From the NCBI RefSeq assembly GCF_026151205.1, contig NC_087084.1, positions 6,869,394 through 6,933,393 of the forward strand: 64,000 nucleotides of DNA, given 5' to 3'. Made by a program: the position numbers and the translations under genes. This document shows positions 1 to 64,000 of this stretch, in pieces (position 1 is the first letter of the stretch; every line of letters begins with the position of its first letter). A model generated the notes under the pieces. The model worked only from the letters and a program-made list of their open reading frames with translations, made no database searches and had not been told where the DNA came from. This DNA comes from Bolinopsis microptera. Taxonomy: Eukaryota > Ctenophora > Tentaculata > Lobata > Bolinopsidae.

Positions 1-429
1 GTGTAAAGCTGATAGACCCCCTCATCATGCTTACTCGGCACCTGCCCTACAGCTCACGCGAGTTTTGTCACGTGATCAAACGGACTGGGTGTGAGTGGAA
101 CGATCTATTTTGAGGAATGAGATTCGGAGATCATCTCGTGAGAATCATGATTTGTCAGGTATTTTACCGCATGACAAACTGTCGAAACCGTGTAATCGGA
201 TCCTTCCAGTTCCACCGACTTTCGCTTTATAATGGAGATTTAATGCGATTCATTAGTACCTGTTTGGAGTTTGTGAGATACAAAGCTCATTCTGTAGTCC
301 TGAAATAGTCCTGAAATAGAGCTGAAATAGAGCTGAAATAGTCCTGAAGGAGAGCTGTAGGAGAGCTGAAGGAGAGGGATCCAGGTGTTCCAGGGTAATT
401 ATATCTCGTACACACAAATAACAGAGCCA

Positions 430-1745
430 AACTAATAGACTACCAGGGGTGTTCAGGTGTGGTGAACAGAAACGGAGAACAAGGTGACGTTATACAGCTG
501 GGGAGGTTACCGACCAGGTTACCAGGTTACCAGGTTACCAGGTAGTTTACCAGGCGTGTTCAGGTGTGGTGAACAGAAACGGAGAACAAGGTGACGTTAT
601 ACAGCTGGGGAGGTTACCGACCAGGTTACCAGGTTACCAGGTTACCAGGTAGTTTACCAGGCGTGTTCAGGTGTGGTGATCATGAAACGGAGAACAAGGT
701 GACGTTATACAGCTGGGGAGGTTACCGACCAGGTTACCAGGTTACCAGGTTACCAGGTAGTTTACCAGGCGTGTTCAGGTGTGGTGAACAGAAACGGAGA
801 ACAAGGTGACGTTATACAGCTGGGGAGGTTACCGACCAGGTTACCAGGTTACCAGGTTACCAGGTAGTTTACCAGGCGTGTTCAGGTGTGGTGATCATGA
901 AACGGAGAACAAGGTGACGTTATACAGCTGGGGAGGTTACCGACCAGGTTACCAGGTTACCAGGTTACCAGGTAGTTTACCAGGCGTGTTCAGGTGTGGT
1001 GAACAGAAACGGAGAACAAGGTGACGTTATACAGCTGGGGAGGTTACCGACCAGGTTACCAGGTTACCAGGTTACCAGGTAGTTTACCAGGAGTGTTCAG
1101 GTGTGGTGATCATGAAACGGAGAACAAGGTGACGTTATACAGCTGGGGAGGTTACCGACCAGGTTACCAGGTTACCAGGTTACCAGGTAGTTTACCAGGC
1201 GTGTTCAGGTGTGGTGATCATGAAACGGAGAACAAGGTGACGTTATACAGCTGGGGAGGTTACCGACCAGGTTACCAGGTTACCAGGTTACCAGGTAGTT
1301 TACCAGGCGTGTTCAGGTGTGGTGATCATGAAACGGAGAACAAGGTGACGTTATACAGCTGGGGAGGTTACCGACCAGGTTACCAGGTTACCAGGTTACC
1401 AGGTAGTTTACCAGGCGTGTTCAGGTGTGGTGATCATGAAACGGAGAACAAGGTGACGTTATACAGCTGGGGAGGTTACCGACCAGGTTACCAGGTTACC
1501 AGGTTACCAGGTAGTTTACCAGGCGTGTTCAGGTGTGGTGATCATGAAACGGAGAACAAGGTGACGTTATACAGCTGGGGAGGTTGCCGACCAGGTTACC
1601 AGGTTACCGACCAGGTTACCAGGTTACCAGGTGTGTCCACTGTTAAGGTGTGGTGAACTCATCATGAAACGGAGAACAAGAACCTGGTGGGTAACGTTAT
1701 ACATCATGAAACGGAGGGCCTGGTGGGTGACGTTGTACAGCTGGG
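430..1745. repeat. Minisatellite, 107/108-bp unit, about 11 copies
   Basis: Near-identical copies follow each other from about 440. The unit start GGTGACGTTATACAG recurs near 483, 590, 698, 805, 913, 1020, 1128, 1236, 1344, 1452 and 1560. Units carrying GAACAGAAAC are 107 bp and those carrying GATCATGAAAC are 108 bp. Each unit holds an 8-bp subrepeat (ACCAGGTT) three times. Runs of 108-bp units stay open in one frame simply because 108 is divisible by 3. I see no splice context or start that would make it a real coding region. The last copies (1580-1745) are degenerate. Confidence 0.97.
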
Positions 1746-3340
1746 GAGGCAACTTTAACTAACCCTCACTATAATCACATGGTGTACGGGTCAAAGAAGT
1801 AGCAAGTAGTGCCGTGCATTTCAAATAAAGAAGTAGCAAGTAGTGCCGTGCATTTCAAATAGTTCAAGCGTACGTGGGTTACCAAACCTAAATTTAACAA
1901 AGACCTACTATTTCAAAGGATTGCCTTTTATGGACTAGTTATATCGGGGAGATGTAATTCGTTTCCTAAAATTATAGAATGTTCTCAAATAGTGGACCTT
2001 ACGTCACATTCCAAGGAATGTCACCTCACGACCACCAGTCTAGCCAATTAGTCACGGGATATACTATAAGAGATCACGTGAAATACTATAAGAGATCACG
2101 CCCATCTCCCACATCATACATTAGTTATAATTTAATCAATTATAGCTACAGCCTAGAATGGTAAGCCTACGGAAACATAAAGAATAATTTATCTTACAAC
2201 TTTACAATCGAAAACGTCCGAAAAACGCAGTTAATTCAATAAACTGTCAATAAACTGTAAGTTATTTCTACTACTTCGTGCTTATTGAGTTATTAACAGT
2301 CAGTTAAAAGTTTAACAGTAGTTAAAAGCTTAACAGAGTCTTAGAGGTCTCGCTTTCTCGCTTTGGGTTTACACCGAATGCCGACTGCCGAGGTTACAAA
2401 ACTGCACACGTACACTTGCTACCCACGTACCTTTGTCCTTTCACATTAAACAAACAAGATAAGATTGTTCTAGATGGTTTGAGATGGAGCGTAAAATGAA
2501 AGCAAAAGTAAACTTTATTTCTAACAGTTGTGCATGTTATTTGTGATCGCTAGGATACTCAAGTTATTTGAAGCGGTCGTTTTGTAGATTTATTATCATG
2601 TGCGCGCGTGTGATATATTCTGCTATGATCAATTAAATTAATTAATTAAATTAACCTTAATTTCATGACATAAAACTATAAAATCAAAAACAATGAAAAA
2701 AATCAAGTTATTACTGATAATAAAATAAAAATTTCTGTATGTGACAAAAAACAAAAATGCGAGCTTGTCAAGCTTCTTAACCTCTTGGTAGTTGACATAT
2801 GTGCGTATCACTTATAAGTCGTTACTCGGTGACTTGAACGGAGTAGGATGTTAGCCAAAACGGGGAAAATTTCTTTCCTCAGAATCCGAGTTGCTGTAAT
2901 TTAGCAAATGGACTTCTGGAGAAAGAAAAGATCCGAACATGTGTCCTAACTCCCGATTTATTCGAGTCGCCAAACGCTTTTAGCTTGAGTTTACAGATGG
3001 CAATTATATTGGACATTGGGCTAACAATGTTTGCAATTTGTTGATGACGTGGCACGAGGTTGATTTGTTTTGTGCGTGACTACAATCAGCCTTGTATGTG
3101 ACAATTTTAACAGAAACAGAGAGCACACGTTGTGTGGCTTCTTTGAGTTACGTTGTCAAGGACATCATAATAACCACAAACATATTCAACCGTTAAAAAT
3201 AGCCGCATACGTTGGTCAAATGATCACATACGAGCACTGACTCTAATCACGTACAAAACCAAGCAATCACATACAGGATTCAGCACACATCACGTACACT
3301 ACTTTTTACAAATAGTAAACGACGTGTAAAGTCTAAATAC
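1746..3340. other. Non-coding stretch, no gene recognised
   Basis: AT-rich DNA with no exon I can support on either strand. It holds a 31-bp direct duplication around 1797-1860 and a short duplication (CTATAAGAGATCACG) near 2062-2100. Several sites related to CACGTAC and CACGTGA are scattered through it. Confidence 0.5.
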
Positions 3341-3350
3341 CCAGCGTTAA

Positions 3351-4400
3351 CGTTAACCCAGTGCCGTATTTAATGTCCTCCCCTGAACACGGAGTACAAG
3401 CGTTAACCCAGTGCCGTATTTAATGTCCTCCCCTGAACACGGAGTACAAGCGTTAACACAGTGCCGTATTTAATGTCCTCCCCTGAACACAGAGTACAAG
3501 CGTTAACCCAGTGCCGTATTTAATGTCCTCCCCTGAACACGGAGTACAAGCGTTAACCCAGTGCCGTATTTAATGTCCTCCCCTAAACACGGAGTACAAG
3601 CGTTAACCCAGTGCCGTATTTAATGTCCTCCCCTGAACACGGAGTACAAGCGTTAACCCAGTGCCGTATTTAATGTCCTCCCCTGAACACAGAGTACAAG
3701 CGTTAACCCAGTGCCGTATTTAATGTCCTCCCCTGAACACAGAGTACAAGCGTTAACCCAGTGCCGTATTTAATGTCCTCCCCTGAACACGGAGTACAAG
3801 CGTTAACCCAGTGCCGTATTTAATGTCCTCCCCTGAACACGGAGTACAAGCGTTAACCCAGTGCCGTATTTAATGTCCTCCCCTGAACACGGAGTACAAG
3901 CGTTAACCCAGTGCCGTATTTAATGTCCTCCCCTGAACACGGAGTACAAGCGTTAACCCAGTGCCGTATTTAATGTCCTCCCCTGAACACGGAGTACAAG
4001 CGTTAACCCAGTGCCGTATTTAATGTCCTCCCCTGAACACGGAGTACAAGCGTTAACCCAGTGCCGTATTTAATGTCCTCCCCTGAACACGGAGTACAAG
4101 CGTTAACCCAGTGCCGTATTTAATGTCCTCCCCTGAACACGGAGTACAAGCGTTAACCCAGTGCCGTATTTAATGTCCTTCCCTGAACACGGAGTACAAG
4201 CGTTAACCCAGTGCCGTATTTAATGTCCTACCCTGAACACGGAGTACAAGCGTTAACCCAGTGCCGTATTTAATGTCCTCCCCTGAACACGGAGTCCAAG
4301 CGTTAACCCAGTGCCGTATTTAATGTCCTCCCCTGAACACGGAGTACAAGCGTTAACCCAGTGCCGTATTTAATGTTCTCCCCTGAACACTGAGTACAAG
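3351..4400. repeat. Minisatellite, exact 50-bp unit, 21 copies
   Basis: A strictly regular 50-bp unit beginning CGTTAACCCAGTGCCGTATT runs for 21 copies with only single-base substitutions (for example GGAG/AGAG/TGAG, and CCTC/CCTT/CCTA near the end). No length variation is seen. The near-identity indicates recent amplification or ongoing homogenisation. Confidence 0.98.
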
Positions 4401-5814
4401 CGCTGACAGCTTCTATTATCCTATTAACGTGGTTTTCTTTCTGCAGAAATTAAGAGCTGCTGACACATTCCGCGGAAACAAAGAAGTCAAGTACGCAGCG
4501 GACAGTAGTCACACACACTTTCTCTGAGTCACGGACAGCAGGTCACGTACAAGGACAGTACGTCACGTACAAGGAAACACGTCTATATAATTACAGTTCG
4601 TTAGTGGAGTAAAGTCATTATTAAAACACACACCTCACTGTGGACTGATCCTGTTTTTAGATGGATAATTAGTGAGTTATCTACACAAGTCCGTACACTC
4701 AGAGGGACACTGTATTGTGGTACCGGAAGGAATGTAGGGCATTCCGACGATCAAAACCTAGATAATATAGAAAACTTAATTAAACCTTATCATAAAAACC
4801 CTAATTTATCTGGTTTTAGATCCTGTGTGGCGAGGGTCAATAAGGCCAGTACGTGACGACTGGCCTTGGGCATGACAAAGACTGGGATGCTATAATTAAT
4901 GCGTGCGGGAATGAATGCAAGGTATGTGATGTATGCGGTGGTGGTCAGGCTAACAGCCTAACAAAAGACTGGACAATTTCTGGTTATGGTATAATCGGTA
5001 ATTCTGAGGAATTTCGGTAATTCTGAGGAACGGAGGAGCTACGGAGGTTTCAGGTTCTATGTTTGGGGAAATGATTTAAGGCTTCGAGAATGTGATGTTG
5101 AGAGTGTAAAGAGCAGAAGGATTTAGTACAAGTTGCAAACATTATCAAATGTACAACAGGTAAGTGTATATTAACAAGGTCAAGATACAGGGTGAGGTGC
5201 ATAATATGAGACAAATACTGAGGAAAACAAAACAGCACGGAACTTACACTCGACAAGAGCAATGTAATTTGACCTTACAAACTCTCGCGACAGCATTAAA
5301 ATGACCTAAATCTTACACACACCCTCGCTCTATACTTAATATCATGTTATATAGGCTATATCGTATTATCATGTAGGATTATATTAGATTATGTAATATG
5401 TATATTTTCCATTATCATTGCCAAAAATTTAAGACAGTGCACTCAGCAAAGTTATAAGCTACATCATGCTACTACTTATGACAGGAATATGGTTACATTA
5501 TCATATCGTAGTAACATAAAGTCATATTAACATTAGTCAGTATTAAAATAACATTAAGTTACATAAAGTGACATTTAGTTACATAAAGTGACATGAAAAG
5601 CCGAATGTAGCTGAAGGTTTTCACCGCAACTCATTCAATTGTGGTCAGTCAGTTAAAAATGCACTGCCTCTTTCGTACCTGATTTAGAGGAGCTGACAGT
5701 ACAAAGAAAATACCATTTAAATTTCATCTGACAACACTATATCTTAATATTAGGATACCTGTGAGCCGTCAGTTCTACAAATCCACGTACAGACGCTTAC
5801 ACATAGGAGTTCAT

Positions 5815-5906
5815 GACGTGCTACTGCGATTACCACGTGACTAGCCCATGTGCTACTGCGAATACCACGTGACTAGCCCACGTGCTACTGCAAATACCAC
5901 GTGACT
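5815..5906. repeat. 32-bp tandem repeat containing CACGTGAC, 3 copies
   Basis: Three tandem copies of a unit with GTGCTACTGC followed by ACCACGTGACTAGCCC. The third copy diverges at its end. Each unit carries one CACGTGAC E-box, so the array is also a small E-box cluster. Confidence 0.85.
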
Positions 5907-5952
5907 CATATCGATTATCACGTGATTGTGAGAATACCACGATGCAGATTGT

Positions 5953-5983
5953 AAAAATCACACTTCGTACGACGAAACAGCAA
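5953..5983. promoter_or_regulatory. 31-bp conserved module with TTCGTACGACGAA core (copy 1)
   Basis: An exact 31-bp match to 9557-9587. It contains the near-palindrome TTCGTACGACGAA and is preceded within about 40 bp by CACGTGAT. In this copy an ATG follows directly (5984), opening only a 12-codon frame. A degenerate relative sits near 9015-9040, just before an ATG in CCACCATGG context. A promoter or transcription-factor site is inference. It could instead be the edge of a dispersed repeat. Confidence 0.35.
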
Positions 5984-6362
5984 GATGCCAGCGGAGAAGG
6001 GAGCTGCTAGCGTGTGTGTTTAGTCAGCTTATTTGTGTGAGATGAAGTGAAGGTCATATTTCAGATTTTTAATTTATAGTCATGTTACGGATTATTGGCA
6101 GCCGTTGAGGGGTATATGCAAGGGTACCGGACAAAAATCAAGTTACAAACGATTGAATAACCTGGAGGGGGATTATTTAAACATATAAGTGATACGAAGA
6201 GTTTGTTTTTAGCAGGAGCTTTCAAAAGCTCGAATAACATTGGAGATTTCATGTTTAACAACATTTGTCTATCATGAGGACACACAGCTGATAGAGCCAA
6301 AAGTAAAACGCAAAGAAAATCAAAATAACCCCAGTTAAAAAAACGAAAAATAAACTCAGCAA

Positions 6363-6731
6363 AAATGGAGCACACACCAAATCTTCCAACTAGAGAACTG
6401 GGAAAATGGAGCACACACCAAATCTTCCAACTAGAGAACTGAGAAAATGGAGCACACACCAAATCTTCCAACTAGAGAACTGAGAAAATGGAGCACACAC
6501 CAAATCTTCCAACTAGAGAACTGGGAAAATGGAGCACACACCAAATCTTCCAACTAGACAACTGAGAAAATGGAGCACACACCAAATCTTCCAACTAGAG
6601 AACTGGGAAAATGGAGCACACACCAAATCTTCCAACTAGAGAACTGAGAAAATGGAGCACACACCAAATCTTCCAACTAGAGAACTGAGAAAATGGAGCA
6701 CACACCAAATCTTCCAACTAGAGAACTGGGA
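6363..6731. repeat. Minisatellite, 41-bp unit, 9 copies
   Basis: Nine copies of a 41-bp unit starting AAATGGAGCACACACCAAAT. They differ mainly at CTGGG versus CTGAG and in one GAGAAC to GACAAC change. Confidence 0.96.
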
Positions 6732-7290
6732 AAGATCAGTGGAATGTTATGTACAGTTCCGCGGAACTTCTGTCAACAAACAAACGTGAGTTAAAAGAAG
6801 AAAGAAACCCAATAACACCCAAACCCCATACTGCAGAATGGGCTTAATTAGATAAGAGATTATACCACGAGCACAATTAAGCCAAAGAGTAGGAATGTCA
6901 CGAGGAATAAATAAATAATAAGAATTTTAGTGCCCAAAATTTGGACCCCCAAGTGGTGTCAAAAAAGCGAATTAAATAAGTAATAATTATTTTAGTCTCT
7001 TGAGTCTTGAGACCACTTGAACAGGGTTAGACGGGTTCCTGCTAGTTAAACCAAAGTGTAGAATTGCTAGGTGGAATGAGTTCCACAGAAGTGCCAGTCT
7101 GAGCATCAACATACCAGGACCAGGACAGTGTGTAATTGTTTGTAATCGTATTATTGTATAATGTATTGAGCTACACACAATCACGCAGAATCACACACAG
7201 TCACGCACAGAATACAGAGCTGTGTTACGGTTCTGCAATTAGCCCATTCAGATCATTCATTCTCTTCCCAAATAATTTCAAAAAGTAGAA

Positions 7291-7350
7291 ACTATAGAGA
7301 CAGTAACTATAGAGACAGTAACTATAGAGACAGTAACTATAGAGACAGCA
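7291..7350. repeat. 15-bp tandem repeat, 4 copies
   Basis: Four units of ACTATAGAGACAGTA in perfect register, the last ending CA instead of TA. Confidence 0.93.
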
Positions 7351-8938
7351 ACACAATCTCAAATACGTGACTATAGACAGAGCTGTGCTACACGAGCGTG
7401 ACTACGTTTGCAAGTGAGTTAACACATTGCATCCTGTGCTGTGAACATTGACAACCACGTGACCAGCTATAGTTATACATGTACTTGTTTTATGAGGATA
7501 GAAAAATTGTTATCTTAAAAAGTGTTATTCCAATCAATAATATTTAAATTCTAGAATTATTCTAATATTATCGATATGTTAATTTTGCAACAGCGTAAAA
7601 GGCCGGATATTGACCAATAGTGACCAATAGAAGGGTTACAGCGTGGTCACGTGACCCAGAGAGTAGTGTTGAAGGTATGTCGTACTTGTTATTTAGTTAT
7701 ACCAGTGCTACGTTGTTGTTATGGTGACTGTTGCCTGGTGAGGAGCGGGGACTAAATCATTAGGATGTTAGCTTTAATCAAGGTTCCTTAGAGCTTTCAC
7801 TGATGTTTAAAGGAACATACCGACAAGTAACTCCTGGTGAAGCTAGGTGTGCGAATAGCAGTGCTGGAAAGGTATGGACAATAGCTGACACGTGACAGCG
7901 GTCAACCAATCAGCTTCCAGCATTGATCAATCAACGCTATCACGTGTTCACCCACTGTACGGAGCTCACTGGAGTGGACTTTGCGAGTACGTGTTATAAG
8001 AACCGGTCAAAATTCAAAATGGGAATCTTCTGGAACTTTCTCTAGATTTAAGTATTGAAGAACAATCGGCTCAAGAATCACGCAGCACTCCCTCATCAAC
8101 GACCAAAGAGCAGGTAACAACCGAGATATATTCTTCAGAATCATTTAAATAGTCAAGATGCCTCCGCTAAGCTTGTTACAAAGGAAAGTGTACGTGTGTT
8201 TCCTTTGCAAAGAGGACGCCCTTGAACTATCTCTGAAGTTTGGAGGAACCAAGCATAAAACAGGGATTATTTGAGAGAATCACGCGTTATTCACAGGCAT
8301 TTTTACATTCCTCGGAAATATTTAAGTGATTACAATGCCTCCGGGAAGGAGGTCACGTGGATGACAACCTCACTTAAATCTACCTTAAGTGCACATGGTG
8401 GCGTTCCAGATCCGGAATCATAGTCAAGCTGGCTATCCGTCAGACGTATAAATAGATTTCAATAATCTGATATTTTGGGGAACATGTCACGTGTTAGATG
8501 TAACGATCTAAAGGTTTATCTGGTACAAATTTACACGACCACGGTCCACCATCTGCCATGAAAGCTTTTTATATTTAAAACTAATTTCAATAACGCCCTG
8601 CGTACGAGACTGTGCCCACAAAGAGCTGATTATAAATAATCTGGTACCAGCACCACGGGTTTGGAACTCGTAAACCATTAAACAACTATTAAAACAACTA
8701 GAAGTTTAAAGGAATCCTATAAAATCCCTCTTCCTTACGATAACTCTACAATATTAACTTTTAAAAATGTGAAAATGTAAGATGTAGAAAGAAGAAATGT
8801 GAAGAGAAGATAAAATAAGAAATACAAATGGTAGATACAGCACGTACGACCACGTACACAAATAGCTCTCCCACTAAAGATATTCGTTACAGGAGAGCTG
8901 CGTGGGTCACAAACGCGCCTCCCACATGTGACCAGTAA

Positions 8939-8964
8939 GTCACGTGACCAGTAAGTCACGTGAC
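8939..8964. promoter_or_regulatory. Paired GTCACGTGAC E-box palindromes
   Basis: Two copies of GTCACGTGAC, 16 bp apart (8939-8948 and 8955-8964), inside a short tandem repeat (CACGTGACCAGTAAGT). The 10-mer is the classical high-affinity site of USF/MITF/TFE-type bHLH-zip factors (established knowledge). Any function here is inference. Confidence 0.4.
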
Positions 8965-9241
8965 CAGTACGTGAGTCTCAAACATACCACGTGATATCCG
9001 CGTGACTAGCTCAAAGTCACATCTCGTACGCTGAAATTTCCACCATGGAAAGGCCCGAGGAAGATAGGCTCTTGCAATTGGGAGGGCACCGAACAAAGGA
9101 CATGTTCTCAATAGTTTCTACTTTTAGAAATTATTTGGGGAGAGAATGAATGACCCAAATGGGATAATTGCATAAGTTATGCAGCATAACCCTAACTGCT
9201 CATAGTCCAGTGGCTACATACATCTTGCTTGAATTATTTAT

Positions 9242-9356
9242 CCCCTACTTCTTAGCTGGGAGATGTGATGTTAGTGGTTACTGTAGCGGCTAACCTCCTA
9301 CCCTACTTCTTAGCTGGAAGATGTGATGTTAGTGGTTACTGTAGCGGGTAACCTCC
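9242..9356. repeat. 58-bp tandem duplication
   Basis: Two adjacent copies of a segment beginning CCTACTTCTTAGCTGG and containing GATGTGATGTTAGTGG, differing at about three positions. Confidence 0.9.
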
Positions 9357-9556
9357 ACATCTGTATAACTGTGTGTATAGACTATGATGATCACAAAGAG
9401 CATCAAAATATCAATGATAAGATATTATTGATTTTAATTAGGCGGGAAAACATTATATAAATGGTTGATTTAATCAGGAGGAGCCCCGTCCATTATAACT
9501 ATAAATCCACGTACAGGCAATATTATAAACTCACGTGATCTATCACTTGATATAAC

Positions 9557-9587
9557 AAAAATCACACTTCGTACGACGAAACAGCAA
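9557..9587. promoter_or_regulatory. 31-bp conserved module with TTCGTACGACGAA core (copy 2)
   Basis: Identical over 31 bp to 5953-5983, and again follows a CACGTGAT site about 20 bp upstream. Downstream the similarity fades (GCGCGAGAGGG here, GCGGAGAAGGG in copy 1). There is no ATG at the corresponding position. Confidence 0.35.
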
Positions 9588-10417
9588 AATAGCGCGAGAG
9601 GGAATTAAAGAGACGAAAATTAGTAGTCAGGCAGTTGGCAATCGAGAAACTCCTAGATCAGGAGTTTTCCCGCGATTATTGGCACGTGACCGCTCACGCG
9701 TGGCTATAGTAAACCCCGTTAAATTGGTTTTATATTAACGATAAACTAGCCCCACGGTCGTGTTGACTGAGAAATCACGCTCACTATCATTGTTCCGGGA
9801 GTACGTACGACGTTTTCTACATGAGGTGAGATTATTCTAGAACGCAGCAGTGGACAATCTTCTAGAATATTCAGTCTTCCTGCTTTAAAAAGATCGTTTG
9901 ATCCTCAAAACTATAGAATTATCAGGAAACAGGAAACACAGTCTAAAGTAAATGCTGCAGATTATCGAATTTGCAATCTGGGTGATCACAAAATCGTCGT
10001 ATAACTGTATAAAACATTAAAGACAGGTTCCAGATTGGTCAGGAGCTACACGGTCGCAAAGTTGCTCTTGTGACCGTGTATAAATAAATAGTCCTAGAAT
10101 AACCACAGACTGCAGAGTAACAACAAAATACACTCCAAGCTGACGGTTATTAAGTCTTCTTCGTGTGACTCCATTAGACGGACAACCTACCTACCAAACA
10201 TAGCAACCTTTCCTTGCAGAGTATAAAATAGATTGCATCATTAGAACTCAGAGAAACTATGTAGTAATGTTCATGACTGGGTAGCTTGCCGTGTCGTGAG
10301 TAATGAAATTGAAAGACCAGAAGTAAGACTTTATCAAAGTAGTGGGCGATCCAAAGTAAATGGATGGGCATTTATTTATGAAATTAAAGGAGCATGACTG
10401 GGTAGCAATATATACCA

Positions 10418-10965
10418 GAAGTGAGAGTGCACCTCAGAAGTGAGAAGTGAGAGTGAACTTCAGAAGTGAGAGTGCACCTCAGAAGTGAGAGTGCACCTCA
10501 GAAGTGAGAGTGCACCTCAGAAGTGAGAGTGCACCTCAGAAGTGAGAGTGCACCTCAGAAGTGAGAGTGCACCTCAGAAGTGAGAGTGCACCTCAGAAGT
10601 GAGAGTGCACCTCAGAAGTGAGAGTGCACCTCAGAAGTGAGAGTGCACCTCAGAAGTGAGAGTGCACCTCAGAAGTGAGAGTGCACCTCAGAAGTGAGAG
10701 TGCACCTCAGAAGTGAGAGTGCACCTCAGAAGTGAGAGTGCACCTCAAAAGTGAGAGTGCACCTCAGAAGTGAGAGTGCACCTCAGAAGTGAGAGTGCAC
10801 CTCAGAAGTGAGAGTGCACCTCAGAAGTGAGAGTGCACCTCAGAAGTGAGAGTGCACCTCAGAAGTGAGAGTGCACCTCAGAAGTGAGAGTGCACCTCAG
10901 AAGTGAGAGTGCACCTCAGAAGTGAGAGTGCACCTCAGAAGTGAGAGTGCACCTCAGAAGTGAGA
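10418..10965. repeat. Minisatellite, 19-bp unit, about 29 copies
   Basis: An almost invariant unit CAGAAGTGAGAGTGCACCT. The first copies (10418-10470) are degenerate, including a short GAAGTGAGAAGTGAG slip and GAACTT in place of GCACCT. One CAAAAG variant lies near 10746. Confidence 0.97.
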
Positions 10966-11069
10966 CTTGGTAACTGGTGATTGCTATCTAGAGTTCTCTC
11001 TCTCTCTATGTTAAGGTCGACGGACGCTGGCCTCCTTCCATCTAGAGTTAATGAACAGTTTGGTATACA

Positions 11070-11139
11070 CCTTGTTTAATAGATCATACACATTACAACA
11101 GGTGCACCTGTTGTAATGTGTATGATCTATTAAACAAGG
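11070..11139. repeat. 70-bp perfect palindrome with no spacer
   Basis: Each 35-nt half, starting CCTTGTTTAATAGATC and reaching the centre AGGTG|CACCT, is the exact reverse complement of the other. There is no mismatch and no loop. Outside it the symmetry ends at once (11069 A against 11140 C). It is immediately followed by the 22-bp array. Confidence 0.95.
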
Positions 11140-11168
11140 CTGAAACAGCTCTGTGACATCCTGCAATG

Positions 11169-11325
11169 AAAAAAACTTACAGAAACAAACAAACAAACTT
11201 ACAGAAACAAACAAACAAACTTACAGAAACAAACAAACAAACTTACAGAAACAAACAAACAAGCTTACAGAAACAAACAAACAAACTTACAGAAACAAAC
11301 AAACAAACTTACAGAAACAAACACT
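11169..11325. repeat. Minisatellite, 22-bp unit, about 7 copies
   Basis: Tandem units of CTTACAGAAACAAACAAAC plus AAA, with one CAAG variant near 11261. A purine-rich + strand frame reads through the array but it has no independent coding support. Confidence 0.93.
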
Positions 11326-12650
11326 TTCAGACACTCCCATAGAACGAAACCAACCAACCAAATAAGAAACAAATTTCTGAGGCACGCCAACATACCGGCA
11401 TTTCACAGTTCACACCTTATATGACCTAAGGTGATCTTAGCAATAGGATCATACCAGAACATACCAGAACATACTATACCGTGCACATACTGGGCCTATA
11501 CCCGCACTCAGCCGTGCAGTAATGAACTATCCAGTAGAAAGGAAAACAAAAGTTAAACGTTAAAAGTTTGATAAAAAAAGTACAATATATACTGGTTGTG
11601 CCGTTGTGGGTATATAACACACGCACTACGCAGTATTGAGCAACCCAGTCACGTACAACCCAGTCACGTACAAAGTCACGTACAAAGTCAGTCCAGGTCA
11701 CACACCCGGAAAGGCACGTACAGAGGAAAGTGTCACGTGGTACTCATTTAGTGCCCACGTGGGATTTGCACGTGGTACACTCACAGAATTATGAAGCATT
11801 ATATCATCCCCCAAGCTGCACAATGAAAACGTGATAAATATTTGGGATGTTTCGGAATGAGAATACAATACCTTTGTAATTTGAGCCATTTTAAGGAAAA
11901 TCCACGTTTCTTATTTTTCAGGTGTTTTATTCCGGTGTGGTTTCATACCAAAAAACAAATAACATGCAAATTTCCGAGAAAAGTGAAGATAAAATGGTAA
12001 CCCCATGTTAATGCCAAGGGCTGCATAAAATTTAAAAATCAGGGTAAACCGTAGCGACTCCCACCAGCATACCCTATGTATGGAAACCAAATATAAACAA
12101 ACAGAGCTAATAAATATATTTAGTAAAGTAAAATAAGTTATACCGACAATGACAGAAGATTCACAATCTGGTCCGGTAAACATTGGCGGCTGTCACAGTG
12201 GCTCCACTGTTGGCCACAACTCACATACGTGACATACCAGGGAGTGTCACGTGACTTCTCACGAATAACAGATTACCACTAAATGGGAGACTTCAGTATG
12301 AGAGGTGGATAAATAAGCGGTTATACGGCGTTGCTGAGGGTAGGGTTAAGCACATACCACACGTGAAGAGAGAGGGTTGTAGTCATGGAGACGAGGGTTG
12401 TAGTCATGGAGACGCAGGGCGTACGGGTAATTTAGGATTCATTAATTAATGATTGTTTTTTAATAACTTTGTGAAGCGATTCCAGTAATCATCATCATAT
12501 TTTTCTATTTGTTAATTTATCACGGACACCACAAAGAAATCACATACAACATATTTGCACCTATTGATGCGTAAAGTGGGTACGTGTGTGATACAGGATG
12601 ATGCAACAGTGCGATACGATAATAATAATTATGGAATAATCATTCGATAG

Positions 12651-12776
12651 CCAAAAGTCAGTACACGTACGTTGGTTTTATAACATAGCCGTATTTTATA
12701 TTAGAGACCTGTAACTTTGCGGGCAATGGTAATTTTTGTAATTACTCATTCGAGGATTCCTTCGCCAAAATAAGAA
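12651..12776. repeat. Dispersed repeat, copy 1 (partner 25661-25777)
   Basis: Starts CCAAAAGTCAGTACACGTACG and ends near ACTCATTCGAGGATTC followed by GCCAAAAT. A diverged copy with the same start and end blocks lies in intron 6 of the GPR180-like gene. The middle is poorly conserved. Probably an old non-autonomous element. No terminal inverted repeat is obvious. Confidence 0.65.
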
Positions 12777-13705
12777 AATTAGATTTTTAGGGGCCACAGT
12801 CCACGTCAATCAAAACTCGATTTATTATACTTCGTTTTATGAACATGTTAGAAACTCCATTTTAACTTATTAATATTGAACTAGGTCATTAAATGTGGAA
12901 TATGATCTGAAGAAAATGACGCGAAACAGATTTAATATGACAAAGTTATTAAGTAATTTGTTTATCTCGTTAACAAAATTGATTGTGTAATCGTGTGATA
13001 GCAATTACACCATTTGTACGATTCCCACGTACGCGTAGGTATAAACTGACTTTGTTGACTACCAAAGTATAGGACTTCTAGAATTCTGTCGAAATTGAAA
13101 TGCATAAATCTCACCTACATTGGTATCGATAGTGTTAACATTTTCAACCAAACAACTGTTTCATCACTTATCATTTGCATAACTTCATTCATACAGCAGT
13201 GGTTACTATGTTACTTTGTTTCCAAGTGCCACGTAGCACAATGCACTCTTCTGACGTATAATATATCATTATCAATAAGGTAGGGTTTACACCATGAAAA
13301 GTTACTTTAATTTCATATTAGAACAAATCTGATATCATAACATGTAAATTACTCTTGGGTCAGATTGATACGTCCAGTATGTAAAAGGGCGAGGGAAAGG
13401 CACTCAAGAGAGAAAAGTACTCAAGTTAAAATTACGATCTCAACAAACACTGTGCATGGGATGAAGCCAGGGAACGATTAGAGTGAACAATAAAGATCAA
13501 CTTTAAAGGAAGGAACACATGTCTAAAAGCTGATTTGATTAATTTAATAAAATTGTTTGTGATATTATTCAGACAATGCTCCAGCGCACGTGTTTATAGG
13601 TAGCCAACAGAGATATTCACAAGGAAAGTACCAGAGTCAGCAGATGGTCATGTTCGCCGCACTAAAATCAGGTACAGTCCGAAAGTTCTCCGCTATTTTC
13701 GTGTG

Positions 13706-13816
13706 ACACCTGATTACTCTACACGATGGGAGGGGTATTATCTTACTTCCTGTTTGAATGTGACACCTGATTACTCTACACGATGGGAGGGGTATTATCT
13801 TACTTCCTGTTTGAAA
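13706..13816. repeat. 57-bp tandem duplication
   Basis: Two adjacent near-identical copies, each beginning GACACCTGATTACTCTAC and ending CTTCCTGTTTGAA. The 57-bp length keeps one frame open through both copies. Confidence 0.92.
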
Positions 13817-14003
13817 GTAGTGGTGCTACTAATGGTAGTGCTTGTGACTGTTTCCGAAAACATTTGTCCAGAACGAATAAATCAATTGAAATAATCGTTA
13901 GTCTAGATAACGGTTCCACGTGTATTTTTCCACGTGTAGCATTCCACGTTTCTTGAAAAACAATAGAGTTATCTCGAGGAGACATACCAGCACCTACTAG
14001 ATA

Positions 14004-14168
14004 GGGATCGTTCACATATTACGTAATCAGCGGAGGGGGGGGGGGGGGGGTTCCAAATGATTACGCTAGTGTAATTTTTACAATATAGCTATGCGTAAAA
14101 CTGATTACGGAGGCGGGGGGGGGTTAAAAATTGTCCAAAAATTGATTACGTAATATGTGAACGACCCC
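14004..14168. mobile_element. 165-bp MITE with ~26-bp terminal inverted repeats
   Basis: The left end GGGATCGTTCACATATTACG and the right end CGTAATATGTGAACGACCCC are inverted copies over about 26 bp with one mismatch. The element is flanked on both sides by ATA (14001-14003 and 14169-14171), consistent with a short target duplication. Inside it are a long G-run (about 14035-14050) and a shorter one (14117-14125), each beside a second inner GATTACG block. No coding capacity. A non-autonomous DNA transposon; the superfamily is not established. Confidence 0.85.
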
Positions 14169-17100
14169 ATAGTAAGAATCGCGTGGTGAGTCTGAAATCA
14201 GGTACAGAGTTGCTCGAAAGGGCTAATATGCCGTACTTTTGGGCCCCTTCGTACTCTGCACCTGTTTTTCACCTCTCTCTGTGGTACCATGATTATTCTA
14301 CACACAATCTTTAAAACGAGATGTGTGCATTGTACAGTACGGGATTAAGAGCAAGATAAAACGTTCTAGAACAAGTTAGAACAATGATCCCACAGGAACA
14401 AACACAGTTGGTCTCTAAAACAACTACATATAGAGGGAGTAGAGTAGATTACAGAGTCTAATATTGGGTTCTTGGAATCACCAACCCCTTTCTTAGAAAA
14501 GCGAGTTTTGTGAACCGAAGAGAGTGTACGGATATTTAGACTATCACTTGTACGTGAACTTTAGATTATCACATGTAGGGATCTGTGGTGAGGAGGGTGG
14601 ACTTTTGGTGAGGAGGGTGGACTTGTAGCTATTAGGATTTCATATAATATTGTTGTATTTCACTATTATGTAATGGGATGGAAGTGCTTTAACCAGGTGT
14701 AGCCAGTCCACACCCTGGCTTCATAATATGGAGGACTTGCTTTCATTCTTAACGAAAAGCTCGAATAAATAAAATGTGTATAAATCTTTCAGGTAGGCGT
14801 TCAGGCCTAACATGAATCAGTGAGGACGAGCTACTTGTACTATGTACATTGTACGTGATATATCACCTGTAGGAACTGTAGACTGGTGAGGGGTTGTTCG
14901 AGCTTTTGAATTTTCACACTTGCAAAAATTAGTCAGGTTAAGCTGGGAGAATATTTAATTTATCCTGTAGAATGTACGTCTAGTAAATCATTACTTATTT
15001 CTCTGAAATATTGCTTGCCCTAGTGTTATTTTGTTTATTCATTAGGAATGAATAGCATGGTCGTGGACTATATTCATATATTTATATTTTCTTCGTGAAT
15101 ATTCAATTCTACTAATAAATATACCCAATGTATATAATCATGACCCTGATCTACAACGGTATCTAGATCTAAACTAATCTTAGCGTATCCTGAATATCAA
15201 CTATTGATCAAGTTAAAGAGGGGGTAATGAAAATAATCAAGTTAGAAGGTGGCCAGACCGGATATAGCGGCAAGTTTATTTATATATGGTAAAGTTTTAG
15301 TGACACAGCTAACGATCATGTAAAAGTACTGAACTCTATTTAGAGATTCTCTGTAACGTTCATGTGCTATGTCTGATTTGTAAGTGGATTGACATATTAA
15401 AGCAAAGATGTTGCAATTTGATAGGAATCATTTAATTTATTTGAGGAAATCTATAACATCATGCTATGTGAAGAAGTCAGGTGTATTGCTTATTTAATTG
15501 AACCAACCAAAGAATTTGATAAACTTCCTCGACATCTATACTTACAAGTGGAATGTCGACCGACTTCCTCGTTCTTCCGAGTGGAATGTGAATTTAATCG
15601 ACCGCCTTATCCGGTAGATGAAGAATGTCACATACATCACAAACGTGAAATGATTCAGTTATAATACCAATTATATCTATCCTCAAGGCGGTGACGTAAT
15701 ACTATTGTATCGACTCCGCGGCCTAAATCTACGTGGCAGGAAACTTATCACGCACTGCGCGTGATAGAGTTTAGAACAGCTGCGTTAAGGAAACTGCCTC
15801 TTATCACGCACTGCGCGTGATAGTGGAGATGATCATTCAAGTAACTGAGTGTGCAATTAATTCATAAAAGCGGAGTTTATTTTACTTACATCTTGAGTTA
15901 TTGCACTGTTGTCATAGGTACTTATAGCAAGAGCAAAAAGAGAGTTCGAGAAGGTGAAAGAAGAGGGCACAATGTAAAGTTTCGCGGCTGAATGCATTTT
16001 GTTAGGTTTTATCTCCTAACTTATACAGACATATTGGCTAGCATAATATAATATAATAGAAGTATAATGTAAGTTCAATCGTTTCACAAAAATACACCAT
16101 TGCGATGTTTGCTAAGATGAGAACAAGCTCTACCAGTTCTATCATTCAGGTATCTTCATGTTTTAGCAGCTTCAAGTTTAGTCTTTGCTTTTTAACATTC
16201 CTTCTAATACTTACTCTAAATGTGGAACATAATTCTGACGTAATGATTTTTCTTAGAAATATGGTTCTGGCACTCAAATCGGATATACTTTAGATTTAAT
16301 GCTATTATCAGATAAAATATTGCCATACAAAATATTAATACCATTAGTAATTCAAACTCCCAAACCGGACCCCCTTTCAATGTTCAAAACTGTTAACGCG
16401 CTAACAGGGGCGTGTGGGTGCCTCTGCAAGCTAAAGAGTGGAGAACCAAAAAAGATGAATACTAAGCAATTATGAAATTAAAACAACCCCGTACGTATCT
16501 AACCACTGACCGCACCTTATGATGAAAGCAAGCTTCTAAATTCGGGATAGCCTGTGGCAGGCAACGCCCGATTCTAATGCTTCTACAGACCTACACAAGT
16601 GTAAGTAAGTAGGTAAATATTTCATGCTAGGCATGTGGCACCCATTACGGTAACCATCCATTGAGTTTTGCTTTTTCGCTGTACTATATTGCACAGCTCC
16701 CCATTTAACCCTCACACACGATTAGAAATAAATTGCATTGAACTCAATTTATGCCAACTCAATCAAAAATGTAACCGAAACTATTCTGTTTTTTCTCGAA
16801 CAAATGATCAGGCGGGTTCTACTGTATGAAACGCTGTCGAGTGACCCGGATGTTATTTAAGGAGATGCGTAACCATGGTCTATGGAGTTAGCGTAATACT
16901 TTGAACTATAAAACTATATTGAAAGATTTTAAAATAGTGATCAACTGAAGATATTAAAGTCTGAAAGGAACTCTCGTATGCAATGAAACGGTAATAATGG
17001 TATCAAGATCAACTGTACGGCCGGAGCCCAGTCCATTACTATAAAACAAGATTCATCACATTGTCGTAACCACGTACAGATGCGCGCGTCAAGCCGCGCA

Positions 17101-18640
17101 TACTAGATGTTCTGAGGGTACACTTTTTGTCATACGTCTTGCACCGCGCCCTCCATAAAGCACATTATCTACGGTGACAGGGCACAAGACTGGCAATATT
17201 TCTCCATGTGTATCTTTCCCCGTGGCGAAAATTGACCAAAACATTGTCAGATTCAACTGAAATCTTTCAATTAGTAAACACTCATTATCACATACTTTTA
17301 GTTAGTAAAACTCATTAGCACATACTGTTTCAAACAAAATAAGATCATTATTGGTGAGATGTTTTAAAACAAAACAGATAAAACTGAAAACCATGACATC
17401 ATGATAATAACCGTCTGTAATTCGTTGAGTGTAATATAATTACACTGTAACTAATATAACTACAATATAATACGTAAAGTAAAGTAAGATAAAGTACGGT
17501 TAAATTTGACGGTGTGATGACGAGAACCACATTTAAAGAGATTTACAAAGTTGAAACAGAGGAAATGAGACACTATTTAATATGTATGTCTGGTGTGTAC
17601 ACGCCGTGTTTCATGTACGTGTTTGATGTACGTGTTTGGTATACGTGGCATATAATCTCAGTAAATATGGTAACAAGTACCGCTGAAAAATTTTAACGTT
17701 TTTATTACCTGCTGAGTGGGTTGGGTGAGCACCTCCTGCCAAATTTCAAATATTTCAAGAATTGCTGGACTGCTGAGTTTAAGACAAATAAAAGATATGG
17801 TGGATGATCAAAACCAAAATCGATGGTCTTAACAGTTCGATTGTTAGATATTTAACAGATTGTATTACAGAATAATGGAAACTGACAATTATTGTTAACT
17901 GACGTAATTCTTGAAAATTTTAAATTCTCGAAAATTTAAAAATGTTTTTACAAATTTAAACTGCTGTTTTAAACATTTTAATTTAGATATTGATTAAGTA
18001 CGTTTTTGTTAACAAACGAAACCCTGAATTTTACCCCAAACTGACTTTTTGTTAGCACGACAACTTCTAACCCACTCAAAATACTAAAAAGGAAGAATAC
18101 AACCCGTAAAAACTTAAGTTTTTAAGCTTTTATAACGTCATAATCAATATATTATCTACAGAGAAAAAATATGCTATTTATTGTGTACAAGAGTATCAAA
18201 TATAAAAAGAGATAAAAATCTAAGTTAAAGAGTTTATGTTTATAATTATATACAATAATATGTAAAGTATAGAAAAAATATTATATTCATTGGTGATGCT
18301 GAAAATCATATAAACTGTTTGAGCATTAATCATAAAATGAATGCTGGGTATAATTGTATTATTATATACAAAATATGTACGGTGAGGAATGGTACAAATG
18401 TTAGATGTCTTAGAAAAGTACAAGGTACAAAGTTGATAAAAATCTATAAAAACGTATCAAAGAAATTCCAAAATGTTCGTTAAAAACCCCCTAATAATAA
18501 CAATAAATACCCTTGCATAGCGTGTTACGCTATGTCAAGCAAAGAACATGTTAAAAATCGTAAACAATCTAACAAAACAAGAAAATGGTTTGAAAACAAC
18601 AAAATTGAACTTTGATCAAATTAACCCATCAAATGACCTA
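14169..18640. other. Non-coding stretch, no gene recognised
   Basis: AT-rich with no supported exon. The longest open frames (for example 15461-15664 and 16105-16293, + strand) have no recognisable motif and no splice context. It contains hairpins (listed separately), a GGTGAGGAGGGTGGACTT duplication near 14588-14625 and a hairpin CATAGCG-TGTTA-CGCTATG near 18517-18535. Confidence 0.45.
15746..15822. repeat. Two identical hairpins, 56 bp apart
   Basis: TATCACGC-ACTGC-GCGTGATA occurs at 15746-15766 and 15802-15822. The stems are 8 bp and perfect, with 5-nt loops. The identical copies suggest a duplicated palindromic site. The role is unknown. Confidence 0.8.
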
Positions 18641-18642
18641 TA

Positions 18643-21600
18643 CTAATGACGTTTGGTGAGTTTATCATATCCCTGGTGCCCAAACCCGGTCATAATCTGC
18701 TCGTGCTGATCATTCTGCACGTGCTGATCATTCTGCACGTGCTGATCATTCTCCGTCCTGCGCGCGAAGCTGCGCTCCGTGAAGGGCATAGAAGTACCAG
18801 ACTGAGAGGAGACCTCCCAGAAGAGGCTGCGCTTGATGAAGAGGTTAGCGAGCTGTGCTAGCGCGCACCCCCGCAGGAACTGGGATATAGCCACGAATAC
18901 CTTGAGACGGTTGTATTCGGCCATAAACAGGACGATTAGTTGGGAGACGGGGTGTGCAGAGTACCAGGATATTATAATCTGGAATGTTCAGAGAGTGATG
19001 CAATGTTAACTATGCAATGTTAACTATGCGATGTTAACTGTGTAATGTTAACTGTGCAATGTTAACTGTGCAATGTTAACTATGCAATGTTAACTATGTA
19101 ATGTTAACTGTGCAATGTTAACTGTGTATTGTTAACTATGCAATGTTAACTATGCGATGTTAACTGTGCAATGTTAACTATGCAATGTTAACTATGTTAA
19201 ATGGGATGGAAAGTTAACTTTGTCAGTAATTTAACAGTGGTACTAATAACCACATACAGCTGATATCCCAAACAGCGGCTGCAGTAGTTAGTAATTTGAC
19301 AATACAGCTGGTACTCTATTTGCTTCACAGTTCACGGGTTACATTTATTTTGATAACTCAGAAATTTTATTCACTAATTTTACATTAAGTAGAATGAGAC
19401 CGAATGAGTAAACTTATTTCGGTACATCACCAGCGTTACAATTAGTATGATGTAAATAGATTTACCACCGCACTACACACTGCAGTGTTTACACAATAAA
19501 GATTAGCAAACCACCGTTAATATAAACAACAAACACGTGACAAGGACTATTTTAGTGAGTTATGTTCACATATTTGTTTATATAATACAACATAAGCCGC
19601 AGATTGAGCGATTAGCTTGGGTTAAATTACTTACATTTAAACATAACACAACTTGCAAGTTTATAATATTGTCAGAACAAATTGGCGCCTGAGATCACTC
19701 TATAGCAAATAATGTGTTGCTTTAGTGTAATGTCATGTGATCAGTCATGCGATCAGTGATCATTTCAGACCCATTTCGTCTGGCAACATTACAATCGTGC
19801 AGTCGACAATGTTTCACAGTGGACTTTAATAGAACAAGTAGTACAACAAGTACAATTATTATACAAGTTAAAAATCATTACGATAATTTAAATTATATAT
19901 ACTTTAAAATCATCTAATGTATTGTTTAAGACGTAAATTTATTAAATAACAACTTTATTTTTAAATAACTTTGCCGGTGAGTGGTCTGTCAATCACTTTA
20001 ACATTTATTTTAATTTTCAGGTCCAGTCAGTATGCAGTAATGACACGGTGATACAGTTTACTTCAAGGTCGCAATTCAGATTGGGTGACACATCAGTCGA
20101 CAGTTGCTATCATTCAATTGGTATAAGGGATTCATTTATCTAATTTTCGAATTAACAAATTACGAATTTGAAGTGTAAAAAAACTAATACATTTTATTTT
20201 AAACTGAAAAAATTGAAGAGAGTAGTTAAGAAATTGATACAAATGATAAGGAATTGCGACCTTGAAAATATGGTACAATCTTCACAGACAAGATAAAAAC
20301 ATAACAATGAGATACCATAAAAATGCTGTGTAACTGCGACTGTTTGTAATTTTATCTCCATAAATAGTTATAATTTTCTGCACGTTTTGGAATGCTATCA
20401 GCGATTTAGTTATTAAGTTGCTTTGTTTAAGAGTAATTTTGAATTTTAACCAATTTAATAACCTAACCACAGTGGAAGTAATGATATGGTTGTTACAACA
20501 TGAATTTTTGAGAGGATTATCATAATGATTACGTTTAAAAGGAGATACTACAGGGTGACCCAGAAGATACTAACTATATTACACAGATATGGTTGAATTT
20601 CATGAGCTTTTTAACACCAGTACAATGCGTAATAAACGATCAAAAATGGCTTGGACGACGACATTCGTAATGAAAGGGCATGTCATCATTCATTTTTTCA
20701 ATTGTGGAGCTGTCACAAATCATCATTAAGAAATTGATTTGAAAGTAGCTATCAAAAAAACCCAGGTGCACAAATACAGAGAAATTCTAAACAGATTTGG
20801 AAAATTCGCTTTCCCGAATTCCAAAGAACACAACTTTCGCAAGCTGCAAAATTAGACATGTTGTCAATTCTACGTCCGCTCTTGAAATGGAAGCAATCTC
20901 AGCAGTGGCGGATAGAGAACTAAATTTAGTTATTTATAACTAAATTTAGTTCTCTAAATGATAAAGAAATTTCAAATTTCCGTAGAACATGTTCGAGACA
21001 AAACAGCTTAACATCAAAGGTAGAACTGGAATCAAAATCAACCTCCGTAATAACAGAAGATGCTGATTGGTCAACTTTCACATGTGACATGTCATCACGT
21101 TCTCCTAACTTTGGTGGCTTTCGTAATAATTTTCGTAAGAATTTATTGAAACGTGGTTATTTAACTAAAAGTGGTTATTTAACTAAAAGTGGTTATTTAA
21201 CTTGATTCCATATTTAAGAAGCTGTCATGTTCGTCACACATGAACAGTTTAAACCATACTTCAGGGAAATGAAACCTTCTGCTCATTAAATTGCTTTAAG
21301 AAAGAAATTGATTTAATTCTCAGATCAGTTAGATGATCTTGCTAGAGACACTTGCTAAGACAAAATGCAAGTTCCGTACTTGAATAAATCGCTCAGAAGA
21401 ATGCACATTAACTTGATAAGAGTAATTAGTATGTTTTAGAACTTTCACATTTGCAGTTACACAACGCTTTTACAGAAGTCAGCTTATTTAACTCGTTAAA
21501 AAGTAACGTTATCAGCTCATTAAAGCTTCGCAAAACAATCTTTTCAACAAATAATGTAAAAATATACCTTTACAATAATTTAAAACTGATCAATATAATT

Positions 21601-24600
21601 AAGTTAAGAAAAAGAGTGGATTGATATCTAGAAAACAGTTTTCGCGAATTATAAACGCACTTATAACAATATTCACGGAGCTGTCACTTGATCTCAACCC
21701 ACCCTGTTTATAAAGTTAATAAATTAAATAAATGTATAAAAGTGCACTTACCCAGGCGAAAGAGGAGTAGAAATCCTGTCTGAGAGCGCTGCGATCTTCA
21801 CCGTTTGTTCCTGCTAAGATAGCTAAGAAGAAACATCCTTGTGCCAACTGAAAATAAATGTGTGTTGTCGTGTTGACCATGATGGAAATATCAAAATCTT
21901 TGAAATTCATCCGACTTTTTTGGTGGATCCGATAATCAGATTGGAAATTGATTTGAGCCTAAATATTAATAAATAATTACTTAAGCAATTAAACATATAA
22001 TCAGAAGTAATTAAGCAATTAAACACATAATCAGAAGTAATTAAGCAATTAAACACATAATCAGAAGTAATTAATAAATCTGGATTCTAGTGGGGAGGTA
22101 ATATTATTTAACACGTGACAAGTGATTCCGTGGTTTGATTGGACAATAGTGGAATAGTTTCTTAATAATATTCATAATTTAAATTATCTTAGAAATATTG
22201 CTTTTGACAGAGCAAATTGGCGCAGAATGAAGGTTTTATAATTCTGTTCTTTAGAGAAAGTTAGATAGCAGCGTTGTGTGTAATTTAGAACGTGAATATA
22301 AAATAGTGGAATCTATCTGGCTTATTCCTGACACGTGCTTATTCCTGTCACGTGCTTATTCCTGTCACGTGCTCATTCCTATCACGTGTCAACTATCAAT
22401 ATAAGACTTACCAGAACAAGTCCCTGCAGAATCTCAGTCTTGGCGCTGAAACTGTAGTAGTTGGGGTCGTTTGTATCGATGGTAGCTGTGTACAAATGAA
22501 GGACAACTTGCAGGACACCCAGCACCGCCACCACACGGAACACCTGGAAATATTTAGAATATTTCTATCATATTTAGAATATTTTATCATATTTAGAATA
22601 TTTCTATCATATTTAGAATATTTTATCATATTTAGAATATTTCTATCATATTTAGAATATTTCTATCATATTCAGAATATTTCTATCATATTTTGAATAT
22701 TTCTATCATATTTAGAATATTTCTATCATATTCAGAATATTTCTATCATAATATTTAAAACCTGTCTCATACAGTTTAACAAATTTTAATATGTATCTAA
22801 GTATCTGAAATTTGAATAAGGGAAATAGAGAATAGTCACGCTTGAATAAATAAAATTAATGACCATCTATAATGTATGACGTCGAAGCGTGCAATTTATT
22901 TATCAAGTCATTTAAATATGACTGATAATTATTGATTATATTTATTCGTTATATACAGGGTGTTTCAAAAATAATGTCCTGATTTTAAAAAACAATAATT
23001 TTTTTTATAAAGGAGCAAAATTCCCATTATTGGTTGCCATTAGTTCATAAACCTTACAAATTTAATCTGTTAAGCTCATTTGTTCCAGCGATTCAACTTT
23101 GTTAGTTTTTTTGGCTCTGTTCCAAAAAGTCGAATTTTGAGAAAAATGGGGTTCACAAAAGAAACAAAACTCGATATTGTGAGGACTTATTGGATTTGTG
23201 GAGGCAGTGTGACAAGTGCTAGGCGTCTGCTACAGAAGAAGAACAAGTCTAAATTCAGCAAACTTGATGATAGGACAATACGACGTCTTGTAAAGAAGCT
23301 AGAAACTGATTGTACCCTGATTAAGAACATGCGTACGGGTAGGCCGAAATCTGCTCTAAAGTAAAGTCTATAGCAATCCAGTCCCTAAAACAACCGCAGA
23401 ACTTAAGCAGAATATCAGGAGAGAGGCAAGGAGAATACAGTTGAGCACGGTGCAGTCTGCAGTAGACAACTGCCTCACCCGATATCAACATGTGCTCTCC
23501 AATAAAGGACGATGGTTCGAGCAGATAATAAATTATTGAATCAAATTTTATTGTGTTTTATGATTTTTTGATATATTTGTTACACTTACAACCAAAATTT
23601 GAAAAGTTATTTCATTTGTACTAAATTTGACAATAAATCAAAAACAGGACACTATTTATGAAACACCCTGTATAAACAATGTTTATCATAATATGTGGTC
23701 GGATCTCATCAAACGGTCAAGTTCCCACATTAAGCAAATAATTTATTCGATTAATTAATTTAATAATTATTAAGATATCCTCCTCTTTCCTAGATCCTGT
23801 ATATTCTGGACAATATGCGGCACGTTGCGGCAGTAACCCGACCACTACAAGTAGACAACATTAGTAACCACTAGTAACCACTACAAGTAGACAACATTAG
23901 TAACCACTAGTAACCACTACAAGTAGACAACATTAGTAACCACTAGTAACCACTACTATTAGACAACATTAGTAACCACTACTAGTAGACAACATTAGTA
24001 ACCACTAGTAACCACTACAAGTAGACAACATTAGTAACCACTAGTAACCACTACAAGTAGACAACATTAGTAACCACTAGTAACCACTACAAGAGGACAA
24101 CATTAGTAACCACTAGTAACCACTACTAGTAGACAACATTAGTAACCACTAGTAACCACTACAAATGACAACATTAGTAACCACTAGTAACCACTACAAG
24201 TATACAACATTAGTAACCACTAGTAACCATTACAAGTAGACAACATAAGAGTTAGAATAGTTTAACCCTAGTAACCCTGCCCTTTACGCAGCCACCAATA
24301 CTCCAATACTTGTCAGGGCTATTTACAACTTCCCTAAATCTTACTTCAGCTAGACTGAACAGCTGAGTGAACAGCTGAGTGAACAGGATCAACTCGAGGC
24401 GTTATGCAGTGAACTGCTTCAGAGCAATACTAATGTACTATAAAAGGGCGATAAATAGTTCTGGTAAGTGACCCTATCTGTAATTATTATATATTGGGAG
24501 ATTACATTTGGTTACTGATTCTGGCTTTATATTGGGTAACGCTGGGATCTAATAGGCTAATTGCTGTCACGTGTCATATACGGTTCATATGCCTGTACCA

Positions 24601-27556
24601 GTTACTTAATCTATAAGCGTGCTGTAGGAGCGTGGAGGGTGCTAGTGATTAATGCACAAGGGATTATTCCTTATGTAGACAGAGAGAATTGATGATAAAT
24701 TGCACATAAGTTGGAATGGTTATAGCCGTATCAATATCGGGTTGTTACGTCAAGTAAATTTAAATGAGGATATGGAACGGTTTCTGAGTGTGTCATTTTA
24801 TGTTTGATATCTGAATATTTTAGAGATTTATTTTCAAGATATTTGCACTGGGAGTAAAACACGGCCAGCTCAGGATTAGCTTTTTTCAGCTGGGTTGGAA
24901 CCGGAACTGGCTCTTTTCTTCACTCGTTTTAAGAAAATATCTGACGCATTCCATCCAGTGAGACGAGTTTCATTACTACATGACGTAAATCTATAAAATT
25001 AAAACAAGTGATTCAGGTCAATAATCTGACAAATAAATAAATAAATTATCATCTGTGAAGAAAGTCTAGACAAACTTTTGAGTTTTGATGACATGATGAT
25101 TGATGATGACATGATGATGAAGAAAGTAACGGCGCGTAACGATTGCGGATTGAGCTATTTGAGACTATGTGAGCGGAATGTAGCCAGGTACAGGAATAAA
25201 AGGAAAATATCACGTGATAAAACGAACCATTTCGGATCTGGAGGTAGTTATTCTCTTGCAGCTGCCGAGGGTCCAGCCCAGCACGATATCCACCACCAAA
25301 CCTGAGATATATATTTGTTAACAACTACAGTTGTGTTAGTAGCAGTGTCGTTATTTCACTTATTAGACATAACACACTCTTTGAAGTGTTTAGGCAGTTA
25401 CTCGTCAAACTTGTTCGTTTGATTATTAAACGAATATCATCTTCAGTGGTATTATTTACCAAATCGCACTAAACGGCCGTTATATTATCGTATATTAAAC
25501 AGTAAACACCTTCATAAATAAGGCTTAATGATGTTCATTCTGGCAACCTATGATCAACCAAATTAAGTAGTATAAATAATTATAAATGTACATTAAAATT
25601 TTAAAATACATACAAAATAGCTATATCACCAGAAATGTGAGTTTACTTCAGGGGAGGGGGCCAAAAGTCAGTTTACATACGTTGGGTCTTATACCACAGG
25701 TTTCATATATTTGAGAATTGTTGCTCTGCAGATGACATACTGTACCTACTCATTCGAGGATTCTGTCGCCAAAATTTGAATATTTTATACCACGCCCATA
25801 CAATATTAAATCATATTATATACTAAGTACAAGACTTAATTGATAATTGCGTAGGGTGCGTAACAAATGATTTGCCCGTGTCAATTCCGGTTGTTCCTGT
25901 GTGACTACAACTTAATATTAGTACTTATTTTATGCTAATAAACTGTTAATATCTCAAGTTAACTTACCGACCATAGCCAAATCTGCAGCCAGCGCAGAGA
26001 GGGCAGTAAGGGAGTAAAGGAAAGGCCAGCCCCACCCGCTACTCTCATACGTCACCCAGTGTAGGGTGGGGATCATGAGAGTAAACCCTTGTAGCGCTGA
26101 ACATGCCAGGAACAACTAGGGGGAGAGAGGGAAATAAGTTTACGAAAGTTTGTATGATACTCTAAGAAGTCATTCAAAACAGCTCATTAACGATCATATT
26201 TTTTTGCATAATACAAGAAAAAATAAACACTTTAGCCTGGGTTAATCTGGTGCAGTACACCATAATGATATATATAAATTATAATGACAAACCTGCATAA
26301 CAAAAAGCATAGAACCACTTCCAGATATGATACCGTGTAATGAGATACCAAACCAAATACAACCAGCAACAAACAAGAGGAGTAATAACAAATGTGCTGC
26401 TTTCAATCCTATATGGAATGGATTGTTTGTTATTTTTATATTACAAAATTGATGATAAAAGACTGATTTAGCGTTCATAATGTCAAAAAGCAAAACAACG
26501 AATAGGGCAGAAGTTTGTCATGACGTGTGAATAAAAATATCTCTAATTACAGATTAAATCATAAGTTCGTAACTCTAAATTTACTGATCAGTAAACAATA
26601 CACATTCCTTTACATACCATTTTCCTCTGCAGAAAGATGTCCACCAGAAGCTTCATCATTAAGAAGGTGAAGCTCAAGTCCAACATTCTTCTGATTAGGG
26701 TACTGGGGGTAACATGTGGCTGCATCTACAAACAGTGCATAGAAGGTGTGTGGTTCCTTCGACCACAGGGGAAACTTGCGCTCTTTGAAATCAGTTTCTG
26801 AGTTTTTAGGAAACACTGGAAAGCAAATTTTAATTACAGAAGGAATAACGAGTTTCATATTGAAAACGTGGTAAAATTATTTAACGGATTTAAAATTTTG
26901 TTTTGGAAGTTTAATTACATAAAATAAAAATAACGTTAAGCTTGTCCTAAGCTATCCATAGCAGGTGGGATATTATAATGTTCCCTAAACTGTCACTAAC
27001 ATGAAAATGAAGCTCCACGCAAGAACTGATTACAGTCATTTTTAGATCTTTCTGCAAGAATCTTATCTCTTGGAAAGAAATAGAGTCCTCCAATACTGTC
27101 GTTACCTCTCAGCCTTGCTAGAGCTTGACTACCTGATGATGTTAGCTTCTTGAGAACTACCGTTTAAAAATTATTGAATATTCATTAATGTTGCAGAATT
27201 CTATAATTAAAGTATCAATACAAAACTGTACTTTCCTTTTTAGATCAATGAGTTTGCATTTAGAGTACTGATTATGAGAGAAAAACTATGAAATCAAAAA
27301 TTGGCAGCACTAACCATGAAATGTGAATTTGGTGACTATTGTTCCCCTGTTGTCTCGAGCAATCTTGGAGTTAGAGATGAAACTGAAAAAGGCAAATGTT
27401 CAGAACGTCATGGAAACCAAAGATTGCTCACACCTACATCAACTAGCCAAGATTATTAGGTTGGAAATTCCAGCTTCAATTTACTCACGTGACTGTCTTG
27501 CAGTGGGAAAATGTAAGGATGATGGCAAAAGTAGTCCACCCAAACAACCACATCAT
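18643..27556 (-). CDS. GPR180: GPR180-like seven-transmembrane protein, 10 exons, complete
   Basis: Exons, in transcript order: 27556-27489, 27382-27315, 27132-27001, 26815-26618, 26408-26293, 26115-25968, 25301-25228, 22543-22412, 21847-21752, 18978-18643. All phases agree and give 455 residues; human GPR180 is about 440. Residues 1-19 form a signal peptide (start MMWLFGWTTF), 20-155 a lumenal domain ending HLSAEENG, and 157-400 seven hydrophobic segments. Family landmarks are LGWT at 251-254, RSALRQDFYSSFAW, SAHPVSQL and SLFWEVSS at 395-402. GPR180 belongs to the GpcrRhopsn4 family, membrane proteins of the secretory pathway linked to TGF-beta-type signalling (known for relatives, inferred here). 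The closest paralogue alternative is TMEM145. Near the C-terminus an 18-bp tandem repeat encodes NDQHVQ three times. Nine introns have consensus-like donors. The exon 7 donor (ATG|GTTCGT) is atypical but is the only one in phase. Confidence 0.92.
18702..18753 (-). repeat. 18-bp coding minisatellite in the last GPR180-like exon
   Basis: Three tandem copies of TGCTGATCATTCTGCACG on the + strand encode three NDQHVQ-like hexapeptides at about residues 421-438, in the cytoplasmic or lumenal tail after the last membrane segment. The unit length is a multiple of three, so copy-number changes keep the frame. Confidence 0.85.
18996..19197. repeat. 14-bp tandem repeat, about 14 copies
   Basis: Units of ATGTTAACTATGCA and its G/T variants (CTGTGCA, CTGTGTA, CTATGCG). 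It lies in intron 9 of the GPR180-like gene, just upstream of the acceptor of the last exon. Confidence 0.95.
20062..20266. repeat. Inverted-repeat-bounded segment, possible MITE
   Basis: TTCAAGGTCGCAATTC (20062-20077) is inverted exactly at 20251-20266, 173 bp away, in intron 9. No clear target duplication was found. The size and structure resemble a MITE, but this is inference. Confidence 0.45.
20914..20955. repeat. 19-bp perfect inverted repeat with 4-nt loop
   Basis: AGAGAACTAAATTTAGTTA, the loop TTTA, then the exact reverse complement. In transcript form it would be a strong AT-rich hairpin within intron 9. Confidence 0.9.
21152..21204. repeat. 18-bp tandem repeat, 3 copies
   Basis: Three units of GTGGTTATTTAACTAAAA, the last one ending ACTTG. 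Lies in intron 9. Confidence 0.9.
21978..22072. repeat. 30-bp tandem repeat, about 3 copies
   Basis: Units of AATTAAGCAATTAAACACAT plus AATCAGAAGT. Lies in intron 8. Confidence 0.92.
22321..22390. repeat. 17-bp tandem repeat with an E-box in each unit, 4 copies
   Basis: Units of CTTATTCCTGTCACGTG; each carries CACGTG. It lies in intron 8, about 20-90 bp downstream of the exon 8 donor. The array of regularly spaced E-boxes could act as an intronic enhancer, but that is only inference. Confidence 0.9.
22549..22757. repeat. AT-rich tandem repeat, ~20/21-bp unit
   Basis: Alternating ATATTTCTATCATATTTAGA and ATATTTTATCATATTTAGA units. It begins at the acceptor of exon 8, so the branch-point and pyrimidine region of intron 7 is made of this repeat. 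Confidence 0.92.
22956..23670. mobile_element. Mariner-type element, 715 bp, TA-flanked, defective
   Basis: The inverted ends begin CAGGGTGTTTCAAAAATAAT on the left and, on the opposite strand at the right, CAGGGTGTTTCATAAATAGT. Similarity extends over about 33 bp. TATA lies on both sides, consistent with a TA target duplication typical of Tc1/mariner elements. Inside is a helix-turn-helix coding fragment but no DDE/D catalytic region, so the element is an internally deleted copy that could move only with a transposase supplied elsewhere. It lies in intron 7 of the GPR180-like gene. Confidence 0.88.
23146..23364 (+). pseudogene. Truncated mariner-type transposase, N-terminal HTH fragment
   Basis: Seventy-two codons from an ATG (MGFTKETKLD) to a TAA. 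It contains the pattern of a DUF4817/homeodomain-like helix-turn-helix: TYWICGGSVTSARRLL, then TIRRLVKKLE, then a GRP linker (TGRPKSA). This N-terminal module binds terminal repeats in mariner-like and related transposases (established for the family). The coding similarity continues weakly after the stop (to about 23520), but the catalytic domain is absent because the element is only 715 bp. The 94-codon open frame from 23080 adds no recognisable residues. Confidence 0.75.
23853..24246. repeat. Minisatellite, 36-bp unit, about 11 copies
   Basis: Units of AACATTAGTAACCACTAG followed by TAACCACTACAAGTAGAC. Shortened copies (missing one TAACCACTAG block) occur near 23955-23990. It lies in intron 7 of the GPR180-like gene. 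Confidence 0.95.
25661..25777. repeat. Dispersed repeat, copy 2 (partner 12651-12776)
   Basis: Shares CCAAAAGTCAGT, a TACGTTGG block and the ending ACTCATTCGAGGATTC with the copy at 12651. Lies in intron 6 of the GPR180-like gene. Confidence 0.65.
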
Positions 27557-28616
27557 CTCTATCCCAGAGCTCCCTAATCCCTACTAAAAGGTTATGAAGA
27601 TAGTGACATGATTAATACTATACAGAAAATTAAAACAGTGACTACTTAATAATAATAATAATAGTTGTTAATGTATTGTAGTGTAGGATTGTTTGAATTT
27701 CTATTTAAGTCATATAATATGCATTTTGTGATTGTTTCTCCTGTTTTTCTTCCCTTGCGTTGCAAGCCCTGTCTCTAGTAAAAACAACCACTTTTGTAGA
27801 TACACACAGTCTCTACGCCTTTATCCTCTGGTCCCTAGGGTCAGCTGACTCCGGACCAGAGGAAATTTACCGATTGCCAAGGTTGAAGGTTTGATGCCTA
27901 GGCAGTTGAGACCTCTTATTGAGACCCGATATAATAATAGTAATAATTTAAACTTTTATATTACAGTGGCACAACAACTTAAAATGCACAGGTGTGCCAC
28001 GAGGACAGGACACATTAAACCTAGAAAAGCAACCTTCATATTGTAAACCATGCAAGACTATTAAAACATGATACACCAAATAAAACGTTAATGTGTATGA
28101 ACTTTCCAGTAGACACATTTAGGGAAAAGAAGGAAAAATGAAGGATTTAACTTATAAAGGATAAACAATCATCTGAAGTAATGACAGAAACTTCTGGATT
28201 AAGCCAGGGTAAATCAAGTGCAGTGGTTTATTTTGACCCACGTTTTGACCAATCTGAAACTCTTCAATGGAATCTTTGATCCCAATGGAAATCAAGCAAC
28301 TAAAGGAATAAAGTGTATTCCGAATTATGGTTTGGATGTACACAGTGATGTAACAAATACTGACCCCATCTTGGGGGGGGTGCCCCTCCCTAAGATTAGA
28401 CAAATTAGTTGATTTTACAGGATTTACTAGTACTGCTGCGCACAAAGCCACACATTGTTGAGTAATCCTTAGGTTTGGGCGTGAGCGCAGCGCACAGGGT
28501 CTATTTAATTGTCATCTTACAATAACATCGTGTCACATTAATTAGTTACCAGAGCCAAAATTTCAGGAGCGTAATAATAAATTTAGGGAAATCTGCCTAT
28601 TTCTATGTATTTTTGA
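27557..28616. other. Upstream region of the GPR180-like gene, no gene recognised
   Basis: Contains the presumed promoter of the minus-strand gene starting at 27556, but no TATA box or other element stands out. A perfect 10-bp hairpin stem (CCTCTGGTCC / GGACCAGAGG) lies at 27825-27862. A short open frame near 28218-28412 has no recognisable motif. Confidence 0.45.
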
Positions 28617-28705
28617 ATGATGGTTCCGAATTACCCCACATGACATAGGGTTAAAATGCTCCACTAGAGAGATATCGGCGAAAAACCGTCTCGATAACGT
28701 GATAT
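28617..28705. repeat. Partial copy of the TCGCTCGCCC element family
   Basis: Matches the internal part of the element at 50575-50932: the blocks CCGAATTACCCCACATGACA, AGGGTTAAAATGC and GAAAAACCGT occur in the same order and orientation. Both ends are missing. Confidence 0.6.
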
Positions 28706-28868
28706 GACCATACAAGGAAGTGAGAAAGAGTGTCAAACAGTATATATACAATAAAGTAATTCAAGTGTTGCAATTGGCAGAGCACAATACAGAGGTAACG
28801 GAAATTGTCCACTGCTACCAATATTATATAATATGAAACATCAACAATCAGATATATATAATACACAT

Positions 28869-29324
28869 CTACTCCATCATAGGGGCAGGGATGAGGTTAT
28901 AAGAGACTTCTGATAGTGGTGTCTCATATTTGCTGTCCATTTTTTTCCCTCTGTACCCTCGTAGAGCTATGAGTGTGGTTCTTAACATAGCGAATCTTAT
29001 TCTTGTCCTTACATGTCTTACCACATCGCAATACCTCTCTTTTCTTTTCCTGGCGATGAGGTCTGCCACTCTATTTGGAAACCGCTTACATTCTTTGGAC
29101 ATGCCTCCAGTTGTGAGAAATACGGCTGGGGTGAAAGTGGCCTTCTCTACGTTCAACACTCTCTCCAAGTACTCATCCTTCTTCTCCTTTTCGTTCTCTT
29201 CGTATACTTCTTGAAGAGTTTTGGTCCTGTTTGATAAGCAATTGGGGTGTGAAACCCTTATGTCAAGAAAGGTCTTATCAAATGGAGTCCAAACTCCTCT
29301 AGCAGATACGTCAAGCCGATACAA
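28869..29324 (-). pseudogene. Retroelement polyprotein C-terminal fragment
   Basis: An open frame of 151 codons. It contains RGVWTPFDKTFLDIRVSHPN, VEKATFTPAVFLTTGGM and RTRIRFAMLRTTLIALRG. From my knowledge of invertebrate genomes this arrangement (a DxRV-type segment, then TFTP-VF-TTGGM, then a basic tail) is the C-terminal domain that follows a reverse transcriptase in many retroelement ORFs. The reverse transcriptase itself is not here: just upstream of the frame (29325-29345) there are stops and then TTAGGG-like sequence. So this is a 5'-truncated fragment, which is how non-LTR elements usually insert. The frame itself is intact, implying a fairly recent insertion. The family name is not certain. 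Confidence 0.55.
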
Positions 29325-29340
29325 GGAAGTTGGTCTAATT

Positions 29341-29420
29341 TCTCGTTAGGGTTAGGATTTCAGCATATGATTCAGTTAGGGATTGGGTTAGTGTAAAGGG
29401 TTAGGGTGGAGATCAGACTA
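29341..29420. repeat. Degenerate TTAGGG-like repeats
   Basis: Several GTTAGGG, GGGTTAG and GTTAGGGTTAGG blocks interspersed with other sequence, directly at the 5' end of the retroelement fragment. Related blocks occur inside the TCGCTCGCCC elements (32426-32510, 50770-50850, 52683-52750), so this is probably a remnant of that family rather than a former telomere. Confidence 0.55.
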
Positions 29421-29689
29421 GAGTGTTAGGGTTTCGAATAGTCATTAAGAGCCACCTAGAGGACGTTTTAAAAAGGTCACGTGACAGTAGAGTGTATATA
29501 AAGTAATTAATCATTATCTCCGGCTTACCAGAAATAATAACCCAGTTCCCCGATGCTGAAGATAGCATCGACTGAAATAGTTAAAAATGTTGCAATCAAT
29601 TGAGGAAATTTAGATGTAGCGCTCGATTTTATAGGACTACTCAGGATGGCGAGGAAAAACAAAATATGCGCGGTGCGTCGAAAATAATT

Positions 29690-31060
29690 TGGCGTTTTAA
29701 AATATTTTTGTTACAATGAAATTGTAGGTTTACAACCTACCAGGACGCGCGCCGAGTTGGACTCGTCGACAGTCCAATATATGGAACAGATATTTTACTA
29801 GTATCACCCGTTAACAATGAAATTGAAAGTTAAAATACTTTAAATTTTGAAATCATATTGAATGTTAGTTTCGTTGATCGAATTTCGATTATTTACTAAA
29901 TTTATGTGAAAGTGAAATGAAAAGTTGGAAGACTTCGCCGCTTCGCCGCGCCGCGCGAACTAACATTCTTGCTTCGCATCGTCGATCGTTGCTTGTTGCT
30001 GTGCTTCGCAAAGCAACGATCTCGATGGGTTGACATCGTCAAGCAAAGAGAAATGTTAAAATTATGTAACGCGATCCATTATTAAGCCGCATTACCTGGG
30101 GACCTCAGGCTATCATGTTCATTAACATATGAATAGAGATTCGGCGGAATGACAGGCTGAGCGCGGCCCAGTAATAAGCCCGAAGCCGCACCGCCCATCA
30201 AATAAATTTTTCAGCAACCACGGCCGGTAGATAGGCGAAATGCATCGTTGGGCCTCGACAAGCTGCGAAAGATTGACATCGTGAATCAAGTTAAAACTTT
30301 GTAGCGCGATGCACTACTGGGTCGCGCGCGCATCAAATAATGCTTCTCGCAACCACAAATGCAGATCGGCGAAATGCGAAGGATTGACATCGTGAATCAA
30401 GTTAAAACTGTGGACATCAAAATGATAAAACAAAACTTTACTTACTTAATAGCATTTGCCTAGCCTCGCGGTCGAAATGTGAAATAAAAGTAGCGCGATA
30501 CTTTTAAGAAATCAAAATTAAAATGTGTTTTCGGTGGAAACTGGAAATATTTTGTCATACGTTGTATGACCCGCCGCGCACGAGTGCGCGGCTAGCCCCC
30601 TGTATCGTAGAAACTCTACCACTATAGTGAAGCGACAGTGTGAATCACCACGTGATACAAAAAACATTTATACATCATCCATGATTCAACTTTCAGAACC
30701 TCAATCCTGTCAAGTGTCATATTCAATATTGCTTTTTAGTTTATAATATGTGTCACATTGTTATTCAGTCTAATCAGTTTTAAATGAAATTTGGCTCACG
30801 GCCATGCCAGCCTTGACCATTGTTAATGTTAATGGTCTGGCCCGGCGCGCGCTACTTCGTAGGATTTTACTAATTCACTCGCCAGCGCGCTATCACGTGT
30901 TTTTAATGCCGTGATTTCATTGGTCACCTCTATAACGCGCATTGTTTGTGACAGGACAGTTTTTTCACATAATTTGTCAACCGCGCGTGCAATAAACTCA
31001 ATTTAAGCTCCGCTTTGTGACCGAAATGGGCCCTAATATGGAATTTATGCAACGCATGGC
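29690..31060. repeat. GC-rich dispersed repeat block
   Basis: Islands rich in GCGCGC stand out from the AT-rich surroundings. The segment around 29726-29815 (CTACCAGGACGCGCGCCGAG, then a CCAATATATGGAACA block) recurs near 51690 and 50940-50990. The segment around 30838-30885 (CCCGGCGCGCGCTACTTCGT) recurs near 51740 and, in part, near 61920. No protein-coding capacity was found. Probably pieces of one or more old mobile elements. Confidence 0.6.
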
Positions 31061-32052
31061 CGGTAATTAGCTAATTGAATTTTCGGCACAAGGACCAGGT
31101 TGCATATTACATATACTTAAATACAGTGTAACATATTTTATTATTTTATTATGTCAATTAATTATATTAATTACGTCGCAAGAATGTTATCTGGTTCTTG
31201 TACCAGCTAGCTGCATGTTTGAAGAATTAAAACAAAATTTTATGACGACTCGTCAATGAGCTGTTAGAATTATAATAACAACATGTAAAGATGTAAAGAT
31301 GTAAAGATCGGTAATCTTTAATATAAACGCTACAGTTGATAAAATAAATGAAGGCAAAAAAAATCATTAACAAAATATATCGCTGGTCGCCTTATAAAAG
31401 TGATAAAATAACTGCAGTTGTTAAATAGAACTCAAAGAGTCTGAATGAAATTAACAATATCGGGAGCAATTAACAGTAACTGACCAAAACCACTAATCAA
31501 TCATTATATTTTGATACTTCAGATTCTGTAATTATACGATTTTCCTCAAACCTATATAATACCGACCATGATCGATATTTAAGTATAAGATAGCTTTATT
31601 AAAACTTTTAATCTGTGCATGGCAAGTGTGGGTGAACTCCTATGTGACAACTTTAATATCACTAAATATCTAAAAATCTCTAAATTTCTCTAAATGAAAT
31701 TATCCATCGCATCATATTATTATTATATTAGTGCAACTATAAGTGCCTAATTCAGTGAGGCTTTCTCTATTGCAGTTGGATTGCAAAATAAAACACGTGG
31801 CAGAAGCATGAACTCGCTCATCAAAACCGGCCGAATTATATAGTCAATTTAATTCTGAGCGCCAAACACGTATCCGATAGTAAACAACAAAATGTTAATT
31901 CTCTGTCTTCTCTGTTCTCTTTACCGAATCAAACGAGGAAAAAGCGGAATCGCAAATCCTAAAGTTTCAAAATTAAAGATATTTTTTGTGCTCAATATAA
32001 CAGTGCATCATGGATATAATATTAATTATAAAGGCAGAATGGTCATAAATTT
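31061..32052. other. Non-coding AT-rich stretch
   Basis: Nothing supported. A 62-codon + strand frame at 31892 overlaps the region just downstream of the MULE-like gene and has no recognisable motif. Confidence 0.5.
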
Positions 32053-34879
32053 TTACTCGAAATCACTATCGCTGTGTTGACCAGTGTATTTCGGAAATAG
32101 TTTCCGCTTTTTCTTTGTTGGCTTTGGTAAAGTGGCTGCAAAATCGTCTCGGCGGATTTGGGCATTTTCTCCTAGCTTCCGAACCCTGAAAGAAATTGAT
32201 ATATTTAAATTTATTCAATAGATTGATTTAAAATCTTTGGATATGCCGGTTTCGTTTATACCAGTTTATTAGTATAATTGTGTGCTGTGACTAGTGAGTG
32301 ACTACATGCGTTGGTAATATTGTGACTATTTGTTACTATATTCTCACTCATTCGCTTGCCTTAACATTATCACGTGAATTTGGTTTTAATGGTTTTGCAG
32401 TCGAACAAAACGGTTTCAAAATTCACATTAACCCTAATCCAAATCCTAACCATAACCCTGAAGCTATATCCGTGACCCTAACTATAGACCTAAACCTATA
32501 ACCCGAGCCCTAAACATTCGAATTCGTGTTTAACTATAATGTCACGTGACCAAAACAGGTTTTTGCCTATCAATTTCCAGGGAAGCGTTTTTACCCTACG
32601 GGAAGTGATTCGAAATCAGCGTCCAAAAATACACTGGGAGACTTTGGGACCGGAAACTGATCCGGCCCCCAAAGAGGGGTCAGATCACGTCACCAATTAG
32701 TGACGTATAATTAGTGATGTGATCCATGGATTGAATTTAATTGACATAGAAATGTGCTAGATCTGGGGTAGAGTTCACATGTCAATTCTGTAAATCATAG
32801 CTGTACATTAAGAAGTAAACATGATCTGACTGCTCGACTCGTAGATCACATGTGAGACGTACGTGTCAAAGGCATGCAAGGGGAGTGAGCCGATCTAGTG
32901 TTCTAGGTATTATAAATATTGGGTGATAGAAGGTAGTAGTATCGCATTCTATCAACAGTCATGCCTACCTTCTCCAAGTTCCTCAACGGTTTCAGAGGAT
33001 GTCAACAGGTGCTTGATTCTGACCAGGAGGTGACCGGGACATGATTTCAGGCCTGACCGGGACCGGGATACAAAATGTGACTTGACCGGGACTGAGATTC
33101 AAAGAGATTATCAATTTACCGGGACCGGGACCGAGACCGGGATGAAAAATGTGACTTGACCGGGACCGGGATAGCTCAAAATTGCCAATTCCGGTCGATT
33201 ACTGGTTAATTCATGATCATAATTTATTACTCAAACTTGTTTAGCAATTTTAAACATTGTTGTATTTGGCTCAGAGGATGTTTGAAGATGTTGCTCTAAG
33301 GAGCAACAGACTATCATCTGGATCGGCTTGCTGTTGGAAAGACTCCTTCCAGCAGTATTCTGTACGACCTTTGTTCTTTCTACACGACATACCCAACTCA
33401 TATGAACTCTACCCCAGATCTAGCCCATTTCTAGGTCAACTATATTCAATCCATGGATCACATCACTAATTATACGCCACAAGCTTCAAGCTTGCATGTT
33501 AATTACTTGATGACGTATATGGTGGATCATATCACTCCGGCCCCAAAGTCTGGCAGCCCAAAAATATACCGATTTAGGTTACTTTCACACCTTAGGGCCT
33601 TTCCTCAAGATTTTTTAAGAGTATTATTAATGCTAGAATATGACATCTGAATTCAGAAGGAAGTAGTTAAATTTTAAAGACTTACGAGGGTATAAGCTGG
33701 TCTCTAACAGTGTCTTCCATAAGTTTGAGGAGTTCTCCCCTTTTAGATGCAGGAATCCTGTAGATATATTTTGAAAGGTGTTGCGTATCTGATTATTGTG
33801 GTTTTGATCCATTCGGTTGATTATCAAATGATTGGTTCGATTGATTGATAACCATTTGTTGCAATGATTGTGAGCACAATGATTGAAATCGAGTTCAATT
33901 CATGAGGCTATGTCTGAGACATTGATCTTTATAGAAGCAAATTAAGTTAAAATAAGGATTCTTTGTAGTGATACTATGTTAATGACTCATTAATTCAATC
34001 AAATTACATTTTTGTTAAGTGAACCAATATTTTGAATGATCGAGGAGGAATCAGGAATAAAATTCTTCCCTTAGAGAGCTTATGCTAATTATAATATATA
34101 ATATTACCTGAACATTTGAGTCTTGAGGTCACTTAAGATGCTAAATGACTTGTTAAAGTCAAGATCCTTATCTGCAGTACTGGGGCCTGGTACCTCCTCA
34201 CTAGAACACGATTGATCGATTACTTCGATTGGTTCATTAGTGCATGATCCCTCATCTTCATCCGGCAGCTGATGGTCACGGTCGGGGCCAAAATAAACTT
34301 GCTGAGGTAACTCAGTAGAAACGTTTCTACCTAGAGTGCTGTCGACGCTGAGATGAGGACTTAGTCTGAAAAAATCTTGGTAAACTTTTAACAATAATTT
34401 GTATTTATAGGATGACAGCTGATAGCCAAAACTTTAAGTTACAAATTGCTAGTGAGCTAGTGAGAAGAAACAGTTTTAAAAATAGTTTTATATTTTCTGT
34501 TAACAATTTTTAGCAAATTAAAGAATAATATTGACGTCTGATGAAATTAATTCACTAAGATTGATGCATGATCAGCAGCCGTTTCAGCAAGCAACCAACA
34601 ATATTGAATATATCCGGAAATTTTTACATTCGCTGTTCCGAATCAAGTTCTAAAACTTCGGTTTAAAGCTTACAAATTAGGGTTTAAATACGAGGCTAAG
34701 TTTTACTACAGTTCAGAGATACAACAATGAAGTAAACGGATGCGGGCACACTTGTTATAACCATCACATTTTGATCTCGATTGAATTCGAGAGCAATGTC
34801 CCAGGGCCAGACTATTTACTTATGAAGTCAGGGAGGTGGGGTGGTTTTGGAATTTCGGACAAATCCTGAAATACGGACA

Positions 34880-34913
<34 letters not shown>

Positions 34914-37900
34914 GATTTCTGAAAATCCAGAACAGTGTGTCCCCTGTTCGGACACACCCGGACAGGGGAGGGGGTGATCTGAAAATCTGCGATTTTTGGC
35001 GGACGTCCTCAGTCAATATTTCACCCTGATCATGGAACCTTGATCATGATAGCTTCAATTTAAATTCAAGGCCAAACTTTGAACTCGACAAGGTTGCCCA
35101 GGTTATCGAAATGGTTCATGGGTTCGCCGACAGGAAATAACCTATTGACTTTATCGTGAGGCCAATCATGTTAAACAAAAAAAAGTTTTACCTGAATGTG
35201 GTCGGGAGTTGCGTCCAGTCAATTTCATATATTCTCAAAATCGCTAGCACATGTTTGCACGGTAACGTCGGTGTGCCACGGAATTTAATGCAGTCACACC
35301 TGACTTCTTCCGATAGAGATACCTAAGATTTTTGCAAGTTTAGAAAGGAATTTAGAAAGGATTCTAGTATCTGACCATGATGTTAGCTCATGGTAAATTA
35401 CTTCATAAACTGTGGTCTGCAATAGTTATTGGTCAGCTAATGGTGAAACTATCATTCAGTAAATTTCTGGATGTTTCTGAATAGGCTCAATAATTACAGT
35501 TTCTGTTACTTTTATCAGAAACTGTCATCAATGATTCTATTCAGAAAAAAGTAGAAATTGCTTGAAAGGTAATCAAAGTGCGAGACTCAATAACGACTAA
35601 ATCAGATTATTGGAGACAAGTTGCAACAAATCCTAGTCTATTAAGTATTAATTACCTTGTACGCGAAGGGATTTCCTTCAGAATCCTTTGTCCTGACAAC
35701 ATATTGGTCACCCAGTTTCCTGATGTCGTCTTTAGTTTTTTCGAAGGATCGAAAATAACTTTCCTGAAAATTACAAAGTTCATATCCTGAACAATAACTT
35801 TGTAGTGACATACATTTGGGTTGAAAAATGTCAAATATCCGAAAACAAAGAAGCTGTACATTATAAATATAAACCTTCACCAAGATGAGATTCTTAGACG
35901 GGATACCATTAAAGAATGATGGTAACACATGGTTCTGTGAAACGATCCTCTTATAACTCACGGAGTCTGATATCATCTGATGAATAATTTTATTTTGTAA
36001 TTTTGTAACTTGATATCTACATGACTATTGTCTATGGGCTTATTGGGCTAACTTTGCGCTCATGGGTTTATGCATGCGAACTGATTCTATAAAACAACTA
36101 GCGAAGAAATAAAACCGAAAATCAAATATGTTTATAATTCGACGATCGATATTGTTTGCTCATATTCTCATTGGTAAGCATTATGTTTATTAAAATTTTA
36201 CCTTGTGTCTATACGTCTGCAGCCTGTTTGGGATAAAGTCAAAAACCAGAGAGGCTAGCAGCTGAGGAAGGGAACGATGGGCGGATACGCCATTAAACAC
36301 TCTGTGTTTCAAAACATTGTTAAGCGACTCTATTCCATTGTTTGTTCTGACCCCAGCAAGAGCTTCCAGATTTCTGTACGGCATAGCCCAATACTGAGAA
36401 GATATATTTATAAAGAGATATTTTAAGGTTATTGAACATCTGCTTGTCAACATTCAAGCCTATTTTTGTTCTGGGTACCCGGTACAGCCGTCATTCATTT
36501 CGTCATTCAATTCGAGTTTTAACAAACTCAAAATGTATGATGCCAACGAAAGAATTAAGAATTTCACAAAAAATCTTACTTCTCTGCGATCTGCGTAATA
36601 GAGGACATAGCTACTAAATGTGGGATTACGTAGACAGAGGTCACTGGTCATCACCTTCCATAATCTTTCCTCGAAATATTGGTCGATTCGAGTGTCGGGA
36701 AGGTGGATGTTGGGGGTCTCTGCGTACATTAAATACAGCATGCATTCGAACGCTTCAACTTTCGCTGAAAATAAAACTTAAGTTAGATATAGCCGTGGAT
36801 CTGTCCAAATGCCTCTAATATATATGATCCAGGTTTGAGGAAACAATGTAATTTAGCTGAAATCATTAAAACATAGAAAACATAGTGCACACATATGGGC
36901 AGGTTTCCTCAAATGAAATTTTGTTATCAGCGCTGATAATCGCTTATTTAGCGCTTTATAATCAGCTAAATTGCAACCAACTTATAGCTTTAACTATAAG
37001 CGCTTATAATTGCTTATAAATGGTTCAAAAAAACGACTACGAATCGCTTATCTGGCCGACCGCTTTTCCACCACTTGTAATAGCCAATCCTACTGGAAAC
37101 AAAAGCGCTTTTTTGAATTACTACATCAATTATAGTCGACTATAAGCGATTTTTTTTAACCGCTTATAATCGATTAAAAACGGCTTTTTTTAAAAAGCGC
37201 TAACTAAGCGATCGTGAGCGCTGATAACAAAATGGAAACCTGCCCACGTATGCTAACAAAATCAAAACATATACCTCTGTCATTGTCGTATTCTCTGTGC
37301 AGGGGAACGTCTGCAGAAAGTATGACAATTAACTTGAATGACAATTCTATGTACCAAAACACACAATAAACACTTAAATGCAATATCAAATATCATGTTA
37401 TAAATCGTATAAATTGCAAAACTTCCTAAATGAAAATCAATGTGGTAGGAAACTAACTCTTTTCGAGGTCTTTTAGCTTGAAGATGCACTTAATTCTTTT
37501 GTCCCAAGCCTGTTTAACATGGAAGTCGCACCAAAAGGACGAATTCCTTGAAAGATTGCCCTCATGGCGTTGATCTCCGCAATGTCTTGGTCGGTCATAC
37601 AGTATGTAGGGGACATTCCCGGATTCCACCCCTTTATGACCGACAGGGCTTCTGCTATGATCTCCTCACCGTTCGGGTGTTCAGAACACGTTATGAAAAA
37701 AGCGACAACCTGAGGCCAGGGTAAAATTAATCATGATAATTATACCTATATATATTATATATATAGGTAATACTTCAGGCTGGCCCAAAATTAGCAACCC
37801 ACACGCAACCCTTAAATAACTCACATAATTGGCATTAGAAGTGCTTGCAAATTTCAGAGAGTATAGATATGGGTCAAACTTAGATTTCCTGAAATATTCG

Positions 37901-40900
37901 TAAAATTTCATCAATTACAGAGGGAGTGGCGTACCACTCCCTCTTTTTCTCTTTTGTCACCACAAAGTGAGAACGTTTTGAGTTAGGAACTCCAGACACA
38001 TGTGGTTTGATAATTGAAGTGCTTCCCCAAAATAATAGTTGGTTGTTTACAACTAAACCGGGTTATGACCATTTTAAGATCTGGCGGATACATGATCTCG
38101 GCACTTAATCTGTGATTTCTTCACTCAATCAATGGTCTAATTGGTTAGAATCTGCTCATAGGACAGGAACCGTGTGGGTAGTTATTTTTGGGCCACCTTC
38201 AAATATTACGTTTAAATTGATAATTAACTTTTATCATTGATCATTCTATTTCTAACCGAAACAAAAAAGACATATACTGTGAATCAGACTCTTGCTTATA
38301 AAAACCAACTAAAAAAGTCACAATTATAACCTGGTATCCTTGGGGTGTTCTACAGGCGAGCAAAAACAGTGGCAAGTTGTAATGATTTGTCTTGTGCGTG
38401 CTGTCCATAAACAAGACGGTACCAAACTGTTTAAGTATATCCTTTTGCGTCTGGTTCTGGTAGACCAAAAGCATCTTCGAGTTCCGAGGATTTTCCTTAA
38501 AGAATGTTTACAAATTTACACATCAATCACTACAAAAATTGAAAACCATCCTAAAATATTAAAGTATTTTATATTTATTTACACTGAATACAATACATGG
38601 CAACAATTTCAAGGAGACTTCATCAAAAATTTAAATAACCTTGTCCGGCTCATCGACGTAGTGGACCGAGTTTCCTTCATGACGTAGTTCTTCGATAATG
38701 GCCTCGAGTCTATCTTTTTCTAGACCTTTTACCGTTACGATATTTCTTATGTCGGTTACTGTTGGGAACCACAGACGGTTGTCCATGTTCACAGGGTATC
38801 GCATAGACTCTGAAATATTTGTATATATTCACAACCAGTAACTGAAGGGTTAAACCAATACACAATTGCGTGTTTCGCAGAATAAAATGGGAATACGGGA
38901 GTGTAACCTAATTCGCAATTAATTAGAAAAGCTTTTAAACACTAACTTTCCCTAAAAGTGTAAAACTATTTCTTGATGGTTAAATACTGATCGAAGCTAA
39001 GAAAGAAATTCCAACTTTAAAGATGGCTTACCCAAGTATGTTGTGATCTCGTTCACAAATATTGTCCTCAACCGCCAAAAGTTGCAACATTTGTCGACAT
39101 TCGTTTTTAGTATGTCCACAACTTTCGGATTGAATGTCGGTCTCTGAAGATGGCCACTGAAATAGTTTTATTTTTGAGGGAGGGAGGGAGGGAAGGAGGG
39201 AGGGAGGGAGGGAAGAAGGGAGGATGTGAGGGAGGATGAAAGGGAGGGAGGGAGGATGTGAGGGAGGATGAAAGGGAGGGAGGGAGGGAGGATGAAAGGG
39301 AGGGAGGGAGGGAGGGAGGGAGGGAGGGAGGGAGGGAGGGAGGGAGGGAGGGAGGGAGGGAGGGAGGGAGGGAGGGAGGGAGGGAAGGAGGGAGGGAGGG
39401 AGGGAGGGAGGGAGGGAGGATGAAAGGGAGGGAGGGAGGGAGGATGAAAGGGAGGGAGGGAGGGAGGGAGGGAGGGAGGGAGGGAGGGAGGGAGGGAGGG
39501 AGGGAGGGAGGGAGGGAGGGAGGATGAAAGGGAGGGAGGGAGGGAGTGAGGGAGGATGAAAGGGAGGGAGGGAGGGAGGATGAAGGAGGGAGGGAGGGAG
39601 GGAGGGAGGGAGGATGAAAGGGAGGGAGGGAGGGAGGGAGGGAGGGAGGGAGGGAGGGAGGGAGGAGGAAGGGAGGGAGGATGAAGGGAGGGAGGGAGGG
39701 AGGATGAAGGGAGGGAGGGAGGGAGGGAGGGAGGGAGGGAGGGAGGGAGGGAGGGAGGGAGGGAGGGAGGGAGGGAGGGAGGGTGTGAGGGAGGGAGGGA
39801 GGGAGGATGAAGGGAGGGAGGGAGGGAGGGAGGGAGAGGGAGGGAGGGAGGGAGGGAGGGAGGGAGGGAGGGAGGGAGGGAGGGAGGGAGGGAGGGAGGG
39901 AGGGAGGGAGGGAGGGAGGGAGGAGGAAGGGAGGGAGGGAGGGTGTGAGGGAGGGAGGGAGGAGGGAGGGAGGGAAGGGTGTGAGGGAGGATGAAGGGAG
40001 GGAGGGAGGGAGGGAGGAAAGGGAGGGAGGGAGGGAGGGAGGGAGGGAGGGAGGGAGGGAGGGAGGGAGGGAGGGAGGGAGGGAGGGAGGGAGGGAGGGA
40101 GGGAGGGAGGGAGGGAGGGAGGGAGGGAGGGAGGGAGGGAGGGAGGGTGTGAGGGAGGATGAAAGGGAGGGAGGATGAAAGGGAGGGAGGGAGGGAGGGA
40201 GGGAGAGAGGGAGAGAGAGAGGGAGGAGAGAGAGGGAGGGAGGGAGGGAGGGAGGGAGGGAGGGAGGGAGGGAGGAGGGAGGGAGGGAGGGAGGGAGGGA
40301 GGGAGGGAGGGAGGGAGGGAGGGAGGGAGGGAGGGAGGGAGGGAGGGAGGGAGGGAGGGAGGGAGGGAGGGAGGGAGGGAGGGAGGGAGGGAGGGAGGGA
40401 GGGAGGGAGGGTGTGAGGGAGGATGAAAGGGAGGGAGGGAGGGAGGGGGGAGGGAGGGGGCTTACCAATTTTCGTGGGTTTCGTGGTGGAAGCTGAAAAA
40501 GAGTCCAAACATTTCATCGGCATTTAGAGCCAAACAGTCAAGTCCCACATCTTTCAACTCCGATTGGGTGTAAGAGTTGTACTTCACATCAAGAACATCG
40601 AACACATAGCACTGGGAAGAGTTTATTCTATGTATACGCATTTCATGTATTAAACTTTATATACATTTAAGGACGTGCTTGATTATTCAAGAATAAGTAG
40701 AAATATTTAGAAAACATAGACCAGACAAACTAGGTCCTGGGAGTTAGTTTTGCAGTCTCCAAAAGAACAATATACAGCATGACAAATGAAAAACAGCAGA
40801 TCTAAAAATCAAAACATATCACTGGCTATCTGGTTTCAACAAGAAACTTGGACACGGTTTTGGAAAAAACTCACTTGGATGTAGGCTTGACAACCAGTCT

Positions 40901-42085
40901 TTATAGTCTTGTTGGGTAAATCCGACCCCCGACACACTTTAACACGGGGCTGTCTTGTTATTCTTTCATCAGCCCGGCAATTGAACCTATTTATTGGAAA
41001 ATAGAAATATGAATATCTTGATTCTTGACCTAAAAAAGTTGCAATGTATCAGTATAGATACATATCAATTTGATGAAGTGAAGTACTTGATAGACGATTG
41101 GGCGACATCTGTCCGACAGCGACATCTGTCCGACAGCTGAATTTGGGATTTCGGACAGATGTCGCTGTCGGACAGGAGTCGTTTTTGGCGACAATTTAGC
41201 AAGTAACAGTTTAGATCATGTCTCTAATTGCAAATGTGTCGTATTGAAATCAGGTCACAATTTCGGACAGATGTCGTTTTTTTCTGGTACCCTGATTCGG
41301 ACAGATGTCGCTGTCGGACAGATGTCGCTGTCGAACAGGAGTCGTGTTACCTTGATAGACGGCTTTAAGTCTGTATTAAAAACCAGCAATATTTAAATCT
41401 ATGTTGTTGAACAGACAAAACTAAAAACAATTAATTGTTTTAACTATCATTTATTGTTTTTAACTACATAGCGTAATCGTTAATGTTTGAACAATAGTTG
41501 CTTACCTTTTTCGTTCTCTGATCCGAAAATACCGACCTTTGTGCTCCCATGTGGCAGCTGTAACTCCCGACCTTTTTATATATTTTGTATAAGTTTTTGG
41601 TTTGGAGGTTCTGGCCTGAAAAAAGCCACAGTTTAGTACGTAATCGAAATCTATTATGTTGTCATGTATTATGTAATTATGTTTTTATGTTTTCATGTTT
41701 TCATGTAGATTGTAGCAGTGTGAATAAATCTTACTCCCTGGCTTCGAGTTACTTATATAAATATACAGATACAGTCCATAAGTTTTGAATCAGTATCATG
41801 TTCCATTTCATGAATAGATAGTACTGAAAAAAGGTGAACCATACAAAACTGTCCATTCCCATAAGAATATAAACATATATTTTATTGTACGAAGATACAA
41901 CTTGTTCGAGATAAAATAGAAAACATACCCCACTTCCTTTGACATAAAAAGCGGTTTCAGTGAACGTTTCTATTTTCTGCTTAATGTATGTGAACATTCT
42001 TTCCTTCTGGTCATGTTTCTTTATCTGATACTGTAGTGCACCATCTTTCACTTCTTGAAAGCCCTCATCGAGTAGCCACCTCAAG
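32053..42085 (-). CDS. MULE-transposase-like protein with FAR1-like and SWIM zinc modules, 16 exons, 5' end not found
   Basis: Exons in transcript order: 42085-41929, 41615-41506, 40986-40875, 40611-40466, 39156-39032, 38809-38640, 38495-38331, 37709-37458, 37310-37275, 36764-36580, 36393-36202, 35763-35656, 35322-35192, 34365-34108, 33757-33686, 32185-32053 (stop). About 783 residues are visible. Modules: FAR1-like zinc region (RFNCRADERI to KTIKTGCQAYI); DDE core with LFMDSTHKTNHYNLPL, YCMTDQDIAEINAM, CDFHVKQAW and TNNGIESLNN; SWIM finger CDC-CKH (RCDCIKF, LPCKHVL); acidic linker; basic tail PKPTKKKRKLFPKY, a likely nuclear signal. All junctions agree in phase except in exon 37709-37458, where a one-base loss shifts the frame between IFQGI and CDFHVKQAW. 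Many introns and no flanking inverted repeats favour a host-type, possibly domesticated gene. The frameshift suggests decay or an assembly error. A possible 5' start (ATG near 42370 plus a 10-nt micro-exon near 42185) is weak. Confidence 0.85.
32350..33625. mobile_element. TCGCTCGCCC-type element, copy interrupted by a nested insertion
   Basis: The left part (32350-32634) follows the order seen at 52616-52900: CACGTGA near the end, TGGTTTTGCAG, CCCTAA-type blocks, TGTCACGTGACC, then AGCGTCCAAAAATACAC. The right part resumes at 33561 (AAAATATACCGATTTAGG, then GGCCTTTCCTCAAGA). Everything between is a separate element. It lies in the last intron of the MULE-like gene. Confidence 0.7.
32635..33560. 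mobile_element. MULE-type non-autonomous element, ~926 bp, long inverted ends, 9-bp target duplication
   Basis: The ends are inverted over about 160 bp, with insertions (left GACTTTGGGACCGGA and TAATTAGTGATGTGATCCAT, matched inverted near 33440-33556). The flanks AAAATACAC and AAAATATAC form a 9-bp direct duplication with one mismatch; the uninterrupted sequence is seen in the copy at 52616-52950. Long inverted ends with a 9-bp duplication are the signature of Mutator-like elements. Inside is a promoter-like stretch (TATTATAAATATTGG near 32910) followed by an ATG at 32961 and a 27-codon frame (MPTFSKFLNGFRGC...), then GACCGGGACCGGGA repeats. This could be a captured gene fragment, as in Pack-MULEs, but that is inference. 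Confidence 0.75.
34881..34911. repeat. G31 homopolymer in an intron
   Basis: A run of 31 G on the + strand (C on the transcript), within the intron between exons 35192 and 34365 of the MULE-like gene. Its surroundings (34840-35010) have repeated TCTGAAAATC and CGGACAC blocks, suggesting it is part of a small repeat. The true run length may differ because such runs are hard to sequence. Confidence 0.9.
36897..37245. mobile_element. ~349-bp MITE related to the giant 6-kb element
   Basis: Inverted ends: GGGCAGGTTTCCTC at the left, and GGGCAGGTTTCCATTTTG on the opposite strand at the right, both followed by TTTTGTTATCAGCGCT. The interior carries CGCTTATAATCG, AAAAAGCGC and AATCCTACTGGAAA blocks that also occur in the arms of the element at 48992-54992, so the two belong to one family. 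No coding capacity. It sits in the intron between exons 37275 and 36764 of the MULE-like gene. Confidence 0.85.
39177..40460. repeat. (GGGA)n array of ~1.28 kb filling an intron
   Basis: Almost pure GGGA tetranucleotide repeats with occasional GGATGAAAGGGA, GGGTGTGA and GGAGGAA interruptions. The array begins about 17 bp from the acceptor of exon 39156-39032 and ends 5 bp before the donor of exon 40611-40466, so it occupies essentially the whole intron. On the transcript strand it is a pyrimidine-only CCCT tract. The long proline/leucine/serine-rich and glycine/arginine/glutamate-rich frames across it are repeat artefacts. Confidence 0.97.
41104..41345. repeat. Inverted repeat of CGACATCTGTCCGACAG units
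   Basis: Two tandem CGACATCTGTCCGACAG units at the left and several inverted CTGTCGGACAGATGTCG units at 41150-41180, 41265-41275 and 41298-41345. The whole forms a nested hairpin about 240 bp long in the intron between exons 41506 and 40986. It resembles a foldback or MITE-like element. No target duplication is clear. Confidence 0.75.
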
Positions 42086-42859
42086 CTGAGAAAAATGTTA
42101 GCATAAGTAATAAGTATGTTAAATCGCAAGGACACAGCTACTACAAGATTAATTATATTCAGCATTTCGGTCCAAGCTTTTACCTTCCAGCAGCTATAAT
42201 AAATATATTGGCTTAATCAACAAATAGCAGGAACCACATTCATTTTTGTTTCTTGACACCATTTAATGGATAGACGTGTTACTGACAATGGTCATAAATT
42301 ATGACTCATAATGTAAATATATACTGTTAACCTTCAACAGTACTGATATAAAGATACCAATACATTTGTCTGAACTATTAAAGAAACACACGCCAAAGAA
42401 AATTAATATTAATTTATAAGATTCAATGTTGAGAAGGTATAATGGTATCCCATATTACACATTCATAAAATTATACACCAAACATATGGAACGTATGAGA
42501 GATGGACACAGTTTAGAAGTGAAATTTAAGTGGGTTTAAAGGCTAGCTTTTTTTCTATTGATAAAGGCTAGCTTTTTGTTGTTGTTGATACATTAGTAGT
42601 AAGTACACAGTGGATTAAATCACATTAAAATAGAAGTATTAACTGGCTCACATAAATATTAGGTTCGCTTATAACAGCTGAAATAAAACAAACTCAGAAA
42701 CGGAACTCCAAAAATCGTATACTAAATTATAAGGTGACTCAACTCAACTGCAATGTTATAGAGCGATACTGAATTAATCGACCTAAATATCATACAATAT
42801 ATATTCTGAAAAACAGGAATATATTGTACAATGTACATTGTACAACACATACAATAAGT
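42086..42859. other. Region upstream of the first identified MULE-like exon
   Basis: The 5' end of the MULE-like gene should lie here or further away. A candidate ATG exon (near 42370, ending at a GTTAAC donor) and a 10-nt micro-exon (near 42185-42194, before GTAAAAG) would join in frame, but the protein they give has no recognisable feature. Otherwise AT-rich and non-coding. Confidence 0.3.
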
Positions 42860-42955
42860 GGCAAGTTTCCATAAACGATATTTTATGATCGGCGCCGATA
42901 ATCGCTTATTGAGCGCTTTCTCGGCGCTTTTTTTTTTAAAAACCGTTTATAATAA
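42860..42955. mobile_element. Truncated end of the giant palindrome-rich element
   Basis: Starts GGCAAGTTTCCATAAACGAT and follows the terminal sequence of the element at 48992 through CGGCGCCGATAATCGC and TCGGCGCTTTTTTTTT for about 95 bp, then stops. It lies next to the left edge of the satellite array. Confidence 0.85.
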
Positions 42956-42984
42956 CTAATACAGATCATACTGCAATACAAATT

Positions 42985-45900
42985 TTAAAATATCAAATTG
43001 TTAAATAGAAAGAACTAGATGTACTGATTACTTAATCTATAACTGTCCCCTATATATAATCTACAAGAATTATTCAATTTTTAAATAGAAGCAACTCTGA
43101 ATCGAATTGTCCCCATCTACAGGAAATCATTAAATTATTAAATAGAAAGAACTAGATGTAGTGATTACTTAATGATCTTTAAATCTAATTGTCCCTATCT
43201 ACTGGAAATTATTAAATAGAAGGAACTAGATGTACTGATTTCTTAATGATCTTTAAATCTAATTGTCCCTATCTACTGGAAATTATTAAATAGAAGGAAC
43301 TAGATGTACTGATTTCTTAATGATCTTTAAATCTAATTGTCCCTATCTACTGGAAATTATTAAATAGAAGGAACTAGATGTACTGATTACTTAATGATCT
43401 TTAAATCTAATTGTCCCTATCTACTGGAAATTATTAAATCATTAAATAGAAAGAACTAGATGTACTGATTACTTATACTCAATGATCTCTAAATCTAATT
43501 GTCCCCATCTACTGGAAATCATTAAACTATTAAAAAGTGATTACTTAATGATCTTTAAATCTAATTGTCCCCATCTACTGGAAATTATTAAACTATTAAA
43601 AAGTGATTACTTAATGATCTTTAAATCTAATTGTCCCCATCTACTGGAAATTATTATAAAGAAGGAACTAGATGTACTGATTACTTAATGATCTTTAAAT
43701 ATAATTGTCCCTATCTACTGGAAATTATTAAATTATTAAATAGAAAGAACTAGATGTACTGATAACTTATACTCAATGATCTCTAAATCTAATTGTCCCC
43801 ATCTACTGGAGATCATTAAACTATTAAAAAGTGATTACTTAATGATCTTTAAATCTAATTGTCCCCATCTACTGGAAATTATTAAAAAGAAGGAACTAGA
43901 TGTACTGATTACTTAATGATCTTTAAATATAATTGTCCCTATCTACTGGAAATTATTAAATTATTAAATAGAAAGAACTAGATGTACTGATAACTTATAC
44001 TCAATGATCTCTAAATCTAATTGTCCCCATCTACTGGAGATCATTAAACTATTAAAAAGTGATTACTTAATGATCTTTAAATCTAATTGTCCCCATCTAC
44101 TGGAAATCATTAAACTATTAAAAAGTGATTACTTGATGATCTTTAAATCTAATTGTCCCCATCTACTGGAAATTATTAAAAAGAAGGAACTAGATGTACT
44201 GATTACTTAATGATCTTTAAATCTTATTGTCCCCATCTACTGGAAATTATTAAATTATTAAATAGAAGGAACTAAATGTACTGATTACTTAATGATCTTT
44301 AAATCTTATTGTCCCCATCTACTGGAAATTATTAAATTATTAAATAGAAGGAACTAGATGTAGTGATTACTTAATGATCTCTAAATCTAATTGTCCCCAT
44401 CTACTGGAAATCAATAAATTATTAAATAGAAGGAACTAGATGTACTGATTACTTAATGATCTCTAAATCTAATTGTCCCCATCTACTGGAAATTATTGAA
44501 TTTTTAAATAAAAGGAACTTATAGATGTACTGATTACTTATAATGATCTGTAAATCTAATTGTCCCTATCTAGTAGGAATCATTAAACTATTAAATAGAA
44601 GGAACTAGATGTACTGATCTCTAAATCTAATTGTCCCCATCTAGTGGAAATCATTAAACTATTAAATAGAAGGAACTAGATGTACTGATTACTTAATGAT
44701 CTTTTAATCTAATTGTCCCTATCTACTGGAAATTATTGAATTGTTAAATAAAAGGAACTAGAATACTAGATGTACTGATTACTTAATGATATTTAAATCT
44801 AATTGTCCCCATCTACTGGAAATTATTGAATTGTTAAATAAAAGGAACTAGATGTACTGATAACTTAATGATCTCTAAATCTAATTGTCCCCATCTACTG
44901 GAAATCATTAAACTATTAAAAAGTGATTACCTAATGATCTTTAAATCTAATTGTCCCCATCTACTGGAAATTATTAAAAAGAAGGAACTAGATGTACTGA
45001 TTACTTAATGATCTTTTAATCTAATTGTCCCTATCTACTGGAAATTATTGAATTGTTAAATAAAAGGAACTAGAATACTAGATGTACTGATTACTTAATG
45101 ATATTTAAATCTAATTTTCCCCATCTACAGGAAATCATCAAATTATTAAATAGAAAGAACTAGATGTAGTGATTACTTAATGATCTTTAAATCTAATTGT
45201 CCCCATCTACTGGAAATTATTAAAAAGAAGGAACTAGATGTACTGATTACTTAATGATCTTTAAATATAATTGTCCCTATCTACTGGAAATTATTAAATT
45301 ATTAAATAGAAAGAACTAGATGTACTGATAACTTATACTCAATGATCTCTAAATCTAATTGTCCCCATCTACTGGAGATCATTAAACTATTAAAAAGTGA
45401 TTACTTAATGATCTTTAAATCTAATTGTCCCCATCTACTGGAAATTATTAAAAAGAAGGAACTAGATGTACTGATTACTTAATGATCTTTAAATATAATT
45501 GTCCCTATCTACTGGAAATTATTAAATTATTAAATAGAAAGAACTAGATGTACTGATAACTTATACTCAATGATCTCTAAATCTAATTGTCCCCATCTAC
45601 TGGAGATCATTAAACTATTAAAAAGTGATTACTTAATGATCTTTAAATCTAATTGTCCCCATCTACTGGAAATCATTAAACTATTAAAAAGTGATTACTT
45701 GATGATCTTTAAATCTAATTGTCCCCATCTACTGGAAATTATTAAAAAGAAGGAACTAGATGTACTGATTACTTAATGATCTTTAAATCTTATTGTCCCC
45801 ATCTACTGGAAATTATTAAATTATTAAATAGAAGGAACTAAATGTACTGATTACTTAATGATCTTTAAATCTTATTGTCCCCATCTACTGGAAATTATTA

Positions 45901-48900
45901 AATTATTAAATAGAAGGAACTAAATGTACTGATTACTTAATGATCTTTAAATCTTATTGTCCCCATCTACTGGAAATTATTAAATTATTAAATAGAAGGA
46001 ACTAAATGTACTGATTACTTAATGATCTTTAAGTCTTATTGTCCCCATCTACTGGAAATTATTGAATTATTAAATAGAAGGAACTAGATGTACTTATTAT
46101 TTAATGATCTTTAAATCCAACTGTCCCTATCTACTGGAAATTATTAAATTATTAAATAGAAGGGACTAGATGTAGTGATTACTTAATGATCTCTAAATCT
46201 AATTGTCCCCATCTACTGGAAATTATTAAAAAGAAGGAACTAGATGTACTGATTACTTAATGATCTTTAAATCTTATTGTCCCCATCTACTGGAAATTAT
46301 TAAATTATTAAATAGAAGGAACTAAATGTACTGATTACTTAATGATCTTTAAGTCTTATTGTCCCCATCTACTGGAAATTATTGAATTATTAAATAGAAG
46401 GAACTAGATGTACTTATTATTTAATGATCTTTAAATCCAATTGTCCCTATCTACTGGAAATTATTGAATTATTAAATAGAAGGAACTAGATGTAGTGATT
46501 ACTTAATGATCTCTAAATCTAATTGTCCCCATCTACTGGAAATCAATAAATTATTAAATAGAAGGAACTAGATGTACTGATTACTTAATGATCTCTAAAT
46601 CTAATTGTCCCCATCTACTGGAAATTATTGAATTTTTAAATAAAAGGAACTTCTAGATGTACTGATTACTTATAATGATCTCTAAATCTAATTGTCCCTA
46701 TCTAGTAGGAATCATTAAACTATTAAATAGAAGGAACTAGATGTACTGATCTCTAAATCTAATTGTCCCCATCTACTGGAAATCATTAAACTATTAAATA
46801 GAAGGAACTAGATGTACTGATTACTTAATGATCTTTTAATCTAATTGTCCCTATCTACTGGAAATTATTGAATTGTTAAATAAAAGGAACTAGAATACTA
46901 GATGTACTGATTACTTAATGATATTTAAATCTAATTGTCCCCATCTACTGGAAATTATTGAATTGTTAAATAAAAGGAACTAGATGTACTGATAACTTAA
47001 TGATCTCTATAAATCTAATTGTCCCCATCTACTGGAAATCATTAAACTATTAAAAAGTGATTACCTAATGATCTTTAAATCTAATTGTCCCCATCTACTG
47101 GAAATTATTAAAAAGAAGGAACTAGATGTACTGATTACTTAATGATCTTTTAATCTAATTGTCCCTATCTACTGGAAATTATTGAATTGTTCAATAAAAG
47201 GAACTAGAATACTAGATGTACTGATTACTTAATGATATTTAAATCTAATTTTCCCCATCTACAGGAAATCATCAAATTATTAAATAGAAAGAACTAGATG
47301 TAGTGATTACTTAATGATCTTTAAATCTAATTGTCCCCATCTACTGGAAATTATTAAACTATTAAAAAGTGATTACTTAATGATCTTTAAATCTAATTGT
47401 CCCCATCTACTGGAAATTATTAAAAAGAAGGAACTAGATGTACTGATTACTTAATGATCTTTAAATATAATTGTCCCCATCTACTGGAAATTATTAAACT
47501 ATTAAATAGAAGGAACTAGATGTACTGATTACTTAATGATCTTTAAATCTAATTGTCCCCATCTACTGGAAATTATTAAACTATTAAATAGAAGGAACTA
47601 GATGTACTGATTACTTAATGATCTTTAAATCTAATTGTCCCCATCTACTGGAAATTATTAAATTATTAAATAGAAGGAACTAGATGTACTTATTATTTAA
47701 TGATCTTTAAATCCAATTGTCCCTATCTACTGGAAATTATTAAATTATTAAATAGAAGGAACTAGATGTAGTGATTACTTAATGATCTCTAAATCTAATT
47801 GTCCCCATCTACTGGAAATTATTGAATTGGAAATCAATAAATTATTAAATAGAAGGAACTAGATGTACTGATAACTTAATGATCTCTCAATCTAATTGTC
47901 CCCATCTACTGGAAATTATTGAATTTTTAAATAAAAGGAACTTATAGATGTACTGATTACTTATAATGATCTCTAAATCTAATTGTCCCTATCTACTGGA
48001 AATTATTGAATTGTTAAATAAAAGGAACTAGAATACTAGATGTACTGATTACTTAATGATATTTAAATCTAATTGTCCCTATCTAGTAGGAATCATTAAC
48101 CTATTAAATAGAAGGAACTAGATGTACTGATCTCTAAATCTAATTGTCCCCATCTACTGGAAATCATTAAACTGTTAAATAGAAGGAACTAGATGTACTG
48201 ATTACTTAATGGTCTTTTAATCTAATTGTCCCCATCTACTGGAAATTATTAAACTATTAAAAAGTGATTACTTAATGATCTTTAAATCTAATTGTCCCCA
48301 TCTACTGGAAATTATTAAAAAGAAGGAACTAAATGTACTGATTACTTAATGATCTTTAAATATAATTGTCCCCATCTACTGGAAATTATTAAAAAGAAGG
48401 AACTAGATGTACTGATTACTTAATGATCTTTAAATATAATTGTCCCCATCTACTGGAAATTATTAAACTATTAAATAGAAGGAACTAGATGTACTGATTA
48501 CTTAATGATCTTTAAATCTAATTGTCCCCATCTACTGGAAATTATTAAACTATTAAATAGAAGGAACTAGATGTACTGATTACTTAATGATCTTTAAATC
48601 TAATTGTCCCCATCTACTGGAAATTATTAAATTATTAAATAGAAGGAACTAGATGTACTTATTATTTAATGATCTTTAAATCCAATTGTCCCTATCTACT
48701 GGAAATTATTAAATTATTAAATAGAAGGAACTAGATGTAGTGATTACTTAATGATCTCTAAATCTAATTGTCCCCATCTACTGGAAATTATTGAATTGGA
48801 AATCAATAAATTATTAAATAGAAGGAACTAGATGTACTGATAACTTAATGATCTCTAAATCTAATTGTCCCCATCTACTGGAAATTATTGAATTTTTAAA

Positions 48901-48991
48901 TAAAAGGAACTTATAGATGTACTGATTACTTATAATGATCTCTAAATCTAATTGTCCCTATCTACTGGAAATTATTGAATTGTTAAGTAAA
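42985..48991. repeat. Satellite array, ~82-bp monomer, left block
   Basis: The monomer contains AATTGTCCCCATCTACTGGA, TTAAATAGAAGGAACTAG and GATGTACTGATTACTTAATG in order. Variants include a short monomer lacking the GAAGGAACTAGATGTACT part (TAAACTATTAAAAAGTGATT) and a longer one with an ACTAGAATACTAGATG duplication. The variants recur in fixed order. For example the rare TTTTCCCCATCTACAGG monomer occurs near 45115 and 47250, a spacing of about 2.13 kb. Many 68-codon frames appear because short monomers stay open. They are not genes. Confidence 0.96.
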
Positions 48992-50574
48992 GGCAAGTTT
49001 CCATAAACGATATTTTATGATCGGCGCCGATAATCGCTTATTGAGCGCTTTCTCGGCGCTTTTTTTTAAAAAAAACCGTTTATAATCGATTTTTTTACGA
49101 TTATAAACGGTTTAAAAAAAATCGCTTATAATCGACTATAATTGGTGTCATAATTCAAAAAAGCGCTTTTTTGAATTTAAAAGCGCTTATAAGCGCTTTT
49201 AAAGCGCTTACTAGCGTCGCTGAGCGATTTGAAAGCGGTTTTCCAGTAGGATTGGCGCCAAAAACAGGTGGATAAGCGGTTGGCCGGATAAGCGATTCGT
49301 AGGCGCTTTTTTGAACCATTTATAAGCGATTATAAGCGCTTATAATTGGGGTGCAATTTAGCTGTTTGTAAAGCGCAAATAAAGCGCTTATAAGCGCTTT
49401 TAAAATTGAGTCAGGAAAACGCTATATTACATCTTATAACCGCTTATAATCGATTATAAGCGTTTTTTTTAGAAATCGCTTATTACGGCTAATTCATCGC
49501 TATTTCACCGCTTTTACCGCTTTTCCTATCATCCATGGCCAGGTGAGCAGGAATTAAAAAGCGCTTATAAGCGCTTTTTCGATGCTTCGCCTAACCTGGT
49601 CGGAACGGGGTAGTGCCCGGAATTTAAAAGCGCTTATAAGCGATTTCTCAATTCCCCTTAACCTGGTCGGAACTTGCATGTGCTTTTCTGAGCAACCTGG
49701 GGTGCACCGGCAGAGTCAGGATTTAAAAGCGCTTATAGGTGCTTATGATCGCTTTTTCTACCACTTTTCTTATCACCCATGGCATGGGTTGGCAAGAATT
49801 ATAAAGCGCTTATAAGCGTTTTTCAATGCTGCCCCTTACCTGGTCGGAACGGGGGAGTGCCCGGAATTTAAAAGCGCTTATAAGCGATTTCTCAATTCCC
49901 CTTAACCTGGTCGGAACTGGAGAGTGCCATCTTGCCTGTGCTTTTCTGAGCAACCTGGGGTGCACCGGCAGAGTCAGGATTTAAAAGCGCTTATAGGCGC
50001 TTATGATCGCTTTTCTACCGCTTTTCCTATCACCCATGGCCTGGTTGGCAAGAATTATAAAGCGCTTATAAGCGTTTTTTGAATGATGCCCCTAACCTGG
50101 TCGGAACGGGGGAGTGCCCGGGATTAAAAAGCGCTCATAAGCGCTTTTTAAATGCTGCCCCTAACCTGGTCGGAACTGGAAATCAGAGTGCCCGCTTATA
50201 AGTGCTTTTCTGAGCAACCTGGGGTACACGGCAGAGTCAGGATTTAAAAGCGCTTATGATCGCTTTTCTACCGCTTTTCCTATCACCCATGGCCTGGTTG
50301 GCAAGAATTAGAAAGCGCTTATAAGCGCTTTTTCAATGCTGCCACTAACCTGGTCGGAACGGGGGAGTGCCCGGAATTAAAAAGTGCTCATTAGCGCTTT
50401 TTAAATGCTGCGCTTATAAGCGATTTCTCAATTCCCCTTAACCTGGTCAGAACTAGAAATCAGTGTGCCCGCTTATAGTTATAAGTGCTTTTCTGTGCAA
50501 CCTGGGGTCACCGGCAGAATCAGGATTTAAAAGCGCTTATAGGCGCTTATGATCGCTTTTCTACCGCTTCTACT

Positions 50575-50932
50575 AAATCGCTCGCCCAAATTTTAAGGAA
50601 ATTCTTGTGAAAAGGCCCTTTGGGGCACGAAAGTGATCTAAATCGGTGTATTTTTGGACGCTGATTCCGAATCACCCCCCCATGACGTAGGGTTAAAATG
50701 CTTCCCTGGAGAGTTATGGGCAAAAAACCGTTTTGGTCACGTGACAGGCTAGTAAAATGCGAATTCGATTGTTTAGGGCCCGGGTTAGGGTTAGGCTTGT
50801 GGTAAGGGTTATGGTTAACTTCGGGGTTATGGTTAGGGTTAGGGTTGGGATTAGGATTTATGTAAAAACCGTTTTGTACGGCTGCAAAACCATAAAAACC
50901 AAAGTCACGTGAAATTTTTGGGCGAGCGAATT
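50575..50932 (-). mobile_element. TCGCTCGCCC-type MITE with TTAGGG-like core, inverted copy
   Basis: Its ends are AAATCGCTCGCCCAAATTTT and, inverted, AATTCGCTCGCCCAAAAATT. The interior has GTCACGTGAC at 50736-50745 and a degenerate (TTAGGG)-like tract at 50765-50855. It is the reverse complement of the copy at 52616-52950. Confidence 0.8.
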
Positions 50933-52615
50933 AGTAAAAGCCGAGTTGGACTCCAATATATGGAACAAATATTTTACGAGTGTCACCCGTCAATTCAAGC
51001 AATCACATTCAACATTGCGCTTCGCTAGTTTGGTAAAAATTCACCACTAGACTGGGCCTCGCCAAGCTGTGAATTGAAAAATTGACATCGCATTGTGAGT
51101 CAATATTTTATTTTGTCTCATGTCAGTTCATGCTGTAAAATCACTAAAATGGGCATATCAGCTTGTTTACCGATTACCGCGCAATTGTTTAATTTACTTA
51201 TGACTATGTCACGACGCGACCTGAATGATTCACCTAACCATGTGCTTTCGCGCCACTTCGGGCGCGCTTGATTCACGTGAGGCGGGCGCGCGCTACTGCA
51301 AGCACAAGGGCTCTGGATAGAGCAACCTGAATGATACAAATAGACCCAATACCCATGGTTAACAGGTGATACTCTTAATTGACGGATGTTACTCGTCTAA
51401 AGTAGCGCGCGCCGCTTTCTTCTCGAAATGCCACGATGGCACGTGCTATGTCGGGCCAGACCAGTAACATATAACATGTAATGGTCAAGTGATACTCTTA
51501 AAATATTTATCACAAATATAAGTAATTAGACCGGCGACAATTAAGTGTCTTGCATGCTTATAAATACGTTTTGCATGGTATAAATACGTCTTGTATGGTT
51601 ATAAACACACAAATTTATGGTTATAACTATATATAATACAGCCATGAGGGGTGATTCGGAATTGAAGCGTCCTTGTAGGTTAATAACCTACCAGGACGCG
51701 CGCCGAGTTGGACTCGTCGACGTTGACCATTGTTAATGATCTGGCCCGGCGCGCGCTACTTCGTAGCACTTGCCATCGAGAAGAAAGCGGCGCGTGCTAC
51801 TTCGAAGAAATTTAGACGAGTAACATCCGTCAATCGTCGACGGTCCTAATATTTGAAACAAATATATTACGAGTATCACCCGATGGAGGGTTGGCGGCTA
51901 GATCAAAGCTCAACGGCTTTGGATTAGGGGTGGACGATAAAATAAACTTGCTCAGATTTTAAAATTTTTTGAAACACTGTTTTCTAGAGACTGTGAGAAT
52001 TTTCACAATACCAAATTTGTCATACCTTTTTGGAAAGATCAGTGAGTTTCGCCTCACTAGCTGGGTGCCATTTGCTCTATCCAGAGCCCTTGCGCTTGCA
52101 GTAGCGCGCGCCCACTCACTTCTTGACGTACTTGTGAAACAAGCGCGCCCGAAGTGGTGCGAAAGCACATGGTTAGGTGAAGGGTGCCATATTTGATGGT
52201 GCGCGGCTTTTGGAGCAAAAGTAGCTGTAAAAGTCGCGTAATTTGACCAAACACCAAATTCGTTGATTTTTGTCGTATTATTTCGGACACTTTCCTCGTA
52301 AGTCTATGAGTACAGAGTAAGCTCGCCAATTTTTGTTGCAATCAGAGGTCGGGAAGGATACTCAATATCTATTTGTTTGACGAAAATTGTGCTGGCTGAA
52401 ATTAGCGCTAAAAAACTATCCTACTATACAGTCGGCACGCGCGGCTCACTGTTGATGGCGCACTACTTATCTGATTAGAGCAACGGCAGCACGAAGGCAC
52501 ATGGTTAAGTTAAGTGCAAAATAATCGAACATGCAGAAACTCTTAGCTTTATTATATTGCATTGTATATCATGTGTACGCTTATTTTTGTATAAAAACCG
52601 CGACCGGCTCTTGCT
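50933..52615. repeat. GC-rich dispersed repeats in the centre of the 6-kb element
   Basis: Recurrent blocks: GCCGAGTTGGACTC with CCAATATATGGAACA (50940-50990, also 29740), CCTACCAGGACGCGCGCCGA (51690, also 29730), TCTGGCCCGGCGCGCGCTAC (51735, also 30836), and AAGAAATTTAGACGAGTAAC (51802, also 61972). Short ORFs at 51118, 51959, 51969 and 52057 have no recognisable motif. Confidence 0.6.
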
Positions 52616-52950
52616 AATTCGCTCGCCCAAAAATTTCACGTGACCTTGGTTTTTATGGTTTTGCAGATGTACAAAACAATTTTACATAAACCCTAATCCC
52701 AACCATAACCCCGAAGCTATCCATAACCCGTGTACCTGAACCCAAACCCTAAACAATCGAAATCATGTTTTACTAGCCTGTCACGTGACTAAAACGGTTT
52801 TTTGCCCATGTAACTCTCCAGGGAAATATTTTTACCCTACGTCATGGCGGGTGATTCGGGATCAGCGTCCAAAAATACACCGATTTAGATCAATGTCATA
52901 CCCAAAGGCCTTTTCACAAGAATTTGTCTTAAAATTTGGGCGAGCGATTT
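52616..52950 (+). mobile_element. TCGCTCGCCC-type MITE with CCCTAA-like core
   Basis: A 335-bp element with inverted ends AATTCGCTCGCCCAAA / TTTGGGCGAGCGATTT. Order of internal blocks: TTTCACGTGACC, TGGTTTTGCAG, CCCTAAT and CCATAACCC blocks, CTGTCACGTGAC (52780-52789 is the palindrome), CCCTACGTCATGG, then AGCGTCCAAAAATACACCGA. This copy shows the sequence before the nested insertion at 32635. Confidence 0.8.
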
Positions 52951-54992
52951 CGTAGGAGCGATTCAAACGCGCAAGCTGGCGCGGTTTATTTGTTGCAGTT
53001 TTACTATCTAATAACCAAATTTTACAAGCTATCTCAGCATGCCTGCACGCGCACGGCTTTACTAGCGTATATATACATTACTTTTTTCCTATTGGTACTC
53101 AGCGTGCACTTGTTTTTATGTCCACGATTGATTATGAACAAATACGTGAATGCTGGTCACGCACACACTAACTTTCAATGAGCACCGCACTTTTTTCAGA
53201 CGTCGTGATTCGCTCAGCCCGACTAGAGATTCCTTGGAATGACATAAACAGGCCTGTCATACTCGTTGACAGACTGAGCGTGGCCCAGCGCAATAATTTA
53301 ATTTCATATACTATATTTTTCTTTTGCAAGTTCTGAATGTGAAGTGTGTATGACTGATGACGCAGCGCGCATCGACCGCCACCAGGACAACCACCACCAT
53401 TAACAACATATAAATAAACGCTTGCAAGTGCTTTACAATTTCTGACAATTATTGTCGGAGAACTTTGCCGCGCCGTGCACTTAGCCTTCTTGCTTGGCTT
53501 CTAGATCGCCAGTCTAACAACTATGTTTAAATCCATGTTGATAAATGATAGATAAATCGGTAAAAACCAGCAATAAAAAGTGATTGTAATCGCTTATAAC
53601 CGCTTTTCAAATCCTTAGGGGCAGCATTAAAAAAGCGCTTATAAGCGCTTTCTAATTCCTGCCAACCAGCCCATGGGTGATGGGAAAAGCGGTAGATAAG
53701 CGATCATAAGCGCCTATAAGCGCTTTTAAAATTAAATCCTGACTCTGCCGGTGCACCCCAGGTTGCTCAGAAAAGCACATACGAGTGGGCACTCTCCAGT
53801 TCCGACCAGGTTAAGGGGAATTCAGAAATCGCTTATAAGCGCTTATTAATTCCAGGCACTCCCCCGTTCCGACCAGGTTAGGGGTAGCATTGAAAAAGCG
53901 CTTATAAACGCTTTATAATTCTTGCCAACCAGGCCATGGGTAATGGGAAAAGTGGTAGAAAAGCGATCATAAGCGCCTATAAACGCTTTTAAATCCTGAC
54001 TCTGCCGGTGCACCCCAGGTTGCACAGAAAAGCACTTATAAGCGGGCACTCTGATTTCTAGTTCCGACCAGGTTAAGGGAAATTAAGAAATCGCTTATAA
54101 GCGCTTATTAATTCCAGGCACTCCCCCGTTCCGACCAGGTAAGGGGCAGCATTGAAAAACGCTTATAAGCGCTTTATAATTCTTGCCAACCCATGCCATG
54201 GGTGATAGGAAAAGTGGTAGAAAAGCGATCATAAGCGATCATAAGCGCCTATAAGCGCTTTTAAATCCTGACTCTGCCGGTGCACCCCAGGTTGCTCAGA
54301 AAAGCACATGCAAGTTCCAACCAGGTTAAGGGGAATTGAGAAATCGCTTATAAGCGCTTTTAAATTCCGGGCACTACCCCGTTCCGACCAGGTTAGGGGC
54401 AGCATCGAAAAAGCGCTTATAAGCGCTTTTTAATTCCTGCTCACCTGGCCATGGATGATAGGAAAAGCGGTAAAAGCGGTGAAATAGCGATGAATTAGCC
54501 GTAATAAGCGATTTCTAAAAAAACGCTTATAATCGATTATAAGCGGTTATAAGATGTAATATAGCGTTTTCCTGACTCAATTTTAAAAGCGCTTATAAGC
54601 GCTTTATTTGCGCTTTACAAACAGCTAAATTGCACCCCAATTATAAGCGCTTATAATCGCTTATAAATGGTTCAAAAAAGCGCCTACGAATCGCTTATCC
54701 GGCCAACCGCTAATCCACCCGTTTTTGGCGCCAATCCTACTGGAAAACCGCTTTCAAATCGCTCAGCGACGCTAGTAAGCGCTTAAAAGCGCTTATAAGC
54801 GCTTTTAAATTCAAATAAGCGCTTTTTTGAATTATGACACCAATTATAGTCGATTATAAGCGATTTTTTTTAAACCGTTTATAATCGTAAAAAAATCGAT
54901 TATAAACGGTTTTTTTAAAAAAAAGCGCCGAGAAAGCGCTCAATAAGCGATTATCGGCGCCGATCATAAAATATCGTTTATGGAAACTTGCC

Positions 54993-57900
54993 ATAAAAGG
55001 AACTAGAATACTAGATGTACTGATTACTTAATGATATTTAAATCTAATTGTCCCTATCTAGTAGGAATCATTAACCTATTAAATAGAAGGAACTAGATGT
55101 ACTGATCTCTAAATCTAATTGTCCCCATCTACTGGAAATCATTAAACTGTTAAATAGAAGGAACTAGATGTACTGATTACTTAATGGTCTTTTAATCTAA
55201 TTGTCCCTATCTACTGGAAATTATTGAATTGTTAAATAGAAGGAACTAAATGTACTGATTACTTAATGATCTTTAAATCTTATTGTCCCCATCTACTGGA
55301 AATTATTAAATTATTAAATAGAAGGAACTAGATGTAGTGATTACTTAATGATCTCTAAATCTAATTGTCCCCATCTACTGGAAATCAATAAATTATTAAA
55401 TAGAAGGAACTAGATGTACTGATTACTTAATGATCTCTAAATCTAATTGTCCCCATCTACTGGAAATTATTGAATTTTTAAATAAAAGGAACTTATAGAT
55501 GTACTGATTACTTATAATGATCTGTAAATCTAATTGTCCCTATCTAGTAGGAATCATTAAACTATTAAATAGAAGGAACTAGATGTACTGATCTCTAAAT
55601 CTAATTGTCCCCATCTACTGGAAATCATTAAACTATTAAATAGAAGGAACTAGATGTACTGATTACTTAATGATCTTTTAATCTAATTGTCCCTATCTAC
55701 TGGAAATTATTGAATTGTTAAATAAAAGGAACTAGAATACTAGATGTACTGATTACTTAATGATATTTAAATCTAATTGTCCCCATCTACTGGAAATTAT
55801 TGAATTGTTAAATAAAAGGAACTAGATGTACTGATAACTTAATGATCTCTAAATCTAATTGTCCCCATCTACTGGAAATCATTAAACTATTAAAAAGTGA
55901 TTACCTAATGATCTTTAAATCTAATTGTCCCCATCTACTGGAAATTATTAAAAAGAAGGAACTAGATGTACTGATTACTTAATGATCTTTTAATCTAATT
56001 GTCCCTATCTACTGGAAATTATTGAATTGTTAAATAAAAGGAACTAGAATACTAGATGTACTGATTACTTAATGATATTTAAATCTAATTTTCCCCATCT
56101 ACAGGAAATCATCAAATTATTAAATAGAAAGAACTAGATGTAGTGATTACTTAATGATCTTTAAATCTAATTGTCCCCATCTACTGGAAATTATTAAAAA
56201 GAAGGAACTAGATGTACTGATTACTTAATGATCTTTAAATATAATTGTCCCTATCTACTGGAAATTATTAAATTATTAAATAGAAAGAACTAGATGTACT
56301 GATAACTTATACTCAATGATCTCTAAATCTAATTGTCCCCATCTACTGGAGATCATTAAACTATTAAAAAGTGATTACTTAATGATCTTTAAATCTAATT
56401 GTCCCCATCTACTGGAAATTATTAAAAAGAAGGAACTAGATGTACTGATTACTTAATGATCTTTAAATATAATTGTCCCTATCTACTGGAAATTATTAAA
56501 TTATTAAATAGAAAGAACTAGATGTACTGATAACTTATACTCAATGATCTCTAAATCTAATTGTCCCCATCTACTGGAGATCATTAAACTATTAAAAAGT
56601 GATTACTTAATGATCTTTAAATCTAATTGTCCCCATCTACTGGAAATCATTAAACTATTAAAAAGTGATTACTTGATGATCTTTAAATCTAATTGTCCCC
56701 ATCTACTGGAAATTATTAAAAAGAAGGAACTAGATGTACTGATTACTTAATGATCTTTAAATCTTATTGTCCCCATCTACTGGAAATTATTAAATTATTA
56801 AATAGAAGGAACTAAATGTACTGATTACTTAATGATCTTTAAATCTTATTGTCCCCATCTACTGGAAATTATTAAATTATTAAATAGAAGGAACTAAATG
56901 TACTGATTACTTAATGATCTTTAAATCTTATTGTCCCCATCTACTGGAAATTATTAAATTATTAAATAGAAGGAACTAAATGTACTGATTACTTAATGAT
57001 CTTTAAGTCTTATTGTCCCCATCTACTGGAAATTATTGAATTATTAAATAGAAGGAACTAGATGTACTTATTATTTAATGATCTTTAAATCCAACTGTCC
57101 CTATCTACTGGAAATTATTAAATTATTAAATAGAAGGAACTAGATGTAGTGATTACTTAATGATCTCTAAATCTAATTGTCCCCATCTACTGGAAATTAT
57201 TAAAAAGAAGGAACTAGATGTACTGATTACTTAATGATCTTTAAATCTTATTGTCCCCATCTACTGGAAATTATTAAATTATTAAATAGAAGGAACTAAA
57301 TGTACTGATTACTTAATGATCTTTAAGTCTTATTGTCCCCATCTACTGGAAATTATTGAATTATTAAATAGAAGGAACTAGATGTACTTATTATTTAATG
57401 ATCTTTAAATCCAATTGTCCCTATCTACTGGAAATTATTGAATTATTAAATAGAAGGAACTAGATGTAGTGATTACTTAATGATCTCTAAATCTAATTGT
57501 CCCCATCTACTGGAAATCAATAAATTATTAAATAGAAGGAACTAGATGTACTGATTACTTAATGATCTCTAAATCTAATTGTCCCCATCTACTGGAAATT
57601 ATTGAATTTTTAAATAAAAGGAACTTCTAGATGTACTGATTACTTATAATGATCTCTAAATCTAATTGTCCCTATCTAGTAGGAATCATTAAACTATTAA
57701 ATAGAAGGAACTAGATGTACTGATCTCTAAATCTAATTGTCCCCATCTACTGGAAATCATTAAACTATTAAATAGAAGGAACTAGATGTACTGATTACTT
57801 AATGATCTTTTAATCTAATTGTCCCTATCTACTGGAAATTATTGAATTGTTAAATAAAAGGAACTAGAATACTAGATGTACTGATTACTTAATGATATTT

Positions 57901-60900
57901 AAATCTAATTGTCCCCATCTACTGGAAATTATTGAATTGTTAAATAAAAGGAACTAGATGTACTGATAACTTAATGATCTCTAAATCTAATTGTCCCCAT
58001 CTACTGGAAATCATTAAACTATTAAAAAGTGATTACCTAATGATCTTTAAATCTAATTGTCCCCATCTACTGGAAATTATTAAAAAGAAGGAACTAGATG
58101 TACTGATTACTTAATGATCTTTTAATCTAATTGTCCCTATCTACTGGAAATTATTGAATTGTTCAATAAAAGGAACTAGAATACTAGATGTACTGATTAC
58201 TTAATGATATTTAAATCTAATTTTCCCCATCTACAGGAAATCATCAAATTATTAAATAGAAAGAACTAGATGTAGTGATTACTTAATGATCTTTAAATCT
58301 AATTGTCCCCATCTACTGGAAATTATTAAACTATTAAAAAGTGATTACTTAATGATCTTTAAATCTAATTGTCCCCATCTACTGGAAATTATTAAAAAGA
58401 AGGAACTAGATGTACTGATTACTTAATGATCTTTAAATATAATTGTCCCCATCTACTGGAAATTATTAAACTATTAAATAGAAGGAACTAGATGTACTGA
58501 TTACTTAATGATCTTTAAATCTAATTGTCCCCATCTACTGGAAATTATTAAACTATTAAATAGAAGGAACTAGATGTACTGATTACTTAATGATCTTTAA
58601 ATCTAATTGTCCCCATCTACTGGAAATTATTAAATTATTAAATAGAAGGAACTAGATGTACTTATTATTTAATGATCTTTAAATCCAATTGTCCCTATCT
58701 ACTGGAAATTATTAAATTATTAAATAGAAGGAACTAGATGTAGTGATTACTTAATGATCTCTAAATCTAATTGTCCCCATCTACTGGAAATTATTGAATT
58801 GGAAATCAATAAATTATTAAATAGAAGGAACTAGATGTACTGATAACTTAATGATCTCTCAATCTAATTGTCCCCATCTACTGGAAATTATTGAATTTTT
58901 AAATAAAAGGAACTTATAGATGTACTGATTACTTATAATGATCTCTAAATCTAATTGTCCCTATCTACTGGAAATTATTGAATTGTTAAATAAAAGGAAC
59001 TAGAATACTAGATGTACTGATTACTTAATGATATTTAAATCTAATTGTCCCTATCTAGTAGGAATCATTAACCTATTAAATAGAAGGAACTAGATGTACT
59101 GATCTCTAAATCTAATTGTCCCCATCTACTGGAAATCATTAAACTGTTAAATAGAAGGAACTAGATGTACTGATTACTTAATGGTCTTTTAATCTAATTG
59201 TCCCCATCTACTGGAAATTATTAAACTATTAAAAAGTGATTACTTAATGATCTTTAAATCTAATTGTCCCCATCTACTGGAAATTATTAAAAAGAAGGAA
59301 CTAAATGTACTGATTACTTAATGATCTTTAAATATAATTGTCCCCATCTACTGGAAATTATTAAACTATTAAATAGAAGGAACTAGATGTACTGATTACT
59401 TAATGATCCTTAAATCTAATTGTCCCCATCTACTGGAAATTATTAAACTATTAAATAGAAGGAACTAGATGTACTGATTACTTAATGATCTTTAAATCTA
59501 ATTGTCCCCATCTACTGGAAATTATTAAATTATTAAATAGAAGGAACTAGATGTACTTATTATTTAATGATCTTTAAATCCAATTGTCCCTATCTACTGG
59601 AAATTATTAAATTATTAAATAGAAGGAACTAGATGTAGTGATTACTTAATGATCTCTAAATCTAATTGTCCCCATCTACTGGAAATTATTGAATTGGAAA
59701 TCAATAAATTATTAAATAGAAGGAACTAGATGTACTGATAACTTAATGATCTCTAAATCTAATTGTCCCCATCTACTGGAAATTATTGAATTTTTAAATA
59801 AAAGGAACTTATAGATGTACTGATTACTTATAATGATCTCTAAATCTAATTGTCCCTATCTACTGGAAATTATTGAATTGTTAAATAAAAGGAACTAGAA
59901 TACTAGATGTACTGATTACTTAATGATATTTAAATCTAATTGTCCCTATCTAGTAGGAATCATTAACCTATTAAATAGAAGGAACTAGATGTACTGATCT
60001 CTAAATCTAATTGTCCCCATCTACTGGAAATCATTAAACTGTTAAATAGAAGGAACTAGATGTACTGATTACTTAATGGTCTTTTAATCTAATTGTCCCT
60101 ATCTACTGGAAATTATTGAATTGTTAAATAAAAGGAACTAGAATACTAGATGTACTGTTTACTTAATGATCTTTAAATCTAATTGTCCCCATCTACTGGA
60201 AATTATTAAACTATTAAAAAGTGATTACTTAATGATCTTTAAATCTAATTGTCCCCATCTACTGGAAATTATTAAAAAGAAGGAACTAGATGTACTGATT
60301 ACTTAATGATCTTTAAATATAATTGTCCCCATCTACTGGAAATTATTAAACTATTAAATAGAAGGAACTAGATGTACTGATTACTTAATGATCTTTAAAT
60401 CTAATTGTCCCCATCTACTGGAAATTATTAAACTATTAAATAGAAGGAACTAGATGTACTGATTACTTAATGATCTTTAAATCTAATTGTCCCCATCTAC
60501 TGGAAATTATTAAATTATTAAATAGAAGGAACTAGATGTACTTATTATTTAATGATCTTTAAATCCAATTGTCCCTATCTACTGGAAATTATTAAATTAT
60601 TAAATAGAAGGAACTAGATGTAGTGATTACTTAATGATCTCTAAATCTAATTGTCCCCATCTACTGGAAATTATTGAATTGGAAATCAATAAATTATTAA
60701 ATAGAAGGAACTAGATGTACTGATAACTTAATGATCTCTAAATCTAATTGTCCCCATCTACTGGAAATTATTGAATTTTTAAATAAAAGGAACTTATAGA
60801 TGTACTGATTACTTATAATGATCTCTAAATCTAATTGTCCCTATCTACTGGAAATTATTGAATTGTTAAATAAAAGGAACTAGAATACTAGATATACTGA

Positions 60901-61172
60901 TTACTTAATGATATTTAAATCTAATTGTCCCTATCTAGTAGGAATCATTAAACTATTAAATTGAAGGAACTAGATGTACTGATCTCTAAATCTAATTGTC
61001 CCCATCTACTGGAAATCATTAAACTGTTAAATAGAAGGAACTAGATGTACTGATTACTTAATGGTCTTTTAATCTAATTGTCCCTATCTACTGGAAATTA
61101 TTGAATTGTTAAATAAAAGGAACTAGAATACTAGATGTACTGTTTACTTAATGATATCTAAATCTAATTGTC
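54993..61172. repeat. Satellite array, ~82-bp monomer, right block
   Basis: Resumes the monomer broken at 48991 and continues to CCCCATTTAAGGGGCC. The order of variants copies the left block: from about 55240 it repeats the pattern seen from 44265, an offset of about 10,975 bp. Removing the 6,001-bp insertion leaves a higher-order period near 4.97 kb. Marker monomers TTTTCCCCATCTACAGG lie near 56090 and 58215, again about 2.13 kb apart. Confidence 0.95.
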
Positions 61173-63101
61173 CCCATTTAAGGGGCCAATTAATTAAATA
61201 GTAGCCTCCTGAATAATCTTGCTTGCTTCAAGCTTTCAAGGTTAATATATGTGTTCTTCTGACATTAAAACCACTACAAACATACATATATAATACTTGC
61301 AAACGAGATGAACAGTACCATGCATCGAAAAGTGCCACAAAGAAAAGTTTATAAATCATTAATTTTGCTTGCTTGGATATATGTATTACAGCTGGCATTA
61401 AAACTATAGATAAAGTGAAAGAAGCGTATGACTTAATGAAAAATCAAATGACAGATGACAGATGACAATTGTAATCAAGCTGGCATTAAAACCATACAAA
61501 AAGGAAAAGAAGCGTATGACTTTATGACATGACAAATCAAATGACAGGTGATCAGCAATTAGCACTGACCTGTTTTCCCACACCGAATAAATTTAACTCC
61601 TTGAACAATTAGAGTTCTTTTGGACACCAGACTATTCGGAAATCGGACCTGAAAGAGTTTTAACCTTACAAATTGAACAAAAAAATTAACAAAGGATTGA
61701 AAGCTTAACTCAACCTTTCGGGAACAGAAGCAACACTCATAGATGTTCGTGGAGTATCAAAAAATCACTAGTTAAAATTTGTATCGAATAAGAGAAGATA
61801 TCAATTTGACAAGAAAAGATTTATCGCAGACACGCGCCACGCGGTTTATTTAGACGCTTATCCAATGCGAAATTCAAATATCGCTCTTTTCGTGAAATTG
61901 ATGGCGAGTGAATTAGTAGCGCCGACTTCGTAGCACTTGCCATGGAGAAGAAAGCGGCGCGCGCTACTTCGAAGAAATTTAGACGAGTAACATCCGTCAA
62001 CCACCAACCACGGAACGTTGAAATCTAAATGCTGAAAATGACAAATGACACGATTGAGCTGCTGCGCGAAAGTTTGATTTCGTTCGGAGGAAGCTCACAG
62101 CAGAAAGCTTAACAAAACGAAAAGTTGTATTTTCAAAACTCTGTCCCATTTTCAGATATGAAAATGTCTGAGCACACATTTGACAGAGTGGATGAAATTT
62201 TTGCCCAGAAACCAATTAGTCAGTTAATTGATGATACAGTATGAAAACAAATTGGGTTGAGTCAAAATATCGAAAAAAAATTGGAAAATCATACTGTCCC
62301 AAGGCCATACTCTGTCCCATTTTCAGTTTTTGAAGCTGAAATTTCCAGGCGGCCGAAATTTTACAGTTTTGACCGAATTTCACACCCGCAACCAATTAGT
62401 CAATCAACTATAGATGAAAATTGACACGATTGAAGTAAGTTATATTGTATTCTATTGTAAATGATATGATAATTTAAAGAGAAAAACTCGACTAATTGTT
62501 ACCGATTGATTGTTAAATAATCACTTACTCAAACGATACCAGTTCTTAAAGTTAACCAGTCACGCAGTACGCGTAGACACATGTGACATGGCTATGTGAA
62601 CTTGAAAACAGCTGTTAAAATTTTAACTTTAATAGGATGTTTTGGATATGATCAGTTATTGAAAAAAATTGGTCGAATCGAATTTTAATCGTGGTTCCGA
62701 GTTCACATGCAAATCACATCCTGTTGATGGTATTTTTACAATGTTTTATCGAATAGAAGGTTAAGTTAAGAAATGTTTTTTTCCGTGTTTCAATTGTTAA
62801 TCCATCATATCACACACAGCACTCAGCAGAGATCAGTTAAGGTGTCACGTGACTTTTTGGTTTTGTAGATCTGCAATGAGAGACACGGGCGTTAAATCTC
62901 AGTTTTAGTCTATTGATTTTAATTAAAAAATAACAAGTTATCAAATAGGTTCACTGTCCGTTAGATTAGCGGTTTCTCACAAATTGAAAGGAACTTAAAA
63001 TTAAATGGGTAAAATGTTAGACATTCTATAAAACTAAAAGGCAAGATTCACGGAATTGCAAATTAACCTAAGAAGTTATAGTTATACAGCGTACCTGTCA
63101 A
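61173..63101. other. Non-coding stretch with small duplications
   Basis: Two ~90-bp imperfect copies near 61390-61550 start CTGGCATTAAAAC and contain GAAGCGTATGACTT. A piece of the GC-rich dispersed repeat lies at 61905-62005. Two similar segments near 62139-62230 and 62310-62420 share ACTCTGTCCCATTTTCAG and ACCAATTAGTCA. A GTCACGTGAC site lies at 62844-62853. No exon is supported. Confidence 0.45.
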
Positions 63102-64000
63102 TTATTCCACAGTTTTGCAGTGATGTTTTTTCAGGTGAGCTATTAGAGCATTATCAGTTGTATGCCCTGTAAACTCAGCTAGTAACTCCCAGCGTCCTCT
63201 CAAGTCCTCGATCATTTCTGATGTTACTTCCTTAAATTAATTATTTTAAATTTAAAACTGTGTTCATCTTGACTAGCTCCTAGTTTTCAACAAAGTTTTA
63301 TATAATGTAGATAAGATGTCTGAAAATTGAAACATATTTAGATTTAAAAACGTCGTGTTTATAACCCCTTGAATCTTGATAGGAACCTGACGCATTTACA
63401 ACTGTCAAAGTATATTTTCAAACCTCAGTCTACGTCTACAAGTTCTTACGTTCTCGAAAAAGTCAGGAAAACGGAGGATGGCCCAACGGTTATTGCAATC
63501 ACCAGATTCCTCAGTTTCGTTGTCTCCTCTTAGTATTTCGCTGCTACAGTGATGTTTTGTCAAATGTGCTATTAGGGTGTCGTCTATTTGATGGCCATCA
63601 AACTCGGCAAGAAGCTCCCATCTCTTTCTCAAGTCTTGAAGCATTTCCTTCTCGATTGTCTGAAATGATGTGACAATATTATTGTAACTACCTAGTAATC
63701 TAGTATGGACATGATAAGTTGATTTAAAATTTACTTTAGCAATCGTCATCACAAACATGATTGGTTGTCTTAATTTCATTCATACAAGATCAAATTGACC
63801 TAAGCAGGTTGTTTATCGAATTTACTTAATCATCGCTTTTCTTTAATTTATCTCCACCTTATTGTAAATGTCGGATAAGCGTAGGAAAGCCCAGCGATTG
63901 TTGCAACCCCCCTCAGACTCTTTTGTAGGTCCCACAGTGGTGGGTATCCCAGTGGTTGGCTCGTGTGTGTGGGCAGGACAAGTTACGTTCAACGTTATAA
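63102..64000 (-). CDS. 3' end of a gene encoding ~70-residue repeats, function unknown
   Basis: Three in-phase (phase 0) exons: 63858 up to at least the window edge, 63659-63450 (70 codons), and 63230-63102 ending in TAA. The middle exon encodes one full repeat: TIEKEMLQDLRKRWELLAEF, then GHQIDDTLIAHLTKHHC, then CNNRWAILRFPDFFEN. The last exon repeats the first part (SEMIEDLRGRWELLAEFTGH, DNALIAHLKKHHC) and then stops. The edge exon holds the second part (GCNNRWAFLRLSDIYNK) of a preceding repeat. So the protein has at least three tandem copies, each ending at an intron, and the last is truncated. I do not recognise the domain. The conserved Trp, Leu-rich and His-His-Cys positions suggest a small helical fold, but this is inference. 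The first exon's acceptor lies outside the window or is not visible. Confidence 0.75.

Follow-up and report, generated by a model that had tools for sequence, protein, structure and literature searches.

Foldback transposons are defined by structure: their long arms are inverted and contain tandem repeats in numbers that vary from copy to copy, insertion duplicates the target site, and the middle is variable and often non-coding. Tetris, a foldback element of Drosophila virilis, is described as having an outer flanking domain, an array of tandem units of ~220 bp, an inner domain and a variable middle without apparent coding capacity (PMC4079207). Its target duplications measure 8 to 10 bp, three copies are structurally complete, a short relative has the same ends, no autonomous copy was found, and free arrays of its units, resembling satellite DNA, exist as well (PMC4079207). 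Galileo, a member of the P superfamily, has long arms of copy-dependent length with tandem repeats in some of them, its duplications are mostly 7 bp long (8 bp in three copies), and some copies encode a P-type transposase (PMC4168063, PMC3688188); the THAP domain of this transposase binds repeated sites in the long arms (PMC3688188). Tm1, a Mutator/Foldback element of root-knot nematodes, has composite inverted repeats in which a ~14-bp motif recurs a varying number of times; it exists in MITE-like as well as longer forms, its duplications are most commonly 9 bp long, and transposase-coding members are known (PMC3169594). Merlin elements have 5′-GG ends, duplications of 8 to 9 bp and inverted repeats of 24 to 462 bp (PMC8101967).

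The family reported here, from the ctenophore Bolinopsis microptera, resembles Tetris in its succession of domains, its duplication length, its non-coding middle, its short relative with the same ends and the failure to find an autonomous copy. With Galileo it shares the long arms of copy-dependent length, with Tm1 the composite repeats and the coexistence of MITE-like and longer forms, and with Merlin the GG ends and the range of duplication lengths. The view of the preliminary description that the design is unlike any described family was thus not borne out, as Tetris, Galileo and Tm1 have long arms with internal repeats as well. There are nevertheless differences: 55 copies could be delimited, and none of 100 listed array sites is free, in contrast to Tetris; the duplications are 8 bp long, whereas those of Galileo and Tm1 mostly measure 7 and 9 bp, respectively; the copies that were read contain no recognisable transposase, unlike in Galileo and Tm1; the arms of the copy studied most closely extend over ~1.57 kb, far beyond the range given for Merlin, and no Merlin enzyme was found in the family. 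The available part of the Tetris report contains no mention of palindromes phased at 10 bp as observed here. Literature searches for ctenophores and foldbacks returned no paper, and no description of the family was seen among the papers listed for ctenophore, Mnemiopsis or Bolinopsis transposons and for foldbacks with subterminal palindromes. An entry in Repbase or Dfam is possible. The family adds a recently active foldback from a ctenophore, and its 55 delimited copies, ranging from 111 bp to 9 kb, with mostly perfect duplications among those read and with 10-bp-phased palindromes, provide a clean natural series on the role of long repetitive transposon arms.

The element in the window

The window, by which we mean the whole stretch of 64,000 nucleotides that was analysed, contains at positions 48992-54992 a 6001-bp inverted-repeat element with many AGCGCTTATAAGCGCT-type palindromes. 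It starts with GGCAAGTTTCC at 48992 and is closed by the complement of GGCAAGTTTCC at 54992. The outer ~0.76 kb of the two arms (48992-49754 on the left, 54233-54992 on the right) are 99-100% complementary, and the inner segments, reaching ~50565 on the left and ~53566 on the right, show 86-96% identity in the 25 pairs listed of 149. Comparison with other copies divided the arms further. A left outer terminal inverted repeat (48992-49554, forward strand), nearly constant in an alignment of 36 arms from 18 copies, has its counterpart on the right at 54433-54992 (reverse strand), as delimited by arm comparison and the same alignment. The left tandem array (49555-50566, forward strand) consists of units of ~244-263 bp with palindromes (P), AACCTGGTCGGAAC (A) and GGTGCACCGGCAGAGTC (G), and the right array (53566-54432, reverse strand) has a unit order unlike that of the left. 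When up to two mismatches were allowed, 32 16-mers of the AGCGCTTATAAGCGCT type were found in the window versus 0.01 expected; 30 of them lie inside the element, and 8 of these 30 are exact. These results confirm the preliminary description with respect to the exact coordinates of the element, its ends, arms and arrays, and the 16-bp palindromes accompanied by two types of block.

No coding capacity was recognised in the core (50567-53565), which is pieced together from short stretches akin to dispersed repeats. Block N (50567-50952, forward strand) is a relative of a dispersed repeat, and a second, inverted N block (52605-52958, reverse strand) shows 83% identity to it. Stretches of 36 to 295 bp resemble DNA elsewhere, including elsewhere in the window, and comparison of the left arm with 138 kb of non-element DNA gave a single weak match of 45 bp (82%). 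The earlier proposal that the element had swallowed other repeats holds for these stretches, but core blocks are common to several copies, and because much of the core of the window copy recurs in this way, we infer that most of it was already in place when the family began to spread.

The element is inserted in a minisatellite of ~82-bp units that spans 43132-61177 on the forward strand (43132-48993 and 55010-61177), and it lacks a target duplication, with mismatches at 6 of 8 positions. A solo end fragment of the main family, 94 bp long and 97% identical, lies nearby at 42860-42953 (forward strand); it had been noted before as a truncated end with slightly different bounds. Likewise, a relative previously given as 349 bp long proved to be real and to measure 347 bp (36898-37244). 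It belongs to another subfamily (locus W349), has the terminal inverted repeat GGCAGGTTTCC and is flanked by an 8-bp duplication whose left copy CACATATG (36890-36897) and right copy CACGTATG (37245-37252) differ by one mismatch. This relative sits between two exon-like pieces of a ZSWIM1/3-type, MULE-derived protein (36193-38507, reverse strand; PF21056, E value 5e-10), which were considered as a source of the enzyme. An assembly artefact, raised at the outset as the condition under which the inverted arms would be discounted, is unlikely, as the same ends recur in other copies, whose flanks and array orders are different. An Rfam search of the whole window gave no matches. The window also contains a long GAGG microsatellite with long open frames on both strands (39176-40458) and very homogeneous tandem arrays of 108 bp (441-1608) and 50 bp (3351-4402), both with 98% matches.

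Copies in the genome and history of the arms

When the 264.65-Mb assembly (232 contigs) was searched with the terminal 31 bp at up to three mismatches, 230 sites were obtained, 113 forward and 117 reverse, compared to none with the control; viral contigs gave no match to the 31-bp end. The 100 sites listed of these 230, all exact, formed 46 head-to-head pairs and 8 unpaired sites. Together with nine elements from fetched loci and the window, the 46 pairs give 55 delimited elements of 111 to 8961 bp (median, 5720 bp), 48 of which are at least 2.8 kb long. Long forms are favoured among the nine additions, which come from a search with a 209-bp arm sequence or from the window itself, and the list of end sites is restricted to exact ends, so that diverged short forms are undercounted; among the listed pairs, 40 of 46 reach at least 2.8 kb. 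AACCTGGTCGGAAC occurs at 771 sites in the genome, and all 100 listed sites lie within delimited elements.

Flanks were read for 27 elements of the main family, and the 8-bp duplication was perfect in 18, had one mismatch in 3 and was not clear in 6, the latter, which include the window copy, showing 2 to 6 mismatches of 8. In the 18 complete fetched copies it was perfect in 11 and had one mismatch in 3, and in the remaining copies L009, L017, L018 and L019 there were 6, 5, 2 and 3 mismatches, respectively, with L019 matching over 7 bp. Both L029 and L030 have perfect duplications. This also holds true for five of six miniature elements, the exception being L056 with three mismatches, and for six of eight other-subfamily relatives read at both ends (L043 and L058 to L062), W349 having one mismatch and L057 three. 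Seven further loci (L044 to L050) were left out of every duplication count: a scripted search for a second end and a duplication gave nothing convincing for L044 to L047, L049 and L050, and in L048 a second end-like stretch ~108 bp away has no clear duplication. The postulated transposon family, with ends common to its copies, is real.

The 36-arm alignment comprised the window copy and 17 fetched copies; L014 and W349 were excluded, as were L022 and L023 from the copy counts because only a single end was visible in these two of 20 loci. Across the copies, a near-constant outer arm of ~560 bp is followed by tandem units and then by the core. The palindromes and the two other constant blocks vary in number and order between arms and between copies, L014 lacks an array, and the coreless L029, with its perfect duplication, contains an array with repeated 346-bp units. 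The outer arms of the 18 copies diverge by a mean of only 1.55% from their consensus, for which reason the family is taken to be young. Arms of the same copy showed a mean identity of 98.65% (36 arms, 18 copies), a value reached by none of 5000 random pairings. A core marker gave the orientation of 14 of the 18 aligned copies, and in these identity was 98.99% within a copy versus 97.64% (same side) and 97.65% (opposite side) between copies, although the other arm of the same copy was the best or tied best match for only 18 of the 36 arms. As the arms of one copy resemble each other more than they resemble those of other copies and have no left or right identity, the two arms of a copy probably recombine, judging from these sequence comparisons. 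Conversion or inversion between arms would be the simplest cause of such a side-less history. Solo end fragments adjoin another copy at L063 (C8:8217108-8217800) and at the right edge of L018; they are possibly marks of insertion hotspots or of aborted events.

Enzyme and affiliation of the family

The preliminary description had stated that the element lacks a transposase and had proposed a search for an autonomous copy. The longest stop-to-stop frame was 152 amino acids in the 18 complete fetched copies and the window copy and 111 amino acids in L029 and L030. Six further central stretches gave at most 147 amino acids in five cases and 207 amino acids in the sixth, L039 (C7:15005600-15009600), in which this frame (3121-3741), lying within a long element, was judged by eye to be reverse-transcriptase-like. 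In none of these copies was a transposase recognised; intron-split genes or families outside the searched set could be missed. Six-frame comparison of the core of L018, the sole core compared in this way, with Pfam gave no family, and visual inspection of open frames in four other-type and four unpaired-end loci revealed no autonomous partner. The genome contains 296 matches to transposase domains of the MULE, IS1595/Merlin and hAT types, and none starts inside the 55 delimited elements. The IS1595/Merlin and MULE results cover these 55 elements, and an autonomous copy is possible among the end sites beyond those listed. A KDZ/Zisupton search had no matches in the genome and was likewise silent in control genomes.

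Because no autonomous partner was found, we infer that the enzyme acts in trans. In our view, the family very likely represents a non-autonomous foldback-type cut-and-paste DNA transposon. Its long inverted arms with copy-dependent numbers of tandem repeats, its duplications (perfect in 18 of the 27 elements read, one mismatch in 3, not clear in 6) and its variable, non-coding middle agree with the structural class. A transposase encoded elsewhere in the genome would recognise the terminal ~50 bp, excise the element and reinsert it at a cut staggered by 8 bp. The transposase, or else a host factor, would additionally dock at the palindromic half-sites with their 10-bp phasing; these would raise capture or pairing of the ends without being required. 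Unequal exchange would let the arrays grow and shrink, conversion or recombination would take place between the arms of a copy, and filler DNA added during repair at the centre would give rise to the patchwork core.

Membership in the Merlin superfamily, to which the GG ends and 8-bp duplications would conform (PMC8101967) and for which the genome holds 58 matches to PF12762, several with open frames of 318 to 337 amino acids, appears rather doubtful: none of the 58 starts inside the 55 elements, one lies within 6 kb of them, and six Merlin neighbourhoods of 3.0-3.3 kb contain no GGCAAGTTTCC-like sequence at up to one mismatch. The family was not filed under Merlin because the defining enzyme was not found in it. 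GG ends and 8-bp duplications, moreover, also occur outside Merlin. A Mutator-like foldback is an equally tentative assignment. Mutator is given as the apparent superfamily of most foldbacks, and 8 to 10 bp as the duplication length of Tetris (PMC4079207), and there are 88 MULE matches in the genome; however, none of these starts inside the 55 elements or less than 6 kb away from them, and the same holds for a distance of 8 kb around 19 other-type ends. Elements of the hAT type have C/TAG-type terminal bases. The family agrees with hAT in its 8-bp duplication but not in its ends, which read GGCAAG, nor in a dimerisation domain in its members, as none of 150 scored hAT matches (365 candidates) starts inside the 55 elements; one lies within 6 kb. 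That the sequences are satellite DNA or a structural repeat rather than a transposon, as their tandem internal arrays might suggest, is extremely improbable: all 100 listed of the 771 AACCTGGTCGGAAC sites lie inside end-delimited elements, and dispersed copies have distinct duplicated targets. A satellite origin was rejected, since it is contradicted by the target duplications.

The Merlin-type transposases at the 58 places form a group of their own. Several of the open frames comprise 318 or 337 amino acids and have equal or near-equal scores, suggesting a recent spread; a simple search for GG together with an 8- to 9-bp duplication did not locate the ends at six of these loci.

Palindromic half-sites

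The half-sites of the palindromes were defined as CGCTTAT, ATAAGCG, CGATTAT and ATAATCG. The window copy contains 91 of them, versus a mean of 2.7 and a maximum of 9 over 200 first-order randomisations. In 20 related sequences pooled, the distances between half-sites (six 7-mer forms) peaked at 5, 10, 15, 20, 25 and 30 bp, with smaller peaks including 13, 16, 18, 34 and 39 bp. The 5-bp peak is due to the two halves of one palindrome, and we read the spacing as a 10-bp helix-turn phasing with sites in both orientations. In 16 alignments with eight relatives, which share descent and are not mutually independent, half-site positions were conserved 8.8 points above other positions, and none of 540 circular shifts was as good. 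As the half-sites are phased in multiples of 5 bp and conserved above their surroundings between subfamilies, they are probably protein-binding sites, a prediction from sequence in agreement with the dense binding array proposed earlier. The binding of the Galileo THAP domain to repeated arm sites offers, by analogy, a model for such half-site arrays.

The half-sites look constrained, yet at least some transposition can do without the arrays: perfect 8-bp duplications flank derivatives of 111, 269, 312 and 359 bp, which retain 2 to 10 half-sites and no 16-mer at up to two mismatches, as well as a 123-bp relative that has no exact half-site. This weakens the docking step of the mechanism. The same miniature elements, together with the expansion of arrays by whole units as in L029, speak for a reading in which the transposon is the same but slippage and exchange between the arms produce the palindromic arrays passively, with no function in binding. 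We regard this reading as possible but unlikely, given the 10-bp phasing, the conservation of half-sites in relatives, qualified by their shared descent, and the dominance of long forms among the listed pairs, qualified by the undercounting of short ones.

A more speculative idea, to which we give little credence, is that an abundant DNA-binding protein of the host, such as a CTEP-like architectural zinc finger of ctenophores, docks on the phased arrays. Each insertion would then plant a ready-made multi-site chromatin anchor, and giant forms would dominate through binding of a host factor rather than of the transposase. In Mnemiopsis leidyi, transposon insertions are reported to be frequent at promoters taking part in chromatin loops (PMC12221973), and this provides a host-side reason to look at the arrays. 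The loop anchors described there have a GC-rich motif with two CpGs (PMC12221973), for which we claim no match to the AGCGCTTATAAGCGCT-type palindrome. Dense half-sites were also observed in a diverged, single-ended relative, in which they extend over ~950 bp (L050, C6:12183083-12187082, positions 101-1050).
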